Below are positions 1 through 64,000 of a DNA stretch of 64,000 nt, in pieces. The first letter of the stretch is position 1, and the number at the start of each line of letters is the position of its first letter. The notes beneath the pieces are model-generated. The model had not been told where the DNA came from, did not search any database, and was given only the letters and a program-made list of their open reading frames with translations. A program made the position numbers and the translations under genes. Origin of the DNA: Yoonia sp. BS5-3 (GTDB lineage Bacteria; Pseudomonadota; Alphaproteobacteria; Rhodobacterales; Rhodobacteraceae); contig NZ_CP150951.2 in assembly GCF_038069655.2 (NCBI RefSeq), positions 992,001 through 1,056,000 on the forward strand, given 5' to 3'.

Positions 1-1697
1 TTCATCGCGATCCGCCACAGCGCAAGCGATCCGCTGTCTTTCAGCAGCGCTGACATATGATCTTCGTCCCCTGCCGACGCCCCACCCGAGGTCAGTATCA
101 CATCGCATCGCGCCGCCCCTTCGGTCAGGATTTGGCCGAGCCTTTCGCGGTCATCCGGCGCCTGCCCAAGATCGACGGCCTCATATCCCCAATCGCAGGC
201 AAGCGCGTGCAACATCGGGCGGTTGGCATCATAAATCTGTCCGTCATCGATGGCGCTGCCGGGCGTGCGCAGCTCATCCCCCGTGGACAGGATACCGACC
301 CGCAACCGCCGCCTGACCCGCAGCTGGCCGACACCGACCGCGGCCATCATCCCTAGATCCGCCGGGGTCAGTTTGCGTCCGGTCTCCAAAATCACCTGAC
401 CTTGGGTCATGTCCTCACCCGCTTTGCGGGCATTGGCACCTTTCTTTAGCGGCCCATGAAACCTGACCTCGTTTTGGGTGGCTGTGACATCCTCTTGCAG
501 AACCACAGTATCGACACCCTTTGGCAGGTTTGCCCCGGTCAGAATACGCAAGGCGTGGCCTGCCGGAACATCGCCCGCATAAGGTGCGCCCGCCGCAGAC
601 CGCCCCTGAACCAACGGCAAGACCTGCACACCATCCGGGGCAGGCCCGGCAAAGCCATAGCCATCCACGGCAGCGTTTGCCGCTGGCGGATGGGCACGCG
701 CCGCTGTCACGGGCGCCGCCAGATAGCGACCAGCAGCCTGATCAAGCGGGATCGTTTCATCGTTCACGACGACAGAAAGACGCGATTTCAGGTGGGTCAA
801 AGCCTGATCCACCGGGGTCCAATGGGTGCCTTGCGGCATTGCAAAACAATCATTGCGCAATGGCGGCGGGCCGAGCACTGTTTCGGTCAAAAGCGACACA
901 TGATCCAAACCCAGGATCGACCCTTCGGGGTTGATTGGCACGTCCAGCATCGCGGTTAGCTGATCAGGCGTAAGCCGCGATAGCGTCTGCGCCAGCACAA
1001 AAACCTGATGGGCATCTTTGGGCAGGTCGGCAGGTTGAGTCGCCGCGATCACTTTGGCGATCAATGACGGCCAAATTTCGACAATTGCGATCGGTGCATT
1101 TTGCGCCTCAAAGGGCCAAACGCACAGATCTTTGCCAAACCGTTTGCGTAGCCGCGCCAAGCTGGGCAAACCCATAATGACCTGCGATCCCACAGCACCT
1201 GCCCCCGACAATTGCCACACGGGAAATGCACCCTTGGCCTGCAGCTCGGCCTGCCGTCTTTCGGCCATACCGTGACCGGCGCGGGCCGATCCTTTGCGTG
1301 GCAGATTGGCAATGTCACGTTTCAGCCCGTTGCCCCAAAAGGGACCGATACCGGGGAAAAGCCCGTTGATCTGCCCGGCCAGATCAAAGCGGTTATTGCC
1401 GTCGGGCGCGTCCTGCACATGGGCAGCAAACCAATCCCAGATCGCGAACGGGTCATCGCTGCCAGTTAGCACTTTGCCAAAACCCGCCGGATAGCCAAAA
1501 GCGAAGTCAAAACCGGCTAGAACGCGGCGCCCCGCTGCGCGCTCGGCATTGATGAAGTCGGTGATCCACGCCTCGGCCAGGGCCCTGTTTCGCAGATACA
1601 CCGGAGCATCTGCCACGCCGTCGCGCGCCGCACAGACCCAAATTGCATCCGCTTTGGGCTTTGGCCCCCGGTCGTTTCCCCCCGACCAGTCCACCAT
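1..1697 (-). CDS. moeA: Molybdopterin molybdotransferase MoeA fused to an N-terminal RNase H-like (DUF429-type) domain; 3' end outside window
   Basis: The reading frame is open from about 1697 to the left edge (565 codons visible). The first 250 or so residues are not MoeA. They start with a VDWSGG acidic motif, then GFDFAFGYP near residue 65 and an EIWPSL motif further on, a pattern resembling the DUF429 predicted-nuclease family (RNase H-like fold). That assignment is inference. The rest is MoeA, which inserts molybdate into adenylylated molybdopterin: AVDGYGF, LTGANLPKGVDTVV, STGDEL and the GGASAGDED motif are visible. About 130 C-terminal residues lie outside. I chose the ATG at 1697, just after the mobB stop. 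A TTG at 1718 overlapping that stop is the alternative. It is the last visible gene of the fdhD-mobA-mobB operon, consistent with Mo cofactor maturation. Confidence 0.85.
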   Translation of the reverse strand, partial: MVDWSGGNDRGPKPKADAIWVCAARDGVADAPVYLRNRALAEAWITDFINAERAAGRRVLAGFDFAFGYPAGFGKVLTGSDDPFAIWDWFAAHVQDAPDGNNRFDLAGQINGLFPGIGPFWGNGLKRDIANLPRKGSARAGHGMAERRQAELQAKGAFPVWQLSGAGAVGSQVIMGLPSLARLRKRFGKDLCVWPFEAQNAPIAIVEIWPSLIAKVIAATQPADLPKDAHQVFVLAQTLSRLTPDQLTAMLDVPINPEGSILGLDHVSLLTETVLGPPPLRNDCFAMPQGTHWTPVDQALTHLKSRLSVVVNDETIPLDQAAGRYLAAPVTAARAHPPAANAAVDGYGFAGPAPDGVQVLPLVQGRSAAGAPYAGDVPAGHALRILTGANLPKGVDTVVLQEDVTATQNEVRFHGPLKKGANARKAGEDMTQGQVILETGRKLTPADLGMMAAVGVGQLRVRRRLRVGILSTGDELRTPGSAIDDGQIYDANRPMLHALACDWGYEAVDLGQAPDDRERLGQILTEGAARCDVILTSGGASAGDEDHMSALLKDSGSLALWRIAM

Positions 1698-1714
1698 CAA
1701 AAACGTGTCGAAGG

Positions 1715-2206
1715 TCAAAGCCCGACCTCGGCCAGAATGAAATCTGCAATTGCCTTGGTATCGTTCAGATCAAAAACCGGCCGGTCAATCGTGATCGGCG
1801 TGTCCGTCGCGACGGCGCGCACGGTTGGATCATCCTGCGCCAGCATAGGGTTGCCTGTCTCGGCCCGGTAAGCCTCGACCTTGGGATGATTGTCGCGTTT
1901 GTACCCTTCGACAAGCACCAGATCGACGGGGGCCAGCTGGGTCAGCAGATCGGCCAGCGGTGGTTCGTCCGTGTTGCGCAATTCGGTCATCAAAGCCCAG
2001 CGCGCGCGGGAAGCCAGCAGCACTTGATGCGCACCTGCTTCGCGGTGGCGGTGGCTGTCTTTGCCGGGTTGGTCGATATCGAAGTTGTGGTGGGCGTGTT
2101 TCAGGGTCGAGACGCTGAACCCCCGCCCGGTGATATCGGTTACCAGACGCTCCATCAGCCCGGTTTTCCCTGCGTTCTTAAAGCCGACAATACCGTAAAT
2201 CCTCAT
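1715..2206 (-). CDS. mobB: Molybdopterin-guanine dinucleotide biosynthesis adapter protein MobB
   Basis: 163 residues, the usual length. The N-terminus IYGIVGFKNAGKTGLMERL is a P-loop (residues about 4-18), followed by TLKHAHHNFD, typical of MobB, and VDLVLVEGYK near residue 105. MobB is a GTP-binding accessory to MobA that assists conversion of Mo-molybdopterin to the bis-MGD cofactor of DMSO reductase-family enzymes. The start ATG overlaps the mobA stop by 4 bp and the moeA fusion begins within 20 bp of its stop, so the three genes are almost certainly cotranscribed and translationally coupled. Confidence 0.93.
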   Translation of the reverse strand: MRIYGIVGFKNAGKTGLMERLVTDITGRGFSVSTLKHAHHNFDIDQPGKDSHRHREAGAHQVLLASRARWALMTELRNTDEPPLADLLTQLAPVDLVLVEGYKRDNHPKVEAYRAETGNPMLAQDDPTVRAVATDTPITIDRPVFDLNDTKAIADFILAEVGL

Positions 2207-2790
2207 ATCATGGCCCGCGCTTTGGCCAGATCATCCGGCGTGTTGACGTTAAAAAAGGCGGCATCATCAGGGAACTGTGCCATGGCGCAACCGTGTTTGT
2301 CCGTCCAAAGGACCACTTTGCGCAGCCCGTCTTGCAAGGCCACCCGCAAGTCATCCCGGAGCGCCACGGGCCAAAGCCCGAATGTCGGGTGCCGTCCGTC
2401 AGGGGTGGCGGCAAGGGCGAAATCGGTGCCAGCTTGCTCTGCCGCGAGCATCAGCTGTGGCACCAGATCGCAAGGAAAAAACGGTGTGTCGGCGGCGGCG
2501 GTTACGATGTGGGTCGCGCCCTGTGTGGCGGCCCAATCCAGCCCGACCAACACGCCCGATAATGGGCCTGCAAAGCCCTCAATGCTGTCGGGGATCACTG
2601 GCAATCCAAGATCCGCGAACCGTGCGGCATCGCCATTGGCATTCAGTGCCAGCCCGGCCACCTGCGGCTCCAGCCGGTCGATCACATGGGACAGGATTGT
2701 GCTGTCGCCCAGCGTTAACATTCCCTTGTCGCCCCCGCCCATCCGGGTGGCCTGACCACCGGCCAATATGACGCCGACGGGTTGGGTCAT
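2203..2790 (-). CDS. mobA: Molybdenum cofactor guanylyltransferase MobA
   Basis: 195 residues. The N-terminal GVILAGGQATRMGGGDKG is the nucleotidyltransferase signature (LAGG, RMGG, DK), and AAADTPFFPCDLV near residue 95 supplies the metal-binding Asp region. The enzyme transfers GMP from GTP to Mo-molybdopterin, forming MGD in the cytoplasm. It overlaps the upstream YcxB-like gene by 4 bp and mobB by 4 bp, placing it in the middle of the fdhD-mobAB-moeA operon. Nothing is missing or unusual. Confidence 0.94.
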   Translation of the reverse strand: MTQPVGVILAGGQATRMGGGDKGMLTLGDSTILSHVIDRLEPQVAGLALNANGDAARFADLGLPVIPDSIEGFAGPLSGVLVGLDWAATQGATHIVTAAADTPFFPCDLVPQLMLAAEQAGTDFALAATPDGRHPTFGLWPVALRDDLRVALQDGLRKVVLWTDKHGCAMAQFPDDAAFFNVNTPDDLAKARAMI

Positions 2791-3329
2791 GCGTTTACCC
2801 GTAAATCTTCGAGGTCAGTTCTGAACGCATCCGGTGTCTTGTCGCTAGGTAAGCCGTCGTTCGAGATGATGATTTGGTCAACGCCTCTTATGACCGCAGT
2901 TCCACGCTTCAGCGCGTAAATCTGGTCAATGCCGGCCCAATCCCAACTGCGCATTGCGCCTGATTGTTTCTCTACGATTCCATCCTTGCTGATCAGTATG
3001 CGAACACGGTTGCCATGGGCCGCTCTCCCGTGCCTGCGCAGCAAAATCTGTTTGTGGCCAGGTGCCAGAAAAAACTTGCACATTGCAAGGATTGTTAAGA
3101 GCACCGCGAAGACACCAAGAAAAAACGCAATCGCCCAGTCAACTGGCATGCCTGCCCTGAACAGAAAAAGAGCGACCAGGAAGACGATGGTCCATAGAGC
3201 GATCTCTCGCAGCCAGCCAAATCGTTTTTTACGCTTTGCGGTGGCCAACAGCTTCGGCCACATATCAATGACTTCTTTGTACAGGAGGTCATCGACCTCA
3301 AAGTTGAGTTCGAAAATTGGATCACTCAT
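2787..3329 (-). CDS. YcxB-like membrane protein embedded in the molybdenum-cofactor operon
   Basis: 180 residues. A charged N-terminal segment (residues 1-40, with FEVDDLLYKEVIDMW) is followed by two hydrophobic helices (about 46-65 and 70-92) and a cytoplasmic C-terminal domain with RRHGRAAHGNRVRI, VEKQSGAMRSWDWAGIDQIYAL and IISNDGLPS. That layout is the one seen in YcxB-like proteins, whose function is unknown. The gene overlaps fdhD upstream by 4 bp and mobA downstream by 4 bp, so it is coexpressed with Mo cofactor genes. No direct role in cofactor synthesis can be read from the sequence. Family placement is moderate and function is unknown. Confidence 0.75.
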   Translation of the reverse strand: MSDPIFELNFEVDDLLYKEVIDMWPKLLATAKRKKRFGWLREIALWTIVFLVALFLFRAGMPVDWAIAFFLGVFAVLLTILAMCKFFLAPGHKQILLRRHGRAAHGNRVRILISKDGIVEKQSGAMRSWDWAGIDQIYALKRGTAVIRGVDQIIISNDGLPSDKTPDAFRTDLEDLRVNA

Positions 3330-4207
3330 CCTATACCCTTCCGTCCACTCTTGCGCGGATCATCGGCGACGGTTGACGGATCGACATCTCTCACCAACCG
3401 CTCCTCGCCCGCCAGACACACAAACCGTTGCCCCTTCATCCGCCCGATCAAAGTCAGCCCAACCTGTTGGGCAATCTCGACCCCCCATGCGGTGAACCCG
3501 GACCGGGACGCCAGCACGGGGATGCCCATCAGCGCGGTTTTGATCACCATCTCAGAGGTCAATCGCCCGGTGGTATAAAGCGTCTTATCCGCCGCATCCA
3601 CGCCTTCAGACAGCATCCAACCCGCGATTTTGTCGACAGCGTTGTGGCGGCCCACGTCCTCCATATAGACCAGCGGGCGGGCACCCTGGCAAAGCACGGT
3701 GCCATGGATCGCCCCGGCCTCAAGGTAGAGTGACGGGGTCCGGTTGATCCGGGCAGCCAGTGCATAGAGATCGGAGGTCTTGACCGGCATGGCCGGAAGG
3801 GTGACGCCTGCAAGCCCCTCCATCATATCGCCAAATACCGTGCCAACAGCGCAGCCGCTGGTGCGGGTCTTTTTCTTCAGTTTCTCTTCATATGTTGTCT
3901 GGGTGTCTGTCCGTACGACAACCGTGTCCAGCTCGTCATCATAGTCGACCCCGGTGATCACGTCGTCGGTGCGTAACATGCCTTGATTGCGCAAAAACCC
4001 CAGCGCCAGATATTCTGGATAATCCCCAATCGTCATGGCCGTGACGATTTCCTGACTGTTCAGAAAGATCGTCAGCGGGCGTTCTTCAACGACGTTGAGG
4101 TCGATTTTTTGCCCGTTCTGATCGGTTCCGGTGACCGCGCGTGTTAATCGTGGCGCGTCAGGATCAGGCGCAATCAGGTAGTCCGATATGTCATCGATAC
4201 GCGCCAA
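3326..4207 (-). CDS. fdhD: Formate dehydrogenase accessory sulfurtransferase FdhD
   Basis: 293 residues. Recognisable FdhD segments are NSQEIVTAMTIGDYPEYLA with GFLRNQG (about 50-75), a TSGCAVGT loop near 137, YMEDVGRHNAVDKI near 180 and TGRLTSEMVIKTALMGIPVL near 212. FdhD passes sulfur from a cysteine desulfurase to the Mo of bis-MGD enzymes such as formate dehydrogenase. The E. coli protein uses a C-x-x-C pair. Here only the first cysteine (SGCAVG) is present, with Gly in place of the second. It is the first gene of the minus-strand operon and is divergent from azlC with a 60-bp shared promoter region. Confidence 0.93.
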   Translation of the reverse strand: MARIDDISDYLIAPDPDAPRLTRAVTGTDQNGQKIDLNVVEERPLTIFLNSQEIVTAMTIGDYPEYLALGFLRNQGMLRTDDVITGVDYDDELDTVVVRTDTQTTYEEKLKKKTRTSGCAVGTVFGDMMEGLAGVTLPAMPVKTSDLYALAARINRTPSLYLEAGAIHGTVLCQGARPLVYMEDVGRHNAVDKIAGWMLSEGVDAADKTLYTTGRLTSEMVIKTALMGIPVLASRSGFTAWGVEIAQQVGLTLIGRMKGQRFVCLAGEERLVRDVDPSTVADDPRKSGRKGIG

Positions 4208-4267
4208 TTGTCATTCCCTTTCCGCACGGTTAAGCCTGTCACATCGGCCTCAAGCTAGGGCAAAGCC

Positions 4268-5002
4268 ATGACAACTTCTACAGCGAAAAAGGCCGGGCTG
4301 TCCCCGGCCAAATCGGCCTTTTGGGCGGGCGTGCGGGACGGTGCACCCTTCATTTTGATGGCCGGGCCCTTTGCCACGCTTTTTGGTGTGGTCGCCACAG
4401 ATGCAGGGCTGACGCTGGCGCAGGCCATGGGTTTTACCGTGCTGGTGATTGCCGGAGCCGCCCAGTTCGCAGCGGTGCAATTGATGGTCGAGAATGCGAG
4501 CATCGCCTTTGTCTTGCTGGCCGCGCTTGCGGTCAATTTGCGCATGGCGATGTATTCGGCATCATTGGTGCCCTATCTGGGGTCAGCGCCGCTATGGAAA
4601 CGGGCCTGCATCGCCTATCTGAACTTTGATCAGACCTATATCACCTCGGTCGCCCGCTACGAGGCGCGGCCAGAGATGCCAGTCCCTGAACGGGTTGCCT
4701 ATTTCTTTGGTGTGGCCACGCCGATCACGCCGCTCTGGTTTGGTATGACGCTGGTGGGCATTCTGGCGGGCAAGGCGATCCCCGAAGCTTGGGCGCTGGA
4801 TTTCATTTTGCCCATCATGTTCCTGGCTATGGTGGCGCCAATGTTGAAATCGCTGGCCCATATCGCAGCGGCGGGCATGTCGATGATCGTGGCCTTGGCG
4901 CTAGTCGATCTGCCCGCAGGCACCGGGCTGTTGATCGCCGCAGGGGCCGCCATGGTGACCGGCGCATTGGTTGAGATCTGGATGGAAGGGCGCGCCAAAT
5001 GA
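4268..5002 (+). CDS. azlC: AzlC family branched-chain amino acid exporter, large subunit
   Basis: 244 residues, strongly hydrophobic, with about six or seven membrane helices after a polar N-terminus. The AzlC hallmark around residues 15-60 (FWAGVRDGAPFILMAGPFA, then FTVLVIAGAAQFAAVQL) and NLRMAMYSASLVPYL near 90 are clear. The family forms a two-component efflux permease with the small AzlD subunit for branched-chain amino acids or analogues; the substrate here is unknown. The downstream azlD ATG overlaps its stop (ATGA). Confidence 0.92.
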   Translation: MTTSTAKKAGLSPAKSAFWAGVRDGAPFILMAGPFATLFGVVATDAGLTLAQAMGFTVLVIAGAAQFAAVQLMVENASIAFVLLAALAVNLRMAMYSASLVPYLGSAPLWKRACIAYLNFDQTYITSVARYEARPEMPVPERVAYFFGVATPITPLWFGMTLVGILAGKAIPEAWALDFILPIMFLAMVAPMLKSLAHIAAAGMSMIVALALVDLPAGTGLLIAAGAAMVTGALVEIWMEGRAK

Positions 5003-5346
5003 ATTACAGCACCACCGAAATTTGGCTGATCATTCTCATCATGGGGATCGGGACTTTCCTGATCCGGTTCTCATTTTTGGGCATGATCGGCGACAGGCCG
5101 ATGCCCAGCTTTGTCCTGCGTCTTTTGCGGTTCACACCTGTTGCCGTGCTGCCCGGCATGGTCGCGCCTTTGGTCCTTTGGCCTGCTGCAACAGATGGGC
5201 AGACCGATCCGGTGCGGCTGCTCGCTGCTGGGATGACAGTGCTTGTCAGTTTTTGGACCCGTAATGCGCTTTGGGGCATTCTAGCAGGTGCAGTGACTTT
5301 TTACGGCGCCATAGGCGTTATTGATCTGTTGCCAATGCTGCGTTGA
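4999..5346 (+). CDS. azlD: AzlD family small subunit of the amino acid exporter
   Basis: 115 residues with about four hydrophobic helices. The N-terminal IGTFLIRFSFLGMIG and the RFTPVAVLPGMVAPLVL segment near residue 45-60 are characteristic of AzlD. It overlaps azlC by 4 bp, the usual operon arrangement of this exporter. Its 3' end overlaps by 29 bp the end of the convergently oriented lipoprotein gene. Confidence 0.92.
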   Translation: MNYSTTEIWLIILIMGIGTFLIRFSFLGMIGDRPMPSFVLRLLRFTPVAVLPGMVAPLVLWPAATDGQTDPVRLLAAGMTVLVSFWTRNALWGILAGAVTFYGAIGVIDLLPMLR

Positions 5347-5932
5347 TTTCTGCAGCCGCCACCGATTTATCATCTGCGTCATCTTCGCGGTAGGTCCGGG
5401 TTTCAACGCCAGGGAGCTGCGCAAAATCAGCTTGGAGGTTGTTGGGGAACCACGTTTGCCCGATGCTTTCAAAGCCGGGCAATTGGCGCAGCAGACGCGA
5501 TGTGGTGCGGGTGCAATTGGCCTGCGCAACGGGGCCAGCAACAAGCGCCAGGTTCAAGGCCTGCTCGGCAACCGCATCGGGCACCTGAATTGTCTGACCA
5601 ACAACGTAATAGCTGACCCGGGCGTGGAAACTGACGTAATAGCGTTCAAGCGCGGGCGTGACACCAAACAGGACGTCATTCCGCTCGGGCATGCGTTCCT
5701 GTTTCCATGATCCCGCAGGGTCAAACATAACGCGCTGGCTGGCATTGATCAGCAATGCAGAATGGGCCCCGTTATCCGAGCCGGTATTCTTCATCGTGTA
5801 AAGGGTCAGATATTTTGGCCCCTCTTCACGGTAAATCGCCCGCGAGATCACATCATCAGGTGCCCAAACAGATTGCGCCGCACAGCCAGAAAGGGCCAGC
5901 GGCGCGCCGATCAAAAAGCTGCGTCTTTTCAC
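5318..5932 (-). CDS. Conserved lipoprotein, possible permuted papain-like fold
   Basis: 204 residues. The N-terminus MKRRSFLIGAPLALSGCA ends in a lipobox (LSGC, Cys17), so it should be a lipid-anchored periplasmic protein. The body carries AHSALLI (His57) followed by FDPAGSW near 72, and a single downstream Cys in ANCTRTTSRLL (Cys140). His-before-Cys with this surrounding resembles permuted NlpC/P60 (YiiX-type) peptidases, but that is inference from order and spacing only. The start was chosen because a signal peptide begins exactly there, 7 bp after an AGGA sequence. It follows the cytochrome oxidase subunit IV gene by about 10 bp. Confidence 0.75.
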   Translation of the reverse strand: MKRRSFLIGAPLALSGCAAQSVWAPDDVISRAIYREEGPKYLTLYTMKNTGSDNGAHSALLINASQRVMFDPAGSWKQERMPERNDVLFGVTPALERYYVSFHARVSYYVVGQTIQVPDAVAEQALNLALVAGPVAQANCTRTTSRLLRQLPGFESIGQTWFPNNLQADFAQLPGVETRTYREDDADDKSVAAAEINAALATDQ

Positions 5933-5942
5933 AAGGATGTCC

Positions 5943-6077
5943 TTAAGCCGCGATCGCGGCCAGGAAGATCAGGAACACGATGATTGCAATCGTGCCTTTG
6001 GTGGTCATGTTCATGAAACCTTCAAAGGTTTTTTCCTGAACAGTGATATCCATTTCGCCGTGTTTATGTTCAGCCAT
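5943..6077 (-). CDS. aa3-type cytochrome c oxidase subunit IV (small)
   Basis: A 44-residue reading frame starting MAEHKHGEMDITVQEKTFEG and ending in one hydrophobic helix (about residues 28-43). This matches the alphaproteobacterial aa3-type cytochrome c oxidase subunit IV (COX4_pro_2 family), a single-helix accessory subunit of the respiratory oxidase, with a cytoplasmic charged N-terminus. An AGGAGCC sequence lies 7 bp before the ATG (minus strand AAGGAGCCTGGCC). No other oxidase subunits are in the window; the next gene downstream on the same strand is the lipoprotein. Confidence 0.88.
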   Translation of the reverse strand: MAEHKHGEMDITVQEKTFEGFMNMTTKGTIAIIVFLIFLAAIAA

Positions 6078-6143
6078 GGCCAGGCTCCTTCGTCATTCTG
6101 GTTTGGGAATCGCATAGACGATAAACCGGTCTATGTCACCCAT

Positions 6144-6623
6144 TCAGGTTGTCGCATCAGGGTCGCGGTCCAGCCCTTCGGCCAGACGAAAACCAATCCG
6201 CTTGGGTTCGGGTTGATCAATATGTTTCGGGCTGGCGATCAAGGTGACGTTTAGCTGACTGACATGCTGGATCAACTGGGTCTTCGCGCCGGCTTCGTTC
6301 ACACCGTAATAGGTAATGATGTCCGGATCGTAAAAGCCCAATCCCTCGATCCGAATGACCCCGGCGTTGCTGCCGGCAAGGCCAAGCCCCACCTCATGAT
6401 CATTGTCCAGCTGCTTTTCAAAATTCTGGATATACATGATGATCCGCTCATAGGCCCATTGCGCCGGGCTTTTCTGTGAAGCAGGCTCGGTCAGGGCGCT
6501 GGGCAGATCGCCGGATGAGGCGCATTGCATATCGGGATCTGTATGCACCTCTTTGATCTTGGGCAGAATATCATTTTCCATCAGTTCCGCCGAGGTATCG
6601 ATACTCATCTTTGTTTTGCTCAT
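6144..6623 (-). CDS. DUF6173 family protein
   Basis: 159 residues, soluble, no signal peptide. The recognisable core runs from about residue 52: SPAQWAYERIIMYIQNFEK, then HEVGLGLAGSNAGVIRIEG, YDPDIITYYGVNEAGAKTQL and PEPKRIGFRL. I associate this with the DUF6173 family common in Rhodobacteraceae, from memory. Function is unknown. It lies directly upstream of the oxidase subunit IV gene on the same strand with a 66-bp gap, so cotranscription is possible but not shown. Confidence 0.75.
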   Translation of the reverse strand: MSKTKMSIDTSAELMENDILPKIKEVHTDPDMQCASSGDLPSALTEPASQKSPAQWAYERIIMYIQNFEKQLDNDHEVGLGLAGSNAGVIRIEGLGFYDPDIITYYGVNEAGAKTQLIQHVSQLNVTLIASPKHIDQPEPKRIGFRLAEGLDRDPDATT

Positions 6624-6845
6624 TGGGGTCCTGCCATGATTTGCGTGTCCAACTCATAGCAACAGTTTGGCATAAGGCCGAGACAGAAATGCGTGATCGG
6701 CTTGCAAAGCGCCTTTGGGCCATGCACCCCATGCAAAACAGTCATGCGCCGGTTTTGCTTTCCTTTTTTGCGCCATTGCCATAGAATCAAATCAAGTCAA
6801 GGAGGTCTTGACCCACAAAACCATACGCTGCGGAGGTCGCGCGAC

Positions 6846-7952
6846 ATGAGTACCAGACACAGGCTGGCCGTCTTTATCGGCCGTTTCCAACCCTTTCATG
6901 CTGGTCACTTGGACGTTGTCCAAAATGCACTTTTGCAGGCTGATAGCATGTTGATGCTGGTGGGCAGCGCCTATCGGCCACGCAGTTGGAAAAACCCTTT
7001 CACTTATGCAGAACGTGCCGCCTTCATTCAGGCATCCATGGTGCAGCTGGGCAAACCCGTTGCCACGCTGCCCTTGGTGGATACGCTTTACAATGATCGT
7101 GCTTGGATCGTGAATGTACGCACTGCTGTCACATTGCATATGCGCCGCGCTGGTCTGAACCCCGACAAGACGGATGTCGTCCTGACCGGGTTCGAAAAGG
7201 ATAAATCCTCGCGCTATCTTGGCTGGTTTCCGACCTGGGAAATGTTGCCTGCCGATCCGCATATGCATGAGGGTCAGATCGTCAACGCAACCGATCTGCG
7301 CCATGAGCTATTCTTCGGCCCGGGTGAGCAAACCGGCCGGATGGCACAGCGCTATGGGATGCAGCAGATCGCACCGGTTCTGGATTGGATGAAGAAACAT
7401 CCCGATGCCGTGTCAACCGTGCGGGACGAAGGATCATTCGTGCTGGATTATCGCGAACGGACAGAGACCGCCGAAGGCGTCTTTGGCTATCCGATCCCGG
7501 TCAATACTGCCGATGCCATCGTGGTCCAATCGGGCCATATCCTGATGGTTGAACGCAAGATGCAACCCGGCAAAGGCCAATGGGCCTTGCCCGGTGGGCA
7601 TATCGACCGGGGAGAACAGGCCATAGATGCCGCAATCCGTGAACTCTATGAAGAGGCCGGATTGGACATGCCAAAAGGCGCCATGCGGGGCCGATTGCGT
7701 GAACGGCGGGTTTTTGACCACCCTGAACGCTCTGAAAAGGGCTGGGTCCGGACCGAGGCTTTCGTGTTCGAACTACAGGACCGGGCCAAACTGGAGAAAA
7801 TCAAATCCGGCAGTGATGCCGCATCCGCCCGTTGGGTGCCGATCACTGAAATCACACCGGACAACATATTCGAGGACCACTTCGATATCATCCAAGCGCT
7901 CGTGCCTGATGTACCCTTTGCGTATTCATCGATCCTGATGGCGCAAAGCTAA
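6846..7952 (+). CDS. nadM: Bifunctional nicotinamide-nucleotide adenylyltransferase / Nudix hydrolase
   Basis: 368 residues, two domains. Residues 1-180 are a nucleotidyltransferase with GRFQPFHAGHLDVV (the HxGH motif). Residues about 200-368 carry a complete Nudix box, G-x5-E-x7-REL-YEEAGL, near 245-270. The first domain makes NAD from NMN and ATP; the second, by analogy with the Synechocystis and Francisella bifunctional enzymes, cleaves ADP-ribose-type dinucleotides. The start ATG is preceded by GGAGGTC; an in-frame ATG far upstream (6693) would add unrelated residues. It precedes nadV by 62 bp in a two-gene NAD salvage operon. Confidence 0.93.
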   Translation: MSTRHRLAVFIGRFQPFHAGHLDVVQNALLQADSMLMLVGSAYRPRSWKNPFTYAERAAFIQASMVQLGKPVATLPLVDTLYNDRAWIVNVRTAVTLHMRRAGLNPDKTDVVLTGFEKDKSSRYLGWFPTWEMLPADPHMHEGQIVNATDLRHELFFGPGEQTGRMAQRYGMQQIAPVLDWMKKHPDAVSTVRDEGSFVLDYRERTETAEGVFGYPIPVNTADAIVVQSGHILMVERKMQPGKGQWALPGGHIDRGEQAIDAAIRELYEEAGLDMPKGAMRGRLRERRVFDHPERSEKGWVRTEAFVFELQDRAKLEKIKSGSDAASARWVPITEITPDNIFEDHFDIIQALVPDVPFAYSSILMAQS

Positions 7953-8014
7953 CCAAACCCTGCGGGAGGTCCGCAGGGCATCACAACCGTCCATATCCGA
8001 GGAGGAACAGGACA

Positions 8015-9466
8015 ATGAAAGACCAAGTCACCGGGGCTGCGGCCCTGTTCGAAAACCCTGTCGCTTTTGACAATCTGATTTTCGATACCGACAGCTATAA
8101 ACTGTCTCACTTCAGCCAATATCCCGAAGGCACTGAATATGTGTCTTCTTATGTCGAACCGCGCCGCGCCTGGGGCGAGATTGATCAGGTATTGTTCTTT
8201 GGGCTGCAGATTGAACTGGCCAAACTCGCCGGTCAGGCCGTCACCCAGGCCATGCTGGACGAGGCTGTCCCGTTCCTGAAAGCGCACGGGTTCGATCTGT
8301 TCATCGAAGGCTGGCAATATATCATCGATCGTTATGACGGACGTTTGCCTGTCCTGATCGAAGCATTGCCGGAAGGCACATTGGCCCCTGTCTCGGTCCC
8401 GCAATTGCGGATCGAGAATACAGATCCCAATTGCTACTGGTTGGTCAGCTATCTTGAAACACGGCTTTTGCGGGCAATATGGTATGGCGCGACTGTCGCC
8501 AGCATGTCCCACTACGTGGTCGGCCGGATCCGCGAGCGGTTGATCCTGACTGATGGCACCGATGCCGGGGCCGAGTTCAAGCTGCACGATTTCGGCGCCC
8601 GCGGTGCATCGAGCAACGACACAGCCGGGATCGGGGGTGCGGCCCATCTGATCAATTCCATGGGAACCGATACAATTGCCGGGCTTGTCTATGCGCGCAA
8701 TTTCTATGGGGCGGATATGGCTGGGTTTTCGATTCCCGCATCTGAGCACAGCACCATGACTGCTGCCGGTGAAGCGGGTGAGCTGAACCAGATGCGCCGG
8801 TTCCTTGCCGCCAATCCCGCTGGTATAATTGCCTGCGTCAGCGACAGCTATGATCTGATGCGCGCAGTCAAAGACTACTGGGGCGATGCCCTGCGCGATG
8901 ATGTGCTTGCCCGCGATGGCGTGCTTGTGGTTCGTCCCGATAGCGGCGACCCTATTGAGATCGTCCCCGATGTGATCGAGGCCCTGATGGCCAAATTTGG
9001 TTATCACACCACTGATCAGGGGTTCCGGCTGTTGAATGACAAGGTCCGGGTGATCCAGGGCGATGGGGTCGACAAGGATTCCATCGTGGCCATCATGGAT
9101 GCGATGATGGCCCGCGGTCAGGCCATCGGGAACATCGCGTTTGGCATGGGTGGCGGCCTGTTGCAAAAGGTGAACCGCGATTGCTTTGGCTATGCGATGA
9201 AAGCCTCAGCCATATTCTATGACGGCGCATGGCGCGATGTTTTCAAGGATCCTAAAACCGCGGGCGGAGCGAAAACATCGAAAAAAGGCAAGCAGGGCGC
9301 GATGCGCACCGATAGCGGCGGGTTTGTTGCACGGCCTGCGGCGAATATCCCGCTTGGGGCCGATGCATTGCAACCTGTGTTCCGGGATGGGGTTGTCTTG
9401 AAGCCACAACGCTTTGCCGAAATCAGAGCCCGGGCATGGCCTGATGCGCCCGGCTTCGGCGCATGA
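8015..9466 (+). CDS. nadV: Nicotinamide phosphoribosyltransferase (NAMPT/NadV)
   Basis: 483 residues, full length for the family. NAMPT active-site segments are all present: KLHDFGARGASSNDTAG (substrate-binding Asp), SIPASEHSTMTAAG (catalytic His) and VVRPDSGDP (phosphate and ribose contacts), plus GMGGGLLQKVNRD near residue 375. It condenses nicotinamide with PRPP to NMN, which the upstream NadM then converts to NAD, bypassing deamination. A GGAGGAA ribosome binding site sits 7-10 bp before the ATG. The gene ends at a strong bidirectional terminator. Confidence 0.96.
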   Translation: MKDQVTGAAALFENPVAFDNLIFDTDSYKLSHFSQYPEGTEYVSSYVEPRRAWGEIDQVLFFGLQIELAKLAGQAVTQAMLDEAVPFLKAHGFDLFIEGWQYIIDRYDGRLPVLIEALPEGTLAPVSVPQLRIENTDPNCYWLVSYLETRLLRAIWYGATVASMSHYVVGRIRERLILTDGTDAGAEFKLHDFGARGASSNDTAGIGGAAHLINSMGTDTIAGLVYARNFYGADMAGFSIPASEHSTMTAAGEAGELNQMRRFLAANPAGIIACVSDSYDLMRAVKDYWGDALRDDVLARDGVLVVRPDSGDPIEIVPDVIEALMAKFGYHTTDQGFRLLNDKVRVIQGDGVDKDSIVAIMDAMMARGQAIGNIAFGMGGGLLQKVNRDCFGYAMKASAIFYDGAWRDVFKDPKTAGGAKTSKKGKQGAMRTDSGGFVARPAANIPLGADALQPVFRDGVVLKPQRFAEIRARAWPDAPGFGA

Positions 9467-9470
9467 AAAA

Positions 9471-9502
9471 AACCGGCCCGCGCCCTCATGCGCGGGCTGG
9501 TT
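9471..9502. terminator. Bidirectional rho-independent terminator between nadV and GST gene
   Basis: A stem of about 12 bp (AACCGGCCCGCG against CGCGGGCTGGTT, one G-T pair) with a short loop, preceded by seven A residues and followed by TCCTT. It lies between two convergent genes and can serve both. Confidence 0.8.
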
Positions 9503-9505
9503 TCC

Positions 9506-10204
9506 TTATTCGGGCCGCGGCGGGATATTGCGGGCTTTGGCAACCGCAGGACGGTCAAAGAAACGCGTTACATAGGCCGGTACATTCTTCAAATCATGAT
9601 ATCCAACCACATCCTTGGTGCCATAAAATTCAAGCGCATTGATCCAGGGCGCGATGGCCATATCCGCGATAGAATACGCGCCTGCAATCCAATCTTGCCC
9701 GTCCAGCGCGTTATCCAAAACGGATAACAGACGGATCGCTTCGTCGCGGTAGCGTTCACGGGGGCGAGGATCATCAATCTCTTTTCCCGCGAATTTGTAG
9801 AAGAACCCCATCTGGCCCAGCATCGGCCCTAGGCCGCCCATCTGAAACATCAGCCATTGGGTGATCTTGGCCTTGTCCGACGCGGTCTGGCCCAGAAACT
9901 GCCCTGACTTTTCAGCCAGATAAAGCAGGATCGCACCGCTTTCGAACAGGCCAATCGGACCATCAGGGCCATTGGGGTCGATGATCGCGGGGATCTTGTT
10001 ATTGGGGTTCAGGGATAAGAAGGCCGGGCTTTTGACATCTGCATCACTCAGCGTGACCAGATGCGGCTCATAGGGCAGGCCCATCTCTTCAAGGGCAATC
10101 GACACTTTCACACCATTGGGGGTGGGAAAGGAATAAAGCTGGATCACCGAAGGATCCTTGGCAGGCCAGCGCTGCGTGATCGGGAAGGTGGAAAGGTCAG
10201 CCAT
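9506..10204 (-). CDS. Glutathione S-transferase family protein (YfcG/YghU-like)
   Basis: 232 residues. An N-terminal thioredoxin-fold domain shows IQLYSFPTPNGVKVSIALE (about 20-38) and NPNNKIPAI, LFESGAILLYLAEKSG, followed by the all-alpha C-terminal domain with YSIADMAIAPWI near 180. The Pro-Asn-Gly active-site turn resembles the YfcG/YghU group of disulfide-bond oxidoreductase GSTs. I took the ATG at 10204, which has AAGGATG at good spacing, rather than a further upstream ATG that adds 45 unrelated residues. It is monocistronic and convergent with nadV. Confidence 0.9.
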   Translation of the reverse strand: MADLSTFPITQRWPAKDPSVIQLYSFPTPNGVKVSIALEEMGLPYEPHLVTLSDADVKSPAFLSLNPNNKIPAIIDPNGPDGPIGLFESGAILLYLAEKSGQFLGQTASDKAKITQWLMFQMGGLGPMLGQMGFFYKFAGKEIDDPRPRERYRDEAIRLLSVLDNALDGQDWIAGAYSIADMAIAPWINALEFYGTKDVVGYHDLKNVPAYVTRFFDRPAVAKARNIPPRPE

Positions 10205-10361
10205 ATCAAAAACATCCTTGTGCAAAAGCTTCGCCGACAAAATTAAGGGGAATTGCCGTGAAGAAAACCCATGCCACTGTTGGTTAATTGGGGTATCTAT
10301 GTGCGCAGTTGCGCAATGGGCATGAGACCCATGCGCCAATCAAGACCAAGTGGGGACAAAT

Positions 10362-10784
10362 ATGATTAAAGAATTCAAAGACTTCATTGCCAAGGGCAAT
10401 GTCATGGACATGGCCGTCGGTATCATCATCGGCGCGGCATTTACGGCGATTGTGACATCGCTGGTGGGCGATCTGATCAACCCAATCATCGCGCTCTTCA
10501 CCGGCGGGATCGATTTTTCAGGTTGGTTTTATGTGCTGGGCGATGGCGAATGTGCTTCGGTCGATGCCTGCGGCGAGGCCGGTATTTCCGTCTTTGCGAT
10601 CGGTAACTTCATCATGGCCATCATCAACTTCCTGATCATCGCTTTTGTCGTTTTCATGCTGGTGAAGATGGTCAACCGCGTGAAAGAGGCCGCTGAAAAA
10701 GAAGAAGAGGCAGCACCAGAGGCCCCCAAAGGCCCAACAACAGAAGAGCTGCTGGCCGAAATCCGCGACGCTTTGAAAAAGTAA
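10362..10784 (+). CDS. mscL: Large-conductance mechanosensitive channel MscL
   Basis: 140 residues. The N-terminal amphipathic helix and TM1 ([20 protein letters not shown] with AAF) are characteristic, and [20 protein letters not shown] forms TM2, followed by a charged C-terminal bundle ([13 protein letters not shown]). It opens under hypo-osmotic shock to release solutes. The periplasmic loop contains two cysteines ([11 protein letters not shown]), which is unusual for MscL. A GTG at 10350 is in frame, but the ATG at 10362 fits the GGGGA ribosome binding site and the family N-terminus. Confidence 0.96.
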
Positions 10785-10810
10785 GCGCCGGCTATTCAAG
10801 ACCTAAGAAA

Positions 10811-10838
10811 AAGGCCCGCCCTTCGGCGGGTCTTTTTT
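10811..10838 (+). terminator. Rho-independent terminator of mscL
   Basis: CCCGCC-CTTC-GGCGGG stem with flanking pairs, followed by TCTTTTTTG, 25 bp after the mscL stop. Confidence 0.88.
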
Positions 10839-11021
10839 GTTGGCGATTTGCAGCAGCTGCAAAAAAGCAAACCGCATTCCCCAGCGGGGTGGGCCGATAT
10901 GCTTGATCAACGTCGCATAAATACATTGTTTTCTAGACTTTAGGGCAAAAGCGACCCATTCTGATCTTGCCAGTAAACGGCGCCTGTCAGGCGCATCACG
11001 CAAGCTGAACGGACATGGATA

Positions 11022-11588
11022 ATGGCCCTAAAGAATACATCTGAGCGCTACGGCGCGTTTACCAAGCTTTTTCATTGGATCATCGTCATCCTATTTGCCT
11101 GGCAGTTTCTAAGCGGCAATATCATGACCGGTATGCAGCGTGGTGAGCTTGTCGTTGGACTAGATCAAAACGCTTATTACAACTGGCATAAATCCATCGG
11201 CCTTGTTGCCCTGCTGATTGCAGTTTTTCGTCTGATCAACCGCTCAATGGGCCAATTGCCTGCATGGGCCCCGACACTTACTGGCGGTGAAAAGAAGGCG
11301 ATCCACCGGCTTGAGCAGCTGCTTTATCTGGCCATGTTTATCATGCCAATCAGCGGATATATCTATGTGATGGCGGGCGGCTACGGCGTATTGCTGTTCG
11401 GCGAGTGGCGATTGCCGGACCCGATCGGCAAGTCAGAGATGCTCGCCCTGATTGGTCGCTGGGTGCATATTATCGCCGGTTATATTTTGGCCGCCTCTGT
11501 CCTGGGCCATCTGTTCATCGTTTTTCGCCATCAGTTCTTTGTCAAAGACGGGCTGATTTATCGGATGTTGCCTGCGCGCAAGAAATAG
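11022..11588 (+). CDS. Cytochrome b561 family protein
   Basis: 188 residues with four membrane helices. Heme-ligand histidines sit where expected for the prokaryotic b561 family: TKLFHWIIV (His18) and YNWHKSIGL (about His54) in the first half, and GRWVHIIAGY and LGHLFIVFRHQF in the second. Such proteins shuttle electrons between quinol and periplasmic acceptors. It ends 4 bp before the convergent IMPase gene. A second b561 gene lies at 20501-21055. Confidence 0.9.
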   Translation: MALKNTSERYGAFTKLFHWIIVILFAWQFLSGNIMTGMQRGELVVGLDQNAYYNWHKSIGLVALLIAVFRLINRSMGQLPAWAPTLTGGEKKAIHRLEQLLYLAMFIMPISGYIYVMAGGYGVLLFGEWRLPDPIGKSEMLALIGRWVHIIAGYILAASVLGHLFIVFRHQFFVKDGLIYRMLPARKK

Positions 11589-11592
11589 CGCG

Positions 11593-12420
11593 CTAGGCCC
11601 GCCCCGTATTAAGCCCTGCCGCCAGCGCCCCATGCAGTGCCCCATTACTGGCGATAAATGAGCCGCTTTCCAGCATGCCCTGCCCGGGCCAGAGCGGGGT
11701 GATGTAACCGCCGGCCTCTTGCACGATCAGCGCACCTGCGGCGATATCCCAAGCCCCTAAATTACGTTCCCAATAGCCGTCCAGCCGCCCGGCGGCTACA
11801 TAGGCAAGATCAAGCGCCGCTGCCCCCCAACGCCGCAGCCCAGCCGTTTGCGGCATCAGTTTTTCAAGATCCTCAAGGCAATGCGGCAGATAAGTAATCC
11901 GCCCCCCCGCCGGCACGCCCGACGCAAACAAGGCCGATTGCAAGGGCACGTCTTTGCTGACCGTGATCTTGCGCCCATTCAGGTATGCGCCCTGACCTGC
12001 CTCTGCGCTGAAGGTTTCGGATTTTGCCGGATCATAAATAATGGCCGCCAGTGGCCTGTCGCCCTGGTAAAGCGCAATTGAAACCGCCCAATGCGGCAAC
12101 CCTTTGAGAAAGTTGGTTGTCCCATCAAGCGGATCAACAATCCAGCGCAGCCCGTCCTGCGCGCTTGGCCTTGTGCCGGTTTCCTCACCCAGCCAGCCAT
12201 AGCCCGCGAAATGCGCGTTTAAATGATCGCTAATTGTCTTTTCCGCCTGCAGATCCGCATTGCTGACAAAATCGCCCGCCGTTTTTTCTGTTATCGTCAG
12301 ATCAGCCAATTTCCGTGACGCATCCAGCAGGCCTTGCCCCGCCAAACGCGCCGCTTCACCCATGATATGCAGCCGGTCTGATGCGTCTTTGGGCAAGATC
12401 ACGGTCTGTTCAGCCCCCAT
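11593..12420 (-). CDS. Inositol monophosphatase family phosphatase
   Basis: 275 residues. Family motifs are intact: GEETG near 80, WIVDPLDGTTNFLKGLPHW near 97-115 and NLGAWDIAAGALIVQEAGG near 222. These bind the Mg ions and phosphate. Family members hydrolyse inositol-1-phosphate, fructose-1,6-bisphosphate, PAP or other sugar phosphates, and the substrate cannot be read from sequence. The start at 12420 overlaps the end of the upstream dehydrogenase by 11 bp. It is the last gene of the six-gene operon with the GTP cyclohydrolase II-like and RibD-like enzymes, where a phosphatase for a ribityl- or ribosyl-phosphate intermediate would make sense (inference). Confidence 0.9.
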   Translation of the reverse strand: MGAEQTVILPKDASDRLHIMGEAARLAGQGLLDASRKLADLTITEKTAGDFVSNADLQAEKTISDHLNAHFAGYGWLGEETGTRPSAQDGLRWIVDPLDGTTNFLKGLPHWAVSIALYQGDRPLAAIIYDPAKSETFSAEAGQGAYLNGRKITVSKDVPLQSALFASGVPAGGRITYLPHCLEDLEKLMPQTAGLRRWGAAALDLAYVAAGRLDGYWERNLGAWDIAAGALIVQEAGGYITPLWPGQGMLESGSFIASNGALHGALAAGLNTGRA

Positions 12421-13384
12421 AGCGTACCCGGTGGCACAAGGTCGCTGGATCATGCAGGATATCGCCATAGCGCCTTGCCAGATCGCCAAAGGCCGTTTCC
12501 CCCGAAATCAGCGCATCAAGCCGCCCGTCGCGCAGCAATGCCAGCGCTTTGGCCAGCCGCCGCCCATAGTCCCAGCGTGCCGCCTGCGCGGCGGGCACCC
12601 GCCCGACTTGCGAGCTGACCAATTGCAACCTGCGTTGATGGAACCGTCCCCCAAGCGGTGTTTCTGTCATGGCCGCCCCGTACCAGCTGGCCTCGATCAC
12701 TTTTGCTTCGATCCCTGCCAGATCCAACCCCAGCGACAGCCCGGCGCTGTTTGCCGAGGCATGCACAATCACATCAGCGTCCCCGCCAAGCACCTTTTGC
12801 GCGTTCTGCGGCGTTGCGAAGTCACAGCCGAGCGTCCGCGCAAGACTTTCCCGGGTCGGGTCGATATCGATCAGTGTCACCTCTGTCCCCGGCATTTGCC
12901 CGGCCAGATAGCCCACCAGCGCGCCCACAACGCCGCAGCCGATCACCGCAACCCGGTCCCCGATCCGCAGACCTGCGTCCCAGGTGATATTCAGTGCCGT
13001 TTCCATATTAGCCGCAAGGATAGCCCGCTTTGCAGGCACATCCGTAGGGATTGTGAGCGCCATATTGTCCGGCACTGCGAACCGGGTTTGATGCGGAAAG
13101 AGGCTGAAGACCAGCTGGTCCTTGCGCGGCCCGTTTTGCACCCGCCCCACAGCGCTGTACCCGTATTTGACCGGGAAGGTGAAATCCCCCTCCTGAAAGG
13201 GTGCACGCATTGTGTCATGCTCGGCAGGTGGAACCTGCCCGTGATAGACAAGCCGTTCGGTCCCGCGGCTGATCCCTGTATACAGCGTTTCGATCTCAAC
13301 CATATCGGCCTGGGTCGACACGTCAATCTCGCGGCATTCAGCCTGCTGCGCCGCCGTGATCCAAAGCGCGTGCGCCTGCGTCAT
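12410..13384 (-). CDS. Zinc-type alcohol dehydrogenase-like protein (MDR superfamily)
   Basis: 324 residues. GroES-like N-terminal part (YTGISRGTERLVYHG, about 36-50; FPVKYGYSAVGRV near 70) and a Rossmann NAD(P) site (VAVIGCGVVGALVGY near 145, followed by LIDIDPTR). The classical catalytic zinc ligands of alcohol dehydrogenases (Cys near 40, His-Glu near 65) are not evident: SRGTE replaces the CGTD region. It may therefore be a zinc-free MDR reductase. It overlaps the upstream cyclohydrolase by 4 bp. Substrate unknown; context points to reduction or oxidation of a GTP-derived intermediate. Confidence 0.82.
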   Translation of the reverse strand: MTQAHALWITAAQQAECREIDVSTQADMVEIETLYTGISRGTERLVYHGQVPPAEHDTMRAPFQEGDFTFPVKYGYSAVGRVQNGPRKDQLVFSLFPHQTRFAVPDNMALTIPTDVPAKRAILAANMETALNITWDAGLRIGDRVAVIGCGVVGALVGYLAGQMPGTEVTLIDIDPTRESLARTLGCDFATPQNAQKVLGGDADVIVHASANSAGLSLGLDLAGIEAKVIEASWYGAAMTETPLGGRFHQRRLQLVSSQVGRVPAAQAARWDYGRRLAKALALLRDGRLDALISGETAFGDLARRYGDILHDPATLCHRVRYGG

Positions 13385-14496
13385 AGCATATGGCCGGATT
13401 TCAACGCCTTGACTGACAGGTAATTCTGGTTGTGGATATTCCGCCCTACCCGAAGTGGCAATTGTTCGGTGATCGTGATCCCATTGTCATGGAAGGTTTG
13501 CACCTTGGCGGGGTTGTTTGTCAGAAGCCGCACCGACTGGAACCCCAGTTTGGACAGCATCACCGCCGCGATCCGAAAGTCCCGTTCGTCATCCTCATAG
13601 CCGAGCCGGTGGTTTGCCTCGACAGTATCGAGCCCTTTGGACTGCAGATCATAGACCCGCATCTTGTTGGCCAGCCCGATCCCGCGCCCCTCTTGGTTCA
13701 GATATAAAAGAACGCCAGCCCCTTCTTCGCCCATCCGCGCAAGCGCCGCGTCCAGCTGTGGGCCGCAATCGCATTTCAGACTGCCAAGCACATCACCGGT
13801 GAAACAGGCGGAATGCAACCGCGACAACACCGGTTGGTCGGGGTCCGGCTTGCCGATTTCGATGGCGTAATGTTCGCTCATCCCGTCGGGGTCGCGAAAG
13901 ACATGGAGCCGGCCCACATCATGTGTCTCAAGCGGCAGGCGCGCCGCCGCCACCGGGGCCAGAACAGGCGCCAATGCGAGATGATGCAAAGCGTCTTGCG
14001 CTGTGATCGGCACCAGATGCAGCGGATTATCGGCCATATCTGCGGGCAAGGTGAATAGCCCAACGGCTGGTAGCAATTCTGCTTTTTTGACCAGTTTGAT
14101 CGCCGCCTCATGCAGCGCCGTGGCTGCATTTCGTACCAGATGCAGCGGCCCTGTGGGCGCACGCGCTGCGTCAAACTGGGTGTCTGCCTGCTTTTGAAAC
14201 CATTCCAGCGTCGCATCCGCAGGCGGGCAGACCCGCACTGTATCATCGCTGATCAACGCCGCAGTCGCAGGAGCCATGATCGCCTGCCCCCGCTTTGCCG
14301 TCAAAAGCAGCTCAGGCGCACCGAACATGTCGCGTAGCGCATCGAGCCGGGTTTGGGTCAGCGTTTCAATCGCGACAATCAACACGCGGGCACCGTCATG
14401 CGTCAGAAGGGCTGGCAACCCCATCGCGAGATCCCCACGCGCACGGGCAAGCCGTTCAGGCATTGATGGCAAAAGGCAGTCAATATTGGTTTGCAT
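13381..14496 (-). CDS. GTP cyclohydrolase II-type enzyme with N-terminal extension
   Basis: 371 residues. The C-terminal 200 residues are GTP cyclohydrolase II: zinc cysteines in CFTGDVLGSLKCDCG (near 238-252), LYLNQEGRGIGLANKMR near 272 and LLTNNPAKV near 333. The reaction opens GTP to 2,5-diamino-6-ribosylamino-pyrimidinone phosphate, formate and pyrophosphate. The first 170 residues occupy the position of the RibB domain in RibBA fusions but lack a recognisable dihydroxybutanone phosphate synthase acidic motif. It could be the housekeeping ribA, but its neighbours are not the riboflavin genes ribE or ribH. I chose the ATG at 14496; upstream in-frame starts run into the RibD-like gene. Confidence 0.88.
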   Translation of the reverse strand: MQTNIDCLLPSMPERLARARGDLAMGLPALLTHDGARVLIVAIETLTQTRLDALRDMFGAPELLLTAKRGQAIMAPATAALISDDTVRVCPPADATLEWFQKQADTQFDAARAPTGPLHLVRNAATALHEAAIKLVKKAELLPAVGLFTLPADMADNPLHLVPITAQDALHHLALAPVLAPVAAARLPLETHDVGRLHVFRDPDGMSEHYAIEIGKPDPDQPVLSRLHSACFTGDVLGSLKCDCGPQLDAALARMGEEGAGVLLYLNQEGRGIGLANKMRVYDLQSKGLDTVEANHRLGYEDDERDFRIAAVMLSKLGFQSVRLLTNNPAKVQTFHDNGITITEQLPLRVGRNIHNQNYLSVKALKSGHML

Positions 14497-14516
14497 GGCG
14501 GTTTTCTCAGCTTGGT

Positions 14517-15365
14517 TCAATGGGTGTGCCTCGGTCTGGCGGCAGGCGCTGTCGGGGCAGAATGCGTGATTCGATGTTGCGCGTCTGCAGCGGTGCAGCT
14601 TGCAGGCGCCAAGGCACAATCAAACAGAATATCGCTGCCCAGGTTGTAAATGTCCGTCTGCGGTCGGCGCGCGGCGGCCAACGTGCCGACTGGCGACGTT
14701 GTCAGGCTTTGCGGCCCAGAACCAATGAGCAGCGGCGCGACAGCCACATGCAGCCGATCGAGCAATCCTGCTTCAAGGAACTGGGCAATCGTAATCCCGC
14801 CACCTTCAATCAAAATACGTCTGAAGCCCAGTTTTTTGAGCGCGGCAAGGATGTCGTCGGGTGCGATCCAGGGTGCGCGTGGGAGCGTGATCACCTCAAC
14901 CCCAGCGGGCCGCTTGGTATCTGTGGCCTGAATGATGATCCGTCTGGCATCGGTGCAGGTCAAAAGCCGCGCGTCATTTGGCAGCCGTCCGTCCGGGTCA
15001 ATCACAACCCGGGCCGGGCTGGTGCCATCGGCCAATCGGACGGTCAGCTGCGGATCATCATGCAAGGCGGTTTTCACCCCGATCACAACAGCATCGGCAA
15101 GCGCGCGCAGACGGTGCAAATGCGCCAGCCCATCCTGGCCCGATATATCCTGCGCATCCCCGGTTTCCGTGGCGACCCGTCCATCAAGCGATTGGCCGAT
15201 CTGCGCGAAAACCTGGGGCGTTTCGGTGGGCTGCAACAAGGCACCATAAAGGGCTAGCGCCTGCGTCTCGCCAACGCTCCAATCCCCGCAACACAGACAG
15301 TCCGTTCCGGTTTTCACACCCAGAATCCTTTCCCATACTCTGTCTGTTACGTCCAAGTGCTGCAT
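14517..15365 (-). CDS. RibD C-terminal-type reductase (pyrimidine/dihydrofolate reductase fold)
   Basis: 282 residues. The core (about 52-235) matches the RibD reductase domain: FAQIGQSLDGRVAT, LADAVVIGVKTALHDDPQL, RVVIDPDGRLP and ILIEGGGITIAQFLEAGLLD. This domain reduces the ribosyl side chain of the GTP cyclohydrolase II product to ribityl with NADPH. No RibD deaminase domain is fused; the 50-residue N-terminus instead contains a CLCC motif of unknown role. It sits 20 bp upstream of the cyclohydrolase and 1 bp after the methyltransferase gene, so the two GTP-pathway enzymes are coexpressed. Confidence 0.88.
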   Translation of the reverse strand: MQHLDVTDRVWERILGVKTGTDCLCCGDWSVGETQALALYGALLQPTETPQVFAQIGQSLDGRVATETGDAQDISGQDGLAHLHRLRALADAVVIGVKTALHDDPQLTVRLADGTSPARVVIDPDGRLPNDARLLTCTDARRIIIQATDTKRPAGVEVITLPRAPWIAPDDILAALKKLGFRRILIEGGGITIAQFLEAGLLDRLHVAVAPLLIGSGPQSLTTSPVGTLAAARRPQTDIYNLGSDILFDCALAPASCTAADAQHRITHSAPTAPAARPRHTH

Positions 15366-15366
15366 T

Positions 15367-16140
15367 TTATTCTCCGGTCAAGTGCGGTATCGCCAGAATA
15401 TCGGTATGACCAATATATCCGGTAGTCTGCGCAACTGTCCTGCGGCGCATTTCCGCCCACGTAAGGGCATCCTTATACCCGGCCTCAGCCGCCGCAGCGC
15501 CGATCCCGGCGATCAATTCATCATGAAGCGCTGTATCATCTGCCCCCAACTGCCAGGGGCTATCACCCCGATGCACATCAAAGCCATGCGCCGCAAAGAT
15601 CTGGGCGGTTTCATCTGCTGAAATGGGCCCGAGTGCTGCGCCAATGCCTTTGTCGCTACGCTGATGCTGGTTGAATGCCGCTGTCACGCCCGCATCATCC
15701 GGGCTGGCTGGGGACCAGCGCATCTGACCATTATAGTTGATCGCCGCATAAAAAGGTATTTTCGCAGCCGAGAGCCGCGCCGCCAACGCATCCACCCAAT
15801 CACGCGGCATCAGATCAAGCAGGGCCGAGGCCGTGACCAGCCCCACCCCATCCAGTGGCAGATCGGCAATATTACCCAAATCGAACAAAACCTGTTCCGA
15901 TTGTGGATGTTTTTCCCCTGCAATTTGCAATAATGCAGCATCGCCATCGACAAACCGCCAGCCCCAAGCGGCTGGGGCGTGACCGGCAAAGGCCCGCGCG
16001 GTTGAACCTGTGCCACTGCCAAGATCAAGCACAAGCGTCTCCTGACCGGCTGCAGCCACAGTCTGCGCCAGTAAAGCAGCATCCCGCGATGCATGATCTA
16101 CAGGTTCACGTAACGCCAACCAATCAGGAGAAAAGCCCAT
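15367..16140 (-). CDS. Class I SAM-dependent methyltransferase
   Basis: 257 residues. Rossmann-type SAM-binding motif LVLDLGSGTGSTARAF at about 36-51, an acidic second motif (FVDGDAALLQIA) and ASALLDLMPRDWVDAL near 103. The substrate is unknown. The gene begins 1 bp after the PTPS-like gene and ends 1 bp before the RibD-like gene, so it is inside the pyrimidine/pteridine-type operon. C-, N- or O-methylation of a GTP-derived ring is a reasonable guess, as toxoflavin-type clusters also pair a GTP cyclohydrolase II with a methyltransferase. This is inference. Confidence 0.85.
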   Translation of the reverse strand: MGFSPDWLALREPVDHASRDAALLAQTVAAAGQETLVLDLGSGTGSTARAFAGHAPAAWGWRFVDGDAALLQIAGEKHPQSEQVLFDLGNIADLPLDGVGLVTASALLDLMPRDWVDALAARLSAAKIPFYAAINYNGQMRWSPASPDDAGVTAAFNQHQRSDKGIGAALGPISADETAQIFAAHGFDVHRGDSPWQLGADDTALHDELIAGIGAAAAEAGYKDALTWAEMRRRTVAQTTGYIGHTDILAIPHLTGE

Positions 16141-16141
16141 A

Positions 16142-16537
16142 TCAGATATCCGCCTCGTACCAACCGCGCGCCATATGGCTTTCTTCCAATGATACTTTGA
16201 TCCGGCACACCCGCCCGTTATCGCCCAGACCCGTTGTCTTGGCCGTATCGCGCAGCTGTTCCCAGATGTAATGGCACAGGAATTCTGTTGTGGTGATTTT
16301 GCCCTTGAATGCGGGTACCTCGTCCAGATTGGCGTATTTCAGCGGCTTGAGCGCATTTGCCAATGCCTCAAGCGCCAGCCCCATATCGACTACAAGCCCG
16401 TTTTCATCCAGGTCTTTGGTGTAAAAGGCCGCATCCACGACAAATGTCGCCCCATGCATTCCCTGCGCCGGGCCGAATACCGGCGATGGCAGGGAATGGG
16501 CAATCATGATGTGATCCCTGACTTCAACTGCAAACAT
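16142..16537 (-). CDS. 6-pyruvoyl-tetrahydropterin synthase family protein, degenerate metal site
   Basis: 131 residues, normal family length. HIMIAHSL near residue 10-17 gives the first zinc histidine, and MHGATF near 28 corresponds to the usual H-G-H pair with the second His replaced by Ala. The catalytic Cys normally a few residues before HGH is absent. TTEFLCHYIWEQL near 90 and VSLEES near 118 match the family. It therefore looks like a PTPS/QueD homologue that has lost part of its catalytic apparatus or changed chemistry. The ATG at 16537 was chosen; a TTG four codons upstream is possible. It is the first gene of the six-gene operon. Confidence 0.85.
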   Translation of the reverse strand: MFAVEVRDHIMIAHSLPSPVFGPAQGMHGATFVVDAAFYTKDLDENGLVVDMGLALEALANALKPLKYANLDEVPAFKGKITTTEFLCHYIWEQLRDTAKTTGLGDNGRVCRIKVSLEESHMARGWYEADI

Positions 16538-16626
16538 ATATTTCCCCAATCCTATCGATCTTTTTGAACATGAAGCTATCGTTCCTTTGTCTCATGGCGG
16601 CAAGCCGCACCAGCAGAGGGCACATA

Positions 16627-17385
16627 TTGACCAAACAGATGCAAACGCTTTCCTGTCTGAGCTGGAACATCCATCGCTGCCGCGGCAATGACGGGGTGAT
16701 AGACCCTGCCCGGACCCTCGCCACCCTGCAAGCCGAGGCTTTGGACAGCCCCATCGACGCCCTGATCCTGCAAGAGGCCGATGAAGAGATCCCGCCCCAT
16801 ACCGGCTTGCTGGACATTGATGCTGTCGCGGCGGCCACCGGCCTGCGTTACATCCATGACGATCCCGCCCATCGCTGGTCCGACGGCAGCCATGGTTTTT
16901 TGGGCACGATCATCTTTGTGCATCCCGACATCACAGTGGACCGGATCACATTGTTGGATTTGCCGGGTCGTTGTCATCGTGGCGCTGTCATCGCGGACCT
17001 GACCCGTGATGGGCGCCGCTTTCGTTTGATCGGAGTGCATTTGTCGCTGATGCAAGCCCTGCGCTGGGCGCAGTTGCGCACGATCTGCCAGTTTATGTTC
17101 CGCAACCCGCTGCGCCCAACCATCCTGATGGGTGACTTGAACGAATGGCGCCCTTGGGGCGGTCTGGCTTTGTCCCCCCGCTTTTTGGGCACGACATTCA
17201 CGGGTCCGGCTTTGCCAAGTTTTCCAATCAACCGCCCCTTTTTGCCGCTGGACCGTGTCTTGGTCACCGCCCCCGCGACCGTTCGGTCGGCTGAGGTGCT
17301 GGATGGGCCGGGTATCCGTATGACTTCGGACCACCGCCCCTTGCGCGCGCTTGTGGATTTGGGTGAGGGGGCCATTTCGCCTTAA
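16627..17385 (+). CDS. Endonuclease/exonuclease/phosphatase family protein
   Basis: About 252 residues. The EEP fold is shown by LSCLSWNIHRCRG (Asn) at the start, DALILQEADEE (catalytic Glu near 45), RLIGVHLSLM, ILMGDLNEWRPWGG (Asp-Asn near 165) and MTSDHRPLRALVDL (Asp-His) at the C-terminus. Substrates range from DNA to phospholipids, and no signal peptide is obvious. The start is uncertain: the TTG at 16627 has AGAGGG at good spacing, while the ATG at 16639 begins the conserved sequence. It is divergent from the PTPS-like gene and convergent with opgG. Confidence 0.87.
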   Translation: MTKQMQTLSCLSWNIHRCRGNDGVIDPARTLATLQAEALDSPIDALILQEADEEIPPHTGLLDIDAVAAATGLRYIHDDPAHRWSDGSHGFLGTIIFVHPDITVDRITLLDLPGRCHRGAVIADLTRDGRRFRLIGVHLSLMQALRWAQLRTICQFMFRNPLRPTILMGDLNEWRPWGGLALSPRFLGTTFTGPALPSFPINRPFLPLDRVLVTAPATVRSAEVLDGPGIRMTSDHRPLRALVDLGEGAISP

Positions 17386-17393
17386 GACTGTCA

Positions 17394-18890
17394 TCACACG
17401 CCCCCGTCCCGCGCCCGGGTCCAACGGTGCAACCATACAGGGCTAAGCGCTGTTCCATCGCTTGCCCGCAGACTGAACCGGATTTCAGCTGCATCCACTG
17501 TGTCCGCCGCAAAAAGAAACGTCACCCGGGTCGCGGACCCATCGGGCAACGCGAATGCGCTGATCCCCAGCACATCTGCCCCTTCGCTGGCCGAGATATC
17601 GGGCACCACCCCTTCAGCGGTGGTGCCCACATCCAGAACAAAGCGCCGGTGTCCCGGCCTGTCATGCTCGCGCCCGCTGCGCCCCTGCAAAATCGGGGGT
17701 AGCCCCCCCAGATCAGGTGCAGCCAATGTCCAGTTCAGCCGGTAGCTATAGCGGTAAGTTCCGCCCGCCAGCAGCGGCTGCGCTGGTCGCCAAAACGCGA
17801 CGATATTGTCCAAAAATTCCGTTTGCGTCGGCAATTCGACCAGCATGACCGCCCCCGCCCCCCAAGGTTCCAAAGGGGTCACGGTGGCCGAGGGCCGGTC
17901 GTGATACCGCGCTTCGGTATCCTGAAAATCAGCATAGCTGCGCGGGGTCTGGTAAAGACCAAAGCGTCGCGGCGCATCATCTACAAAGGCCGAGCTTTCC
18001 ACATTGCGGGGGTTGGCGACGGGCCGCCAGATGATCTCGCCCGCGCCGTTCTCAATCACCAGCACATTGCTATCGTGTACCCGCGGCCGGAAGTCATCGG
18101 ACACCGTCGAAAGCATCGGGCCCTTCAGATACATCGATGTCAGCGGCGCGATCCCGATATCGGCGATATCGACGCGCGGAAAGATCGTTGTTGCGATCTC
18201 CATCACAGTGTCTGTGCCTGGATGCAAAACCAGATCCAGATGCGCCGACAGCGATGGGCTGTCGATCACCCCTTCGATCCGCACACTATCCCCGGTCGCA
18301 GGATGCAGACGCAGATGGACAAAGCGAGGGAACTCTTCAGGCGCGCCGCCCCCAGTGCCTACAGCGACCGTCCGCGCCGAGAGCCCGTAAGCCATCGCCG
18401 TTCCAATCGCCCGGAAATAGCTGGCCCCTTGCATGACCAGCACCTCATCCATCACGTCTGGTGCATTCAAAGGATAGCGCAACCGCATTCCTGAAAAGCC
18501 GGCGCCGGGGCTTTCAGTTGGCACGTCATCAAAATACCGCGCATCGAAATCGAACAGCGACGGGCTGAAGGCGATATCGCGCAAACCGGCTTCGGTCATT
18601 TGATCCACCTTCAGAGGATCCGGAAAATAGAGCCCCGGTGGGAGCAGGTCCAAGGCAAACCGGTCCCCATGCGGCAGCATCGCCGATTGACCAACCAAAG
18701 GCCGGATCGCCCGGAATTGATTATAGGTCAGATCGGCAAATGGCGGGGCAAGCGGGGTTGTATTTGGCTGATAGGGCCGGCTTTGTAGCGCTTGAGCGAT
18801 CTCAAGCATACTGCCCTCTGTTTGACTGCGGGCAAGCCTGGGCAAACAGGCCAGAGCGACAGTGCCTTTGAGCAAGGTGCGGCGGTTCAT
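17394..18890 (-). CDS. opgG: Periplasmic glucan biosynthesis protein OpgG/MdoG
   Basis: 498 residues. A Tat-type N-terminus (MNRRTLLKGTVALACLP) targets it to the periplasm. The MdoG family body follows: DLTYNQFRAIRPL near 54, GASYFRAIGTAMAYGLSARTV near 155 and MYLKGPM near 260, with the C-terminal immunoglobulin-like domain containing FVLDVGTTAEG. It acts after OpgH in the formation of branched osmoregulated periplasmic glucans. The start at 18890 overlaps the opgH stop by 4 bp and begins exactly at the twin-arginine signal. Confidence 0.93.
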   Translation of the reverse strand: MNRRTLLKGTVALACLPRLARSQTEGSMLEIAQALQSRPYQPNTTPLAPPFADLTYNQFRAIRPLVGQSAMLPHGDRFALDLLPPGLYFPDPLKVDQMTEAGLRDIAFSPSLFDFDARYFDDVPTESPGAGFSGMRLRYPLNAPDVMDEVLVMQGASYFRAIGTAMAYGLSARTVAVGTGGGAPEEFPRFVHLRLHPATGDSVRIEGVIDSPSLSAHLDLVLHPGTDTVMEIATTIFPRVDIADIGIAPLTSMYLKGPMLSTVSDDFRPRVHDSNVLVIENGAGEIIWRPVANPRNVESSAFVDDAPRRFGLYQTPRSYADFQDTEARYHDRPSATVTPLEPWGAGAVMLVELPTQTEFLDNIVAFWRPAQPLLAGGTYRYSYRLNWTLAAPDLGGLPPILQGRSGREHDRPGHRRFVLDVGTTAEGVVPDISASEGADVLGISAFALPDGSATRVTFLFAADTVDAAEIRFSLRASDGTALSPVWLHRWTRARDGGV

Positions 18891-20482
18891 GCGGGCTCTC
18901 CATCCAGCAGCGGGATCAACACCGGAGCCATGATCAAAGGCCCAAAGATCGGGGCCAGCCATAGCGCGCTTATCGCTTGGCTATTTAGCGCCAGCAGCAA
19001 GATGGCAAGGCCAGCCGCAGCCTCGGGCCAGCCTGCGGGCAGCCGCCAGGTGCCACGTCGCCCTGATTTCCAACCGCAATCGCGCCCCATGCAAATCGAC
19101 AGCACCGCCGCGCTGTGCCGCAATGAAATCAGCGGGCCGACCAATGTTGAAAGCCCCAGCTCTGACAGCCACGCGCGCAGGATGACCCGGCGCCGCTGCC
19201 CGGTCCGCGCCGCTGGCAACCGATCCGCAAGCGCGCAGAGCTTTGGGATAAACAACACAATCGCAACAACCAGGATCGCACCATAATGCGTCACGGACAC
19301 GACCCCAAAGCTAAGCAGCGCTAGCAAAATCAGCAAGATTGGCGCCGATAGATAGCTGAAAGCGCCCATGATCAGGTGCAAACGGCTTAGCGGATGCAGC
19401 CCAGCCGCTGTGCAAATGCGCAGATGTTGCAAATTGCCCTGACACCAACGCCGGTCGCGGCGAAAAAACTCATGCATGGTTTGCGGTGCATCTTCGGCGC
19501 TACCGCCCACTTCGGTAGCCAGCTCAATGTCCCAGCCTGCGCGGCGCATCCAGGCCGCTTCGACAAAGTCATGGCTCAGGATATCGCCGCCAAAAGGGGC
19601 TTTGCCGGGCAACTGGGGCAAATGCGCTGCCGCGCGGAAGGCTTTGATCCGCATAATCGCGTTATGCCCCCAATAATTGCCTGCTTTGCCAGAGGCCGCC
19701 ACAAAACCACGCCCAAAGATGCGCCCCAGCAGCCGCGACGACACCCGTTGATGCCGCCCGAACCGTGTCCGTCCCGGCACCATGGCGATCGCCGCCTGCA
19801 AGAGCCCGGTCTGCGGGCGCTGTTCAAGCCCCCAGATCAAGTTTCGGGTGCAATGGACGCTCATTCGGCTATCGGCATCCTTGACCAGCATAAAGTCAAA
19901 ATTCTCTCCTTCTGCGGTCAGCCAATCAGCAATGTTACCCGGTTTTTTCCGGGTATTTGCAATGCGGCGCCGATAGCTGATCTGTCCCGCGTCAATGAGC
20001 CCTGCAAGCGCCTGCTGTTCATCCTTGATTTGATCAGCGCCAGACGTGTCCGACAAGACAAAAACCCGTGTATGATCGGCGATACCAGCTGTCTTCAGCC
20101 CATTGGCAAAGCTAGCCAGATAACGCGCAAGCGGTGCTATGTCTTCGCCGCAGACGGTGATCAGAATGGCTGTGCGGTTTTGCGGCACCCATGCCCGGGG
20201 TGCATCAATAACCATCACGCGCTTGCTCAAAAGACCCAGCAGCGCCGTCGCCGCCCCGCCTGATATCCATAACGCATTTATCAGGATCAGCCCTGCCACA
20301 ATGATCGCCGGAATATGCCACTGCTCCACCGCCATCGCGAAACTGGCCGTGATAGACAGGGCAAAGACCAGCGTCAGGATTGCAAACCCCGGCAAGCCCG
20401 GGCCTACGATACGTGGCCGGGCCGCTTTGGGCGCAAGCCGATCCTGCCCTTTGGCAAGGGTTTGTGACGATGCAATCAGCAA
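18887..20482 (-). CDS. opgH: Glucans biosynthesis glucosyltransferase OpgH/MdoH
   Basis: 531 residues, shorter than the about 850-residue E. coli OpgH, which has long N- and C-terminal extensions. Several membrane helices flank a GT2-type catalytic domain: LVKDADSRMS (DxD-like, near 195), SHDFVEAAWMRRAGWD (near 305) and FFRRDRRWCQGNLQH (the QxxRW-like motif near 345). It polymerises UDP-glucose into the beta-glucan backbone and exports it. The only usable start appears to be TTG at 20482, since an in-frame stop lies just upstream. It precedes opgG with a 4-bp overlap. Confidence 0.92.
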   Translation of the reverse strand: MLIASSQTLAKGQDRLAPKAARPRIVGPGLPGFAILTLVFALSITASFAMAVEQWHIPAIIVAGLILINALWISGGAATALLGLLSKRVMVIDAPRAWVPQNRTAILITVCGEDIAPLARYLASFANGLKTAGIADHTRVFVLSDTSGADQIKDEQQALAGLIDAGQISYRRRIANTRKKPGNIADWLTAEGENFDFMLVKDADSRMSVHCTRNLIWGLEQRPQTGLLQAAIAMVPGRTRFGRHQRVSSRLLGRIFGRGFVAASGKAGNYWGHNAIMRIKAFRAAAHLPQLPGKAPFGGDILSHDFVEAAWMRRAGWDIELATEVGGSAEDAPQTMHEFFRRDRRWCQGNLQHLRICTAAGLHPLSRLHLIMGAFSYLSAPILLILLALLSFGVVSVTHYGAILVVAIVLFIPKLCALADRLPAARTGQRRRVILRAWLSELGLSTLVGPLISLRHSAAVLSICMGRDCGWKSGRRGTWRLPAGWPEAAAGLAILLLALNSQAISALWLAPIFGPLIMAPVLIPLLDGEPA

Positions 20483-20500
20483 GGGGCGTGCTTTCCAGAC

Positions 20501-21055
20501 CTAGGAGTTTTTGCCAACTGGTGGCCACATCCGGGTGAAAATCCCGTCGCGGCGTATCAGGCCATGAAACGCGGCCGCCCCGATATGCATCAAGATCAGT
20601 GCGGTAAAGGCGTAGGCCCCATAATAATGCACCGCTTTTGCAAATTCGGCCAAGGCTTCGGATCGCGGCACAAAAGAGGGGATGCCCATCGCATCAAGCG
20701 CCTCAATCGGGAAACCACCGGCCCGCACCCGAACATAACCGGCCAGCGGCATGATCAACAACAGCGCATAAAGGCCGATATGGGTGGCATGCGCCGCAAA
20801 TTCTTGAATTTTCGGCAACTCCACCGGTTTCAGCTGGGGTGGCCGACGCCAGCGGTAAATCGCGCGGACAAAAAATAGGACAAGTAACAAGGTGCCCACA
20901 TTCTTATGGGTGATGAAGAGGAAGTTTTGCGTACTACGTTCTAATTCAGCGCGGACCATCAGGAAGCCGATTGGAATGATACATAAAATCAAAATTGCCA
21001 TAATCCAGTGGATCACACGTGCTGGGACGCGGTATTTTTGCAAAGGCTCGGGCAT
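20501..21055 (-). CDS. Cytochrome b561 family protein (second copy)
   Basis: 184 residues with four membrane helices. Heme-ligand candidates are ARVIHWIMAI (His near 15), LFITHKNVGTL (near 48), AVHYYGAYAF and LILMHIGAAAFHGLI. It is only distantly like the copy at 11022-11588. It ends 18 bp before opgH, so it may be the first gene of an opgH-opgG operon, although a link to glucan synthesis is not established. The start at 21055 was chosen because upstream in-frame sequence does not look like a b561 N-terminus. Confidence 0.9.
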   Translation of the reverse strand: MPEPLQKYRVPARVIHWIMAILILCIIPIGFLMVRAELERSTQNFLFITHKNVGTLLLVLFFVRAIYRWRRPPQLKPVELPKIQEFAAHATHIGLYALLLIMPLAGYVRVRAGGFPIEALDAMGIPSFVPRSEALAEFAKAVHYYGAYAFTALILMHIGAAAFHGLIRRDGIFTRMWPPVGKNS

Positions 21056-21145
21056 GTCAAGTACTCTCTTTTTTGTCGGTCTCGAGAATAGTACGTCTGG
21101 CTGGCGCGTATTATTCTCAGGAAATGTCGTTTTAGAGAAAATCAC

Positions 21146-21907
21146 ATGAAAAACCCAACGATCCATAGCGCAAGCCCCCCCGGGAAACCCGGGCTGGCCG
21201 TTATTGCCGCCAAGCCTGCCGGAAAATTCGGCGTGGGCGCGGGTGTTGGGCTGCTTGTAATTTTTGCTGCGTGTGAGCTGCTTTTCGGACTGATGACTGC
21301 CCTACCCGGCGCCGTTTTCGTCAGCGCGATATTCTATGGCATCGCCGTTCTCATCGGGATGCGCGGTCTGCACCAGGGTTACCCCCATGCCGCCCTTGGC
21401 CTTTGCAACCTCGTCACGTTGGTGCGCCTTGTGATCGTGGCCATCCTTTGTGCCGCCCTGCTGGGTGCGATCAGCCCTACCTGGACAACTTTCGCATTGG
21501 CCAGCTTTGCCCTGGCGCTGGACGGCATTGATGGTTGGCTGGCCCGCAAACAAGGTCTTGCCTCGGATTTTGGTGCCCGTTTTGATGTTGAGGTGGATGC
21601 CGCGTTCGCCCTGATCCTGGCTATGTATGCCGCCACAAATGGTGCCGCCGGGCCTTGGGTCATCCTGCTTGGCGTGCCGTATTACCTGTTTGTCTTCACG
21701 GGCCGCTATCTGCCCTGGCTAAACGGGGCGCTGCCCCCGCGCTTTAGCCGCAAGGCTGTCTGCGTCTTCCAGATCGCCGCATTGATTGCCTTGCAGGTCC
21801 CGTTGTTGGCCGATGGCCGACTGGACCCCGTTATCATCGCGGTTGCCGCTGCGCTGGTCTGGTCGTTTGGCCGCGATATCCTGTGGCTGTGGCGGACAAA
21901 AATATGA
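21146..21907 (+). CDS. CDP-alcohol phosphatidyltransferase family protein
   Basis: 253 residues, about six membrane helices. The complete CDP-alcohol phosphotransferase signature, D-G-x2-[A/D]-x3-A-R-x8-G-x3-D-x3-D, is seen in DGIDGWLARKQG with FGARFDVEVD near residues 128-152. The enzyme moves a phospho-alcohol group from a CDP-activated donor; whether the acceptor is glycerol, inositol or another alcohol is not predictable. It begins a five-gene plus-strand operon, with the next ATG overlapping its stop. The housekeeping pgsA is elsewhere (52969), so this copy is likely specialised. Confidence 0.9.
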   Translation: MKNPTIHSASPPGKPGLAVIAAKPAGKFGVGAGVGLLVIFAACELLFGLMTALPGAVFVSAIFYGIAVLIGMRGLHQGYPHAALGLCNLVTLVRLVIVAILCAALLGAISPTWTTFALASFALALDGIDGWLARKQGLASDFGARFDVEVDAAFALILAMYAATNGAAGPWVILLGVPYYLFVFTGRYLPWLNGALPPRFSRKAVCVFQIAALIALQVPLLADGRLDPVIIAVAAALVWSFGRDILWLWRTKI

Positions 21908-23556
21908 ATAGCTGGCGGAACCGTCTGAACATGCGGGCTATTTTGATGGGCACTTTGGCGCTGTTTTTGCTGCATCTGGTGCTGATCCAGCCCAATCATC
22001 CAGCCGCCATGGCCTGGAACGCAGTTTTGCTTTTTCCGCTTGAGCTGCCTGCGATTGTCTTTGGCCTTATCGCATTGGGTCGGTCCCGCGCCGGACTGAT
22101 CCTGCGTGTCTTGGTTATTCTCATTTTGAGCGTCATCGCTGTTTTGAAAACCGCCGATTATGTGATGTTCACCTCACTTAGTCGCGGGTTCAATGTGGTG
22201 GCTGATCTGCCGCTTGTGGGCTCATTCTATGACCTGATTGTTGGGACCATGGGGCAATTTGCAGCGATTTCCGCTGTCCTTGCTGCGCTGCTGATTGTTG
22301 TATTGCTGATCGTCGGTCTGTGGTGGGCCACAGGGTATTGGACCCGGCTGGCCCGGCCCAAATCGGTCGCAAGTGCGAGTACCATTGCCGCGCTTATCTG
22401 TGTCGCAGTTAGTGTCGCCGATATCGGTACACGCATGGGCCGTTGGGATACAGGTTTCCCCTATCCCGGCACCGCCTTTACCGCCCGCGTCGGGGTTGAA
22501 CGAGTGCAAACCGCCCGCGCCACCTTGCGCGACCTTCGCGCATTTCAAGAAGCCGCACAGAATGATCCTTTTGCAGGCCAGACGGGCCTGTTTGATCTTG
22601 TGGACCGGGATGTGCTGGTTGTTTTTGTCGAAAGCTATGGGCGTACCAGCCTGGACACCCCGCTTTACGCTGATCTACACCGCGCGACGCTGACCGCTGC
22701 CCAATCCCAACTTGAAGGGTTGGGATTGGGCATGTCATCCACTTTGCTGGTGTCGCCCACACAAGGCGGGCAAAGCTGGCTGGCCCATGCCAGTTTTGCA
22801 AATGGCCTGTGGGTGTCAGGGCAAACCAGTTACCGCGCAGCGCTGCGCAGCGAACGGCAAACCTTGTTTCATCTGGCCCAAGAGGCCGGTTTTCGCACGG
22901 CCGCAGTGATGCCCCAGATCACTCTGGACTGGCCCGAGGCGCAGTTTATGGGTTTTGACACAGTGCTTGCCGCTGATGATCTGGGCTATGCGGGCCTGCC
23001 CTTCAACTGGATCACGATGCCCGATCAGTTCACCTTTGGCGCCATGGACCGCTTGCTGCGTACGGAGCGCCCGGATGGCAAGCCGCTATTTATCCAAATG
23101 GCGCTTGGCTCTTCCCATGCGCCTTGGGTCCCTGTCCCCGACCTGATTGCCTGGGACGATCTAGGAGACGGCAGTGTCTTCAATCCGATTGTTGAGGCTA
23201 GCGATCCGCCGCATATCGTATGGCAGGATAATGACCGGGTGCGCGATCAATACCGGCTGGCAGTGGATTACGCTTTGCAGACGGTCTTTGCCTATGCCGC
23301 GCTGCATGCCGAAGATCCACCCTTGATGATCATCATCGGCGATCATCAGGCCGCAGGTTTCATCGCGCTGGATGAACGGCCACATGTCCCGATGCATATC
23401 GTCGGCCCGCCCGATCTGGTTGATCGGTTATCGGATGCTGCCTTTGTCCCAGGGCTGATCCCTGATGCGACCGACGCACCCCGCCGCATGGACCTGATGC
23501 GTGGCCATATTTTGCGCGCGCTTTCATCGCAAATGCTGGCAGAGGTGGCCGAATGA
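21904..23556 (+). CDS. Sulfatase-fold membrane enzyme (LTA synthase/alkaline phosphatase superfamily)
   Basis: 550 residues. Five or so N-terminal membrane helices (residues 10-170) are followed by a periplasmic alkaline phosphatase-superfamily domain: VLVVFVESYGRTS near 238 is the metal and nucleophile region (Glu then Ser/Thr), GSSHAPW near 402 and IIIGDHQ near 482 provide later metal ligands. Members of this architecture transfer phosphoglycerol or phosphoethanolamine from lipids to envelope glycans. The start ATG at 21904 overlaps the previous stop (ATGA), and the downstream gene also overlaps by 4 bp. Likely role: envelope decoration in concert with the neighbouring enzymes. Confidence 0.83.
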   Translation: MNSWRNRLNMRAILMGTLALFLLHLVLIQPNHPAAMAWNAVLLFPLELPAIVFGLIALGRSRAGLILRVLVILILSVIAVLKTADYVMFTSLSRGFNVVADLPLVGSFYDLIVGTMGQFAAISAVLAALLIVVLLIVGLWWATGYWTRLARPKSVASASTIAALICVAVSVADIGTRMGRWDTGFPYPGTAFTARVGVERVQTARATLRDLRAFQEAAQNDPFAGQTGLFDLVDRDVLVVFVESYGRTSLDTPLYADLHRATLTAAQSQLEGLGLGMSSTLLVSPTQGGQSWLAHASFANGLWVSGQTSYRAALRSERQTLFHLAQEAGFRTAAVMPQITLDWPEAQFMGFDTVLAADDLGYAGLPFNWITMPDQFTFGAMDRLLRTERPDGKPLFIQMALGSSHAPWVPVPDLIAWDDLGDGSVFNPIVEASDPPHIVWQDNDRVRDQYRLAVDYALQTVFAYAALHAEDPPLMIIIGDHQAAGFIALDERPHVPMHIVGPPDLVDRLSDAAFVPGLIPDATDAPRRMDLMRGHILRALSSQMLAEVAE

Positions 23557-24461
23557 TCCCCCCTATCTATTGGCGCATCGGGCAGCTTGCCTTCACGGCT
23601 GGGCTGATTGCCCTTCTCTGGCGCACAACCGATGGCCCCCAGATTTTTCGGATATTGCAACAGGCCCAGCCAATCTGGTTAGCGGCGGCCATCGGCGTGC
23701 TGCTTTGCCAGACGGTCCTTTCCGCTTGGCGCTGGCAAATCACCGCCGCCCAATTGGGTCAAAAGCTACCCCTTGGCTATGCTGTGAAAGAGTATTTCAT
23801 GTCACAAATTGTCAACCAGGCCCTTCCCGGCGCTATCATGGGTGATGCCGCCCGTGCGGTGCGCGCCCGTGCCCAAGCCGGGCTAGCGGCAGCAACCCAG
23901 GCCGTCCTATTCGAACGGCTGGCGGGGCAAATTGCCATGTTCATGATGATGAGCATCGCGTTTTTGATCACCTTCACCGCGCAAGGCGGGCTGACATGGC
24001 CGCCGGAATTTGCAGCGCCTATCGGCAGTGCAATCGCAGTTGGGATCGGGGTTGGCGGGGCAATCGCCTTGGGTTCACGCTTTCCAAATCTTATCGGCCA
24101 ACGGCTGGCGGCTTGGATTGCACCGATGTACCGCGCAGTTTTGGCAAAACATGTCTTGCCTGCGCAAATTGGGCTGGGTCTGGCAATTACGCTATGCAAT
24201 CTGGCCGCCTTTGGACTGTGCGCATGGGCTGTCGGGGTGCATCTATCGCTCGCGGCCATCTGCGCCATTGTGCCTGTGATCCTTTTCTCAATGCTGATCC
24301 CGTTCACGATCAGCGGTTGGGGCGTCCGTGAAGGCGCAGCGGCCGTTCTGTTACCACTTGCCGGCACAACACCCAGCGAAGCCGTCGCGGCCAGCGTCAT
24401 ATTTGGCTGTGCGCTCTTATTGGCCGTTCTGCCCGGCCTTATTGCGGTGATCCTGAAATGA
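23553..24461 (+). CDS. Lysylphosphatidylglycerol synthase-type transmembrane protein (UPF0104)
   Basis: 302 residues, seven to eight membrane helices. It resembles the AglD2/MprF flippase-domain family: SAWRWQITAAQLGQ near 50, VNQALPGAIMGDAARA near 88 and the C-terminal PFTISGWGVREGAAAVLLPL near 250. There is no aminoacyl-transferase domain, so it is a membrane-only member, often linked to export or membrane insertion of lipid-linked molecules. It is coupled by 4-bp overlaps to the sulfatase-fold and GT4 genes on either side. Confidence 0.88.
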   Translation: MIPPIYWRIGQLAFTAGLIALLWRTTDGPQIFRILQQAQPIWLAAAIGVLLCQTVLSAWRWQITAAQLGQKLPLGYAVKEYFMSQIVNQALPGAIMGDAARAVRARAQAGLAAATQAVLFERLAGQIAMFMMMSIAFLITFTAQGGLTWPPEFAAPIGSAIAVGIGVGGAIALGSRFPNLIGQRLAAWIAPMYRAVLAKHVLPAQIGLGLAITLCNLAAFGLCAWAVGVHLSLAAICAIVPVILFSMLIPFTISGWGVREGAAAVLLPLAGTTPSEAVAASVIFGCALLLAVLPGLIAVILK

Positions 24462-25528
24462 ATAAATGCAAAGCAGCCTTCGCCATCCCCGGCGATATTG
24501 AGACACTGACCGGCGGGTATATCTATGACCGCAAGGTCCTGACCCGTTTGCGTGCGCAGGGCCACGACATATCCCATATCGCTTTGCCCGGCACCTTTCC
24601 TGAGCCACCGGCCGCAGATATGGATGCAGCCTTTGCAAGCTTGGGCCATCTGCCAGCAGATCGTCCGGTGATCATTGATGGACTTGCCTTTGGCGCGCTT
24701 GATCCAACCCGCGTGGCCGCGATCAAAGCCCCGATAGTCGCGCTGATCCATCATCCGCTTGCAAAAGAAAACGGCCTGGCACCCCTGCGCCAAAAACAGC
24801 TTCATGAGACCGAGCGCGCCAATCTAGGCCATGCGGCACAGGTCATCGTGCCCAGCCCGCATACCGCTGCGATCCTGACCGAAGAATACAACGTCCCGCT
24901 GAGCAAGATCAGCGTTGCCCGGCCGGGCACAGACCAACCACACGATGTGGAAAAACCGGCCCATCCGCCGCTTCTTTTGTCGGTTGGCATTCAATTGCCG
25001 CGCAAAGGGCATGATGTCCTGCTCAAGGCCTTAGCCGCTATCCAAGACCTGGATTGGCAGGCAAAAATTGTCGGTTCGGCACTAGACCCTGCCTTTGCCA
25101 ACGCGCTGGAAGAGCTACGGCAATCTCTTGGTTTGGCGGATCGGGTCGTGTTGACCGGCAAGATCGATCAAGAGGCCCTTGGCGCGCTTTATCGCAAGGC
25201 CACAATATTTGCGCTGGCGACCCGGTATGAGGGTTATGGCATCGTCTTTGATGAGGCATTGGCCCATGGTTTGCCCATCATTTCATGCGCAGCGGGGGCG
25301 GTGATTGACACAGTCCCGAAAGGTGCTGGGGTGCTTGTGCCGCCTGACGACCCGGACGCCTTTGCCGCCGCCCTGCGTCGCGTTTTAACCGAACAGACAA
25401 CCCGCCATGACATGGCAATGGTCGCGCGCACCGCTGGGCGCAACTTACCCGGTTGGGACGACACCGCCGAAGTCTTTCAAGCCGCCTTAGCGCGGATCAC
25501 CCAATCGCAAAGGGCCACTACAACATGA
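24458..25528 (+). CDS. Glycosyltransferase family 4 protein
   Basis: 356 residues, GT-B fold. The N-terminal domain includes TGGYIYDRKVLTRLRAQGHD (family-like glycine-rich start). The C-terminal domain has LLLSVGIQLPRKGHDVLLKAL near 166, RVVLTGKIDQEALGALY near 225 and the donor-binding ATRYEGYGIVFDEALAHGLP segment near 250-270, with the retaining GT4 E-x7-E pattern. It transfers an activated sugar to an unknown acceptor. ATGA overlaps join it to both neighbours. Confidence 0.92.
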   Translation: MNKCKAAFAIPGDIETLTGGYIYDRKVLTRLRAQGHDISHIALPGTFPEPPAADMDAAFASLGHLPADRPVIIDGLAFGALDPTRVAAIKAPIVALIHHPLAKENGLAPLRQKQLHETERANLGHAAQVIVPSPHTAAILTEEYNVPLSKISVARPGTDQPHDVEKPAHPPLLLSVGIQLPRKGHDVLLKALAAIQDLDWQAKIVGSALDPAFANALEELRQSLGLADRVVLTGKIDQEALGALYRKATIFALATRYEGYGIVFDEALAHGLPIISCAAGAVIDTVPKGAGVLVPPDDPDAFAAALRRVLTEQTTRHDMAMVARTAGRNLPGWDDTAEVFQAALARITQSQRATTT

Positions 25529-26295
25529 TCCCCGCATCCCAACCGACAGCGTTGACCAAGACCCATCTGGCCGCCATCGGGCGATCACTGGATATTTATT
25601 ATCGTGATAAAGCGCGCACCGCGCGGATGGACCAATTGAATGCGCAATTCATTCGCAAGGGGGGACTGGCCTTTGATATCGGGGCGCATGTCGGCGACCG
25701 CATGGGTAGCTTTCTGCGCCTTGGCGCAAGATGTGTCGCCGCCGAGCCGCAACCGCATGTCTTTCGCGCGCTTCGATTGCTCTATGGGCAATGCGATCAG
25801 GCACATCTGCACCGAACAGCGGTGGGCGCCACTACCGGAACCGTTGATCTGAAAATCAACAGTGACAATCCAACGATCAGCACAGTCTCAACCGACTTAA
25901 TTGCTGCGGCGCAAACAGCGGATACATGGCAGGGGCAGGTCTGGGATGCAGAACTACGTGTCCCGATCACAACGCTTGATCAGTTGATGGCTCAATATGG
26001 GCTGCCGGATTTTGTGAAAATTGACGTCGAGGGGCATGAGCTTGCAGTGCTTGAAGGGCTGAGCCGTCCAATGCGGGCATTGTCATTCGAATTCACGACG
26101 ATCCAGATTGATGTCGCCTGCGCCTGCCTTGAGAGGCTGGCCGCACTTGGGTGCACCCGATTTAACTACAGTCTGGGCGAAGAGCATCGTTTGCAGGATC
26201 ACGGCTGGATGGACACCAAGGGGTTGGGTGCAGAGCTACAGGCGCTACCTGCCGCCGCAAATTCCGGCGACGTGTTCGCTGTGTGGGAAGACTGA
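25525..26295 (+). CDS. FkbM family methyltransferase
   Basis: 256 residues. A SAM-binding site (GGLAFDIGAHVGDRMGSFL near 48-66), AAEPQPHVFRAL near 75 and the FkbM motif FVKIDVEGHELAVLEGL near 165-182 are clear. FkbM enzymes O-methylate sugars or polyketide-type hydroxyls. The ATG at 25525 overlaps the glycosyltransferase stop; a longer in-frame start inside that gene is less likely. It is the last gene of the five-gene envelope operon, where methylation of a glycan is plausible. Confidence 0.9.
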   Translation: MIPASQPTALTKTHLAAIGRSLDIYYRDKARTARMDQLNAQFIRKGGLAFDIGAHVGDRMGSFLRLGARCVAAEPQPHVFRALRLLYGQCDQAHLHRTAVGATTGTVDLKINSDNPTISTVSTDLIAAAQTADTWQGQVWDAELRVPITTLDQLMAQYGLPDFVKIDVEGHELAVLEGLSRPMRALSFEFTTIQIDVACACLERLAALGCTRFNYSLGEEHRLQDHGWMDTKGLGAELQALPAAANSGDVFAVWED

Positions 26296-26303
26296 CCCGC
26301 TGG

Positions 26304-26843
26304 TTATTCCAAAATCAGCATTGATCTTGGGCGCGGCTTCGGTTCTGGCTTTGGTTCTCCGGCACGGGCTGATGCGGCGGCTAGAATCGCCTCTGTCTTA
26401 TCGTCCAAAGGCGCTGCATCAAGATTATCTGCGGCGGGCCCGGCTTCACGCTCATGACGTTTGTCGGACCGCCACGAGACATAAAACACCATCAGGCCAA
26501 CAACTGTCATCAAGCCGCCAAAAACGGGTACACCTGCAGCGAAATCACCTGACGTAACCCCCCAATAAGCCAAGGCTGCGATCCCGGTCAGCAGGAAGGC
26601 CCATTTATAAAGATAGAAGAAAACCGACCCCATGCTTGAGTCCAGCGCGTGTTTGTCATGCAAAAGGCATAAAAAGAACGGCAGGGCCAGATAGCTGACA
26701 ACAATCTGTGCGGTGCTTGCTAGTGCGGTGGGCAGTTTGAGGGCCAGCCAGTCGGCTGCAAGGAAAGGAAGATAGATCGCAAGTGCAATAACCGTAAGGG
26801 TGATAGCCCAAGCTTGCGGGCGCATGGATATTCCAAAAAACAT
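26304..26843 (-). CDS. Membrane protein of unknown function
   Basis: 179 residues. Four hydrophobic segments (about 12-30, 38-58, 73-92 and 102-122) precede a polar, Pro- and Lys-rich tail (EPKPEPKPRPR). An AAGGAGAT ribosome binding site supports the start at 26843. I do not recognise the family. It ends 8 bp after the convergent FkbM gene. The adjoining 260-bp intergenic stretch (26844-27103) shows no RNA gene or clear site. Confidence 0.7.
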   Translation of the reverse strand: MFFGISMRPQAWAITLTVIALAIYLPFLAADWLALKLPTALASTAQIVVSYLALPFFLCLLHDKHALDSSMGSVFFYLYKWAFLLTGIAALAYWGVTSGDFAAGVPVFGGLMTVVGLMVFYVSWRSDKRHEREAGPAADNLDAAPLDDKTEAILAAASARAGEPKPEPKPRPRSMLILE

Positions 26844-27103
26844 GCGATCTCCTTCATACGTCGCGCTTCTATCTAGGACAAAATGTCTTCAATTGTATTG
26901 ATTTGGGCAAGCGCGCGATCAGATCAGGCCCGTTTCGGTAAAACTTCGCCGATTGGATCAAGGACTTATGCGAATTTCGCGCCATTTTTAGGCATCGAGT
27001 AATCACCTCTCGTGCAACAATTTGCCGCCGCGACTTTGTCTTGTTTGCATGCAAGCCTGAGCCGGACTAGGGTCAAAGCGAAACCAAAGGGGCCTTTCTT
27101 ACT

Positions 27104-28798
27104 GTGTTTAGAACAACTCTTTTCGCGATTGCGCTTATCTGTGCGCTTGCCCCTGCCACCCAAGCCATAGCCGACGTTGATGCGGGCGCCTATCTGGCCG
27201 GCCGTCAAGCGGGTGCGGATAATGATTTCGCCGCCGGTGCACGGTATTTCACGCAAACCCTGATGTCCGATCCCGGCGATGCCTATGTGCTGGAAAATGC
27301 CATGACATCGTTCATTGCACTTGGACAGATTGATCGGGCGGTTCCGGTCGCCCAAACCATCGTGGATTTAGACCATCACAGTCCTGTCGCCTATCTCGCG
27401 CTGAGCGTGGCCAACGCAAAGGCGGGCAATTGGGCGGGTATTTTTGACGGGCTTGAGCGTGGCCAGAATATCGGCCCCTTGGTAGACGGGCTGGCCCAAG
27501 GCTGGGCCCATCTGGGCCAAGGCGATGTCAACGCGGCCTTGGCCAGCTTTGACCGCGTGATCGAAACTGACGGTATGGAGGTCTATGGGCGCACGCACAA
27601 AGCCTATGCACTGGCAACTGTCGGCGATTTTGAAGCGGCCGCTGAAATGTTCGTGACAGCCTCTGGATCAGTCCCATACAGCCGCAACAGCGCGATGGCC
27701 CATGCGCAGATCCTCAGCCAACTGGGCCAAAACGACGATGCTATGGCGATTATCGATGCGATCTTTGGCAACCAGCTGGACCCAGCAGTCGCGCAATTGC
27801 GCGATCAACTGGCCTCGGGTGATGCCGTTGCTTATGATATCGTATCTGGCCCCCTTGAAGGAATGGCCGATCTGTTTCACGCCATCGCGGGGCTAATCCG
27901 CGATGAAGCGCCCGAGGCGTTTACGTTGATGTATACACGGGCAGCCAATTACCTTGATCCGGGCAATACCGCTGCCGTTTTGATGACAGCGTCACTGCTT
28001 GAAGATTTGGAACAATATGATCTGGCGAATATGGCGCTTGGGGCTGTATCCCGTGATGATCCTTCCTTCCACGCCGTTGAAATTGCGCGGGCCGAGGCTT
28101 TGCGCAGTGCAGACCGCGATGATGCCGCCATCGAAGTACTTGAGGCACTGACCCGCAGCCATCCCGATCTGCCGGATGTTTGGGCCACCAAGGGCGACAC
28201 GCTGCGCCAGGCTGAGCGTTTTGATCAGGCGAATGATGCCTATTCGCGGGCCCTGACACTTTATGATGACGCAAATGCCACGAAGTGGTTTGTCTATTAC
28301 ACGCGGGGCATCACCAACCATGCGCTGGATATCTGGCCCGCTGCCGAAGCCGATTTTCGTGCTGCCCTGTCCTTGAACCCAGATCAGCCCCAAGTGCTGA
28401 ATTATTTAGGCTATTCACTTGTTGAGCGCGGCGAAAAGCTGGACGAAGCGCTGGGCATGATCGAAACCGCGGCGGCCGCGCGACCTGACAATGGGGCGAT
28501 TGTCGATAGCCTTGGCTGGGTTTTCTTCCAGCTTGGCCGATATGACGATGCCGTTGTGCATTTGGAAAGGGCCGCGTCGCTTCTGCCAATTGATCCGGTG
28601 ATCAACGATCATTTGGGCGATGCCTATTGGGCTGTTGGCCGGGACATTGAAGCACGTTTTCAATGGAACCGGGCGCTTTCCTTTGACCCAAAAGAAGAGG
28701 ACGCCACCCGCATTCGTGACAAACTGGCGCGCGGGCTGGATATTGTTCTCTTGGATGAGGGCGCCGACCCGATCCACGTCGCCAGTGACAACGATTAA
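27104..28798 (+). CDS. Tetratricopeptide-repeat periplasmic protein
   Basis: 564 residues starting with GTG. A signal peptide (FRTTLFAIALICALAPATQAIA) precedes many TPR-like helical pairs across the whole mature protein, clearest toward the C-terminus (YLGYSLVERGEKLDEALGMI, DSLGWVFFQLGRYDDAVVHL, HLGDAYWAVGRDIEARFQW). TPR arrays mediate protein-protein contact, and a role in envelope assembly or as an outer-membrane-associated scaffold is possible. It overlaps the start of ispE by 14 bp, the usual neighbour of this gene in Rhodobacteraceae (recalled, not checked). Confidence 0.88.
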   Translation: MFRTTLFAIALICALAPATQAIADVDAGAYLAGRQAGADNDFAAGARYFTQTLMSDPGDAYVLENAMTSFIALGQIDRAVPVAQTIVDLDHHSPVAYLALSVANAKAGNWAGIFDGLERGQNIGPLVDGLAQGWAHLGQGDVNAALASFDRVIETDGMEVYGRTHKAYALATVGDFEAAAEMFVTASGSVPYSRNSAMAHAQILSQLGQNDDAMAIIDAIFGNQLDPAVAQLRDQLASGDAVAYDIVSGPLEGMADLFHAIAGLIRDEAPEAFTLMYTRAANYLDPGNTAAVLMTASLLEDLEQYDLANMALGAVSRDDPSFHAVEIARAEALRSADRDDAAIEVLEALTRSHPDLPDVWATKGDTLRQAERFDQANDAYSRALTLYDDANATKWFVYYTRGITNHALDIWPAAEADFRAALSLNPDQPQVLNYLGYSLVERGEKLDEALGMIETAAAARPDNGAIVDSLGWVFFQLGRYDDAVVHLERAASLLPIDPVINDHLGDAYWAVGRDIEARFQWNRALSFDPKEEDATRIRDKLARGLDIVLLDEGADPIHVASDND

Positions 28799-29642
28799 GG
28801 CCATAGCCCCCGCCAAGGTCAATCTGACCCTGCATGTGACCGGTCAACGCGATGATGGTTACCATTTGCTGGACAGTTTGGTCGTCTTTGCCGATGTCGC
28901 AGACCAGCTTGGCGCCACGCTTGCGCCCAACCTGCAACTGACAGTCAGCGGTCCGTTTTCAGCTGATATTCCCACAGATGAAAGCAACTTGATGATGCGC
29001 GCGGCCCAAACGCTGCAAAAGGCGCGCGGCGTCAAGCAGGGTGCGGTTCTGACTTTGGAAAAACACCTGCCCCATGCAGCTGGTATTGGCAGTGGATCGT
29101 CCGACGCAGCCGTCACGCTGGCTATGCTGGCTGAACTTTGGGGCGTGGCCCCACTGCCCGCGACCGCCCCCGAAGTCGTCGCATTAGGGGCAGATGTTCC
29201 GGTCTGCCTGCAAGCCCCCAATCCCACACGTATGTCAGGAATTGGAGAGACGCTTCAGACCGTACCGCGCCTGCCGGGCTGTGCATTAGTGCTGGTAAGG
29301 CCGCCGGTTGCCGTACCGACATCTGCGGTCTTTCAGGCCATGACCAACAAGCACGGCAGCCCGATGACAGACATGCCAAGCGGCATGGATTTCGATGGGT
29401 TTGCCCATTGGCTGCAGGCGCAACGTAATGACATGCAAGCACCGGCCATGGGCCTTGCCCCTGAAATCGGGGCGGCTATCGCAAAGCTGAAGTCTTTGCC
29501 AGCCGTGCGTGTGGCTGGCATGTCGGGCTCCGGGGCGACCTGTTTTGGATTGGTCAAGGATATGGCCACTGCACGGCAAGTGGCGCGGATCATTCAGGTT
29601 TCGCAAATGGGATGGTGGGTCGCACCGGCGGCAATCTTGTAA
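28785..29642 (+). CDS. ispE: 4-diphosphocytidyl-2-C-methyl-D-erythritol kinase IspE
   Basis: 285 residues beginning with GTG inside the TPR gene. GHMP-kinase motifs are present: IAPAKVNLTLHVTGQRDDGYH at the N-terminus (split by the family Lys and Asn), LPHAAGIGSGSSDAAV near 90-105 (ATP-binding loop) and VAGMSGSGATCFGL near 240. It phosphorylates CDP-ME in the MEP isoprenoid pathway. In-frame ATGs further upstream would add TPR-gene sequence in the wrong frame and are rejected. The polyprenyl synthase at 60997 uses the products of this pathway. Confidence 0.94.
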   Translation: MTTIKAIAPAKVNLTLHVTGQRDDGYHLLDSLVVFADVADQLGATLAPNLQLTVSGPFSADIPTDESNLMMRAAQTLQKARGVKQGAVLTLEKHLPHAAGIGSGSSDAAVTLAMLAELWGVAPLPATAPEVVALGADVPVCLQAPNPTRMSGIGETLQTVPRLPGCALVLVRPPVAVPTSAVFQAMTNKHGSPMTDMPSGMDFDGFAHWLQAQRNDMQAPAMGLAPEIGAAIAKLKSLPAVRVAGMSGSGATCFGLVKDMATARQVARIIQVSQMGWWVAPAAIL

Positions 29643-29706
29643 TTCTCTTGGCTGTTCTGTGGACTTGGGGCTAGTCTAGATGTGATGATCACGATGGAGC
29701 CGCCCC

Positions 29707-30147
29707 ATGCTCGAACGCCTCGCCGCATTCTTTAACAATCCCGAAGAATATAAGACTGAATTACCTGACGCGGACGCACCGCATGCGATGGGCGCATTGC
29801 TGGTGCGGGCTGCGAAGGCAGATGACGCCTATTTGTTTGAAGAAATCGCGATCATCGACAAAATTCTTGGGCAACGGCACGGGCTGAACCCTATCGATGC
29901 GGCCAAGATGCGGGCCGAATGCGAATTGCTGGAAAAAGACATTCCCGAAACCCAGGAAATTGCCGCAATCGTCAACCATGCCATCAGCACCGCCGAGAAA
30001 GAGGCGACATTACTGGCGCTCTGGCGGGTGGTTTATGCCGATGGGGTCAAACATGACCAAGAGGACCGGCTGCTGCATCATATTGAGCGCGTCCTTGGCA
30101 TCAAACCGAACCGGGCCAAAGAGCTTCAACAGAAGGCAACCGCATGA
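29707..30147 (+). CDS. TerB family protein
   Basis: 146 residues, all helical and soluble. The TerB-like domain is seen in ALLVRAAKADDAYLFEEIA near 30-50 and LLALWRVVYADGVKHDQEDRL with LHHIERVLGI near 100-125, each with the conserved acidic metal-site pattern (A-D-x-x-x-x-x-E, D-G-x-x-x-x-E-D). Family members are associated with tellurite resistance and stress signalling, but most are of unknown role. It stands alone, 65 bp after ispE. Confidence 0.85.
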   Translation: MLERLAAFFNNPEEYKTELPDADAPHAMGALLVRAAKADDAYLFEEIAIIDKILGQRHGLNPIDAAKMRAECELLEKDIPETQEIAAIVNHAISTAEKEATLLALWRVVYADGVKHDQEDRLLHHIERVLGIKPNRAKELQQKATA

Positions 30148-30199
30148 GCATCAACGGATGTCGACCATACGCCAACTTTCAGCAGCAAAGCAGCACAAA

Positions 30200-30943
30200 C
30201 TAAGAACCGTCTGGACGATCCAGCATTCTTTCGCAAAACCTGTTCACAACAGCGTGCAAAAGCAGTGTCAGCACCGCAAGAACGATGAGGGCTGCAAACA
30301 TCAAGTCAGTTTTCGCCCGTCCATTGGCCAGCAACATCAGATAGCCTAGACCCTTGGACGCCCCGACCCATTCGCCGATGATGGCACCGATTGGGGCATA
30401 AACCGCAGCCAGACGCAGCCCCGAGGCAAAACCGGGCAAGGCGGCTGGGATACGGATGTGCCACATGATGCGGGCCGGGCTTGCCCCCATCACTTTGGCC
30501 ATTCCGATCCAATCGCGATTGGTGCGCATCAGCGCGTCAAAAAACGACGATACCACCGGAAAATAGATAATCAGCAAGGCCATTGCGACTTTGGACCATA
30601 GTCCAAAACCCAGCCAAAGGGTCAGGATCGGGGCCAGAGCAAAGACAGGGATGGCCTGGCTGAATACCAATATCGGGCGCATAAAGACGCGGGCCATGGG
30701 CGATGCCGCCAGCGCAACAGCCGTCACGAAGCCCAATAGCGCGCCCAGCGCCAGACCGATCAGGACTTCGGCCATGGTGATCGCGGCATGCTCAAGCAAC
30801 AGCATCCGGCTTTCCCAAATGGTCTGCGCAACCAGCATGGGCGGGGGCAGGATAAATCGGGCAACGCCGGTCAACCAAATCACAATCTGCCATAAGATGA
30901 CCGCCAGGCACAGTGCAGCCAAACCGCCACGCCAGCCGCTCAT
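30200..30943 (-). CDS. thiX: Thiamine-precursor ABC transporter permease ThiX
   Basis: 247 residues with about six membrane helices. The binding-protein-dependent permease EAA loop (MAKVMGASPARIMWHIRIP near 148-166) is present. It is the last gene of the thi operon, after a 73-bp gap from thiZ. With ThiY and ThiZ it should import hydroxymethylpyrimidine or its N-formylamino precursor. The gap 30944-31016 holds no gene. Confidence 0.9.
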   Translation of the reverse strand: MSGWRGGLAALCLAVILWQIVIWLTGVARFILPPPMLVAQTIWESRMLLLEHAAITMAEVLIGLALGALLGFVTAVALAASPMARVFMRPILVFSQAIPVFALAPILTLWLGFGLWSKVAMALLIIYFPVVSSFFDALMRTNRDWIGMAKVMGASPARIMWHIRIPAALPGFASGLRLAAVYAPIGAIIGEWVGASKGLGYLMLLANGRAKTDLMFAALIVLAVLTLLLHAVVNRFCERMLDRPDGS

Positions 30944-31016
30944 TTGGGCACCTCATGGCCAGCGTCAGTCAGATAGTGATCTACGGCCAAACGGGTCGTT
31001 AAAATCAGACCAACTA

Positions 31017-31718
31017 TCATACCGGACCGGTGAGCTGCGCAAATAGATCGGCCTGTGCGCGCAAGACGCTTTGATCACCGATTGGGCGCGGGATAGGGCC
31101 ATTTGGCGCGGCCACTTCGATCGCGCCCTCTGGGCGCATAATCAAAATGGTCTGCCCCAAGCGCGCAGCCTCAGCAGGGTCATGCGTGACAAGCAGCACG
31201 GTTCGCCCCGTCAGCAATCGCGCTGTTAGCTCTTGCATCTGCGCCCGGTTCAACGCGTCAAGTGCTGAAAACGGCTCATCAAGCAACACAAGCGGGCGAT
31301 CTTCCATCAAGGTCCGCGCCAATGCGGCCCGTTGGCGTTGGCCGCCAGACAGGGCAGCGGGGCGTTTGGACAAATGGTCCGACAGGCCGACCTGTGCCAA
31401 GACATCACGGGCGCGGGCCGTTTCTGGGGCATCGCCGCGCAACCGCGCGCCTAACAGGACATTCTCGAGGACGCTCAGCCATGGCAGCAACAAATCCCGC
31501 TGCGCCATCAACGCAACGCCCGCAGGACGATCTATGGCACCGGTGAACGCAACATCCTCGGCCAACCCGGCAAGAAGACGCAGCACGGTGGATTTGCCCA
31601 CACCACTTGCGCCCAAAAGGCAGGTCCATTGGCCCGGCGCCAGCGTCAGATCCAGATCTGAAAAGATCGAAGCGCCCGCGATGCGGGCTGATCCAGACAG
31701 ACCTAAGGGCGCGTTCAC
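31017..31718 (-). CDS. thiZ: Thiamine-precursor ABC transporter ATPase ThiZ
   Basis: 233 residues. Walker A LLGASGVGKSTVLRL (about 34-48), signature LSGGQRQRAALARTL (about 122-136) and Walker B LVLLDEPFSALDAL follow in order, with the switch His in LLVTHDP. It energises import of the pyrimidine precursor together with ThiX and ThiY. The start overlaps tenA by 4 bp, and the last residues approach a 73-bp gap before thiX. Confidence 0.93.
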   Translation of the reverse strand: MNAPLGLSGSARIAGASIFSDLDLTLAPGQWTCLLGASGVGKSTVLRLLAGLAEDVAFTGAIDRPAGVALMAQRDLLLPWLSVLENVLLGARLRGDAPETARARDVLAQVGLSDHLSKRPAALSGGQRQRAALARTLMEDRPLVLLDEPFSALDALNRAQMQELTARLLTGRTVLLVTHDPAEAARLGQTILIMRPEGAIEVAAPNGPIPRPIGDQSVLRAQADLFAQLTGPV

Positions 31719-32383
31719 GGATCAAGCCCCATGGCCCAAAAGCCGATCTCAAGCTGGGTGGCCATGGCAAACCGGGCCTGCAGAGCGGGCCAACGGGGGC
31801 TGGCTGTCGGATCGTCACCCAAACGCCGGGCGACGGCGGCGTCGATCAACGCCCCAACATCCCGGCAAAGCCCCTGATAGGCATCACTGGCATAGGTGCT
31901 GATCCAATCATCGTAGTTATCTGACGTTTTCTGCGCCGCCAGATTGCGGCCAATTTCGCCATACCCCATGACGCATGGGGCCAGGGCCGCAAGCAAATCC
32001 AACAGATCACCGGAATGGCCTGCATCCAGGACATAGCGGGTATAGGCCAGATTTTCGGGGCGCTCTTGGGTGGCAAATAAACTGGCCTCATCAATGCCCG
32101 CCGCTGCGCAGGTTTTGATGTGCAATGCGATCTCTTCATTGATCAAACCATGCACCGTGCCTGCGGCAAGACGCATTTCCGCAACCGTCTCTGCCTTAGT
32201 AATCGCAAGGGCCCAAGCCCGCGAAAAATGTATCAAGAAGACATAATCCTGTTTGAGATAGTGCAGAAATGCTGCAGGCGGCAGGGTCCCATCACCCAGA
32301 GCGCGCACAAAAGCATGGCCGGTATATGCCGGCCATGCGGGTGTATCTGCGCGCCATGCCGCAAAAGTGCTGCCATAGGTCAT
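31715..32383 (-). CDS. tenA: TenA family aminopyrimidine aminohydrolase / thiaminase II
   Basis: 222 residues. TenA motifs: FLHYLKQDYVFLIHFSRAW near 38-56, NEEIALH near 83, APCVMGYGEIGRNL near 135 with the catalytic Cys, and YQGLCRDVGALID near 170. It hydrolyses 4-amino-5-aminomethyl-2-methylpyrimidine (salvaged from degraded thiamine) to HMP. Its place between thiY and thiZ supports the salvage role. It overlaps thiY by 4 bp and thiZ by 4 bp. Confidence 0.93.
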   Translation of the reverse strand: MTYGSTFAAWRADTPAWPAYTGHAFVRALGDGTLPPAAFLHYLKQDYVFLIHFSRAWALAITKAETVAEMRLAAGTVHGLINEEIALHIKTCAAAGIDEASLFATQERPENLAYTRYVLDAGHSGDLLDLLAALAPCVMGYGEIGRNLAAQKTSDNYDDWISTYASDAYQGLCRDVGALIDAAVARRLGDDPTASPRWPALQARFAMATQLEIGFWAMGLDP

Positions 32384-33318
32384 TGCGCACCTAAATCGAT
32401 GGCAAGCGCTGATACCGGGCGTGTACCCGCGACTAGGCCGCTATCTGCCAGGAATTGCTCAAACCGGGAATAACGCCCCTCATCCAGCGCTTCAGGGCGC
32501 AAGGCAAACCGGGGCAGCGTATCAACCCAGGCTTTGGCGTTCAGCTCATCATCCAATTCGGATGAATAGCTTTTAAAGACGTCCCATGAGGCGGCCGGGT
32601 TATTGACGATATATTGGGTGGCCAGTTCTGTCGCCCTCAGGAAGCGGCGGATTTGATCGGGGTCCATCGTCTGAGGGTTGGCGACATAGATCAGTTCATC
32701 ATAAGTTGGCACACCTTCTTCTTCGACATAAAAGCAACGGCCCTCAACACCTTCGATTTCCATCTGGTTCAGTTCGAAATTGCGATAAGCGCCAATCACA
32801 GCGTCAACCTGCCCAGACATCAGCGATGGGCTCAGCGAGAAGTTGACATTGATCAGCTCAACCTCATCCAGGGACACACCATGCTTGGTCAACATCGCAC
32901 CCAGCACGGCCTCTTCAACACCCGCGACGGAAAAGCCGATTTTGGCACCTCGTAGATCATCAATCTGCTCAATTGATCCGTCGTCCAGCACCAATAGACA
33001 ATTCAACGGGGTGGCAACCAACGTGCCGACGCGTATCAAAGGCAGCCCTTCGGCCACATGCAAATGTTGGCTGGGCTGATAGCTGACAGCAATGTCGCCC
33101 TGCCCGGCGGCCACCAGTTTGGGCGGCGCAGAGGGGTCAGCGGGCGGGATGATTTCAACCTCAAGACCTTGATCGGCGAAATAGCCCAGCTCTTGGGCAA
33201 TGATGATGGGGCCGTGATCTGGGTTGATGAACCAATCCAGAAGCAGTGTCATCTTGTCCTGCGCCATCGCTGGTGCGCTCGTCATGACGGCCAGCGCCGC
33301 CGCAATCAGATATTTCAT
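32380..33318 (-). CDS. thiY: Pyrimidine-precursor ABC substrate-binding protein ThiY (NMT1/THI5-like)
   Basis: 312 residues with a cleavable signal peptide (MKYLIAAALAVMTSAPAMAQ). The NMT1/THI5 fold is indicated by LLLDWFINPDHGPIIIAQE with GYF, EIIPPADPSAPPKLVAAGQGD and VSYQPSQHL. Homologues bind N-formyl-4-amino-5-aminomethyl-2-methylpyrimidine in the periplasm. An AAGGAGAA ribosome binding site precedes the ATG at 33318; longer in-frame starts reach into thiF. Order in the operon is thiF-thiY-tenA-thiZ-thiX. Confidence 0.92.
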   Translation of the reverse strand: MKYLIAAALAVMTSAPAMAQDKMTLLLDWFINPDHGPIIIAQELGYFADQGLEVEIIPPADPSAPPKLVAAGQGDIAVSYQPSQHLHVAEGLPLIRVGTLVATPLNCLLVLDDGSIEQIDDLRGAKIGFSVAGVEEAVLGAMLTKHGVSLDEVELINVNFSLSPSLMSGQVDAVIGAYRNFELNQMEIEGVEGRCFYVEEEGVPTYDELIYVANPQTMDPDQIRRFLRATELATQYIVNNPAASWDVFKSYSSELDDELNAKAWVDTLPRFALRPEALDEGRYSRFEQFLADSGLVAGTRPVSALAIDLGAQ

Positions 33319-33328
33319 GAAGTTCTCC

Positions 33329-34285
33329 TTAATCTCCAAGGGCAATAAGTTTGATCTCGCCCGGCCAATATTGTGAAAGCCGCGTTGCCGCCTGCCAGGC
33401 ACGCAGCCCGGACCGGCAGGCCAGAACGGCGCGTTGCGTATCTTTGGGATGCGGACCAACCGGGGCAAAATCGGTGACAACATGCCGGCATGCATCCGGC
33501 AAAGCTGGGCCCGCTTCGTCCACAGCGCGCAGGTCGACCACAAAGTCACCATCAGTGATATCTGCGGTGGCGATAAAGGCGGGGGTCGCCGGCGGCTCAA
33601 CAGCCATGTCAAAACGGAAACCACCAAACCGCAGGGCGCGTGCGTCATAGGTCACAAGCTGGCCTAAACCGGTGCGGTCCCCTGCCAGGACCGATAGCGC
33701 CATTTCAGCCTGCAAGCTGCCGATCACACCCACGCTTGGGCCCAGCACGCCGTCGGTGTCGCATGACCCAAGCTGATCGGGCAGGTCAGGAAACACAGCC
33801 CGCAGACCGGGGCCGCCACCGCAAAAGCCGCCAACATAACCGTTGGTGCCCACAACGCTGCCGCTGATCAGCGGCTGGCCGCTTTTGTGGCAATGATCCG
33901 ACAGGATGTAACTGGCCGCAAAGCTATCAGCGCAATCCAGAACAAGGTCCATATCACGGGCAAGGCTATCGACATTTGCCGGATCAAGACGCGCGGCGAT
34001 GGGCTGAAGCGTCACATCGGGGTTCAGCGCAGCCATCGCCTGGGCGATGACCTGGACCTTGGGCTGGGCGATATCGGCCACGCGAAACAGGGTCTGGCGA
34101 TGCAGGTTCGACAGGCTGACATGATCGGCATCCACGACCCGCACATGGCCGACCCCCGCGCCGACCAGATATTGCAACACCGGGGCAGCAAGCCCGCCTG
34201 CCCCAACAACAAGGACCGAGGCCTGGCCGAAGCGTGCCTGCGCGGCGGAACCAATGACGGCAATCTGGCGGGCATAGCGGGTCAT
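33329..34285 (-). CDS. thiF: ThiF adenylyltransferase with C-terminal rhodanese domain
   Basis: 318 residues. Residues 1-235 are the MoeB/ThiF fold: VLVVGAGGLAAPVLQYL near 24-40, DADHVSLSNLHRQTLF near 52-67 and DCADSFAASYIL near 115. Residues about 240-318 look like a rhodanese domain with VDLRAVDEAGP and an active-site-like loop LACRSGLRAW (Cys near 296). ThiF adenylylates the ThiS C-terminus, and a rhodanese domain could deliver sulfur, as in E. coli ThiI. The MoeB zinc CxxC pairs are not complete. It overlaps thiE by 4 bp. Confidence 0.9.
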   Translation of the reverse strand: MTRYARQIAVIGSAAQARFGQASVLVVGAGGLAAPVLQYLVGAGVGHVRVVDADHVSLSNLHRQTLFRVADIAQPKVQVIAQAMAALNPDVTLQPIAARLDPANVDSLARDMDLVLDCADSFAASYILSDHCHKSGQPLISGSVVGTNGYVGGFCGGGPGLRAVFPDLPDQLGSCDTDGVLGPSVGVIGSLQAEMALSVLAGDRTGLGQLVTYDARALRFGGFRFDMAVEPPATPAFIATADITDGDFVVDLRAVDEAGPALPDACRHVVTDFAPVGPHPKDTQRAVLACRSGLRAWQAATRLSQYWPGEIKLIALGD

Positions 34286-34878
34286 GTGCAGGCGCCCAGC
34301 CATTCTTTCACGCGCGCCTCAGGATCGGGGTGAAGGGTAATATCTGTCACAGCCGACACAATATCAGCCCCCGCCGCAAACGCCCCGGCAGCGCGTGCCA
34401 CGCTCATCCCACCAATGGCGACAAGCGGAATATCCCCAATGCGTTCCTTCCAAACGGTCAGTTTTTCAACACCCTGCCGGTGCCATTTCATCTTTTTCAA
34501 GATCGTCGGATAGATCGGCCCCAGCGCAATATAGTCAGGGTTCAAAGCCATGGCACGGGCCAGCTCGGCGGCGTCATGGGTCGACACACCCAAGCGCAGC
34601 CCAGCAGCCCGAATTGCGGCAATATCAGCCGTATCAAGATCCTCTTGGCCCAAATGAACGCAATCGCAGCCCAGCTCAATCGCCAATTGCCAATGATCAT
34701 TGACCACCAGAACAGCGTCATACCTCTGGCAAAGTTCACGGGCCTCTTCGATCTGCCTATGAACCTGCGCTTGGGGCTGATCTTTGATCCGCAGCTGGAC
34801 CAATTTCACCCCAAGAGGCAAAGCACGGCGCAGCCAGGCGACATCATCAAAAATGGGATAAAAGCGGGCAAGGGTCAT
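34282..34878 (-). CDS. thiE: Thiamine phosphate synthase ThiE
   Basis: 198 residues, TIM-barrel. [10 protein letters not shown] near 24, [26 protein letters not shown] near 58-83 (split Asp ligands), [11 protein letters not shown] near 98, and [20 protein letters not shown] near 155 with the phosphate-binding glycines. It joins HMP-diphosphate and the thiazole phosphate to thiamine phosphate. It overlaps thiG and thiF by 4 bp each. Confidence 0.95.
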
Positions 34879-35645
34879 AAGAACGCCTTTCCCAAGACCG
34901 GGGTGGAAGGGGCCGCCATATCGCGCGGATCCATCGGGTCGGCCTTTGCGGCAAGCGCGCCTGCCTCAACGGCCTGGGCAAATCCCTGTGCCATCGCCGC
35001 CGGATCGCCCGCCTTTGCAACGGCGGTATTCAGCAAAACCGCGTCATAGCCCAGCTCAATGGCGTGGGCGGCTTGTGATGGCAGACCAAGGCCGGCGTCA
35101 ACAACAAGGGGCAAATCAGGGAAGTGGGCGCGCAAACTGCGCAAGCCATAAACATTATTCAGACCCAAGCCCGTGCCAATCGGCGCGCCCCAGGGCATCA
35201 GCACTTCGCAACCGACCTCAACCAGACGTTCGCACAGAACCAAATCCTCGGTGCAATAAGGAAAGACCTCAAAACCATCCGCAGTTAGCTGCGCGGCGGC
35301 CTCAACCAGGCCAAAGGGATCAGGCTGCAACGTGTCGGCATGGCCGATAACCTCGAGCTTGATCCAATTGGTATCAAAAAGCTCGCGGGCCATCTGGGCA
35401 GTGGTGACAGCTTCGCGGACGGTATGGCATCCGGCCGTATTGGGCAGGATGGCAACGCCAAGGTCCTGGATCAGCGCCCAGAAATCCTGACCTGCTTGCT
35501 CGCCCCCTGCCTCGCGGCGGACCGATACGGTGGCAATACCTGCGCCAGATCTGCGAAACGCATCGGCAAGAACCGCAGGTGAGGGATATTGCGCGGTGCC
35601 CAACATCAAGCGGGATGAAATCTGGGTGCCATAAAAAAGCGGCAT
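34875..35645 (-). CDS. thiG: Thiazole synthase ThiG
   Basis: 256 residues, standard length. The opening [20 protein letters not shown], then [14 protein letters not shown] near 70, [15 protein letters not shown] near 93 (Lys of the Schiff base) and [18 protein letters not shown] near 185 are typical. It builds the thiazole phosphate from DXP, the ThiO product and ThiS thiocarboxylate. It overlaps thiE by 4 bp and lies 1 bp after thiS. Confidence 0.97.
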
Positions 35646-35646
35646 G

Positions 35647-35844
35647 CTAACCCCCTTGCCTTGGGGCTACGATCTCAACCCGGTCACCGTCATTGAGGGG
35701 CGTCTGGGCGCGAAGCGTCTGCGGTATAAACGCTTCATTGACCGACGTGGCCACTTTAGCCTCTGCTTTGCCAAGTTGCGCCAATAGCTGGGCCAGTGTC
35801 GGCGCCGTGCTCTCGCATGGCTCACCGTTCACGATGATCTTCAT
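35647..35844 (-). CDS. thiS: Sulfur carrier protein ThiS
   Basis: 65 residues ending in Gly-Gly (VAPRQGG), the site of adenylylation by ThiF and thiocarboxylation. Ubiquitin-like fold ([31 protein letters not shown]). It delivers sulfur to ThiG. Its 5' end overlaps thiO by 23 bp. The intact terminal Gly-Gly contrasts with moaD at 53634. Confidence 0.95.
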
Positions 35845-36802
35845 ACCAAACCTCAGGTGTTATGCCCTTCAGCAACAGATCAGCAGTCATCGACGCCAAA
35901 GCAGGCGCCAACAGAAAACCATGCCGAAAAAGGCCATTTGCGTAAATCCGGTCGCCCAAGTGGCGAATACGGGGTTGATTGTCAGGAAAGGCAGGGCGGG
36001 CATCGACGCCGATTTCCAGCAGTTCGGCCTCTCCAAAAGCGGGATGCAGGGCGTATGCTGCATTCATCAGTTCCATGACCGACCGTAGCGTCGGGCGGCT
36101 GCGCTCACCGGTCTCAATCTGGGTCGCGCCCAGCATAAAGACACCGTCGCCGCGCGGGACGATGTAAAGCGGAAAGCGGGGGTGTAGCAGACGGATTGGC
36201 CGCGAAAGCGACACATCATTGCAGCGGACGACCAGCATTTCACCCTTAACGCCGCGCAGATCAGACAATGCATCGCGGGCCGTCAGGCCGCGGCAGTCAA
36301 TCAGCGGCCCCTGCGCAGCCGTCTGGAAAGCAACACTCCGACGGGCCAGCCGATCGTGCAACGCGGTCAAAGTTTCACGCGGATCCAAATGGGCCTCCTC
36401 TGCAAGAAACAGGGCGGCAGCGAAGCGCTCGGCCAGATGGGGTTCAAGGGCACCGATCTGATCGCGGGTCAGACGCTGCGCGGCAGGGGCGCGGCGGGCA
36501 AACGTGGTCAGATCGCCTTGATCGCGACCCAAGGCGACAACCATCGTGCCGTTCTTGTGAATATTTGCACCATGACGCTGCCACCATGCAGCGGCCTTTC
36601 GGCCCTGGCGCTGTATTTCCGGCTCAGCGCTGACGCCTTCACAATCAGGGGCAAGCATCCCGCCCGCCCACCAGGAACACGCATGCGCCCCCGGCGGGCC
36701 TTGCGGATCGATCACGGTAACGGGCGCGCCGCGCGACGATAGTTCCGCCGCCATGGCCAGACCGCAGACGCCTGCGCCAAGGATGGTGAAGGGCGTGGTC
36801 AT
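35822..36802 (-). CDS. thiO: Glycine oxidase ThiO
   Basis: 326 residues, FAD-dependent DAO family. FAD-binding motif FTILGAGVCGLAMAAELSSR at 5-24, followed by VTVIDPQGPPGAHACSWWAGGM. C-terminal IYVGNGLFRHG-like block appears as IYANGLFRHGFLLAPAL near 290-306. ThiO oxidises glycine to the imine used by ThiG for thiazole synthesis in aerobes. The ATG at 36802 overlaps the thiD stop (ATGA); a TTG two codons upstream is the alternative. Confidence 0.93.
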   Translation of the reverse strand: MTTPFTILGAGVCGLAMAAELSSRGAPVTVIDPQGPPGAHACSWWAGGMLAPDCEGVSAEPEIQRQGRKAAAWWQRHGANIHKNGTMVVALGRDQGDLTTFARRAPAAQRLTRDQIGALEPHLAERFAAALFLAEEAHLDPRETLTALHDRLARRSVAFQTAAQGPLIDCRGLTARDALSDLRGVKGEMLVVRCNDVSLSRPIRLLHPRFPLYIVPRGDGVFMLGATQIETGERSRPTLRSVMELMNAAYALHPAFGEAELLEIGVDARPAFPDNQPRIRHLGDRIYANGLFRHGFLLAPALASMTADLLLKGITPEVWYEDHRER

Positions 36803-37578
36803 GTCCAAAGCGCATGAAAATGATGGACCGGCCCATGCCCACGCCCCACCTGCAAGTCATCTGCCGCCAGGATCGCCTTATGCAGCCAGTCATGCGCCTG
36901 GGACACAGCATCAGGCAGGGCATGTCCCTTGGCCAGAAACGCGGCAATCGCCGATGAAAAGGAACACCCGGTGCCATGCGTGTTACCGGTCGCAACACGC
37001 GGGGCCGCAAATGATTGCGTACCTGTGTCACCAACCAAATCATCGATACAAACATCCCCCGCCGCATGGCCACCTTTCATCAAGACGGCACGTGGCCCCA
37101 ATTTCAGAAGAGCCTGCGGCTGATCTGCGCGGCCTGCGTCACCAACCAGCTTGGCGGCTTCTGGCAAATTTGGGGTCAACAAGGATGCGCGAGGCAGAAG
37201 ATGGGTTTTCAAAGCCGCTATGGCGCTATCGGCCAATAGAACATCCCCCGATTTTGCGACCATCACAGGGTCCAGCACTACAGGGCCGTCAAAGTCACCA
37301 ATCGCCTCAGCAACAGCTTTGATCAGCGACGGCGTACCCAGCATGCCAATCTTGATCGCACCGATTTGGATGTCATCCAAAACGGCTTTGATCTGGGCGG
37401 TAACAACATCGTCCGGAATGGGGTGGATCGCGGTGACCGCCTGCGTGTTTTGGGCGGTGACGGCTGTGATAACCGAAGCACCGTAAACACCAAGCGCCGA
37501 AAAAGTCTTCAGATCGGCCTGGATACCCGCGCCGCCCCCCGAATCCGAACCGGCAATCGTCAAAGCCTTCGCTGTCAT
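36799..37578 (-). CDS. thiD: Bifunctional HMP kinase / HMP-phosphate kinase ThiD
   Basis: 259 residues. ThiD motifs: [20 protein letters not shown] at 5-24, VTAQNTQAV near 47, KIGMLGT near 82, DPVMVAKSG near 107, and the anion hole [20 protein letters not shown] near 205. It phosphorylates hydroxymethylpyrimidine to HMP-PP. It is the first gene of the thi operon, 75 nt after the riboswitch aptamer. The ATG at 37578 starts exactly at the family N-terminus and follows a GAGGACGAGG ribosome binding region. Confidence 0.95.
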
Positions 37579-37653
37579 GTCCTCGTCCTCGGCTTTTTGG
37601 GCCAGGACAACAGGCAAAAGGAATACGGCTATGCGCGAACGAGGTTTCGCAAG

Positions 37654-37739
37654 CTGTTCCCTCCGCCGGTCCTAACCGGTTCAGGTTCAATGGGTCCACG
37701 ACAAGCGCATCTCAGCCCGGATAAGGGCACCCCAACAGT
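37654..37739 (-). promoter_or_regulatory. TPP (thi-box) riboswitch aptamer controlling the thi operon
   Basis: Read on the minus strand: CTGTTGGGGTGCCC, a P2/P3 region, GCTGAGATGC, GACCCATTGAACCTGA, a GGTTAGGACCGG arm, then GGCGGAGGGAACAG. These are the conserved thi-box elements in order, and CTGTT/AACAG close helix P1. It lies 75 nt upstream of the thiD start. No terminator with a T tract is seen between aptamer and start, so translational control is more likely than attenuation. The divergent region 37740-37964 toward ahcY shows no other clear element. Confidence 0.96.
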
Positions 37740-37964
37740 CATTTGACGTAGGGGTAGACCGATCAAATGGGCGCGTCAAATGGTTTTGAAACCACCCTGA
37801 CATTTGATGGTTTGGGGCGGCAGGCTGCGTCTTGCCAACAGAAACGGCGCCAAAATCTGATCGGGCCTTATAGAATGTTCAACCATTCGTTGGATAAGGC
37901 GCAATGGATTGTGGCAGGCCATCCCTGATGGTATGGCACCGCCAACCTTTTGGAGATTTATGAA

Positions 37965-39353
37965 ATGGCAACCGACTATATCGTCAAAGACATCGACCTC
38001 GCTGCGTTTGGCCGCAAGGAACTGGATATCGCTGAAACGGAAATGCCGGGCCTGATGTCCCTGCGTGAGGAATACGGTGAAAGCAAACCGCTGAAAGGTG
38101 CCCGGATCGTTGGGTCTTTGCACATGACCATTCAAACCGCTGTTCTGATCGAGACCTTGGTTGAACTGGGCGCGGATGTTCGTTGGGCGTCTTGCAACAT
38201 TTTCTCAACCCAGGATCATGCCGCAGCTGCGATTGCTGCTGGCGGTACACCCGTCTTTGCGATCAAGGGCCAATCCCTTGAGGAACATTGGGATTATCTG
38301 GACAAATCCTTTATGTTCCCTGACGGGCCGAACATGATCCTGGATGATGGCGGTGATGCGACCCTTTACGTTCTGCTGGGCGCGCGGGCCGAAGCGGGCG
38401 AGGATATCATCCCCGTGCCGCAATCCGAAGAAGAAGAGGTCATCAAAGCCCAGATCAAAAAACGGATGGCCGAAAGCCCTGGCTGGTTCACCAAGACACG
38501 CGATCAGATCAAAGGTGTGTCCGAGGAAACAACCACAGGTGTGCACCGCCTTTACGATCTGCACAAGAATGGCCAACTGCCCTTCCCCGCAATCAATGTG
38601 AACGATTCTGTCACCAAGTCGAAATTTGACAATAAATATGGCTGTAAGGAATCGTTGGTTGATGGCATCCGCCGCGCCACCGACACAATGATGGCTGGTA
38701 AGGTCGCCGTTGTTTGTGGTTATGGCGATGTGGGCAAAGGCTCTGCTGCGTCACTGGCCGGTGCCGGTGCCCGCGTCAAAGTCACCGAGGTGGATCCAAT
38801 CTGCGCCCTGCAAGCCGCCATGGACGGGTTCGAGGTTGTGATTCTAGAGGATGAACTCGCAACAGCTGACGTTTTCATCACCACGACCGGCAACAAAGAC
38901 GTCATCCGGATTGAGCATATGCGCGAAATGAAGGACATGGCGATCGTCGGTAACATCGGCCATTTCGACAATGAAATTCAGGTTGCCGCGCTCAAGAACC
39001 ATAAATGGACCAACATCAAAGAACAGGTGGATATGATCGAGATGCCATCTGGCAACCGTCTGATCCTACTGTCCGAGGGCCGTTTGCTGAACCTTGGCAA
39101 TGCGACCGGGCATCCATCCTTTGTGATGTCGGCTTCATTTACCAACCAGGTTCTGGCCCAGATGGAGCTGTGGAACAATGATGATGCTTATGCGGTCGGC
39201 GTGCATATCCTGCCCAAACATCTTGATGAGAAAGTTGCGCGCCTGCATCTGAAGCGGATTGGTGTGAAGCTGACTGAGCTGAAAAAAGAGCAGGCCGATT
39301 ATATCGGCGTGACCGTTGAAGGACCGTTCAAGCCAGAACATTACCGGTACTAA
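37965..39353 (+). CDS. ahcY: S-adenosylhomocysteinase AhcY
   Basis: 462 residues. [20 protein letters not shown] near 55, the NAD site [17 protein letters not shown] near 248-264, NIGHFDNEI near 330 and [18 protein letters not shown] near 382 are all conserved, and the C-terminus ends KPEHYRY as in the family. It hydrolyses SAH to adenosine and homocysteine, relieving inhibition of methyltransferases. The ATG at 37965 follows TTTTGGAGATTT. It is divergent from the thi operon; I do not see a recognised SAH riboswitch upstream. Confidence 0.97.
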
Positions 39354-39359
39354 CCCAAC

Positions 39360-40142
39360 ATGCGGCACGCCAAACGTCAGGCAATGGCGCAGGATGCCAC
39401 AAAGCAAAAACGCAGTGAGCGGAAACGCGGCTTGGCCCTGATCAGGGGCCTGGCCGCTTTTTTGTTTGTTGGTTTGCTGGGATTTGGTGCCTATCAGGCC
39501 TTGATGCATCCCAACACGCCGTTGCCCCCGCAATGGAATCCGGTGCAGCCCCTTTCCATTGATGATCCGGTCACGCCGATCACCGGATGGAAACTTAATC
39601 GCGCTGTAGCGGATGGGCAAAGCTGCTTAGCTGTTCTAAACGGGCATGCCGCATTGCAGCCCTTGACCGATTTTGAAGCCAGCGATCAATGTCATATCAG
39701 GGACCGTGTCGCGTTACAGGGCGTCGGCAATGCGCGGCTGAACGGGTTGGAAACACGCTGTGCCATCGCCTTACGAATGGCGATGTGGGAACGCCATAGC
39801 TTGCAACCCGCCGCCCGGAATATCCTTGGGACTGCGTTACGCGACATCACCCAAACCGGTAGTTATAATTGTCGCACGATACGCACGGGCAGCGGGCCCT
39901 CCACCCGGATGAGCACCCATGCAACCGCCGATGCAATCGATATCTCAGGGTTTGGATTTGCCGATGGACGGCAGATTTCACTGTTGCAGGATTGGGTCGG
40001 CACCGACGCCGAGGCCGCGTTTTTACGGGCGGCACGGGATGGGGCGTGTGAGTGGTTCAGGCTGACGCTTTCGCCAGATTACAACAGCCTGCACGCGGAT
40101 CATTTCCACCTGCAATCCAAAGGCTGGGGATCGTGCCGGTAG
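39360..40142 (+). CDS. Extensin-like family protein
   Basis: 260 residues with an N-terminal membrane anchor (LIRGLAAFLFVGLLGFGAYQ, about 27-46). The extensin-like C-terminal domain shows ALRDITQTGSYNCRT, MSTHATADAIDISGF and YNSLHADHFHL near the end, with His and Asp residues suggesting a metal-dependent peptidase-like site (D-Ala carboxypeptidase-related fold). The biological substrate is unknown, but a cell-wall role is likely. It follows ahcY by 6 bp and may be cotranscribed. Confidence 0.9.
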   Translation: MRHAKRQAMAQDATKQKRSERKRGLALIRGLAAFLFVGLLGFGAYQALMHPNTPLPPQWNPVQPLSIDDPVTPITGWKLNRAVADGQSCLAVLNGHAALQPLTDFEASDQCHIRDRVALQGVGNARLNGLETRCAIALRMAMWERHSLQPAARNILGTALRDITQTGSYNCRTIRTGSGPSTRMSTHATADAIDISGFGFADGRQISLLQDWVGTDAEAAFLRAARDGACEWFRLTLSPDYNSLHADHFHLQSKGWGSCR

Positions 40143-40387
40143 GGGCCGCCTAGGTCATTTGAACAATTCGGTCGCCTTGTCTTTGAAACCAAAGCGCGCG
40201 TTATGAAACCCATCAAAATCAGTGGCAGAAGCCCAAATCCACAACAAAACATGACCTTGGGTCAAGGCGAAACATCGCTGCTTTTTTGGGTTTTCCCTTT
40301 ACCAAACGACTATGCTGCCATTAACCTGCGCAGACGTGGCAAAAGCTGCGGATATTGACCAATAACACGAACATCGGGGACATTCTC

Positions 40388-40729
40388 ATGGGTAAAAGAG
40401 ACGATTTGATCGCAAAATATGCAGACGATCTCAAGAACAAGTGCGGCATGACGCCAGACATGGATCTGCTGACAAAAGTGACGATTGGCTGTGGCCCGGC
40501 GATCTACAATGCGGATGCGTCGACTGTGGCAGCCGGCCAACCGGACGAAATCGAAACCGTGAAGAACAATTTCCTGATCAAGAAGCTTGGCCTGAAAGAC
40601 AGTGCAGAACTTGATTCAGCCATTGATTCGGTCCTGACGACCTATGGCAAATCTGAGCGCAACAAGTACCGCGCTGTTGTCTATTACATGCTGACAAAGC
40701 ACTTCGGCAAAGAAGCGGTCTACGGCTAA
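40388..40729 (+). CDS. DUF2853 family protein
   Basis: 113 residues, soluble. The sequence GKRDDLIAKYADDLKNKCGM, LLTKVTIGCGPAIYNADAST and KYRAVVYYMLTKHFGKE is strongly typical of DUF2853. Function is unknown. The ATG at 40388 follows a GGGGAC sequence; a TTG 33 bp upstream is possible. A terminator follows at 40755. The upstream 245 bp (40143-40387) shows no gene. Confidence 0.92.
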   Translation: MGKRDDLIAKYADDLKNKCGMTPDMDLLTKVTIGCGPAIYNADASTVAAGQPDEIETVKNNFLIKKLGLKDSAELDSAIDSVLTTYGKSERNKYRAVVYYMLTKHFGKEAVYG

Positions 40730-40754
40730 TTCTGTCCCAACGCTCATCTTTCGG

Positions 40755-40782
40755 ACGCCCGTTCTCGTGACGGGCGTTTTTT
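40755..40782 (+). terminator. Rho-independent terminator of the DUF2853 gene
   Basis: ACGCCCGT / ACGGGCGT stem with a 7-nt loop followed by six T residues, 25 bp after the stop codon. Confidence 0.9.
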
Positions 40783-40883
40783 GTTCCCGATCAGTACAGT
40801 TTTAATGTTTCGATTCTTCCATTCATAGTTTTTGCTTGGGCAGGCCTATTGCGCTACTGTTCAATTGTGACCGGCAACGCGGT

Positions 40884-40905
40884 GCAATTTTTTCAAAAAA
40901 ATTGC
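40884..40905. repeat. Perfect A/T-rich inverted repeat
   Basis: GCAATTTTTT and AAAAAATTGC separated by only CA. It lies in the 342-bp region between the DUF2853 terminator and the NlpC/P60 gene. It could form a hairpin or bind a protein; no function is evident. Confidence 0.6.
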
Positions 40906-40921
40906 AGACCCCGGGAACGAA

Positions 40922-41002
40922 ATGATGATGCGAGGCGTTATAACAACAATCGTCTACAGCATGACCGAAGGGCCAGAATGGTCCGAACCAGGAATTTCAT
41001 AG
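40922..41002 (+). other. Possible 26-residue small ORF or small RNA in an orphan transcribed region
   Basis: A frame beginning with three ATG codons (MMMRGVITTIVYSMTEGPEW) runs to a TAG at 41002, shortly before a strong bidirectional terminator at 41032. A weak promoter-like pair (TTGCTT, TACTGT) lies near 40832-40858. The DUF2853 gene upstream has its own terminator, so any transcript here would be independent. The ribosome binding site is poor (GGGAACGA), so a noncoding RNA is equally possible, and the terminator may only serve the minus-strand gene. Confidence 0.3.
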
Positions 41003-41031
41003 CGTGTGGTGGTAGAAGTGCACGCGGGGTG

Positions 41032-41068
41032 AAAAGGGGGTTCGGCATTTGCCCGAACCCCCTTTTTT
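41032..41068. terminator. Bidirectional rho-independent terminator
   Basis: GGGGGTTCGG / CCGAACCCCC stem with a short loop, AAAA on the left and TTTTTT on the right, so it can act on both strands. It ends 3 bp from the NlpC/P60 stop codon (minus strand). Confidence 0.88.
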
Positions 41069-41071
41069 ATC

Positions 41072-41887
41072 TCATAAACGCTTTTGTGCGGTGACATGAC
41101 CATCGCCCTGAGCCTTGATACGCGCGATTGCCTGGTCCAGCGGCTCATACCGTGTTGCCATATGATGTACATTTGCGTGGATCAGCGTATGCTCATCCAC
41201 CATCATCCCAACATGCCCTTTCCAGAAAATCAAATCCCCGCGCCTCAGCGCGCCGCTGACATCCGCGCCCAGCGCCTCACATTGCAGATCGCTGTCCGCC
41301 GGACAGCCCATTGCACAGCTGGTAAGGCTCGCCGCAATCAGACCGGAACAATCGATACCGCTTGTTGAATTCCCACCCCAAAGATAAGGCACGCCAAAAT
41401 GCAATTGGGCCACCGTCGCCGGGTCTGTAAACGGCTGATCCAAGCCACGCAGATGCTTTTTCGGCACAAACCCCACCGACGTTTCAAAGAACTTGCGCCG
41501 TTCATCCAGAACGGTAACCCGCGCGCCGAAGGGCAGATGCATCACATCGCGCGATTTGAAATCCTCGGCCTGATAAGCATGGGTCGCCATGGTGGCCACA
41601 AAATGACTGGGCGGGCTTAGAGCCCCCAGCGCATCCGAGGGCACATACCCGACATAACCGTCAATCGCCTGCACAAAGGACCAACCATCACGATCTTCAA
41701 AAACCGTGACAATGGCACCAAGCAAAAGCTGCCGATCTCGCGCGCCAGCAGGGCTTGCGCAAAGATCCGTCACCGGTGCCAGAAGCATCTTCTCAGCGCC
41801 TAGAACAAAAGTATCAGCCTCGACCTGTCCGGCCAGATGCATGGCCGCAACGCGCCCATTGGCCGGGGTCAAACGCCGATCGGTCAT
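41072..41887 (-). CDS. NlpC/P60 family peptidoglycan hydrolase with SH3-like domains
   Basis: 271 residues. The first 150 residues contain two SH3-like repeats (VTDLCASPAGARDRQLLLG; YVPSDAL). The C-terminal NlpC/P60 domain has GVPYLWGGNSTSGIDCSGL near 163-182 (catalytic Cys), GHVGMMVD near 222 (His) and HANVHHMATR near 238. It probably cleaves peptide stems. No signal peptide is visible, so export is uncertain. It overlaps the upstream aminopeptidase by 4 bp, suggesting recycling of cell-wall peptides. Confidence 0.93.
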   Translation of the reverse strand: MTDRRLTPANGRVAAMHLAGQVEADTFVLGAEKMLLAPVTDLCASPAGARDRQLLLGAIVTVFEDRDGWSFVQAIDGYVGYVPSDALGALSPPSHFVATMATHAYQAEDFKSRDVMHLPFGARVTVLDERRKFFETSVGFVPKKHLRGLDQPFTDPATVAQLHFGVPYLWGGNSTSGIDCSGLIAASLTSCAMGCPADSDLQCEALGADVSGALRRGDLIFWKGHVGMMVDEHTLIHANVHHMATRYEPLDQAIARIKAQGDGHVTAQKRL

Positions 41888-43263
41888 AGTTCCAGGAGCG
41901 CGGGCAAAGCCTCAAGCACGGCGCGCGCGCCCATCCCAACCCCGCCCTTTGGCCGGGAAGGTGCTGCAGCAGGCTGCCAGCCATAGATATCAAAGTGAAT
42001 ATAGGGGCTTTCGACAAATCGGCGAAGGAACAACGCGGCGGTGATACTTCCTGCCATGCCGCCCTTTGGCGCGTTATCCAAATCCGCAATCCCCGGCTCA
42101 ATCATGGTCTCATACGGGGTATGAAATGGCAGGCGCCAAACCGGATCGGCCACTGCATGGGCCGCCTGCGAAAGCGCGGCAGCATGATCATCACTGTCCG
42201 TATAAAATGGCGATATATCCGGCCCTACGGCAACCCGTGCCGCGCCTGTCAAAGTGGCCATCGAAATCACCAAATCAGGCGAATCTTCGTCTGACAATGT
42301 CAGCGCGTCCGCCAAGACCAACCGCCCTTCGGCGTCCGTATTGTTGATCTCAACCGTCAAGCCCTTGCGCGATGTCAGGATATCTTGGGGCCGAAACGCG
42401 TTTCCATCGATGCTGTTTTCCACTGCGGGGACCAGCACACGCAGCCGCAGCCGCAGTCCAAGCCCCATGATCATATGGGCAAGACCCAGCACCGTCGCGG
42501 CGCCACCCATATCCTTTTTCATCAACCCCATGGACGCGCCAGGTTTGATATTCAGGCCGCCGGTGTCGAAACAAACCCCCTTACCCACCAAGGTCAATTG
42601 CGGGCCCTGATCCCCCCAACGCATATCCAAAAGGCGGGGTGCCTGCGCCGAAGCGCGGCCAACCGTGTGGATCAACGGAAACCCCGATGAGATCAGATCA
42701 TCCCCAACGGTCACGTTTATCTTGGCCTCATGCTCGGCCGCTAGTGAACGGGTCGCGTTTTCCAGATCGGCAGGTCCCATGTCTGATGTTGGCGTGTTGA
42801 TCAAATCACGTGTCAGCGCTTCGCCCTGCGCGATAATTTCGATCTGGCGCGCCTCGATCCCTTCTGGCGCGATAAGCCCAGCAATCGGAACTGCAGGTTT
42901 GCGATAGCGATCAAAGCTATATCCAGCCAAGAGCCAAGCAAGGGCCGCCTCTTGCAAATCAGATCCATCTAAACCGCCCGCGATCCGGTAGGTTCCGTCC
43001 GGCAGTTTCGCTGCCACAGCGCCTAAATGAAATCGGCCGCGCGCGCGCTGTTCTGGTGTGCCGTAGCCAACCAAAACCCGCGCGATCTGCCCATCGTCAT
43101 CCGGCAAAGTCAGATGCTGACCCAGCTTTGCCTGAAAACCTTGTGTTTTTACCCAGCGCTGATGTTGATCTGGCAACTGTCCCACCGCGCCATCCAAACC
43201 ATCCGCATGGATCACATGAACAGGAATTGCATCTTCGGTTGGCGCGGCAAATGTCAGGGGCAT
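41884..43263 (-). CDS. M17 family leucyl aminopeptidase
   Basis: 459 residues. The M17 signature NNTDAEGRLVLADAL near 313-328 is intact, along with LVGKGVCFDTGGLNIKPG near 238-255 (metal Lys and Asp) and MKKDMGGAATVLGL near 260. It removes N-terminal residues from peptides in the cytoplasm using two metal ions. The ATG at 43263 follows AGGAACCCC; the 22 extra upstream codons lack family similarity. It is coupled to the NlpC/P60 gene by a 4-bp overlap. Confidence 0.95.
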   Translation of the reverse strand: MPLTFAAPTEDAIPVHVIHADGLDGAVGQLPDQHQRWVKTQGFQAKLGQHLTLPDDDGQIARVLVGYGTPEQRARGRFHLGAVAAKLPDGTYRIAGGLDGSDLQEAALAWLLAGYSFDRYRKPAVPIAGLIAPEGIEARQIEIIAQGEALTRDLINTPTSDMGPADLENATRSLAAEHEAKINVTVGDDLISSGFPLIHTVGRASAQAPRLLDMRWGDQGPQLTLVGKGVCFDTGGLNIKPGASMGLMKKDMGGAATVLGLAHMIMGLGLRLRLRVLVPAVENSIDGNAFRPQDILTSRKGLTVEINNTDAEGRLVLADALTLSDEDSPDLVISMATLTGAARVAVGPDISPFYTDSDDHAAALSQAAHAVADPVWRLPFHTPYETMIEPGIADLDNAPKGGMAGSITAALFLRRFVESPYIHFDIYGWQPAAAPSRPKGGVGMGARAVLEALPALLEL

Positions 43264-43332
43264 CGGGGTTCCTATCAGGGTATTCTTCACCCCTAGGTTA
43301 ACCGCACCCCCACGCGCCGCAAGGCCCAAGGC

Positions 43333-43749
43333 CTAAACAGCGCGATATTCCCACACTTCGGATACAGCAATATCAAAGCCCCGCTCGAGCCGCGCAAGCG
43401 TAGCATCAAGCGCCACGCCATCATGCTGTTCAATGCAGCGCGCGACATGTGCGGCGGCAACAGACACTTCGCCAAGGCCGATTTGTTCTGCCACCGTTTC
43501 AATCCGCTTTGCGGGCGTGATCATCTTATCAAGATCGCTTTCACTGCGACCCTGTTGCAAAATGTCCAAGCGCTTTGCGATATCTTCCAGGACACGGCAA
43601 ACCACCTCCTCAGCCTCGTCGGGATCTTTCTCGGCGAAAAGACGGTTAAGCACTGACGGATCGAAATGCACCGGATCGGCACAGCATAATACGATTACGT
43701 CGTTTTCCTGGTCTGGCACTGGGGCCAACATATGCGTCGTGTTTTCCAT
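43333..43749 (-). CDS. Conserved hypothetical protein, HPt-like helical pattern
   Basis: 138 residues, acidic and predominantly helical, no signal peptide. It contains DPDEAEEVVCRVLEDIAKRL near 42 and RIETVAEQIGL with VAAAHVARCIEQHDGVALDA near 85-115. The last part resembles histidine phosphotransfer four-helix bundles, with His100 or His108 as candidates, but this is only pattern-level inference. I do not recognise a family. It is 70 bp upstream of the aminopeptidase gene on the same strand. Confidence 0.65.
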   Translation of the reverse strand: MENTTHMLAPVPDQENDVIVLCCADPVHFDPSVLNRLFAEKDPDEAEEVVCRVLEDIAKRLDILQQGRSESDLDKMITPAKRIETVAEQIGLGEVSVAAAHVARCIEQHDGVALDATLARLERGFDIAVSEVWEYRAV

Positions 43750-43861
43750 GAGTGCGTTGATATGGCATCAAGGTTCCCAGAAGGTTGAGACCACACCAAA
43801 AAATTGCTCGAAATTCATGAAAATGCGACGTATTCGGTGTCAACGACCAAAGGACAAAACC

Positions 43862-44509
43862 ATGGAACATGCACGCCCACTGCCCGCATATCTGATCAAC
43901 CGCTATCACGGTTGGAAGGCAACAACCTATGCCGAAAACAAAGGCTGGTATGCGCGACTGGCCGAAGACGGGCAGCATCCGCGCTCGATGGTGATTGCTT
44001 GTTGTGACAGCCGTGTGCACGTCACCACGATCTTTGGCGCCGATCAGGGCGAGATTTTCATCCACCGCAACATCGCCAATCTTGTTCCATCCTATAGCCC
44101 TGATGGGAATCAGCATGGGACATCCGCCGCGATCGAATACGCTGTGACGGCTTTGAAGGTCGCCCATTTGATTGTGCTCGGGCATTCGGGATGTGGCGGT
44201 GTCGAAGGGTGCTATAACATGTGCTCAGGTCACGCACCCGAGCTTGAAGAGCCTGGCAGTTTCATTGGTCGCTGGATGGACATCCTGCGCCCCGGTTTTG
44301 AGCGCCTTGAAGATGGGGATGATGCAACCCGCAAACGGGCTTTGGAAAAGACCTCGGTTATTGTGTCACTGGAAAACCTGATGAGCTTCCCATTTGTCGC
44401 ATCCGCCGTCGAAAACGAGACCTTATCGCTGCACGGGCTTTGGAATGATATCGGGGACGGAAGTCTTGAGGTCTATGATCCCAAGCAAGGCGGATTTTCG
44501 GCGATCTAA
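43862..44509 (+). CDS. Beta-class carbonic anhydrase
   Basis: 215 residues. Zinc ligands and catalytic dyad are visible: ACCDSRVHVTT near 44-55 (Cys, Asp, Arg) and VLGHSGCGGVEG near 106-117 (His, Cys). IFIHRNIANLVP near 66 also fits. It interconverts CO2 and bicarbonate. The ATG at 43862 follows AAAGGACAAAACC; a much longer in-frame frame reading back through 43433 is a shadow of the opposite gene. It lies 85 bp upstream of sbtA-like and sbtB-like genes, suggesting an inorganic-carbon cassette. Confidence 0.95.
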   Translation: MEHARPLPAYLINRYHGWKATTYAENKGWYARLAEDGQHPRSMVIACCDSRVHVTTIFGADQGEIFIHRNIANLVPSYSPDGNQHGTSAAIEYAVTALKVAHLIVLGHSGCGGVEGCYNMCSGHAPELEEPGSFIGRWMDILRPGFERLEDGDDATRKRALEKTSVIVSLENLMSFPFVASAVENETLSLHGLWNDIGDGSLEVYDPKQGGFSAI

Positions 44510-44594
44510 AGCGAACCGGCCAAGAAACATCTCAAGGCATTTGCAATCAGCGATCTTTACATTAGGTCCTGCGCGGACGTGGTAGGGAATAGAT

Positions 44595-45572
44595 ATGGCC
44601 GAGATCATTGCACTGGCGGGTGAGAACCTGATTTCACCCATTATCCTAAGTTTCGCGCTAGGACTGGCCGCAGCGCTGGCACGATCCGATCTGACAATCC
44701 CAGAGGCCGTTGCCAAGGGGATGTCGATCTACCTGCTTTTTGCGATCGGGTTCAAAGGCGGCGTGGCGGTCAGTGCACATGGTATCGATCAGACCCTCAT
44801 CCTGTCCCTGTTGGCCGGTCTGATCCTGTCTTTCGCCCTGCCCCTAATCGCGTTTGCCCTTCTGCGGATCATGACGGGGCTATCGCATGTGGATGCCGCC
44901 GCCGTGGCGGCCCACTACGGATCTATCAGTATTGTGACCTTTGTGGCGGGCACATCCGTACTGCAAGGACGCCTGATCGATGCCGAGGGCTACATGGTCG
45001 CCGTCGCCGCCGTGATGGAGGCGCCTGCGATCCTCTCGGCACTCTGGCTTGTGGCGCGTAGTGGCGGCGGGTCAAAGATGACGCCCGGCCTGATCCGAGA
45101 ATTGATGCTGAATGGGTCGATTGTCCTGCTGGTCGGGTCCTTCTTTATCGGGGCTGTCACAGGCGAAGAAGGTCTGGCCGATATCAGCGCCTTCATCGTC
45201 TCGCCATTCCAGGGTGTGCTTTGCCTTTTCCTGCTGGATATGGGGTTGATCGCCGGACGCGGGTTGCGGCAATCAAAAGGTGTACTGGGCATAGGTGCCG
45301 TGGGTTTTGCCATAGTGATGCCGATGGTTTCGGCAACCATTGGTCTGGGTGTTGGACTGCTAATCGGCTTGTCGCTTGGGGGTATTGTGCTGCTGATGGT
45401 ACTATCCGCATCTGCCAGCTATATCGCTGTACCTGCGGCAATGCGCGTCGCCCTGCCCGAGGCGAACCCATCAATCTACCTGACCCTATCGCTTGGTGTT
45501 ACATTCCCGTTCAACCTGACGCTGGGTATCCCGCTTTACCTGGCCATCGCCCAATCTGTGACAGGAGGCTGA
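44595..45572 (+). CDS. sbtA: SbtA-like sodium-dependent bicarbonate transporter
   Basis: 325 residues with about ten membrane helices. The SbtA (PF05982) family is indicated by ENLISPIILSFALGLAAALA, GMSIYLLFAIGFKGGVAVS near 42-60, VAAHYGSISIVTFVAGTSVL near 108-128 (the signature Tyr-Gly-Ser-Ile-Ser) and YIAVPAAMRVALPEANPS near 278. In cyanobacteria SbtA is a high-affinity sodium/bicarbonate symporter; family members in heterotrophs may carry other anions. The next gene (SbtB-like) starts 2 bp after its stop. Confidence 0.9.
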   Translation: MAEIIALAGENLISPIILSFALGLAAALARSDLTIPEAVAKGMSIYLLFAIGFKGGVAVSAHGIDQTLILSLLAGLILSFALPLIAFALLRIMTGLSHVDAAAVAAHYGSISIVTFVAGTSVLQGRLIDAEGYMVAVAAVMEAPAILSALWLVARSGGGSKMTPGLIRELMLNGSIVLLVGSFFIGAVTGEEGLADISAFIVSPFQGVLCLFLLDMGLIAGRGLRQSKGVLGIGAVGFAIVMPMVSATIGLGVGLLIGLSLGGIVLLMVLSASASYIAVPAAMRVALPEANPSIYLTLSLGVTFPFNLTLGIPLYLAIAQSVTGG

Positions 45573-45573
45573 G

Positions 45574-45882
45574 ATGGAAACGCATATCGCGAAACGCGTG
45601 GAAATAGTGATCGAGGCACCGCTCGAGCGGCGATTGACCGAAGCGTTGACCTCAGCCGGAGTTACCGGTTTCACAATCCTGCCCGTCCTTGGCGGATCCG
45701 GTCGATCCGGCAAATGGAGCCGCGAAGGCCAGGTTGGGCGCTCCGGTATGGTCGCCGTGGTTTGCCTGATCCGGCCCGAGCGGCTGGACGGGCTGCTTGA
45801 GGCCGCATTTACGGTAGTTGAAAAGCATATCGGGGTTGTCAGCATCACAGATGCACATGTGTTGCGGGCCGAAAGATTCTAA
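45574..45882 (+). CDS. sbtB: SbtB-like PII family regulatory protein
   Basis: 102 residues with a PII-like fold: an N-terminal beta strand VEIVIEAPLERRLTEALTSA, a flexible loop (GGSGRSGKWSREGQVGRSG, about 40-58, corresponding to the T-loop), then VAVVCLIRPERLDGLLEAAF and the C-terminal ITDAHVLRAERF. A strong AGGAGGCTGAG ribosome binding site overlaps the sbtA stop. SbtB in cyanobacteria binds adenine nucleotides and controls SbtA; here the C-terminal redox CGxxxxC loop is absent. Role: likely regulator of the neighbouring transporter. Confidence 0.88.
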   Translation: METHIAKRVEIVIEAPLERRLTEALTSAGVTGFTILPVLGGSGRSGKWSREGQVGRSGMVAVVCLIRPERLDGLLEAAFTVVEKHIGVVSITDAHVLRAERF

Positions 45883-45917
45883 AGCAAAACGTAGGGTCAG
45901 GACTCTAGTGTCGCTGC

Positions 45918-46970
45918 CTATTGACCCCACCCATCCGATTGCATTTCGCGCAAACGGCTTGCGGTCCGTTCAAATTCAAACGTACCCTCGCCCTCCATAT
46001 ATAGCATCTCGGGCGCAGCAGCTGCGCTGGCAATCAATCGCACCTTCGCCTCGTAAAGCGCATCGATCAGCGTGACAAAACGCTTGGCCTCGTTGAAGTT
46101 GCTGCGGGATAGGGCGGGAATGTCCTCTAGGATAAGGACACGGACCGCATCGGCAAGCGTCAGATAGTCCGCAGCACCCAGCGGTTTTCCACACAGATCA
46201 AAGAACTTCGCGCGGGCAACACCATTATGATAGTGCGGCAATACAACTTCGCGGCCTTTGACATGTAACACCAAAGGCGCCGACTGACCGTTGCTCAGCT
46301 GGGTCCAGATATCCGCGATGGCCGCGCGGGCATCCGCATCAATGGGTGTGAAGTAACTTGTGGTGCCCGCAAGCCGGTCTTGGCGATAATCGGTCGGGCT
46401 GGACAGTTCATGAACAACCATCCGTTCTTTCAATAGATCAATGAATGGCAGGAACAGCTGCCGGTTCAGCCCGTTCTTATATAGGTCATCCGGCGGGCGG
46501 TTAGAGGTGGTAACGACAACAACGCCCGCGGCAAACAGAGCCTCAAACAGGCGGCCAACGATCATTGCATCGGTAATATCTGTGATCTGCATCTCATCAA
46601 ATGCAAGAAAACGAACTTCTTTCGCCAATTTGGCCGCAACAGGGGCGATCGCATCATCAACGCCCTTCGCACGGGCCTCTGCCATTTCAGCATGGATCCA
46701 TTGCATGAATGCGTGGAAATGACGGCGTTGCTTGGGGGCGTCAACCTGCGCGAACAGCAAATCCATAAGCATCGATTTACCACGACCAACGCCGCCCCAG
46801 ACGTAAAGACCGGGAATCGGCGGCGGGGCCTTGCGGAAAAAACCACGCGGGGCAGGGGCGCCCAAGGCCGCGCGAACGCGCTCTAGCTCTGGAAGCACCG
46901 CCAATTGCGCGGCGTCTTCTTTCAATGTGCCCGCGGCAACGGCCGACTGATATGCATCTTGCAATGTCAT
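45918..46970 (-). CDS. zapE: ZapE/AFG1-like ATPase
   Basis: 350 residues. P-loop GLYVWGGVGRGKSMLMDLLF near 53-72, RRHFHAFMQWIH near 82, Walker B FLAFDEMQITDITDAMIVGRL near 126-146 (split) and TTSNRPPDDLYKNGLNRQLF near 156. This is the AFG1/ZapE family, which in E. coli acts on the division ring and in mitochondria on protein turnover. The ATG at 46970 was preferred; an upstream start at 47039 adds 23 unrelated residues. It is convergent with sbtB. Confidence 0.94.
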   Translation of the reverse strand: MTLQDAYQSAVAAGTLKEDAAQLAVLPELERVRAALGAPAPRGFFRKAPPPIPGLYVWGGVGRGKSMLMDLLFAQVDAPKQRRHFHAFMQWIHAEMAEARAKGVDDAIAPVAAKLAKEVRFLAFDEMQITDITDAMIVGRLFEALFAAGVVVVTTSNRPPDDLYKNGLNRQLFLPFIDLLKERMVVHELSSPTDYRQDRLAGTTSYFTPIDADARAAIADIWTQLSNGQSAPLVLHVKGREVVLPHYHNGVARAKFFDLCGKPLGAADYLTLADAVRVLILEDIPALSRSNFNEAKRFVTLIDALYEAKVRLIASAAAAPEMLYMEGEGTFEFERTASRLREMQSDGWGQ

Positions 46971-47210
46971 CAGATGTGAATAGCCCGGCTTTGCGTTGTT
47001 GAAAAGGACCGCTTTGCGGCGAGGTAGCGCTACGAACAACGGTCAGTTTGGGCGGCTATTTGGCCGGATCAAAGCTGAATTGTGCGGCTTTCAGACAAAT
47101 TTAGGTAAAGTCTAATTTCACGCTGTGGTTGTTTTCCCATAAACACCCTCCTGTTAACAAAGCCGTTATCTTCACGCTCTACTTCTCCTCCTGATCGGAG
47201 GACAAAAGTC

Positions 47211-48338
47211 ATGATGGTAGCCTTGCTTGAAAAGACCATGCTTGTCGTACAGCCATTGGGGTTGGCGATAATGACCATTTATGCCTACGGCCTTTTTCGG
47301 CGTTCTATAAATGATCTTTGGATTTTGAACCTGATCATGGGCGCCCTATTCGGGTTGGAAGCAAGCTTTGCTATGTTATCTCCGATGCCGTTGGCTGACG
47401 GTATTATTGTTGACATACGGAACCTCTTTATCGGGATAGCTGGTGCATTTTTTGGCTTTGTTGGCGCGGGCATTGCGCTAGGCCTTGGCATTGCAACACG
47501 CCTCGCCATTGGCGGAGAGGGCGCGACAATAGGTGTATACGGGATGCTCGTGTCGGGCAGCATGGGTGTCATTTGGGCACATTTCATACGTCCGCGTATC
47601 GCCCAGAATATATTGGCATATGGGGTCTTGGGCACCATGATATCGGGACATATTCTGGTAGGTTTCTTGCTACCGTCAGCGGTCTGGGCAAACTTCTTTA
47701 TCGGTCTCGGCCCCACGCTTTTGATCGCCAATATCGTTGGCGCAGTACTTCTAAGCTTTCTGATTGAGCGTGAACAAAGGCTCATCGACATCGCGCGTGA
47801 TTTCGAAAGCCAGGCGACTATTGACCCGCTTACCAAATTGGTAAACCGAAACACTGCCGTCGCTGCGTTTGCCAACCTGCCGGCACCAAGAACGCGCTGT
47901 TCAGGTCAGACCATGATTTGTATCGATGTCGACCGCTTCAAATCCATCAATGATGAACACGGCCACATTCGCGGCGACCAGGTTCTTGTCGATGTGGCCG
48001 CACGTCTGTCCAGCTGCGTCCGGCCCGACGATATTCTATCCCGGATCAGCGGCGATGAGTTTTTGATTGTGCTTCACGATGTCAAACAGGATCACGCGCG
48101 CGATATAGCTGAACGGTGCCTTACAGCCGTCAATGAAAAGCCGATTACGACTGATAATGTCGCCATAGATGTATCAATCAGCATCGGCGCGGTATGGTCA
48201 GACGGCAGACCAAATTTCACCGCCTTCCGTGAGATCGCCGATCAGGCCCTGTACAAGGCAAAAGCATTAGGCCGCAACTGCGTTTCATTCGAAGTAACCC
48301 CCGTATTGGCAAAGCCCCAACAAACACAGGTAGCCTAA
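47211..48338 (+). CDS. Membrane diguanylate cyclase (5TM-LYT sensor plus GGDEF)
   Basis: 375 residues. Residues 1-190 have five or six membrane helices of the 5TM-5TMR-LYT sensor type (DIRNLFIGIAGAFFGFVGAG, then ATIGVYGMLVSG). Residues 200-362 form a GGDEF domain: DPLTKLVNRN near 204, IDVDRFKSINDEHGH near 240, and SRISGDEFLIVL near 280, where the motif is SGDEF rather than GGDEF. An intact RxxD inhibitory site (RPDD) lies five residues before it. Probably an active, product-inhibited c-di-GMP synthase, but the Gly-to-Ser change leaves that open. The 240-bp upstream region shows no gene. Confidence 0.9.
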   Translation: MMVALLEKTMLVVQPLGLAIMTIYAYGLFRRSINDLWILNLIMGALFGLEASFAMLSPMPLADGIIVDIRNLFIGIAGAFFGFVGAGIALGLGIATRLAIGGEGATIGVYGMLVSGSMGVIWAHFIRPRIAQNILAYGVLGTMISGHILVGFLLPSAVWANFFIGLGPTLLIANIVGAVLLSFLIEREQRLIDIARDFESQATIDPLTKLVNRNTAVAAFANLPAPRTRCSGQTMICIDVDRFKSINDEHGHIRGDQVLVDVAARLSSCVRPDDILSRISGDEFLIVLHDVKQDHARDIAERCLTAVNEKPITTDNVAIDVSISIGAVWSDGRPNFTAFREIADQALYKAKALGRNCVSFEVTPVLAKPQQTQVA

Positions 48339-48479
48339 CAGGGCGCGCGGGCTCAGACAGGACTATCGATTACATGTTCTTGCGAGCAAAGCATTGATCC
48401 GTTGACCTGACCCTTGAAGTCCCGGCCGAACTGGCACAGGTTGCGACCTAACACTTCGCCTGATTTTGGGGATTCTGGC

Positions 48480-49058
48480 ATGGGTCGCGTATCCATTATT
48501 GCAGCTATTTGCGTCACCGCCCTGATCGCGGGCGGCGCACTGCTTTTGGGCGCGGGCGGCCCGCGCATCTCAGAGGATGATACCTTTGCCGCACCGGGCC
48601 TTGCACCTTTGACCATCGAAGATGCGCGTGCTGAATTCTGGCGGCTAACCCCCGCACTATTGTTGGTGGTCTATGATGCCTTTGGAGAAACACAAGAAGA
48701 CGCGATCTACGATACGCTCGCCAGCGTGACCCATGGGGATGCGCTGGAATATCTGTATCTTGAACGCGTCGGCGCCATGGCAGGCGGCGGTCTGGAAGAG
48801 GCCGATCAGACCATCCATGAAATCAAGCTGTTAAATACAAGCGTCACACGCGAACAATCATCCCTGCAGTTGGATGCGTCCTGGCAGGTTATTGGAACCG
48901 TGGGACATGCAGAACATCTGCATGTGCGCGGTAACACCTACAGCGCCGATTTGACCGTCGCACCCATCGATGGGGCGTGGCGGATTACGGACTTCGCCCT
49001 GTTGGACGTGAACCGCGACGCTGCGGGTGAAACGTTTCTAGCACCGCAGACCAACTGA
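48480..49058 (+). CDS. Membrane-anchored periplasmic protein of a metal-linked ABC operon
   Basis: 192 residues. One N-terminal helix (VSIIAAICVTALIAGGALLL) anchors a soluble domain with TIEDARAEFWRLTPALLLVVYDAFGETQEDAIYDTLA and WRITDFALLDVNRD. I do not recognise a named family. Position before a LolD-type ATPase and a MacB/FtsX-type permease suggests a periplasmic partner, as in zinc-responsive MacB-like operons of Pseudomonas and Vibrio (from memory, not checked). The stop overlaps the next ATG by one base (TGATG). The start ATG at 48480 was chosen over an in-frame ATG at 48414 because of the membrane anchor. Confidence 0.72.
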   Translation: MGRVSIIAAICVTALIAGGALLLGAGGPRISEDDTFAAPGLAPLTIEDARAEFWRLTPALLLVVYDAFGETQEDAIYDTLASVTHGDALEYLYLERVGAMAGGGLEEADQTIHEIKLLNTSVTREQSSLQLDASWQVIGTVGHAEHLHVRGNTYSADLTVAPIDGAWRITDFALLDVNRDAAGETFLAPQTN

Positions 49059-49726
49059 TGATCCATATCGAGAACCTGACATTTGGCTATGGCGCTGGCG
49101 GCTTTCGGCTGAACATCCCCGCATTTACGTTGGCCCAGTCTGAACGGCTGGCTGTCGTCGGCCCTAGCGGCAGTGGCAAAACAACGCTTTTGAACCTGAT
49201 CGCGGGGATCCTGACACCCGATAGCGGGCAAATCACTGTCGCAGATACCCAAGTATCAAACCTAGGTGAAACCGACCGGCGGAAATTCCGGGCCAGCCAG
49301 ATCGGATTTGTGTTCCAGGATTTCGCGCTGCTTGATTATCTGAATGCGCGGCAAAACATCCTTTACCCCTACCGGATCACATCTGCTCTGAAACTGGATG
49401 AGGCCGCACGCGACCGGGCGCAAAGCCTGGCCCAAGCCTGCGGGATTGGGGATAAGCTTGACCGACACCCAACCGCACTTAGCCAGGGCGAACAGCAGCG
49501 GGTGGCGATCTGCCGCGCGCTTGTCACGCAGCCCAAACTGATCCTGTCGGATGAGGCAACCGGCAATCTGGACCCCGATAGCAAGGCGCGCATTCTCGAT
49601 CTGCTGTTTGAGCAAGCCGCCGCTGCAGGTGCGCCTGTCCTGGCAGTCACCCATGATCATGAGCTGCTACCGCGCTTTGAAAGGGTGCTCGACTTTGCGC
49701 AATTCCGCGAAGGGGGGCAGCCATGA
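49058..49726 (+). CDS. ABC transporter ATPase (LolD/MacB-type)
   Basis: 222 residues. Walker A AVVGPSGSGKTTLLNL near 31-46, Q-loop FVFQDFALLDYLNARQN near 85-101, signature LSQGEQQRVAICRAL near 139-153 and Walker B LILSDEATGNLDPDS near 160-175, with the His switch in VTHDHEL. The LSxGE signature and size match the ATPases that work with FtsX/MacB-type permeases rather than importers. It overlaps the permease gene by 4 bp. Confidence 0.93.
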   Translation: MIHIENLTFGYGAGGFRLNIPAFTLAQSERLAVVGPSGSGKTTLLNLIAGILTPDSGQITVADTQVSNLGETDRRKFRASQIGFVFQDFALLDYLNARQNILYPYRITSALKLDEAARDRAQSLAQACGIGDKLDRHPTALSQGEQQRVAICRALVTQPKLILSDEATGNLDPDSKARILDLLFEQAAAAGAPVLAVTHDHELLPRFERVLDFAQFREGGQP

Positions 49727-50892
49727 ACGCTCTTTATCTGGCCTTTGCCTATCTGCGCTATCATTGGGCACGCAGCCTTGTTCTGGTGTTGGTCACAGCG
49801 CTGATCCTGTTTGTCCCCGTCGCCACGCAAACCCTGCTTTCAACCAGCGAACGGGCTTTGGTCGCACGCGGCGAAGCAACACCGCTGCTGCTGGGCAGTC
49901 GCGGCTCGCAGCTGGATCTGACGATGGCTGCGCTTTACTTTTCCGAAGAACGGCCCGATCCGATCCCCATGCACGAGGTTGAGACCGTCTGGGATAGCGG
50001 GCTCGGCATCCCGATCCCTGTGCACACGGCCTTTTCATCAAGCGGGTTCAGAATTGTCGGCACAACGCTGGATTACTTTGATTTTCGGGCGTTAGAGTTC
50101 ACCGATGGGCGGGGTCTGTTGCTTTTGGGTGATGCGGTGATCGGTGCTGATGTGGCCGCAACGCTAGGCAAAGGCTTGGGCGATACGTTGGTTTCGGCCC
50201 CCGAAAACCTGTTTGACCTTGATGGGGTCTACCCGCTGGAAATGCCCATTGTTGGCGTCTTGGCGCGAACCAACACCCCCGATGATGCCGCTATCTTTGT
50301 TGATATCAAAACGGCCTGGGTCATCCAGGGTATCGGCCATGGGCATGAGGACGTGGTGACCGCCGATCAGGTCGCCGCAGGCACGGCAGCACTCGCCAAT
50401 GCGGCGGTCGTTCAATACCAGCGGATCACGCCGGAAAATATCGACAGCTTTCATTTCCATGGCAGCCAGGATGATTTCCCGGCCTCTGCAGTGATCGTTG
50501 TGCCCAATGACACACGGTCCGGAACGATCTTGAAGGGGCGGTATCTGGATACAGAAAACCCAAGTCAATTGATCGAACCTGCGGGCGTGATCCAAGGGCT
50601 GGTTGACCGGATTTTCCGGATCAAAGCCCTGCTCGACGTTGTCACCGCGATCATCGCTATCGCCGCACTTGCCGCAATTGCGCTTGCTGTTTTCCTCAGC
50701 TACCGGCTGCGCGCACGCGAAATTGCCACCGCTGTGAAGCTCGGGGCGCGGCGCGGCATGGTGCTGCGGCTCTTGTCGGCTGAGACAGTTACGTTACTGT
50801 TATGCGCAAGTGGTATCGCGGCCGTTGCAGCCGCAATTGTATCTAAAAACGCCGAAGGCTGGGTTGGTTGGTTGCTCGCCCTTGGCGCCTAA
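49723..50892 (+). CDS. FtsX/MacB-type ABC transporter permease
   Basis: 389 residues. One N-terminal helix (SLVLVLVTALILFVPVATQT), a periplasmic domain of about 250 residues and three C-terminal helices (VVTAIIAIAALAAIALAVFL onward) give the FtsX/MacB topology. The periplasmic domain has histidine-containing stretches IGHGHEDV near 205 and SFHFHGSQDDFP near 245, consistent with metal contacts. RAREIATAVKLGARRGMVLRL near 328 is the cytoplasmic coupling region. It is likely an exporter or mechanotransmission pump, with substrate unknown. The DUF4198 gene follows after 15 bp. Confidence 0.88.
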   Translation: MNALYLAFAYLRYHWARSLVLVLVTALILFVPVATQTLLSTSERALVARGEATPLLLGSRGSQLDLTMAALYFSEERPDPIPMHEVETVWDSGLGIPIPVHTAFSSSGFRIVGTTLDYFDFRALEFTDGRGLLLLGDAVIGADVAATLGKGLGDTLVSAPENLFDLDGVYPLEMPIVGVLARTNTPDDAAIFVDIKTAWVIQGIGHGHEDVVTADQVAAGTAALANAAVVQYQRITPENIDSFHFHGSQDDFPASAVIVVPNDTRSGTILKGRYLDTENPSQLIEPAGVIQGLVDRIFRIKALLDVVTAIIAIAALAAIALAVFLSYRLRAREIATAVKLGARRGMVLRLLSAETVTLLLCASGIAAVAAAIVSKNAEGWVGWLLALGA

Positions 50893-50907
50893 ACAACAGG
50901 AGTCCCT

Positions 50908-51678
50908 ATGAAAACCCATATTCTGACAGCGTCGCTTGCGACATTGATCGCGGCAACGCCTGTGATGGCCCATTACGGCATGATCATTCCAACAGATCCA
51001 ATGATCAGCCAGGAAGACGGGCGCAGCGTTGGATTGACCATGTCCTTTTCCCACCCGTTTGAGGTTGACGGGATGATGCTGGACACGCCCGCCGCTTTCT
51101 CTGTCACGCATGAAGGCGCAACCACCGACCTGCTGGGCGATCTGCAAGACGCGACCGTGATGGATGAGCAAGGCTTCACTTTAGATTATCCGCTGGACCG
51201 TCCCGGCACTTATATCTTTGCGATGGAACCGCAGCCCTATTGGGAACCTGCCGAAGATGCGTTCATCATTCACTACACCAAAACCTACGTCACAGCCTAT
51301 GGCGACGACGAAGGTTGGGACACCGAACTAGGCCTGAAAACCGAGATCGTGCCCCTATCCAAACCCTTTGGTCTTTGGGAACATAACGTCTTCCAGGGCA
51401 TCGTAAAAATGGATGGTGAACCGGTCCCCTATGCCGAAGTCGAGGTGGAATTTTTCAACGATACCGCAGGCGCGACTGCCCCTGATGAATTGATGATCAC
51501 CCAAACCGTCAAGGCTGATGCGAACGGTGTGTTCACTTACGCGCCTCCCGCGCATGGTTGGTGGGGCTTTGCCGCCCTGAACACTGCCGACTACACACTG
51601 CCCCAAGATGGCGCTGACAAAGCGGTTGAGCTGGGCGCAGTCATCTGGGTGCATTTCGAAGAATGGACGGGTCAGTGA
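50908..51678 (+). CDS. DUF4198 periplasmic protein (NikK-like, metal-associated)
   Basis: 256 residues with a signal peptide (MKTHILTASLATLIAATPVMA) followed by HYGMIIPTDPMIS, the usual mature N-terminus of DUF4198 proteins. IYLPAGEY-like stretches appear as FEVDGMMLDTPAAFSVTHEG and TYIFAMEPQPYWEP. DUF4198 members, including NikK, accompany nickel or cobalt uptake systems; here the partner is an FtsX-type ABC transporter and a ZnuA-like protein, so the metal could be zinc. AGGAGT precedes the ATG. The next gene starts at its stop. Confidence 0.9.
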   Translation: MKTHILTASLATLIAATPVMAHYGMIIPTDPMISQEDGRSVGLTMSFSHPFEVDGMMLDTPAAFSVTHEGATTDLLGDLQDATVMDEQGFTLDYPLDRPGTYIFAMEPQPYWEPAEDAFIIHYTKTYVTAYGDDEGWDTELGLKTEIVPLSKPFGLWEHNVFQGIVKMDGEPVPYAEVEVEFFNDTAGATAPDELMITQTVKADANGVFTYAPPAHGWWGFAALNTADYTLPQDGADKAVELGAVIWVHFEEWTGQ

Positions 51679-52010
51679 TCCGGGCCATCGCCCTGACCGC
51701 CGCTATGGTCGTTGCCCCCATCGGGGCGGCGGCACATCAGCTGGTTGTCTTTGCGTCGGTTGATTGTGAAACAGTCACGGTTGAGGCGAAATTTTCCAAC
51801 GGCAACCCCGCCCAACAGGGCGATGTACGGGTGCTTGATGCGGGCAATACGCTGCTGACCACATTGCCGTTGGAACAGGATGGCACCGCGACCCTGCCTT
51901 TGGACAGCGTTGATCATTCAGAGGGGCTGGTGATCGAGGTTGATACAGGCGGTCACGACAATTACTGGATCCTGACACCCGACGATATCGCCCGCAACTG
52001 CCGGAGCTAA
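51675..52010 (+). CDS. Small periplasmic NikL/transthyretin-like protein
   Basis: 111 residues from a GTG start overlapping the previous stop (GTGA). A signal peptide (IRAIALTAAMVVAPIGAAA) precedes HQLVVFASVDCETVTVEAKF, an Ig/transthyretin-like beta fold seen in NikL-type components of Ni/Co systems. The mature N-terminal His and single Cys may bind metal. An ATG at 51663 in the same frame is an alternative start. Similarity to NikL is at pattern level only. Confidence 0.75.
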   Translation: MIRAIALTAAMVVAPIGAAAHQLVVFASVDCETVTVEAKFSNGNPAQQGDVRVLDAGNTLLTTLPLEQDGTATLPLDSVDHSEGLVIEVDTGGHDNYWILTPDDIARNCRS

Positions 52011-52015
52011 ACACA

Positions 52016-52906
52016 ATGGCCGCGCCAAAATCCTTATTCGCATTTGTGCTGCTGGTTTGCAGCACCCTGTCGGCTGCCGCGCAAGACCGCGCGCGCGTTG
52101 TCGCGGTCAATTACCCATTGCAGTATTTCGCAGAACGCTTGCTTGGCGATACAGCCGATGTGCTTTTTCCCGTGCCCGCTGACGTTGATCCGTCTTTCTG
52201 GCGCCCCGGCATCGCCGATATCAGTCTGATCCAAGAGGCAGACCTGATCTTGCTGAACGGCGCAGGTTTTGCGACTTGGATTGACCGGGTTTCACTGCCC
52301 AGATCGCGGGTGGTGCAGACCTCTGCCGCCATTGAGGATCAGTTCATCGTGACCGAAAGCATCACCCATAGCCATGGCGACGGAGGTGAGCATTCGCATG
52401 AAGGGCTGGCCGCCTACACGTGGCTTGATCCTGTTCTGGCCATTGCGCAGGCCGAAGCGGTTGCAGCCGCAATCAACGCACGCGGCATTGCCCCCCAGGC
52501 AGAGGTAAACGACCGGTTAGACGCACTACGGGCCGATCTGGAAATGCTCGATGAGACCGCGACCGTCGCTTTGGAAGGTGCAAATACCGTCCCAATGATC
52601 GCGACCCACCCGCGCTATCAGTATTTCGCACATCGCTATGACCTGTCGATCAGCGCCCTTGAATGGGAAGCAGGCGCCGCACCCTCGGACACCGAATTAG
52701 CCGATCTCGAAACACTGGTGGCTAAGACCGGCGCGAAAATCATTCTTTGGGAAGCAGAGCCACCCGCGGCAGCTATAGATGCCGCCACTGCACTGGGACT
52801 ACAAAGCGTGATATTCCCGCCAATGGCACAAAGTGATGGAAACGGAACATATCTTGAGGCCCTGACAACATCGATTGAGGCATTGTCCGCTGCCGTAACG
52901 CCGTAG
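52016..52906 (+). CDS. ZnuA-like metal ABC substrate-binding protein, altered metal site
   Basis: 296 residues with a signal peptide (KSLFAFVLLVCSTLSAAAQ). The ZnuA fold is seen in VVAVNYPLQYFAERLLGD near 30, DISLIQEADLILLNGAGFATW near 72, a His-rich loop (THSHGDGGEHSHEG, near 118-131), and MIATHPRYQYFAHRYDL near 195. The first zinc-ligand histidine of ZnuA (S-P-H-D-Y region) is replaced (DPSFWRPG). No ZnuB or ZnuC is adjacent; the partner is an FtsX-type ABC system. Probably a zinc or other divalent-metal binding protein. It ends this six-gene operon. Confidence 0.88.
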   Translation: MAAPKSLFAFVLLVCSTLSAAAQDRARVVAVNYPLQYFAERLLGDTADVLFPVPADVDPSFWRPGIADISLIQEADLILLNGAGFATWIDRVSLPRSRVVQTSAAIEDQFIVTESITHSHGDGGEHSHEGLAAYTWLDPVLAIAQAEAVAAAINARGIAPQAEVNDRLDALRADLEMLDETATVALEGANTVPMIATHPRYQYFAHRYDLSISALEWEAGAAPSDTELADLETLVAKTGAKIILWEAEPPAAAIDAATALGLQSVIFPPMAQSDGNGTYLEALTTSIEALSAAVTP

Positions 52907-52968
52907 ACGCGTCTCCCCCACCGATAACAGTTATGGCCACCCGCAGCCAAGCGCGGTAGACATGCGGC

Positions 52969-53637
52969 ATGACGCTGAATATACCCAATATCCTGACCAT
53001 ACTGCGCCTGATCGCGGCGCCTGCTGTGGTCTTTTTGTTTCTTTTTATCACCCGGCCTTGGGCGGATTGGTTTGCCCTGGTGCTTTTCATCGGGGCCGCT
53101 TTGACCGACTTTCTGGACGGCTATCTGGCCCGCGCCTGGAAGCAAGAAACCAAGCTTGGGGCGATGCTTGATCCGATTGCGGACAAAGCGATGGTTATTA
53201 TCGCGCTCTTTGTGATCGCAAGCCAATCGAACATGAACTTCCTGATCCTGGCCCCCGCCACGATCATCATTTTCCGCGAGGTATTCGTTTCAGGCCTGCG
53301 CGAATTTCTGGGCGATACGGCCGGCACCCTAAAGGTCACCAACCTGGCCAAATGGAAAACCACCGCACAGATGATTGCCATTGCCCTTCTCTTTGCAGCA
53401 GGCGTGTTTGAGCATTATTTTGGCATTCAATCGCTCGCCATGACGCAGCAAATGGTGACAGAAGCGATTGACGGAACAGGCCCCGATTATCAGGGTCTGC
53501 GCTGGAAATATTATGGAATGCTCGCCTCGGGTTGGGGCGGGATTGGGATGCTTTGGATCGCAGCTTTGCTGACCTTTGTCACCGGGGCCGATTATTTCCG
53601 CAAAGCGACCCCTTATCTGAAGGATAATACCGGATGA
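52969..53637 (+). CDS. pgsA: CDP-diacylglycerol-glycerol-3-phosphate 3-phosphatidyltransferase PgsA
   Basis: 222 residues with about five membrane helices. The CDP-alcohol phosphotransferase motif is complete: DFLDGYLARAWKQETK with GAMLDPIADK near 45-72. N-terminal LNIPNILTILRLIAAP is the usual PgsA start. It makes phosphatidylglycerophosphate, the precursor of phosphatidylglycerol and cardiolipin. It overlaps moaD by 4 bp, an arrangement common in this bacterial group (recalled). Confidence 0.95.
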   Translation: MTLNIPNILTILRLIAAPAVVFLFLFITRPWADWFALVLFIGAALTDFLDGYLARAWKQETKLGAMLDPIADKAMVIIALFVIASQSNMNFLILAPATIIIFREVFVSGLREFLGDTAGTLKVTNLAKWKTTAQMIAIALLFAAGVFEHYFGIQSLAMTQQMVTEAIDGTGPDYQGLRWKYYGMLASGWGGIGMLWIAALLTFVTGADYFRKATPYLKDNTG

Positions 53638-53909
53638 ACATCATGTATTTCGCCTGGGTCCGCGAACGGATCGGCATCCCGCAGGAAACGGTCGAAACCG
53701 ATGCGGCCACGGTCAATGACCTGATCGCCGAATTGATCGCGCGCGAAGATCGCTATGCTGCAGCCTTTGCCGATATCAGCGCTTTGCGGGTGGCGCTGGA
53801 TCAGGAACTTTCCGATTTCGATGCGCCGCTCGCGAATGTACGCGAAGTGGCCTTCTTTCCGCCAATGACGGGGGGTGATGCAGGTCCGGGTCCAGTCAGA
53901 ACCATTTGA
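53634..53909 (+). CDS. moaD: Molybdopterin synthase sulfur carrier subunit MoaD, C-terminus extended by apparent frameshift
   Basis: The frame reads 91 residues; the MoaD part ends with FFPPMTGG at residues 80-81, the expected C-terminus, but continues for ten more residues (DAGPGPVRTI). MoaD must end in Gly-Gly to be adenylylated by MoeB and thiocarboxylated. The Gly-Gly is encoded in a run of six G (53869-53874 region). One added G would give a TGA immediately after Gly-Gly, overlapping the moaE ATG. This suggests a one-base deletion, a sequencing error, or slippage. Otherwise it is a standard beta-grasp MoaD following pgsA. Confidence 0.88.
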   Translation: MNIMYFAWVRERIGIPQETVETDAATVNDLIAELIAREDRYAAAFADISALRVALDQELSDFDAPLANVREVAFFPPMTGGDAGPGPVRTI

Positions 53910-54318
53910 TGCCGGGACAGAGCTGAACAGCTTTGCCACGGGCCGCAGCGATGTCGGGGCCGTCGTCAGCTTTACAGGTGTTGTACGCGATACATACGGT
54001 AACTTGCAGGAAATGCTGATTGAACATTACCCCGGCATGACCCAATCGGCGATTACCAAAATTGCGCAAGAGGCTGTTGATCGCTGGGCCTTGGCCGATT
54101 GTCTGGTAATCCACCGCTACGGCGCCCTGAAACCAGGTGCCCCAATCATGATGGTGGCCACCGCAGCAGCCCACCGCGCCGCAGCCTTTGAGGCGGCCGA
54201 TTTTCTGATGGATTACCTCAAATCCAGAGCGCCTTTTTGGAAGAAAGAAATCACGACCTCCGGCGCCGACTGGGTGGCCGCAAAGGACGCCGATGAAGAT
54301 GCGCTGAAACGCTGGTAA
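53878..54318 (+). CDS. moaE: Molybdopterin synthase catalytic subunit MoaE
   Basis: 146 residues. MoaE motifs: VGAVVSFTGVVRDTYGN near 25-42, LIEHYPGMTQSAI near 49, VIHRYGALKPG near 77, and PFWKKEITTSGADWV near 118 containing the catalytic Lys residues. It converts cPMP to molybdopterin with MoaD thiocarboxylate. The ATG at 53878 would overlap the expected moaD stop; a GTG one codon upstream is possible. Works with the mob/moe genes at the left of the window. Confidence 0.94.
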   Translation: MQVRVQSEPFDAGTELNSFATGRSDVGAVVSFTGVVRDTYGNLQEMLIEHYPGMTQSAITKIAQEAVDRWALADCLVIHRYGALKPGAPIMMVATAAAHRAAAFEAADFLMDYLKSRAPFWKKEITTSGADWVAAKDADEDALKRW

Positions 54319-54332
54319 AAAGGGGCAGGCCA

Positions 54333-54812
54333 ATGGCAAATGATCGCTATTTGATAAAGGCCGACGAGATCGCGCAGCTGGAAGGCACCGCAAAGGAGCA
54401 TTTCCTGAACCCGAATGCGCAATGCGTGAACAAATCGCTGGGCGATTTGACAGGGCTTACCGGATTTGGCTTTCACATCATGGAATTAGCCCCGGGGCGC
54501 GATAGCACCGAGCCGCATTTCCATTACCGCGAGGATGAATGCCTTTATGTCCTGTCCGGCGAAGGCATCGCAACGGTCGGCGAGGATAGTTTCAAAGTCT
54601 CCGCCGGTGATTTTCTGGGCTATCGCAAGGGCGGCCTGCCACATTCCCTAACCAACACCGGACCAGACACCATGCGCTGCATCGTCGTGGGCGGACGCGA
54701 AGATACCGATATTGTGGACTATCCAAATCGGGGCAAACGCATGTTCCGGACCAAGGGGCTCGATTGGAATGTGGTGGATCAGGCGGATATCAAAGATCGA
54801 AAACCGATGTGA
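54333..54812 (+). CDS. Cupin domain protein
   Basis: 159 residues, single cupin domain: GFHIMELAPGRDSTEPHFHYREDECLYVL (about 48-76, divided motif 1 with His-His-Glu) and GDFLGYRKGGLPHSLTNTG near 92-110 (motif 2, His). A metal site is therefore likely. Substrate unknown; relatives include sugar-binding or oxygenase-like proteins. It is 14 bp after moaE and convergent with tag. Confidence 0.87.
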   Translation: MANDRYLIKADEIAQLEGTAKEHFLNPNAQCVNKSLGDLTGLTGFGFHIMELAPGRDSTEPHFHYREDECLYVLSGEGIATVGEDSFKVSAGDFLGYRKGGLPHSLTNTGPDTMRCIVVGGREDTDIVDYPNRGKRMFRTKGLDWNVVDQADIKDRKPM

Positions 54813-54820
54813 TCGAGGCG

Positions 54821-55399
54821 CTAGGGCCTTTTTGCCAACGCCGCGCATTCTTCATGCCGAAAACAAGTGGTCAGATGATTGTTGAAAAGGCCCGTCGCCT
54901 CCATGAACGCATAAACGATTGTCGGCCCACAAAACTTGAACCCGGCCTTTTTCAGATCTTTGGATATCTGGGTGCTTAAAGGGGACTGGGTCGGGATATC
55001 CTCGCGCCGGGACGCTGTCGTTTGCAGCGGCTGGCCATCAACATAGTTCCACAGAAAATTGTCAAAGCCTCGATCCGCGTCAATCGCGCACCACGCGCGG
55101 GCATTGGTGATCGTGGCCTCGATCTTGCCGCGATGACGGATAATGCCAGGATCGCCCAGCAAGCGGGTCACGTCATCCTCGCCCCAATCGGCAATGATAT
55201 GCGGGTCAAACCCCGCAAAAGCAGCGCGAAAATTTTCGCGTTTCTTCAGAATCGTGATCCAGCTCAGCCCGGCCTGAAACCCATCGAGGATCAGCTTTTC
55301 CCAAAGCGCCCGGCTGTCATATTCAGGAACGCCCCATTCGGTATCGTGGTATTCGATGTAAATCTGCTCGGGGCCAGCCCAGGGACAACGTGTTTTCAT
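54821..55399 (-). CDS. tag: DNA-3-methyladenine glycosylase I (Tag)
   Basis: 192 residues. RCPWAGPEQIYIEYHDTEWG at 3-22 (zinc Cys and His), LWEKLILDGFQAGLSWITIL near 32-52 with KKRENFRAAF (the catalytic Glu region), GFKFCGPTIVYAFMEATG near 153 and CFRHEEC near 179 (zinc His and Cys). It excises 3-methyladenine from DNA. Monocistronic, convergent with the cupin gene. Confidence 0.96.
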   Translation of the reverse strand: MKTRCPWAGPEQIYIEYHDTEWGVPEYDSRALWEKLILDGFQAGLSWITILKKRENFRAAFAGFDPHIIADWGEDDVTRLLGDPGIIRHRGKIEATITNARAWCAIDADRGFDNFLWNYVDGQPLQTTASRREDIPTQSPLSTQISKDLKKAGFKFCGPTIVYAFMEATGLFNNHLTTCFRHEECAALAKRP

Positions 55400-55465
55400 T
55401 GGCAGTTCTTAATCGGATGTTAGGGGCCATCGGCCAAATTGCTGGGATCAGTATGGAGCCTTGCG

Positions 55466-56272
55466 ATGCAAAACGCCACGCTTAGCCGTGCCGAAATCGA
55501 AGATCAGGCGCTCGCCGACCCGCTACATTATGCAATGGCCAGCCGGGACGCGGACGTGTTGGATTTGGTGCGCGATGCATTGGCTGCTGGTCGCGCGAAG
55601 CTGGCATACCATCCAATCATCACCGCCGATGCAAAGCCTCATGTGGCTTTTTACGAAGGGTTGGTGCGGCTTTTGGACGAAGCCGGGCGGGTTATTCCAG
55701 CCTCCCATTTCATGCCCTTGATTGAAGAAACCCAGCTTGGCCGGCAGATTGACTGCGTGACATTGGATTTGGCGCTGCACAAGCTGCGACAAAACCCCAG
55801 CCTGCGTCTATCCGTCAATCTTTCCGCCCGTTCCATAGGCGATGGGGAATGGCGGCGCATCTTGGATCGGGGATTGATGGACCGGGCCAACCTTGGGGAC
55901 CGGCTGATTTTTGAGATTAGTGAAACATCTGCGATGGTGCTGCATGAAAACGTGATTCGGTTCATGGCCGAAATGCAACCCAAGGGCGTGGCTTTTGCAT
56001 TGGACGGTTTCGGCGCGGGCTTTACCGCCTTCCGGCACCTGAAGGACTTCTTTTTTGATCTTGTGAAAGTGGACAAAAGCTTTGTCAAAGGGATCGATCA
56101 GGACCCCGATAACCAGGTTTTGGCCGAGGCGCTGATTACGGTCGCCCATCAATTCGAAATGTTTGCGATCGCCGATGGGGTCGAATCCGAAGCCGAGGCC
56201 GCGTTTCTTAAGAATATCGGGATCGATTGCCTGCAGGGGTATCTCTACGGCGTCCCGCGGTTCGAACTCTAA
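55466..56272 (+). CDS. Degenerate EAL-domain protein
   Basis: 268 residues. EAL-like segments: AYHPIITADAKPHVAFYEGL near 46-66 (EGL for EAL), RLSVNLSARS near 113, IFEISET near 145, VAFALDGFGAGFTAFRHL near 170-188 and LVKVDKSFVKGI near 193. The metal-binding D-D-F-G-T-G motif has become D-G-F-G-A-G, losing the second Asp. Phosphodiesterase activity is therefore doubtful; a c-di-GMP-binding or protein-interaction role is possible. I used the ATG at 55466; a TTG at 55439 is also in frame. Confidence 0.88.
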   Translation: MQNATLSRAEIEDQALADPLHYAMASRDADVLDLVRDALAAGRAKLAYHPIITADAKPHVAFYEGLVRLLDEAGRVIPASHFMPLIEETQLGRQIDCVTLDLALHKLRQNPSLRLSVNLSARSIGDGEWRRILDRGLMDRANLGDRLIFEISETSAMVLHENVIRFMAEMQPKGVAFALDGFGAGFTAFRHLKDFFFDLVKVDKSFVKGIDQDPDNQVLAEALITVAHQFEMFAIADGVESEAEAAFLKNIGIDCLQGYLYGVPRFEL

Positions 56273-56427
56273 GCCCATGACATGACGCGTATAGACGGGA
56301 TTTGATTTGCCCTGCGTCAACTTAAGCCCTAAGCAGGTCGGCGAAGGACAGAGGGAGGCTGTCTTGCACCTGATACGTGCAGCTGGCACCGTTCCGTCCA
56401 GAACGCCAATCTGAGAGGGATCAATCC

Positions 56428-57603
56428 ATGACCAATGTTGTTATCGCATCAGCCGCCCGTACCGCCGTGGGCAGCTTTGGCGGGGCATTTGCAAACACGC
56501 CCGCCCATGATCTGGGTACTGCGGTACTCGAAGCTGTTGTCGCACGCGCAGGCATCGACAAGTCCGAAGTCAGCGAAACAATACTGGGTCAGGTCCTGAC
56601 AGCTGCGCAGGGGCAAAACCCGGCGCGTCAGGCACATATCAATGCAGGTCTGCCACAAGAATCTGCGGCCTGGGGCATCAACCAGGTCTGCGGCTCCGGC
56701 CTCCGGGCAGTGGCTTTGGGAGCACAGCATATCCAATTGGGTGATGCAGATATCGTGGCTGCGGGCGGCCAGGAAAACATGACGCTCAGCCCCCATGCCG
56801 CCGCTTTGCGCGCCGGGCAAAAGATGGGCGATATGAAATATATCGACACCATGATCCGCGACGGCCTATGGGACGCTTTCAACAACTATCACATGGGTCA
56901 AACGGCCGAAAACGTCGCAGAAAAATGGCAAATCAGCCGTGATCAGCAGGATGAATTCGCCGTTGCATCCCAAAACAAGGCCGAAGCCGCGCAAAAGGCT
57001 GGGAAATTCGATGATGAAATTGCTGCCTTCACCGTGAAGACACGCAAAGGCGATATCATCGTCGATAAGGATGAATATATCCGCCACGGCGCCACGATTG
57101 AGGCGATGCAAAAACTACGCCCCGCTTTTGCAAAAGATGGGTCTGTGACGGCGGCCAATGCCTCGGGGCTGAATGATGGTGCGGCTGCAACCCTGTTGAT
57201 GAGTGCTGAAAATGCCGAAAAACGCGGGATTGAGCCGCTCGCGCGGATCGCATCCTATGCAACGGCCGGGCTTGATCCATCTGTCATGGGCGTTGGGCCA
57301 ATCTACGCATCGCGCAAAGCGCTGGACAAAGCGGGCTGGTCCGTCGACGACCTTGATCTGGTTGAAGCCAACGAAGCCTTTGCAGCCCAGGCCTGCGCCG
57401 TGAACAAGGACATGGGGTGGAACCCTGAAATCGTGAATGTGAATGGCGGGGCCATCGCGATTGGGCACCCGATCGGCGCATCCGGGTGCCGCGTTCTAAA
57501 CACCCTGCTTTTTGAGATGAAGCGCCGCGATGCCAAGAAAGGCCTTGCCACGCTCTGCATCGGGGGTGGCATGGGGGTCGCGCTCTGCGTTGAGCGTCCC
57601 TGA
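56428..57603 (+). CDS. phaA: Acetyl-CoA acetyltransferase (PhaA type)
   Basis: 391 residues, thiolase fold. Catalytic Cys in [14 protein letters not shown] near 88, NEAFAAQ near 315, [14 protein letters not shown] near 341-354 (His) and [10 protein letters not shown] near 379 (Cys). It condenses two acetyl-CoA to acetoacetyl-CoA. The ATG at 56428 follows GAGAGGGAT. It precedes phaB by 67 bp, so polyhydroxybutyrate precursor synthesis is the likely pathway; the polymerase phaC is not in the window. Confidence 0.96.
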
Positions 57604-57670
57604 TCTCAGTTACGGCGGCGCCCATGCGCGTCGCCCAACATAAAAAACAACCAACCTGGAGGAGAAAACT

Positions 57671-58396
57671 ATGGGACGTGTCGCACTCGTCACGGGCGGC
57701 TCGCGTGGTATTGGCGCAGCCATTTCAACGGCATTGCAACAGGCGGGCTATTCCGTCGCGGCCACTTATGCGGGCAATGACGAAAAGGCCGCCGCCTTTA
57801 CTGCGGAAACGGGGATCAAAACCTATAAATGGAATGTCGCCGACTATGACTCCTGCACTGCGGGGGTCAAACAGATCGAGGCGGATTTGGGCCCGGTCGA
57901 GATCCTGATCAACAACGCAGGCATCACCCGGGATGCGCCCTTTCACAAGATGACGCCCCAACAATGGCATGAATGCATCGACACGAACCTGAACGGCGTG
58001 TTCAACATGACCCATAATGTCTGGGGCGGGATGCGCGAACGCAAATTCGGGCGGATCGTCACGATCAGCTCAATCAATGGCCAAAAAGGGCAATTCGCGC
58101 AGGCAAACTATGCTGCGACCAAAGCAGGCGACATCGGGTTCACCAAATCACTTGCCCAAGAAGGTGCGCGGGCGGGCATCACGGTGAATATCGTAGCGCC
58201 CGGCTACATTAATACCGAGATGATGAGCACGATTCCCGAAAAAGTGATGAACGAGGTGATCCTGCCGCAAATTCCTGTCGGACGTTTGGGCGAAGCCGCA
58301 GAAATCGCGCGGGCGGTTCTGTTCCTAGTCTCCGATGACGCTGGTTTTGTCACCGGCTCGACCTTGTCGGCGAATGGCGGTCAATACCTCGCCTAG
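57671..58396 (+). CDS. phaB: Acetoacetyl-CoA reductase (PhaB)
   Basis: 241 residues, short-chain dehydrogenase. VTGGSRGIGAAIS near 8-20 (NADPH site), NNAGITRDAPFHKMT near 81, TISSINGQKGQFAQANYAAT with KAG near 132-153 (Ser, Tyr, Lys). VAPGYINTEMM near 177. It reduces acetoacetyl-CoA to (R)-3-hydroxybutyryl-CoA. GGAGGAGAAA precedes the ATG. A terminator follows at 58420. Confidence 0.96.
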   Translation: MGRVALVTGGSRGIGAAISTALQQAGYSVAATYAGNDEKAAAFTAETGIKTYKWNVADYDSCTAGVKQIEADLGPVEILINNAGITRDAPFHKMTPQQWHECIDTNLNGVFNMTHNVWGGMRERKFGRIVTISSINGQKGQFAQANYAATKAGDIGFTKSLAQEGARAGITVNIVAPGYINTEMMSTIPEKVMNEVILPQIPVGRLGEAAEIARAVLFLVSDDAGFVTGSTLSANGGQYLA

Positions 58397-58419
58397 AGAG
58401 CCTTCACAGAAAATAGCAA

Positions 58420-58448
58420 GGGCCGCGCTGATCAGACGCGGCCCTTTT
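58420..58448 (+). terminator. Rho-independent terminator after phaB
   Basis: GGGCCGCG / CGCGGCCC stem with a 9-nt loop, followed by TTTT, 24 bp after the phaB stop. Confidence 0.88.
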
Positions 58449-58486
58449 CCGTTCGGATGCCTGGCAGGGCGTCCGTAGCGAATAGT

Positions 58487-58600
58487 TTAGTGGCGGCGTC
58501 CACTGATCCAGCGAAAGGCAGCACGGACGGCTTTCGCACGTTCTTTATGTGCCCGTTCAATGCCAGAACGAATTTCTTTATGTGTTGTCGTCTCGAACAT
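58487..58600 (-). CDS. Small 37-residue basic protein
   Basis: A 37-codon frame starts MFETTTHKEIRSGIERAHKE and ends AFRWISGRRH. It is rich in Arg, Lys and His and is probably one or two helices, similar in flavour to small DUF1127-type basic proteins. AGGATT lies at suitable spacing before the ATG. It occupies an otherwise noncoding 315-bp gap between phaB and the LysR gene. I recall comparable short proteins in related genomes, but this was not checked. Confidence 0.6.
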   Translation of the reverse strand: MFETTTHKEIRSGIERAHKERAKAVRAAFRWISGRRH

Positions 58601-58711
58601 GGGTTCAATCCTACTGATGCGGCTGATCTGATGCACTTAATATGACCCTTAGAAAACTTGGTGACAAACGAGACTTCCTATAGGTTCAATTAAGCTGTAT
58701 TAAACTGAATT

Positions 58712-59656
58712 ATGAATGATAGGTTACCGCCACTCACCGCTCTTCGCGCTTTTGAAGCTGCCGCGCGACATATGTCTTTCGCCAAAGCTGCGGCAGAACT
58801 CAACGTAACACCTGCTGCATTATCCTATCAGATCAAAGCATTAGAGGCTGATTTGGGTATCCCCGTCTTCCGCCGCCTCAACCGCGCGGTTGAGCTGACC
58901 GAAGCGGGGCGCATGCTTGCCCCTGGCACAGCAGACGCTTTTGCGACCCTGTCAGCCGCATGGCGCAATACAAAACGGTTGAATGATAGCGGTGTTTTGA
59001 CCGTCACCGCCGGGCCCGCCTTTACGTCAAAATGGCTCGCCCCGCGCCTGTATAAATTCGCGCAAGCCCATCCCGAAATTGAACTGCGGTTTAATGCCAG
59101 CCTGAGGGTGGCCGATTTTGACAGGGATGAGGTCGATGTGGCGATCCGTTTCGGGATCGACGTGGACCCAAATGTCTTTGCGGAACCGCTCAATCAGGAA
59201 TGGGCCACGCCCATGATGACGCCGGAATTGGCCCGCACGATCAAGACACCCGCCGACCTGGCAGAGGTGACATTGATCCATGACGATTCCATCGCGTTTT
59301 TGAAGATGAACTGGGATTGGCCTTCATGGTGCCGGGCGGAAGGGGTCGATATTGATACCGAACACGGGCTGCGGTTTTCCCAGGCCGATCATGCGCTGGA
59401 TGCCGCGATATCAGGGGCTGGCGTTGTCCTTGGGCGGATCACATTGGCGACCCGCGCGCTAGAATCGGGACGTCTCGTTGCCCCGTTTGATTTGGGATTG
59501 ATCGCTGATGGCCAATTCCGCTTCGTCTGCCCCAAAGGTCAGGAAGATAGACCGCATATCAGCGCGTTTCGGGCCTGGATCATGGAAGAGGTTGCCGCTG
59601 TGCAAGCCTTTGAAAAAGGGCGCCGGATGGTGCATTGCGCAACGTTGGGTAAATAG
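58712..59656 (+). CDS. LysR-type transcriptional regulator, GcvA-like
   Basis: 314 residues. The winged HTH at the N-terminus (LPPLTALRAFEAAARHMSFA, then AAELNVTPAALSYQIKALE at about 24-45, and FRRLNRAVELTEAG) is the GcvA subgroup signature. A periplasmic-binding-protein-like effector domain follows (LTVTAGPAFTSKWLAPRL, IRFGIDVDP). The regulated gene is not obvious; flanking genes are phaAB and a small YdcH. No regulator binding site could be identified. Confidence 0.93.
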   Translation: MNDRLPPLTALRAFEAAARHMSFAKAAAELNVTPAALSYQIKALEADLGIPVFRRLNRAVELTEAGRMLAPGTADAFATLSAAWRNTKRLNDSGVLTVTAGPAFTSKWLAPRLYKFAQAHPEIELRFNASLRVADFDRDEVDVAIRFGIDVDPNVFAEPLNQEWATPMMTPELARTIKTPADLAEVTLIHDDSIAFLKMNWDWPSWCRAEGVDIDTEHGLRFSQADHALDAAISGAGVVLGRITLATRALESGRLVAPFDLGLIADGQFRFVCPKGQEDRPHISAFRAWIMEEVAAVQAFEKGRRMVHCATLGK

Positions 59657-59690
59657 GCACCGGCGCATCGCGCCAGCGCCAGTTGTGACG

Positions 59691-59858
59691 TTAATGTGCG
59701 CTCAGCCGCGTGATCTCTTCTTTGATCATTAGCTTCTTTTTCTTCAATTTCGCTATTTCGAGATCGTCAGTCGCAGGGCTACGTTGGAGGCTTTCAACAG
59801 AGTCAGAGAGGGATTGGTGCTTCTTCTTCAGTTCCTGCAAATGTGAACTCAAGCTCAT
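59691..59858 (-). CDS. YdcH family protein (DUF465)
   Basis: 55 residues, helical coiled coil: SLSSHLQELKKKHQSLSDSV and LEIAKLKKKKLMIKEEITRL. This matches the DUF465/YdcH family of short helical proteins with unknown role. The ATG at 59858 follows AGAGGAGCACGATC; a longer upstream frame to 59933 has no support. Upstream 59859-59974 shows nothing recognisable. Confidence 0.9.
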   Translation of the reverse strand: MSLSSHLQELKKKHQSLSDSVESLQRSPATDDLEIAKLKKKKLMIKEEITRLSAH

Positions 59859-59974
59859 GATCGTGCTCCTCTGGTTTGTGAATAGGTCTAGTTCAACACA
59901 GATGATCGCCCATGTCACGCTGCGTGGCAGCAATCACCTACGCCAGAGGTTCTGAGACAGATATTGCCAAAAGA

Positions 59975-60730
59975 TTAAGACGTGACGGGTAATTCTGCAC
60001 CGCTCCGCAAAATGCGGGTCACCAACGGGGTATAACTTTCCTTGTCACCCTGATGGGTCGCACCTTCATGCATCACCAGTGTCGGGGCCATCTGAAACGC
60101 CGCGCGGCCTTCCTGACGCGCGCGCAGCAAAAACAGCTCGGGCGCGCGCTCTTCACGGCCTGCAATCGGTTTGACAACGATCGACCCAAGCCGCCCATCC
60201 AGCGCGGCCAAAACTTCAGGTAGTCGCTCGGTCCGCTGGATCAGGCTTAGGTAGGCCCGTGGCCCAAGCCGCCGTATGCCGATGTCCAGCCAGTCAGCCA
60301 GCGGGGTATCACCGCCAAGTGCGACATCGCGCCCCGTGTCTTTAGACTTAGTGCCTGCCGTACGGTCAAAATACGGAGGGTTCATCATCACATGATCAAA
60401 CCGCCGCTGTCGCAGTTCATGGGGCAGCTTGCGCAAATCAGCTTCAACCACGTGGAACGCCGCATTGTTTTCTTTGGCGTTCAGCATAGCAAGAGCGGCA
60501 TATACGGGCTGCATTTCGACCCCGGTGACAGACACGCCAGGAACGCGGTTGGCCAAACACAGTGACGCAACCCCAACGCCGCAACCTAATTCTAAGATCG
60601 ATTGACCTGGGCGCGCGTCAATGGACGCCGCCAATAACACAGGATCAACCCCTGCACGGTATCCCCGACGGGGCTGAAACGCGCGGACACGTCCCCCTAA
60701 AAAATCGTCACATGAAAATTCTTCAGTCAC
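59975..60730 (-). CDS. tRNA1(Val) adenine-N6 methyltransferase-like (TrmN6/YfiC family)
   Basis: 251 residues. Opening FLGGRVRAFQPRRGYRAGVD is typical of the family, followed by SILELGCGVGVASLCLANRV near 44-63 (SAM site) and VMMNPPYFDR near 113 (catalytic NPPY). It probably methylates A37 N6 of tRNA-Val, although substrate is inferred from family. It overlaps the DUF2007 gene by 8 bp and is likely cotranscribed with it. Confidence 0.9.
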   Translation of the reverse strand: MTEEFSCDDFLGGRVRAFQPRRGYRAGVDPVLLAASIDARPGQSILELGCGVGVASLCLANRVPGVSVTGVEMQPVYAALAMLNAKENNAAFHVVEADLRKLPHELRQRRFDHVMMNPPYFDRTAGTKSKDTGRDVALGGDTPLADWLDIGIRRLGPRAYLSLIQRTERLPEVLAALDGRLGSIVVKPIAGREERAPELFLLRARQEGRAAFQMAPTLVMHEGATHQGDKESYTPLVTRILRSGAELPVTS

Positions 60731-60941
60731 GGCCTAAATCAATCTCGCCGTCGCGCATGACGGCCTCGGCCATGAACAGATCCCGGTCCAAAACCATCAA
60801 CCGGCGCGGCATTATGCCTATGCTGCCCTCGAGGACGCTCATATTTACGTCGAAGGTGAACCAGTCTATACCCTCGCTGTCCAACAGGGCGGTTGCAAAG
60901 GCGATGATCGTCGGGTCGTTGGTGCGCAAAAGCTCTTTCAT
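60723..60941 (-). CDS. DUF2007 domain protein (putative signal-transducing)
   Basis: 72 residues. The small DUF2007 domain is seen in KELLRTNDPTIIAFATALLD with EGIDWF, and GIMPRRLMVLDRDLFMAEAV. Related domains bind unknown ligands or act in signalling; function is unknown. It precedes the TrmN6-like methyltransferase with an 8-bp overlap and is divergent from the polyprenyl synthase gene. Confidence 0.88.
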   Translation of the reverse strand: MKELLRTNDPTIIAFATALLDSEGIDWFTFDVNMSVLEGSIGIMPRRLMVLDRDLFMAEAVMRDGEIDLGRD

Positions 60942-60996
60942 ACTGCAGACCTAAGACGGGGCAGGCCCCTTGTCTATTCACATGACGGAAACTTGC

Positions 60997-61995
60997 ATGA
61001 GCCTTGATGCTGCTGCCACCAAACCGCACGAACAACTTGCCGCGTTTTTGGCAGATGATCTGAATGCGGTGAATGATATGATCCGGGCGCGGATGGCGTC
61101 GGAACATGCGCCGCGCATCCCCGAGGTTACCGCACATCTGGTTGAGGCAGGCGGCAAACGGCTACGCCCCATGCTGACGCTCGCGGCGGCACGGCTTTGC
61201 GGCTATGAAGGCCCCTATCACGTGCATCTGGCGGCCACGGTTGAGTTTATCCACACCGCGACCTTGCTACATGATGATGTCGTGGACGAAAGCAGCCAGC
61301 GCCGCGGCAGACCGACAGCGAATCTTTTATGGGACAATACCTCAAGCGTATTGGTGGGCGATTACCTTTTTGCGCGATCCTTCCAGCTGATGGTGGAAAC
61401 CGGATCGATCCGCGTGCTCGATATCCTGGCAAATGCGTCAGCAACCATCGCCGAAGGCGAAGTATTACAGCTGACCGCCGCCAGTGATCTGGCCACCACC
61501 GAAGAAACCTATATCCAGATCGTGAGAGGCAAAACCGCCGCGCTCTTTTCTGCCGCGATGGAGGTTGGCGGCGAAATTGCGGAGCAAGACGCCGCCACCA
61601 AACAGGCGCTTTATGATTATGGCGATGCGCTGGGGATCGCTTTTCAGATTGTCGATGATCTGCTGGATTACGGCGGCACATCGGCCACGGGCAAGAATGT
61701 CGGCGATGATTTCCGGGAACGCAAACTGACGCTGCCCGTGATCCGGGCCGTGGCGCAAGCAGATGAGACGGAAAAGGCGTTCTGGGTACGGACAATCCAG
61801 AAGGGCAAGCAGGAAGATGGCGATCTTGATCAAGCCATCACGCTTTTGGCGAAATACGAGGCGATGGAAAGCACCAGGCAAGATGCTATCGCATGGGCAG
61901 AAAAGGCCAAAGCGGCCTTGGAACGTTGCCCCGATCATCCGCTGCGGACGATGTTGATTGATCTGGCCGATTACGTGGTGGCCCGGATTACCTGA
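60997..61995 (+). CDS. ispB: Polyprenyl diphosphate synthase (octa-/decaprenyl, IspB type)
   Basis: 332 residues. VEAGGKRLRPMLTLAAARLC near 48-68, first Asp-rich motif LLHDDVVDES near 90-99, RRGRPTANLLW, and second Asp-rich motif FQIVDDLLDYGG near 215-226. It makes the ubiquinone side chain from isopentenyl diphosphate; chain length cannot be read. The ATG at 60997 was preferred; an in-frame ATG at 60982 is possible. Feeds on MEP pathway products such as from ispE. Confidence 0.94.
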   Translation: MSLDAAATKPHEQLAAFLADDLNAVNDMIRARMASEHAPRIPEVTAHLVEAGGKRLRPMLTLAAARLCGYEGPYHVHLAATVEFIHTATLLHDDVVDESSQRRGRPTANLLWDNTSSVLVGDYLFARSFQLMVETGSIRVLDILANASATIAEGEVLQLTAASDLATTEETYIQIVRGKTAALFSAAMEVGGEIAEQDAATKQALYDYGDALGIAFQIVDDLLDYGGTSATGKNVGDDFRERKLTLPVIRAVAQADETEKAFWVRTIQKGKQEDGDLDQAITLLAKYEAMESTRQDAIAWAEKAKAALERCPDHPLRTMLIDLADYVVARIT

Positions 61996-62009
61996 TCGGG
62001 CCGAAAACC

Positions 62010-62045
62010 CCCGGCGGCAGGCCGCCGAGGATTTGTTTTCAAAAG
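62010..62045 (+). terminator. Probable terminator after the polyprenyl synthase gene
   Basis: CGGCGGC / GCCGCCG stem followed by a mixed T-rich tract (TTTGTTTTC), between two convergent genes. The T tract is interrupted, so strength is uncertain. Confidence 0.5.
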
Positions 62046-62048
62046 ACT

Positions 62049-63086
62049 TTACTGATCTGTGCCGATATTTGCGGTCACCGCCTCTTGTGCGGCTTCTACC
62101 AGCGCGGCACCGTCAAAGCCTTTGGCGTCCATCTCGGCAATCCAGTCCGCAGTGACCACAGCGCCCAGTTCCTGAATGCGGGCGGTCTCTTCTTCGGTCA
62201 ACTGTGCAATTTCATTGCCATCAGCAGCCATCAGATCACGGCCAACGACATCGCCGGTATCATGGGCACGCCCGGCCCAGCGGCTGGCCATCATCCCTGA
62301 ATTAGCATCAATGATAGCGCGCAGATCCTCTGGCATGCCTTCATAAACATCCTTGTTCATCGCCCAGATGAAATAAAGATTATAAAGCGCGCGGTCACCG
62401 GCGACATCTGTATGGCTGTCAGTCAGCTCATTCAGTTTCAGGGATGGGGACATCTCCCATGTAATCACACCGCCATCGACCACACCTTTCGACAGGGCCT
62501 CGGGGAATTGCGGCACGGGCATCCCAATCGGGGTTGCGCCGAGCTCTTCCAGCAGCAAGGTGGCTGGGCGGGACGGGCCGCGCAGTTTCAGGCCGGCGAA
62601 ATCCTCAACCGTTGCAATGGAATCGCCGCGTTTATGGACAATGCCAGGGCCATGCATATGGGCGGCAATGACGTGCACATCGGCGAAGTCATCCATCAGA
62701 TAGTCTTGCGTAAAGCTCCATGCGGCGGCAGATGCTTCCTCGGCCGATTTTGTGGTCATGAAGGGCAGCTCCATCGCCTCAGCTTCGGGGAAGCGGTTTG
62801 GTTGATAGCCCGGAATGACCCAGCCGCCATCAATCGCGCCATCGCGGATCAGGTCAAACTGGTTGGGGGCCGCGCCACCCAATTGCATAAATGGATACAG
62901 CTCGACCTTGATGCGGCCTTCTGATTGCTCTTCGATCGCATCAGCCCAGGGCTGCATGAAATAGGTCGGATTGGCACTGGCCGGGGACACAAAATGCTGG
63001 AAACGCAGTGTCACCTCTTGGGCAGTAGCGGAAGTTGCAGTCAGGCCAAGCATGGCCAGCAAAGCGGCAGATTTCATCAGGTGCAT
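62049..63086 (-). CDS. TRAP transporter substrate-binding protein (DctP family), orphan
   Basis: 345 residues with a signal peptide (LMKSAALLAMLGLTATSATA). DctP fold: LRFQHFVSPASANPTYFMQP near 30-50, the conserved LKLRGPSR region near 168 with the family Arg, then GVVDGGVITWEMSP near 205. TRAP binding proteins deliver organic acids or other carboxylates to DctQM membrane subunits, but none are adjacent here. The ATG at 63086 fits AGAAGG spacing better than the in-frame ATGs at 63095 and 63110. Confidence 0.92.
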   Translation of the reverse strand: MHLMKSAALLAMLGLTATSATAQEVTLRFQHFVSPASANPTYFMQPWADAIEEQSEGRIKVELYPFMQLGGAAPNQFDLIRDGAIDGGWVIPGYQPNRFPEAEAMELPFMTTKSAEEASAAAWSFTQDYLMDDFADVHVIAAHMHGPGIVHKRGDSIATVEDFAGLKLRGPSRPATLLLEELGATPIGMPVPQFPEALSKGVVDGGVITWEMSPSLKLNELTDSHTDVAGDRALYNLYFIWAMNKDVYEGMPEDLRAIIDANSGMMASRWAGRAHDTGDVVGRDLMAADGNEIAQLTEEETARIQELGAVVTADWIAEMDAKGFDGAALVEAAQEAVTANIGTDQ

Positions 63087-63205
63087 GTGGTGCATCCTTC
63101 TTTTGATCATGTAGGGGAAGTGTCACCGCTAGCGACAACCCCTATATGGGGGTTTTTGCCCCCAGTTGCAAGTCATTCGCAAAAACAAAGGGCAAGCCCT
63201 TGTTT

Positions 63206-64000
63206 TTAGGCATATGTCGGATGGAATTTACCCGCTGGGGACAATGTAAAGATCTGACACCCATCAGCTGTGATCCCGATGGAATGCTCAAACTGGGCTG
63301 ACAGGGATTTATCACGGGTGACCGCAGTCCAGTCATCGGCAAGCACTTTGGTGTCCGGGCGGCCCAGATTGATCATCGGCTCGATGGTAAAGAACATACC
63401 CTCTTCAAGTACGGCGCCAGTGCCCGGACGGCCATAGTGCAACACATTCGGCGGCGCATGAAAAACCCGGCCCAGCCCATGCCCGCAGAAATCGCGGACA
63501 ACAGACATGCGGTTGCTTTCGGCATAGGTCTGAATGGCATGCCCGATATCCCCAAACGTGTTGCCTGGTTTGGCGGCCTCGATCCCTTTCATCAGGGCAT
63601 CATGCGTGACCTGCACCAGACGTTCTGCTTTGCGCGGCATCTTTCCCGCAACATACATCCGGCTGGTGTCACCAAACCAACCATCAAGAATGACAGTGAC
63701 GTCAATATTCAGGATGTCGCCATCCTTCAGCGTCTTATCGCCCGGAATACCATGGCAAACGACGTGATTGACCGAAATGCAGCTGGCATGCTGATAGCCC
63801 TTATAGCCAATCGTGGCCGAGGTCGCACCGGACGCATCCACCATCTGGGTGATGATGCGATCGATCTCACCCGTGGTTTGGCCGGGCAGCACATGCGCGG
63901 CGATATCGTCCAAAATCTGCGCAGCAAGCGCGCCGGCCTTGGCCATGCCCGCAAAGTCCGCTGGTTCGTAAATGCGAATACCGTCTTTGGTCAGATGACC
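63206..64000 (-). CDS. map: Type I methionine aminopeptidase, 5' end outside window
   Basis: Frame open to the right edge (265 codons visible). Map motifs: NHVVCHGIPGDKTLKDGDIL with NIDVTV (metal Asp), WFGDTSRMYVAGK (metal Asp near 112 of the visible part), VRDFCGHGLGRVFH (His) and FFTIEPMINLG (Glu), and a final FEHSIGIT (Glu). The visible start TKDGIRIYEPADFAGM resembles the usual N-terminal region, with some 5-10 residues missing. It removes the initiator Met from nascent proteins. It is followed by the orphan DctP gene after 120 bp. Confidence 0.94.
   Translation of the reverse strand, partial: GHLTKDGIRIYEPADFAGMAKAGALAAQILDDIAAHVLPGQTTGEIDRIITQMVDASGATSATIGYKGYQHASCISVNHVVCHGIPGDKTLKDGDILNIDVTVILDGWFGDTSRMYVAGKMPRKAERLVQVTHDALMKGIEAAKPGNTFGDIGHAIQTYAESNRMSVVRDFCGHGLGRVFHAPPNVLHYGRPGTGAVLEEGMFFTIEPMINLGRPDTKVLADDWTAVTRDKSLSAQFEHSIGITADGCQIFTLSPAGKFHPTYA

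Follow-up and report, generated by a model that had tools for sequence, protein, structure and literature searches.

The stretch of DNA considered here (the ‘window’, 64,000 nucleotides, to which all coordinates refer) comes from contig NZ_CP150951.2 of Yoonia sp. BS5-3, positions 992,001-1,056,000. A preliminary description of this DNA had delineated a six-gene operon on the minus strand at 11593-16537, and all six genes are indeed encoded at that place and on that strand. The small gaps and overlaps that it had claimed (20 bp or less) agree with spacings of 1, 1, 20, -4 and -11 bp, measured from start codons consistent with those of relatives (the open reading frame of the GTP cyclohydrolase II-type enzyme, for instance, opens at 14619, and the ATG at 14496 agrees with relatives). 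The six-gene unit, while real, is nevertheless only part of what is present: by gene content, it sits in a locus of 16 genes and 15 kb (11022-26295) that also carries membrane, glycan and redox genes:

11022..11588, plus strand: cytochrome b561
11593..12420, minus strand: IMPase-family phosphatase (DPLDGTTNF, WDIAAG; PF00459, E 3e-62)
12410..13384, minus strand: MDR-superfamily dehydrogenase (Rossmann motif GCGVVG)
13381..14496, minus strand: GTP cyclohydrolase II (GCHII)-type enzyme, a dedicated second copy (PF00925, E 2e-55)
14517..15365, minus strand: RibD_C-type reductase (RED) without deaminase (PF01872, E 5e-42)
15367..16140, minus strand: class I SAM methyltransferase (VLDLGSGTG; PF13649, E 1e-6)
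16142..16537, minus strand: PTPS-like protein of the SCO6650 (PDB 3d7j) subfamily (PF01242, E 9e-21)
16564..17385, plus strand: endonuclease/exonuclease/phosphatase (EEP) family protein
17394..18962, minus strand: MdoG paralogue (PF04349, E 3e-136)
18887..20482, minus strand: MdoH paralogue, glucan glucosyltransferase (NF003962, 476.8 bits, cut-off 328)
20501..21166, minus strand: second cytochrome b561
21146..21907, plus strand: CDP-alcohol phosphatidyltransferase, carrying the catalytic motif of its family
21883..23556, plus strand: sulfatase-superfamily protein (VESYG, GGQSW, GDHQ)
23553..24461, plus strand: flippase-like LPG_synthase_TM protein
24458..25528, plus strand: GT4 glycosyltransferase
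25453..26295, plus strand: FkbM family methyltransferase

Promoter matches (9, against 7.1 in shuffles, sd 2.7) are not clearly above expectation, and terminator-like matches (26, against 16.9, sd 4.6) are somewhat above it.

GTP cyclohydrolase II, the reductase and the riboflavin pathway

Together, the GCHII and RED of the window retain the zinc Cys, RVYDLQ, ERDF, SLDGRVA and DDPQLTV motifs, the first two of these belonging to GCHII (with the Tyr in RVYDLQ intact). As the preliminary description had it, the reductase lacks a deaminase, RibD_C being its sole domain in Pfam; its closest solved chain is 6p8c, named as a 2,5-diamino-6-ribosylaminopyrimidinone 5'-phosphate reductase, and it reaches no cut-off among the NCBIfam models.

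Since the first two enzyme families are identical to those of riboflavin synthesis, the operon might belong to ordinary riboflavin synthesis or form an overflow branch from it. This seems very improbable. The genome holds three PF00925 and three PF01872 places, and the check for separate rib genes that had been proposed earlier located a full RibD, RibE and RibBA at one locus (L043) and another GCHII at a second (L042); with these genes encoded elsewhere, the operon is not the genome’s riboflavin pathway or a duplication of it. Furthermore, every one of 148 genomes of the order has one or more GCHIIs of this kind, and two are present only in those that bear the operon (12 of the 14 in which the operon methyltransferase has a strong match and none of the other 134). 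In a GCHII tree of 38 rows, a single branch (97/93) separates the operon copies from 17 housekeeping copies. Finally, between 9000 and 28000 there was no match to Rfam at gathering threshold, and thus no FMN riboswitch. The operon GCHII is a dedicated copy, and the earlier proposal of a GTP-derived pathway distinct from riboflavin synthesis was upheld by both the separate rib genes and the attachment of this second copy to the operon.

Two further roles were considered and set aside. A role in queuosine synthesis was rejected because the genome encodes no QueC above cut-off (one partial match reached 20.6 bits, the cut-off being 22) and the window’s PTPS-like protein is the sole PF01242 match in the genome. 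As for folate supply, a search of the genome for GTP cyclohydrolase type IA found none, and GCHY-1 (FolE2) is encoded elsewhere, so that dihydroneopterin does not depend on the operon.

The PTPS-like protein and its MDR partner

The assignment of the first operon product to PF01242 stands; the catalytic residues of PTPS are absent from it. Compared with solved structures, the protein matches 3d7j at E 2.8e-31 and PTPS and QueD chains at 1.1e-4 or weaker, which by sequence places it in the SCO6650 family rather than with PTPS or QueD. Alignment to QueD chains, invariant columns in 9 rows, a 14-row alignment and a residue scan agree that His14, His28 and Glu119 are retained and that three features of PTPS/QueD are absent: the catalytic Cys, a third zinc His and an Asp-His pair. 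The protein thus shares a fold family with QueD/PTPS and lacks the residues that distinguish those enzymes; the pterin-site Thr and Glu are kept.

The MDR protein had no Pfam match at E 0.001. Its best NCBIfam model was BchC (TIGR01202), but it scored 46 bits where 291 are required and was rejected as a BchC dehydrogenase. Structure prediction gave it the alcohol/polyol dehydrogenase fold of the MDR superfamily, nearest to the polyol dehydrogenases. Across 15 aligned relatives no Cys is invariant, and the protein is apparently zinc-free.

Within the phylum sample these two families are partners: the 27 of 398 genomes that carry one are exactly those that carry the other, and the two genes lie within 130 bp of each other in 26 of those 27. 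In the window both are in one operon with three genes between them (and the GT4 gene is some 8 kb away, on the other strand).

The far divergence of both families from characterised enzymes lends something to the idea that riboflavin-type enzymes have here been re-used on another substrate, such as a modified phospholipid or sugar-phosphate head group lacking any pteridine ring. That idea is nonetheless unlikely, given the motifs that GCHII and RED retain and the addition, in some relatives, of a gene of the creatininase family. This is the family of a known FAPy deformylase, and its presence suits the product of GCHII.

Membrane, glycan and redox genes at the locus and in relatives

The six-gene grouping is more than chance: nine of 13 other loci fetched from the order contain all six genes, and the other four have no IMPase (two of these also without GCHII, and one of those two without RED as well). 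The co-occurrence that the earlier description had proposed to check is borne out in those nine, the conserved order is not; gene order varies, and IMPase (found at the locus in only part of the relatives) and an in-cluster GCHII are often missing. More widely, related gene sets occur patchily in other proteobacteria and in some actinobacteria.

Presence was counted by BLAST (E 1e-8) in 66 full-length named loci, 14 of 80 having been dropped as shorter than 20,290 bases. The MDR protein and methyltransferase are found in 66, RED in 64, GT4 in 55, the CDP-alcohol transferase in 47, the sulfatase-type protein in 44, GCHII in 41, IMPase in 39, the flippase-like protein in 38, cytochrome b561 in 34 and the EEP gene near the operon in 17, counts into which an unrelated gene lying within 10 kb, a GT4 or the like, may sometimes have entered. 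Counts based on HMMs are lower for several genes because overlapping open reading frames were assigned one label each.

It could be argued that these are two unrelated neighbours, a soluble pteridine operon beside a separate membrane and glucan operon. The gene sets are divergently oriented in the window, and no membrane-set gene falls within the stretch in 19 of the 66 named loci or in 12 of 25 loci of the phylum sample. Against this, the CDP-alcohol transferase adjoins MDR or GCHII, in differing orders, among rhizobia and members of another class of the phylum as well as on actinobacterial plasmids, and 190.6 kb of control DNA (11 stretches, a small sample beside the loci) contained no membrane, GT4, MdoG/H or cytochrome genes. 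A chance juxtaposition therefore seems improbable. In many relatives GT4 lies between the PTPS-like and methyltransferase genes, and on one Streptomyces and one Microbacterium plasmid the MDR-PTPS pair is flanked by CDP-alcohol transferase, GT4, methyltransferase and flippase-like genes.

The remaining proteins are less sharply defined. In the sulfatase-superfamily protein, VESYG, GGQSW and GDHQ are mostly invariant (18 aligned relatives) and N-terminal hydrophobic segments are visible, as judged by eye alone. Neither this protein nor the EEP protein matched any solved structure at E 0.01, and a profile of the former gave one hit (E 0.063) that was not taken as real; our guess is a phosphoglycerol/phosphoethanolamine-transferase-like enzyme. 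The first cytochrome b561 has counterparts of 79%, 77% and 71% identity in three other loci (L054, L057 and L067). As in osmoregulated periplasmic glucan synthesis, both MdoG and MdoH are represented by paralogues that reach their family models; they constitute a second, divergent pair, 36% identical to the genome’s other pair (the figure between the two MdoG proteins being 36%).

A proposed pathway and the systems it resembles

The reading that we favour, at a probability of roughly 0.5, is that a dedicated locus makes a GTP-derived pyrimidine or pteridine and delivers it to the inner membrane or further out, the operon being the soluble half. The set of about sixteen genes would probably turn GTP into a methylated, sugar-bearing, pteridine-like molecule that is moved to the membrane or beyond. 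We infer every reaction, the order of the reactions and the product as follows. GCHII would open GTP to yield 2,5-diamino-6-(5-phosphoribosylamino)pyrimidin-4-one, and RED would then reduce the ribosyl to a ribityl chain with no deamination; the phosphate might be removed by IMPase or by another phosphatase encoded elsewhere. MDR could use NAD to oxidise one of the hydroxyls on the ribityl chain; were this the one at C2', ring closure between the resulting ketone and the 5-amino group could give a dihydropterin without GTP cyclohydrolase I. The PTPS-like protein may hold the ring, rather than performing PTPS chemistry, and the methyltransferase and GT4 would decorate the product. The CDP-alcohol phosphatidyltransferase, flippase-like and sulfatase-superfamily proteins might anchor it to a lipid, flip the conjugate and perhaps hand it on, the recipient in some bacteria being the glucan made by the dedicated MdoG/MdoH. 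The presence of cytochrome b561 suggests a redox role.

A bolder form of the proposal, which we regard as speculative and rather doubtful, is that the product represents a redox cofactor of a new class, attached to the membrane or to a glucan. It would be a pterin bearing methyl and sugar groups, made via GCHII, reductase and polyol oxidation and not via GTP cyclohydrolase I, borne on a phospholipid, flipped and, in proteobacteria, moved to a dedicated glucan of the periplasm, its electron partner being cytochrome b561.

Among the papers listed in searches of open-licence literature, none gave an account of the cluster or connected it with lipid, glucan and cytochrome genes. With its family tied to one MDR family across the phylum sample, and to genes for lipid carriers, flippases, glucans and cytochromes, the orphan protein SCO6650 becomes part of a pathway that can be tested. 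Were the chemistry to run as proposed, pterins would have a second route of synthesis, and many environmental bacteria would possess a pterin that is exported or bound to the membrane.

Among known systems, the preliminary description had drawn a parallel with toxoflavin-type clusters, with which the locus has GCHII, a RibD-type protein and methyltransferases in common. The parallel invites the view that the product is a free, secreted pyrimidine or pteridine natural product of the toxoflavin/pseudoiodinine kind, with membrane genes that serve only for export or protection. GCHII, a RibD-type reductase and methyltransferases are described for the pseudoiodinine cluster in PMC9911603, as are a sulphatase-modifying factor and a WD-40 protein; neither of the latter had a Pfam match (E 0.001) among the 16 locus proteins, so that the parallel does not hold in full. 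Moreover, RED lacks a deaminase, and the locus has PTPS-like, MDR, GT4 and lipid genes that set it apart; the seven psd genes given in PMC9911603 include nothing equivalent to the phosphatidyltransferase, GT4 or MDR. A free, secreted product of the toxoflavin/pseudoiodinine kind is accordingly unlikely. With the archaeal/fungal-type start of riboflavin synthesis (reduction before deamination), the locus has in common a GCHII-type step followed by a reductase without deaminase; it differs in standing apart from the genome’s riboflavin set.

The SCO6650/SCO6655 cluster of Streptomyces also encodes a PTPS-like homologue without PTPS chemistry, along with MDR, GT4, methyltransferase, CDP-alcohol transferase, flippase-like and GCHII proteins (as on a plasmid of S. 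fungicidicus). Its form was reportedly noted in Streptomyces work of 2006-2008 that gave no function, and the structure of SCO6650 has been solved with, to our knowledge, no function assigned. The Streptomyces locus had no match to RED, MdoG/MdoH, FkbM, sulfatase-type, cytochrome b561 or IMPase; a creatininase gene adjoins its GCHII, and that GCHII has Met (RAMALQ, in Streptomyces locus L050) where the window has Tyr (RVYDLQ). That Met is the switch residue of the FAPy-forming, SCO6655-type enzymes, and the window’s GCHII, which keeps the Tyr, was rejected as one of them. The gene set that typifies the Streptomyces cluster (PTPS-like, MDR, GT4 and methyltransferase in one locus) is present in the window.

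Operon content and separate riboflavin genes

The minus strand carries six genes between 11593 and 16537, spaced by 1, 1, 20, -4 and -11 bp, which bears out the operon with gaps or overlaps of 20 bp or less proposed in the preliminary description. They encode a PTPS-like protein, a SAM methyltransferase, a RibD_C-type reductase (RED), a GTP cyclohydrolase II (GCHII)-type enzyme, an MDR-superfamily dehydrogenase and an IMPase-family protein; a family search found no deaminase domain in RED, as had been claimed. By PTPS identity, the closest named loci among the matches listed are those of Roseobacter sp. CCS2 (at 95%) and Yoonia maricola (at 94%), which points to a probably Yoonia-like host within the Rhodobacterales. 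An ORF at 8015-9466 of the window resembles, by eye, a nicotinamide phosphoribosyltransferase.

PF00925 and PF01872 each occur at three places in the genome. The separate riboflavin genes on which a dedicated pathway had been made to depend are present: one locus (L043) holds full RibD, RibE and RibBA, and another (L042) a further GCHII. The GCHII half of RibBA (L043:11920-13131; about 2538000 on contig C1) lacks the zinc Cys motif by eye; the L042 GCHII carries it. A separate gene, at C1:450421, seems to supply the functional housekeeping GCHII. These separate genes, together with a second, operon-tied GCHII, rule out the operon as the genome's riboflavin pathway.

Each of the 148 genomes sampled from the order has a GCHII of this kind. 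Two copies occur in exactly 12 of them, and these 12 all belong to the 14 genomes that match the operon methyltransferase strongly (E 3e-36 or better; seven of the 21 matches at E 0.001 are weak); the other two strong-match genomes lack GCHII in their locus; Fisher values for such genome-level co-occurrence counts ignore kinship. In a GCHII tree built on 38 rows, made up of 17 housekeeping copies and 21 operon copies (out of 22 loci), the two kinds split with support of 97/93, the window copy grouping with the other operon copies. Across the whole genome, no QueC above cut-off and no match to type IA GTP cyclohydrolase were found; FolE2/GCHY-1 lies at C1:2584516.

The PTPS-like protein and its MDR partner

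Within a 398-genome phylum sample, the PTPS-like and MDR families belong together: the former occurs at E 1e-45 or better in 27 genomes (six more at 2e-10 to 1e-8), the latter at E 6e-111 or better in 27 (some MDR match at 1e-8 in 142), and the two sets are identical. By coordinates, the genes lie at most 130 bp apart in 26 of the 27, the window being the exception, where both stand in one operon but are separated by three genes. Each of the 27 loci was inspected (25 retrieved from the phylum sample, plus the window and L033). Of 20 plasmid records with a PTPS-like gene, ten regions were inspected; MDR stands beside it in eight, and the other two, both Streptomyces, count against a strict partnership. 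Cupin and MBL-fold genes lie near the partnerless SCO6650-type PTPS genes of Streptomyces plasmids L051 and L214. No invariant Cys was found in the MDR family across 15 aligned rows, and its predicted structure (pLDDT 93.5) is closest, by a small margin, to polyol dehydrogenases.

The best solved relative of the PTPS-like protein is SCO6650 (PDB 3d7j; E 2.8e-31). Nine aligned relatives share invariant His14, His28, Thr82-84, Glu85 and Glu119, and likewise Ala30, Ala24 and Tyr68, at the places of the third zinc His, the Cys and the catalytic His, respectively. The aligned QueD chains, presumably Cys-to-Ala variants, also have Ala at the Cys place. The alignments indicate strong constraint without PTPS chemistry, because this protein is the most conserved of the locus (95% to the related locus L054, against 55-83% for the others) and holds Ala and Tyr invariant at PTPS zinc and catalytic positions.

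The extended locus and its distribution

Relatives of all 16 window genes at 11022-26295 are found, in identical order, in L054 and L057. Of the ten beyond the operon, two encode cytochromes b561; the others encode an EEP-family protein, paralogues of MdoG and MdoH, a CDP-alcohol phosphatidyltransferase, a sulfatase-superfamily protein, a flippase-like protein, a GT4 glycosyltransferase and an FkbM-family methyltransferase. The genome has a second MdoG/MdoH pair, which shares 36% identity with the pair of this locus; the latter is 67-77% (MdoG) and 55-63% (MdoH) identical to the copies in L028, L054 and L057.

Genes in 66 full-length named loci (taken from the 80 best of 569 or more relatives, and so biased to close kin) and in 25 phylum-sample loci
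MDR: 66; 25
Methyltransferase: 66; 23
RED: 64; 21
GCHII: 41; 10
IMPase: 39; 0
GT4: 55; 25
CDP-alcohol transferase: 47; 12
Sulfatase-type: 44; 5
Flippase-like: 38; 11
FkbM: 37; 7
Cytochrome b561: 34; 6
MdoH: 20; 12
EEP: 17; 0
YceI: 14; 4
MdoG: 6; 6
Creatininase (phylum sample): 6

At least one gene of the membrane set (CDP-alcohol transferase, sulfatase-type, flippase-like) is present in 47 of the 66 and 13 of the 25. Eleven control stretches (190.6 kb) matched GCHII, RED and PTPS only, and no other locus gene. Further neighbours are:

L178:11460-12164, YceI-family protein, immediately following the CDP-alcohol transferase
L183:11595-12188, the same (Pfam)
L045:9997-10887, PfkB/ribokinase-type gene adjoining the cluster
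L053:5834-6754, the same

Within the genus the locus is patchy, occurring in 2 of 13 genomes. Its Rhodobacterales-like arrangement in Pseudohaliea rubra (L089), a gammaproteobacterium, and several plasmid-borne copies hint at horizontal transfer.

Proposed chemistry and comparison with known pathways

A Tyr position in GCHII decides between deformylated and formylated product. The operon enzyme keeps its motifs, including this Tyr, whereas a Streptomyces copy has Met there and a creatininase neighbour; in L180, L181 and L190, Tyr and a creatininase-type neighbour occur together. The creatininase-type protein, present in some genomes, may serve the pathway as a deformylase or as another amidohydrolase; its genes are:

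L180:14335-15282 (motif or BLAST)
L181:14765-15538 (Pfam)
L190:3556-4329 (motif or BLAST)
L176:5398-6285 (motif or BLAST)
L185:5075-5989 (motif or BLAST)
L050:13645-14436 (record annotation)

The closest solved chain to RED is a diamino-pyrimidinone phosphate reductase, and NCBIfam models did not separate its archaeal and bacterial types; PMC7017516 presents reduction ahead of deamination as possible. MDR would then oxidise the ribityl chain and the PTPS-like protein would handle the ring, after which the product would be methylated, then glycosylated, and the membrane set would attach it to lipid and flip it. Formation of the pterin and attachment to lipid are inferred, as is the glucan link, the least secure of the three.

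No account of this cluster was found in the open-licence literature searched, nor any description there of its association with lipid, glucan and cytochrome genes or of the MDR partnership. Streptomyces relatives have reportedly been noted in print, with no function given. The locus is rated as a variant of the pathways that start from GCHII.
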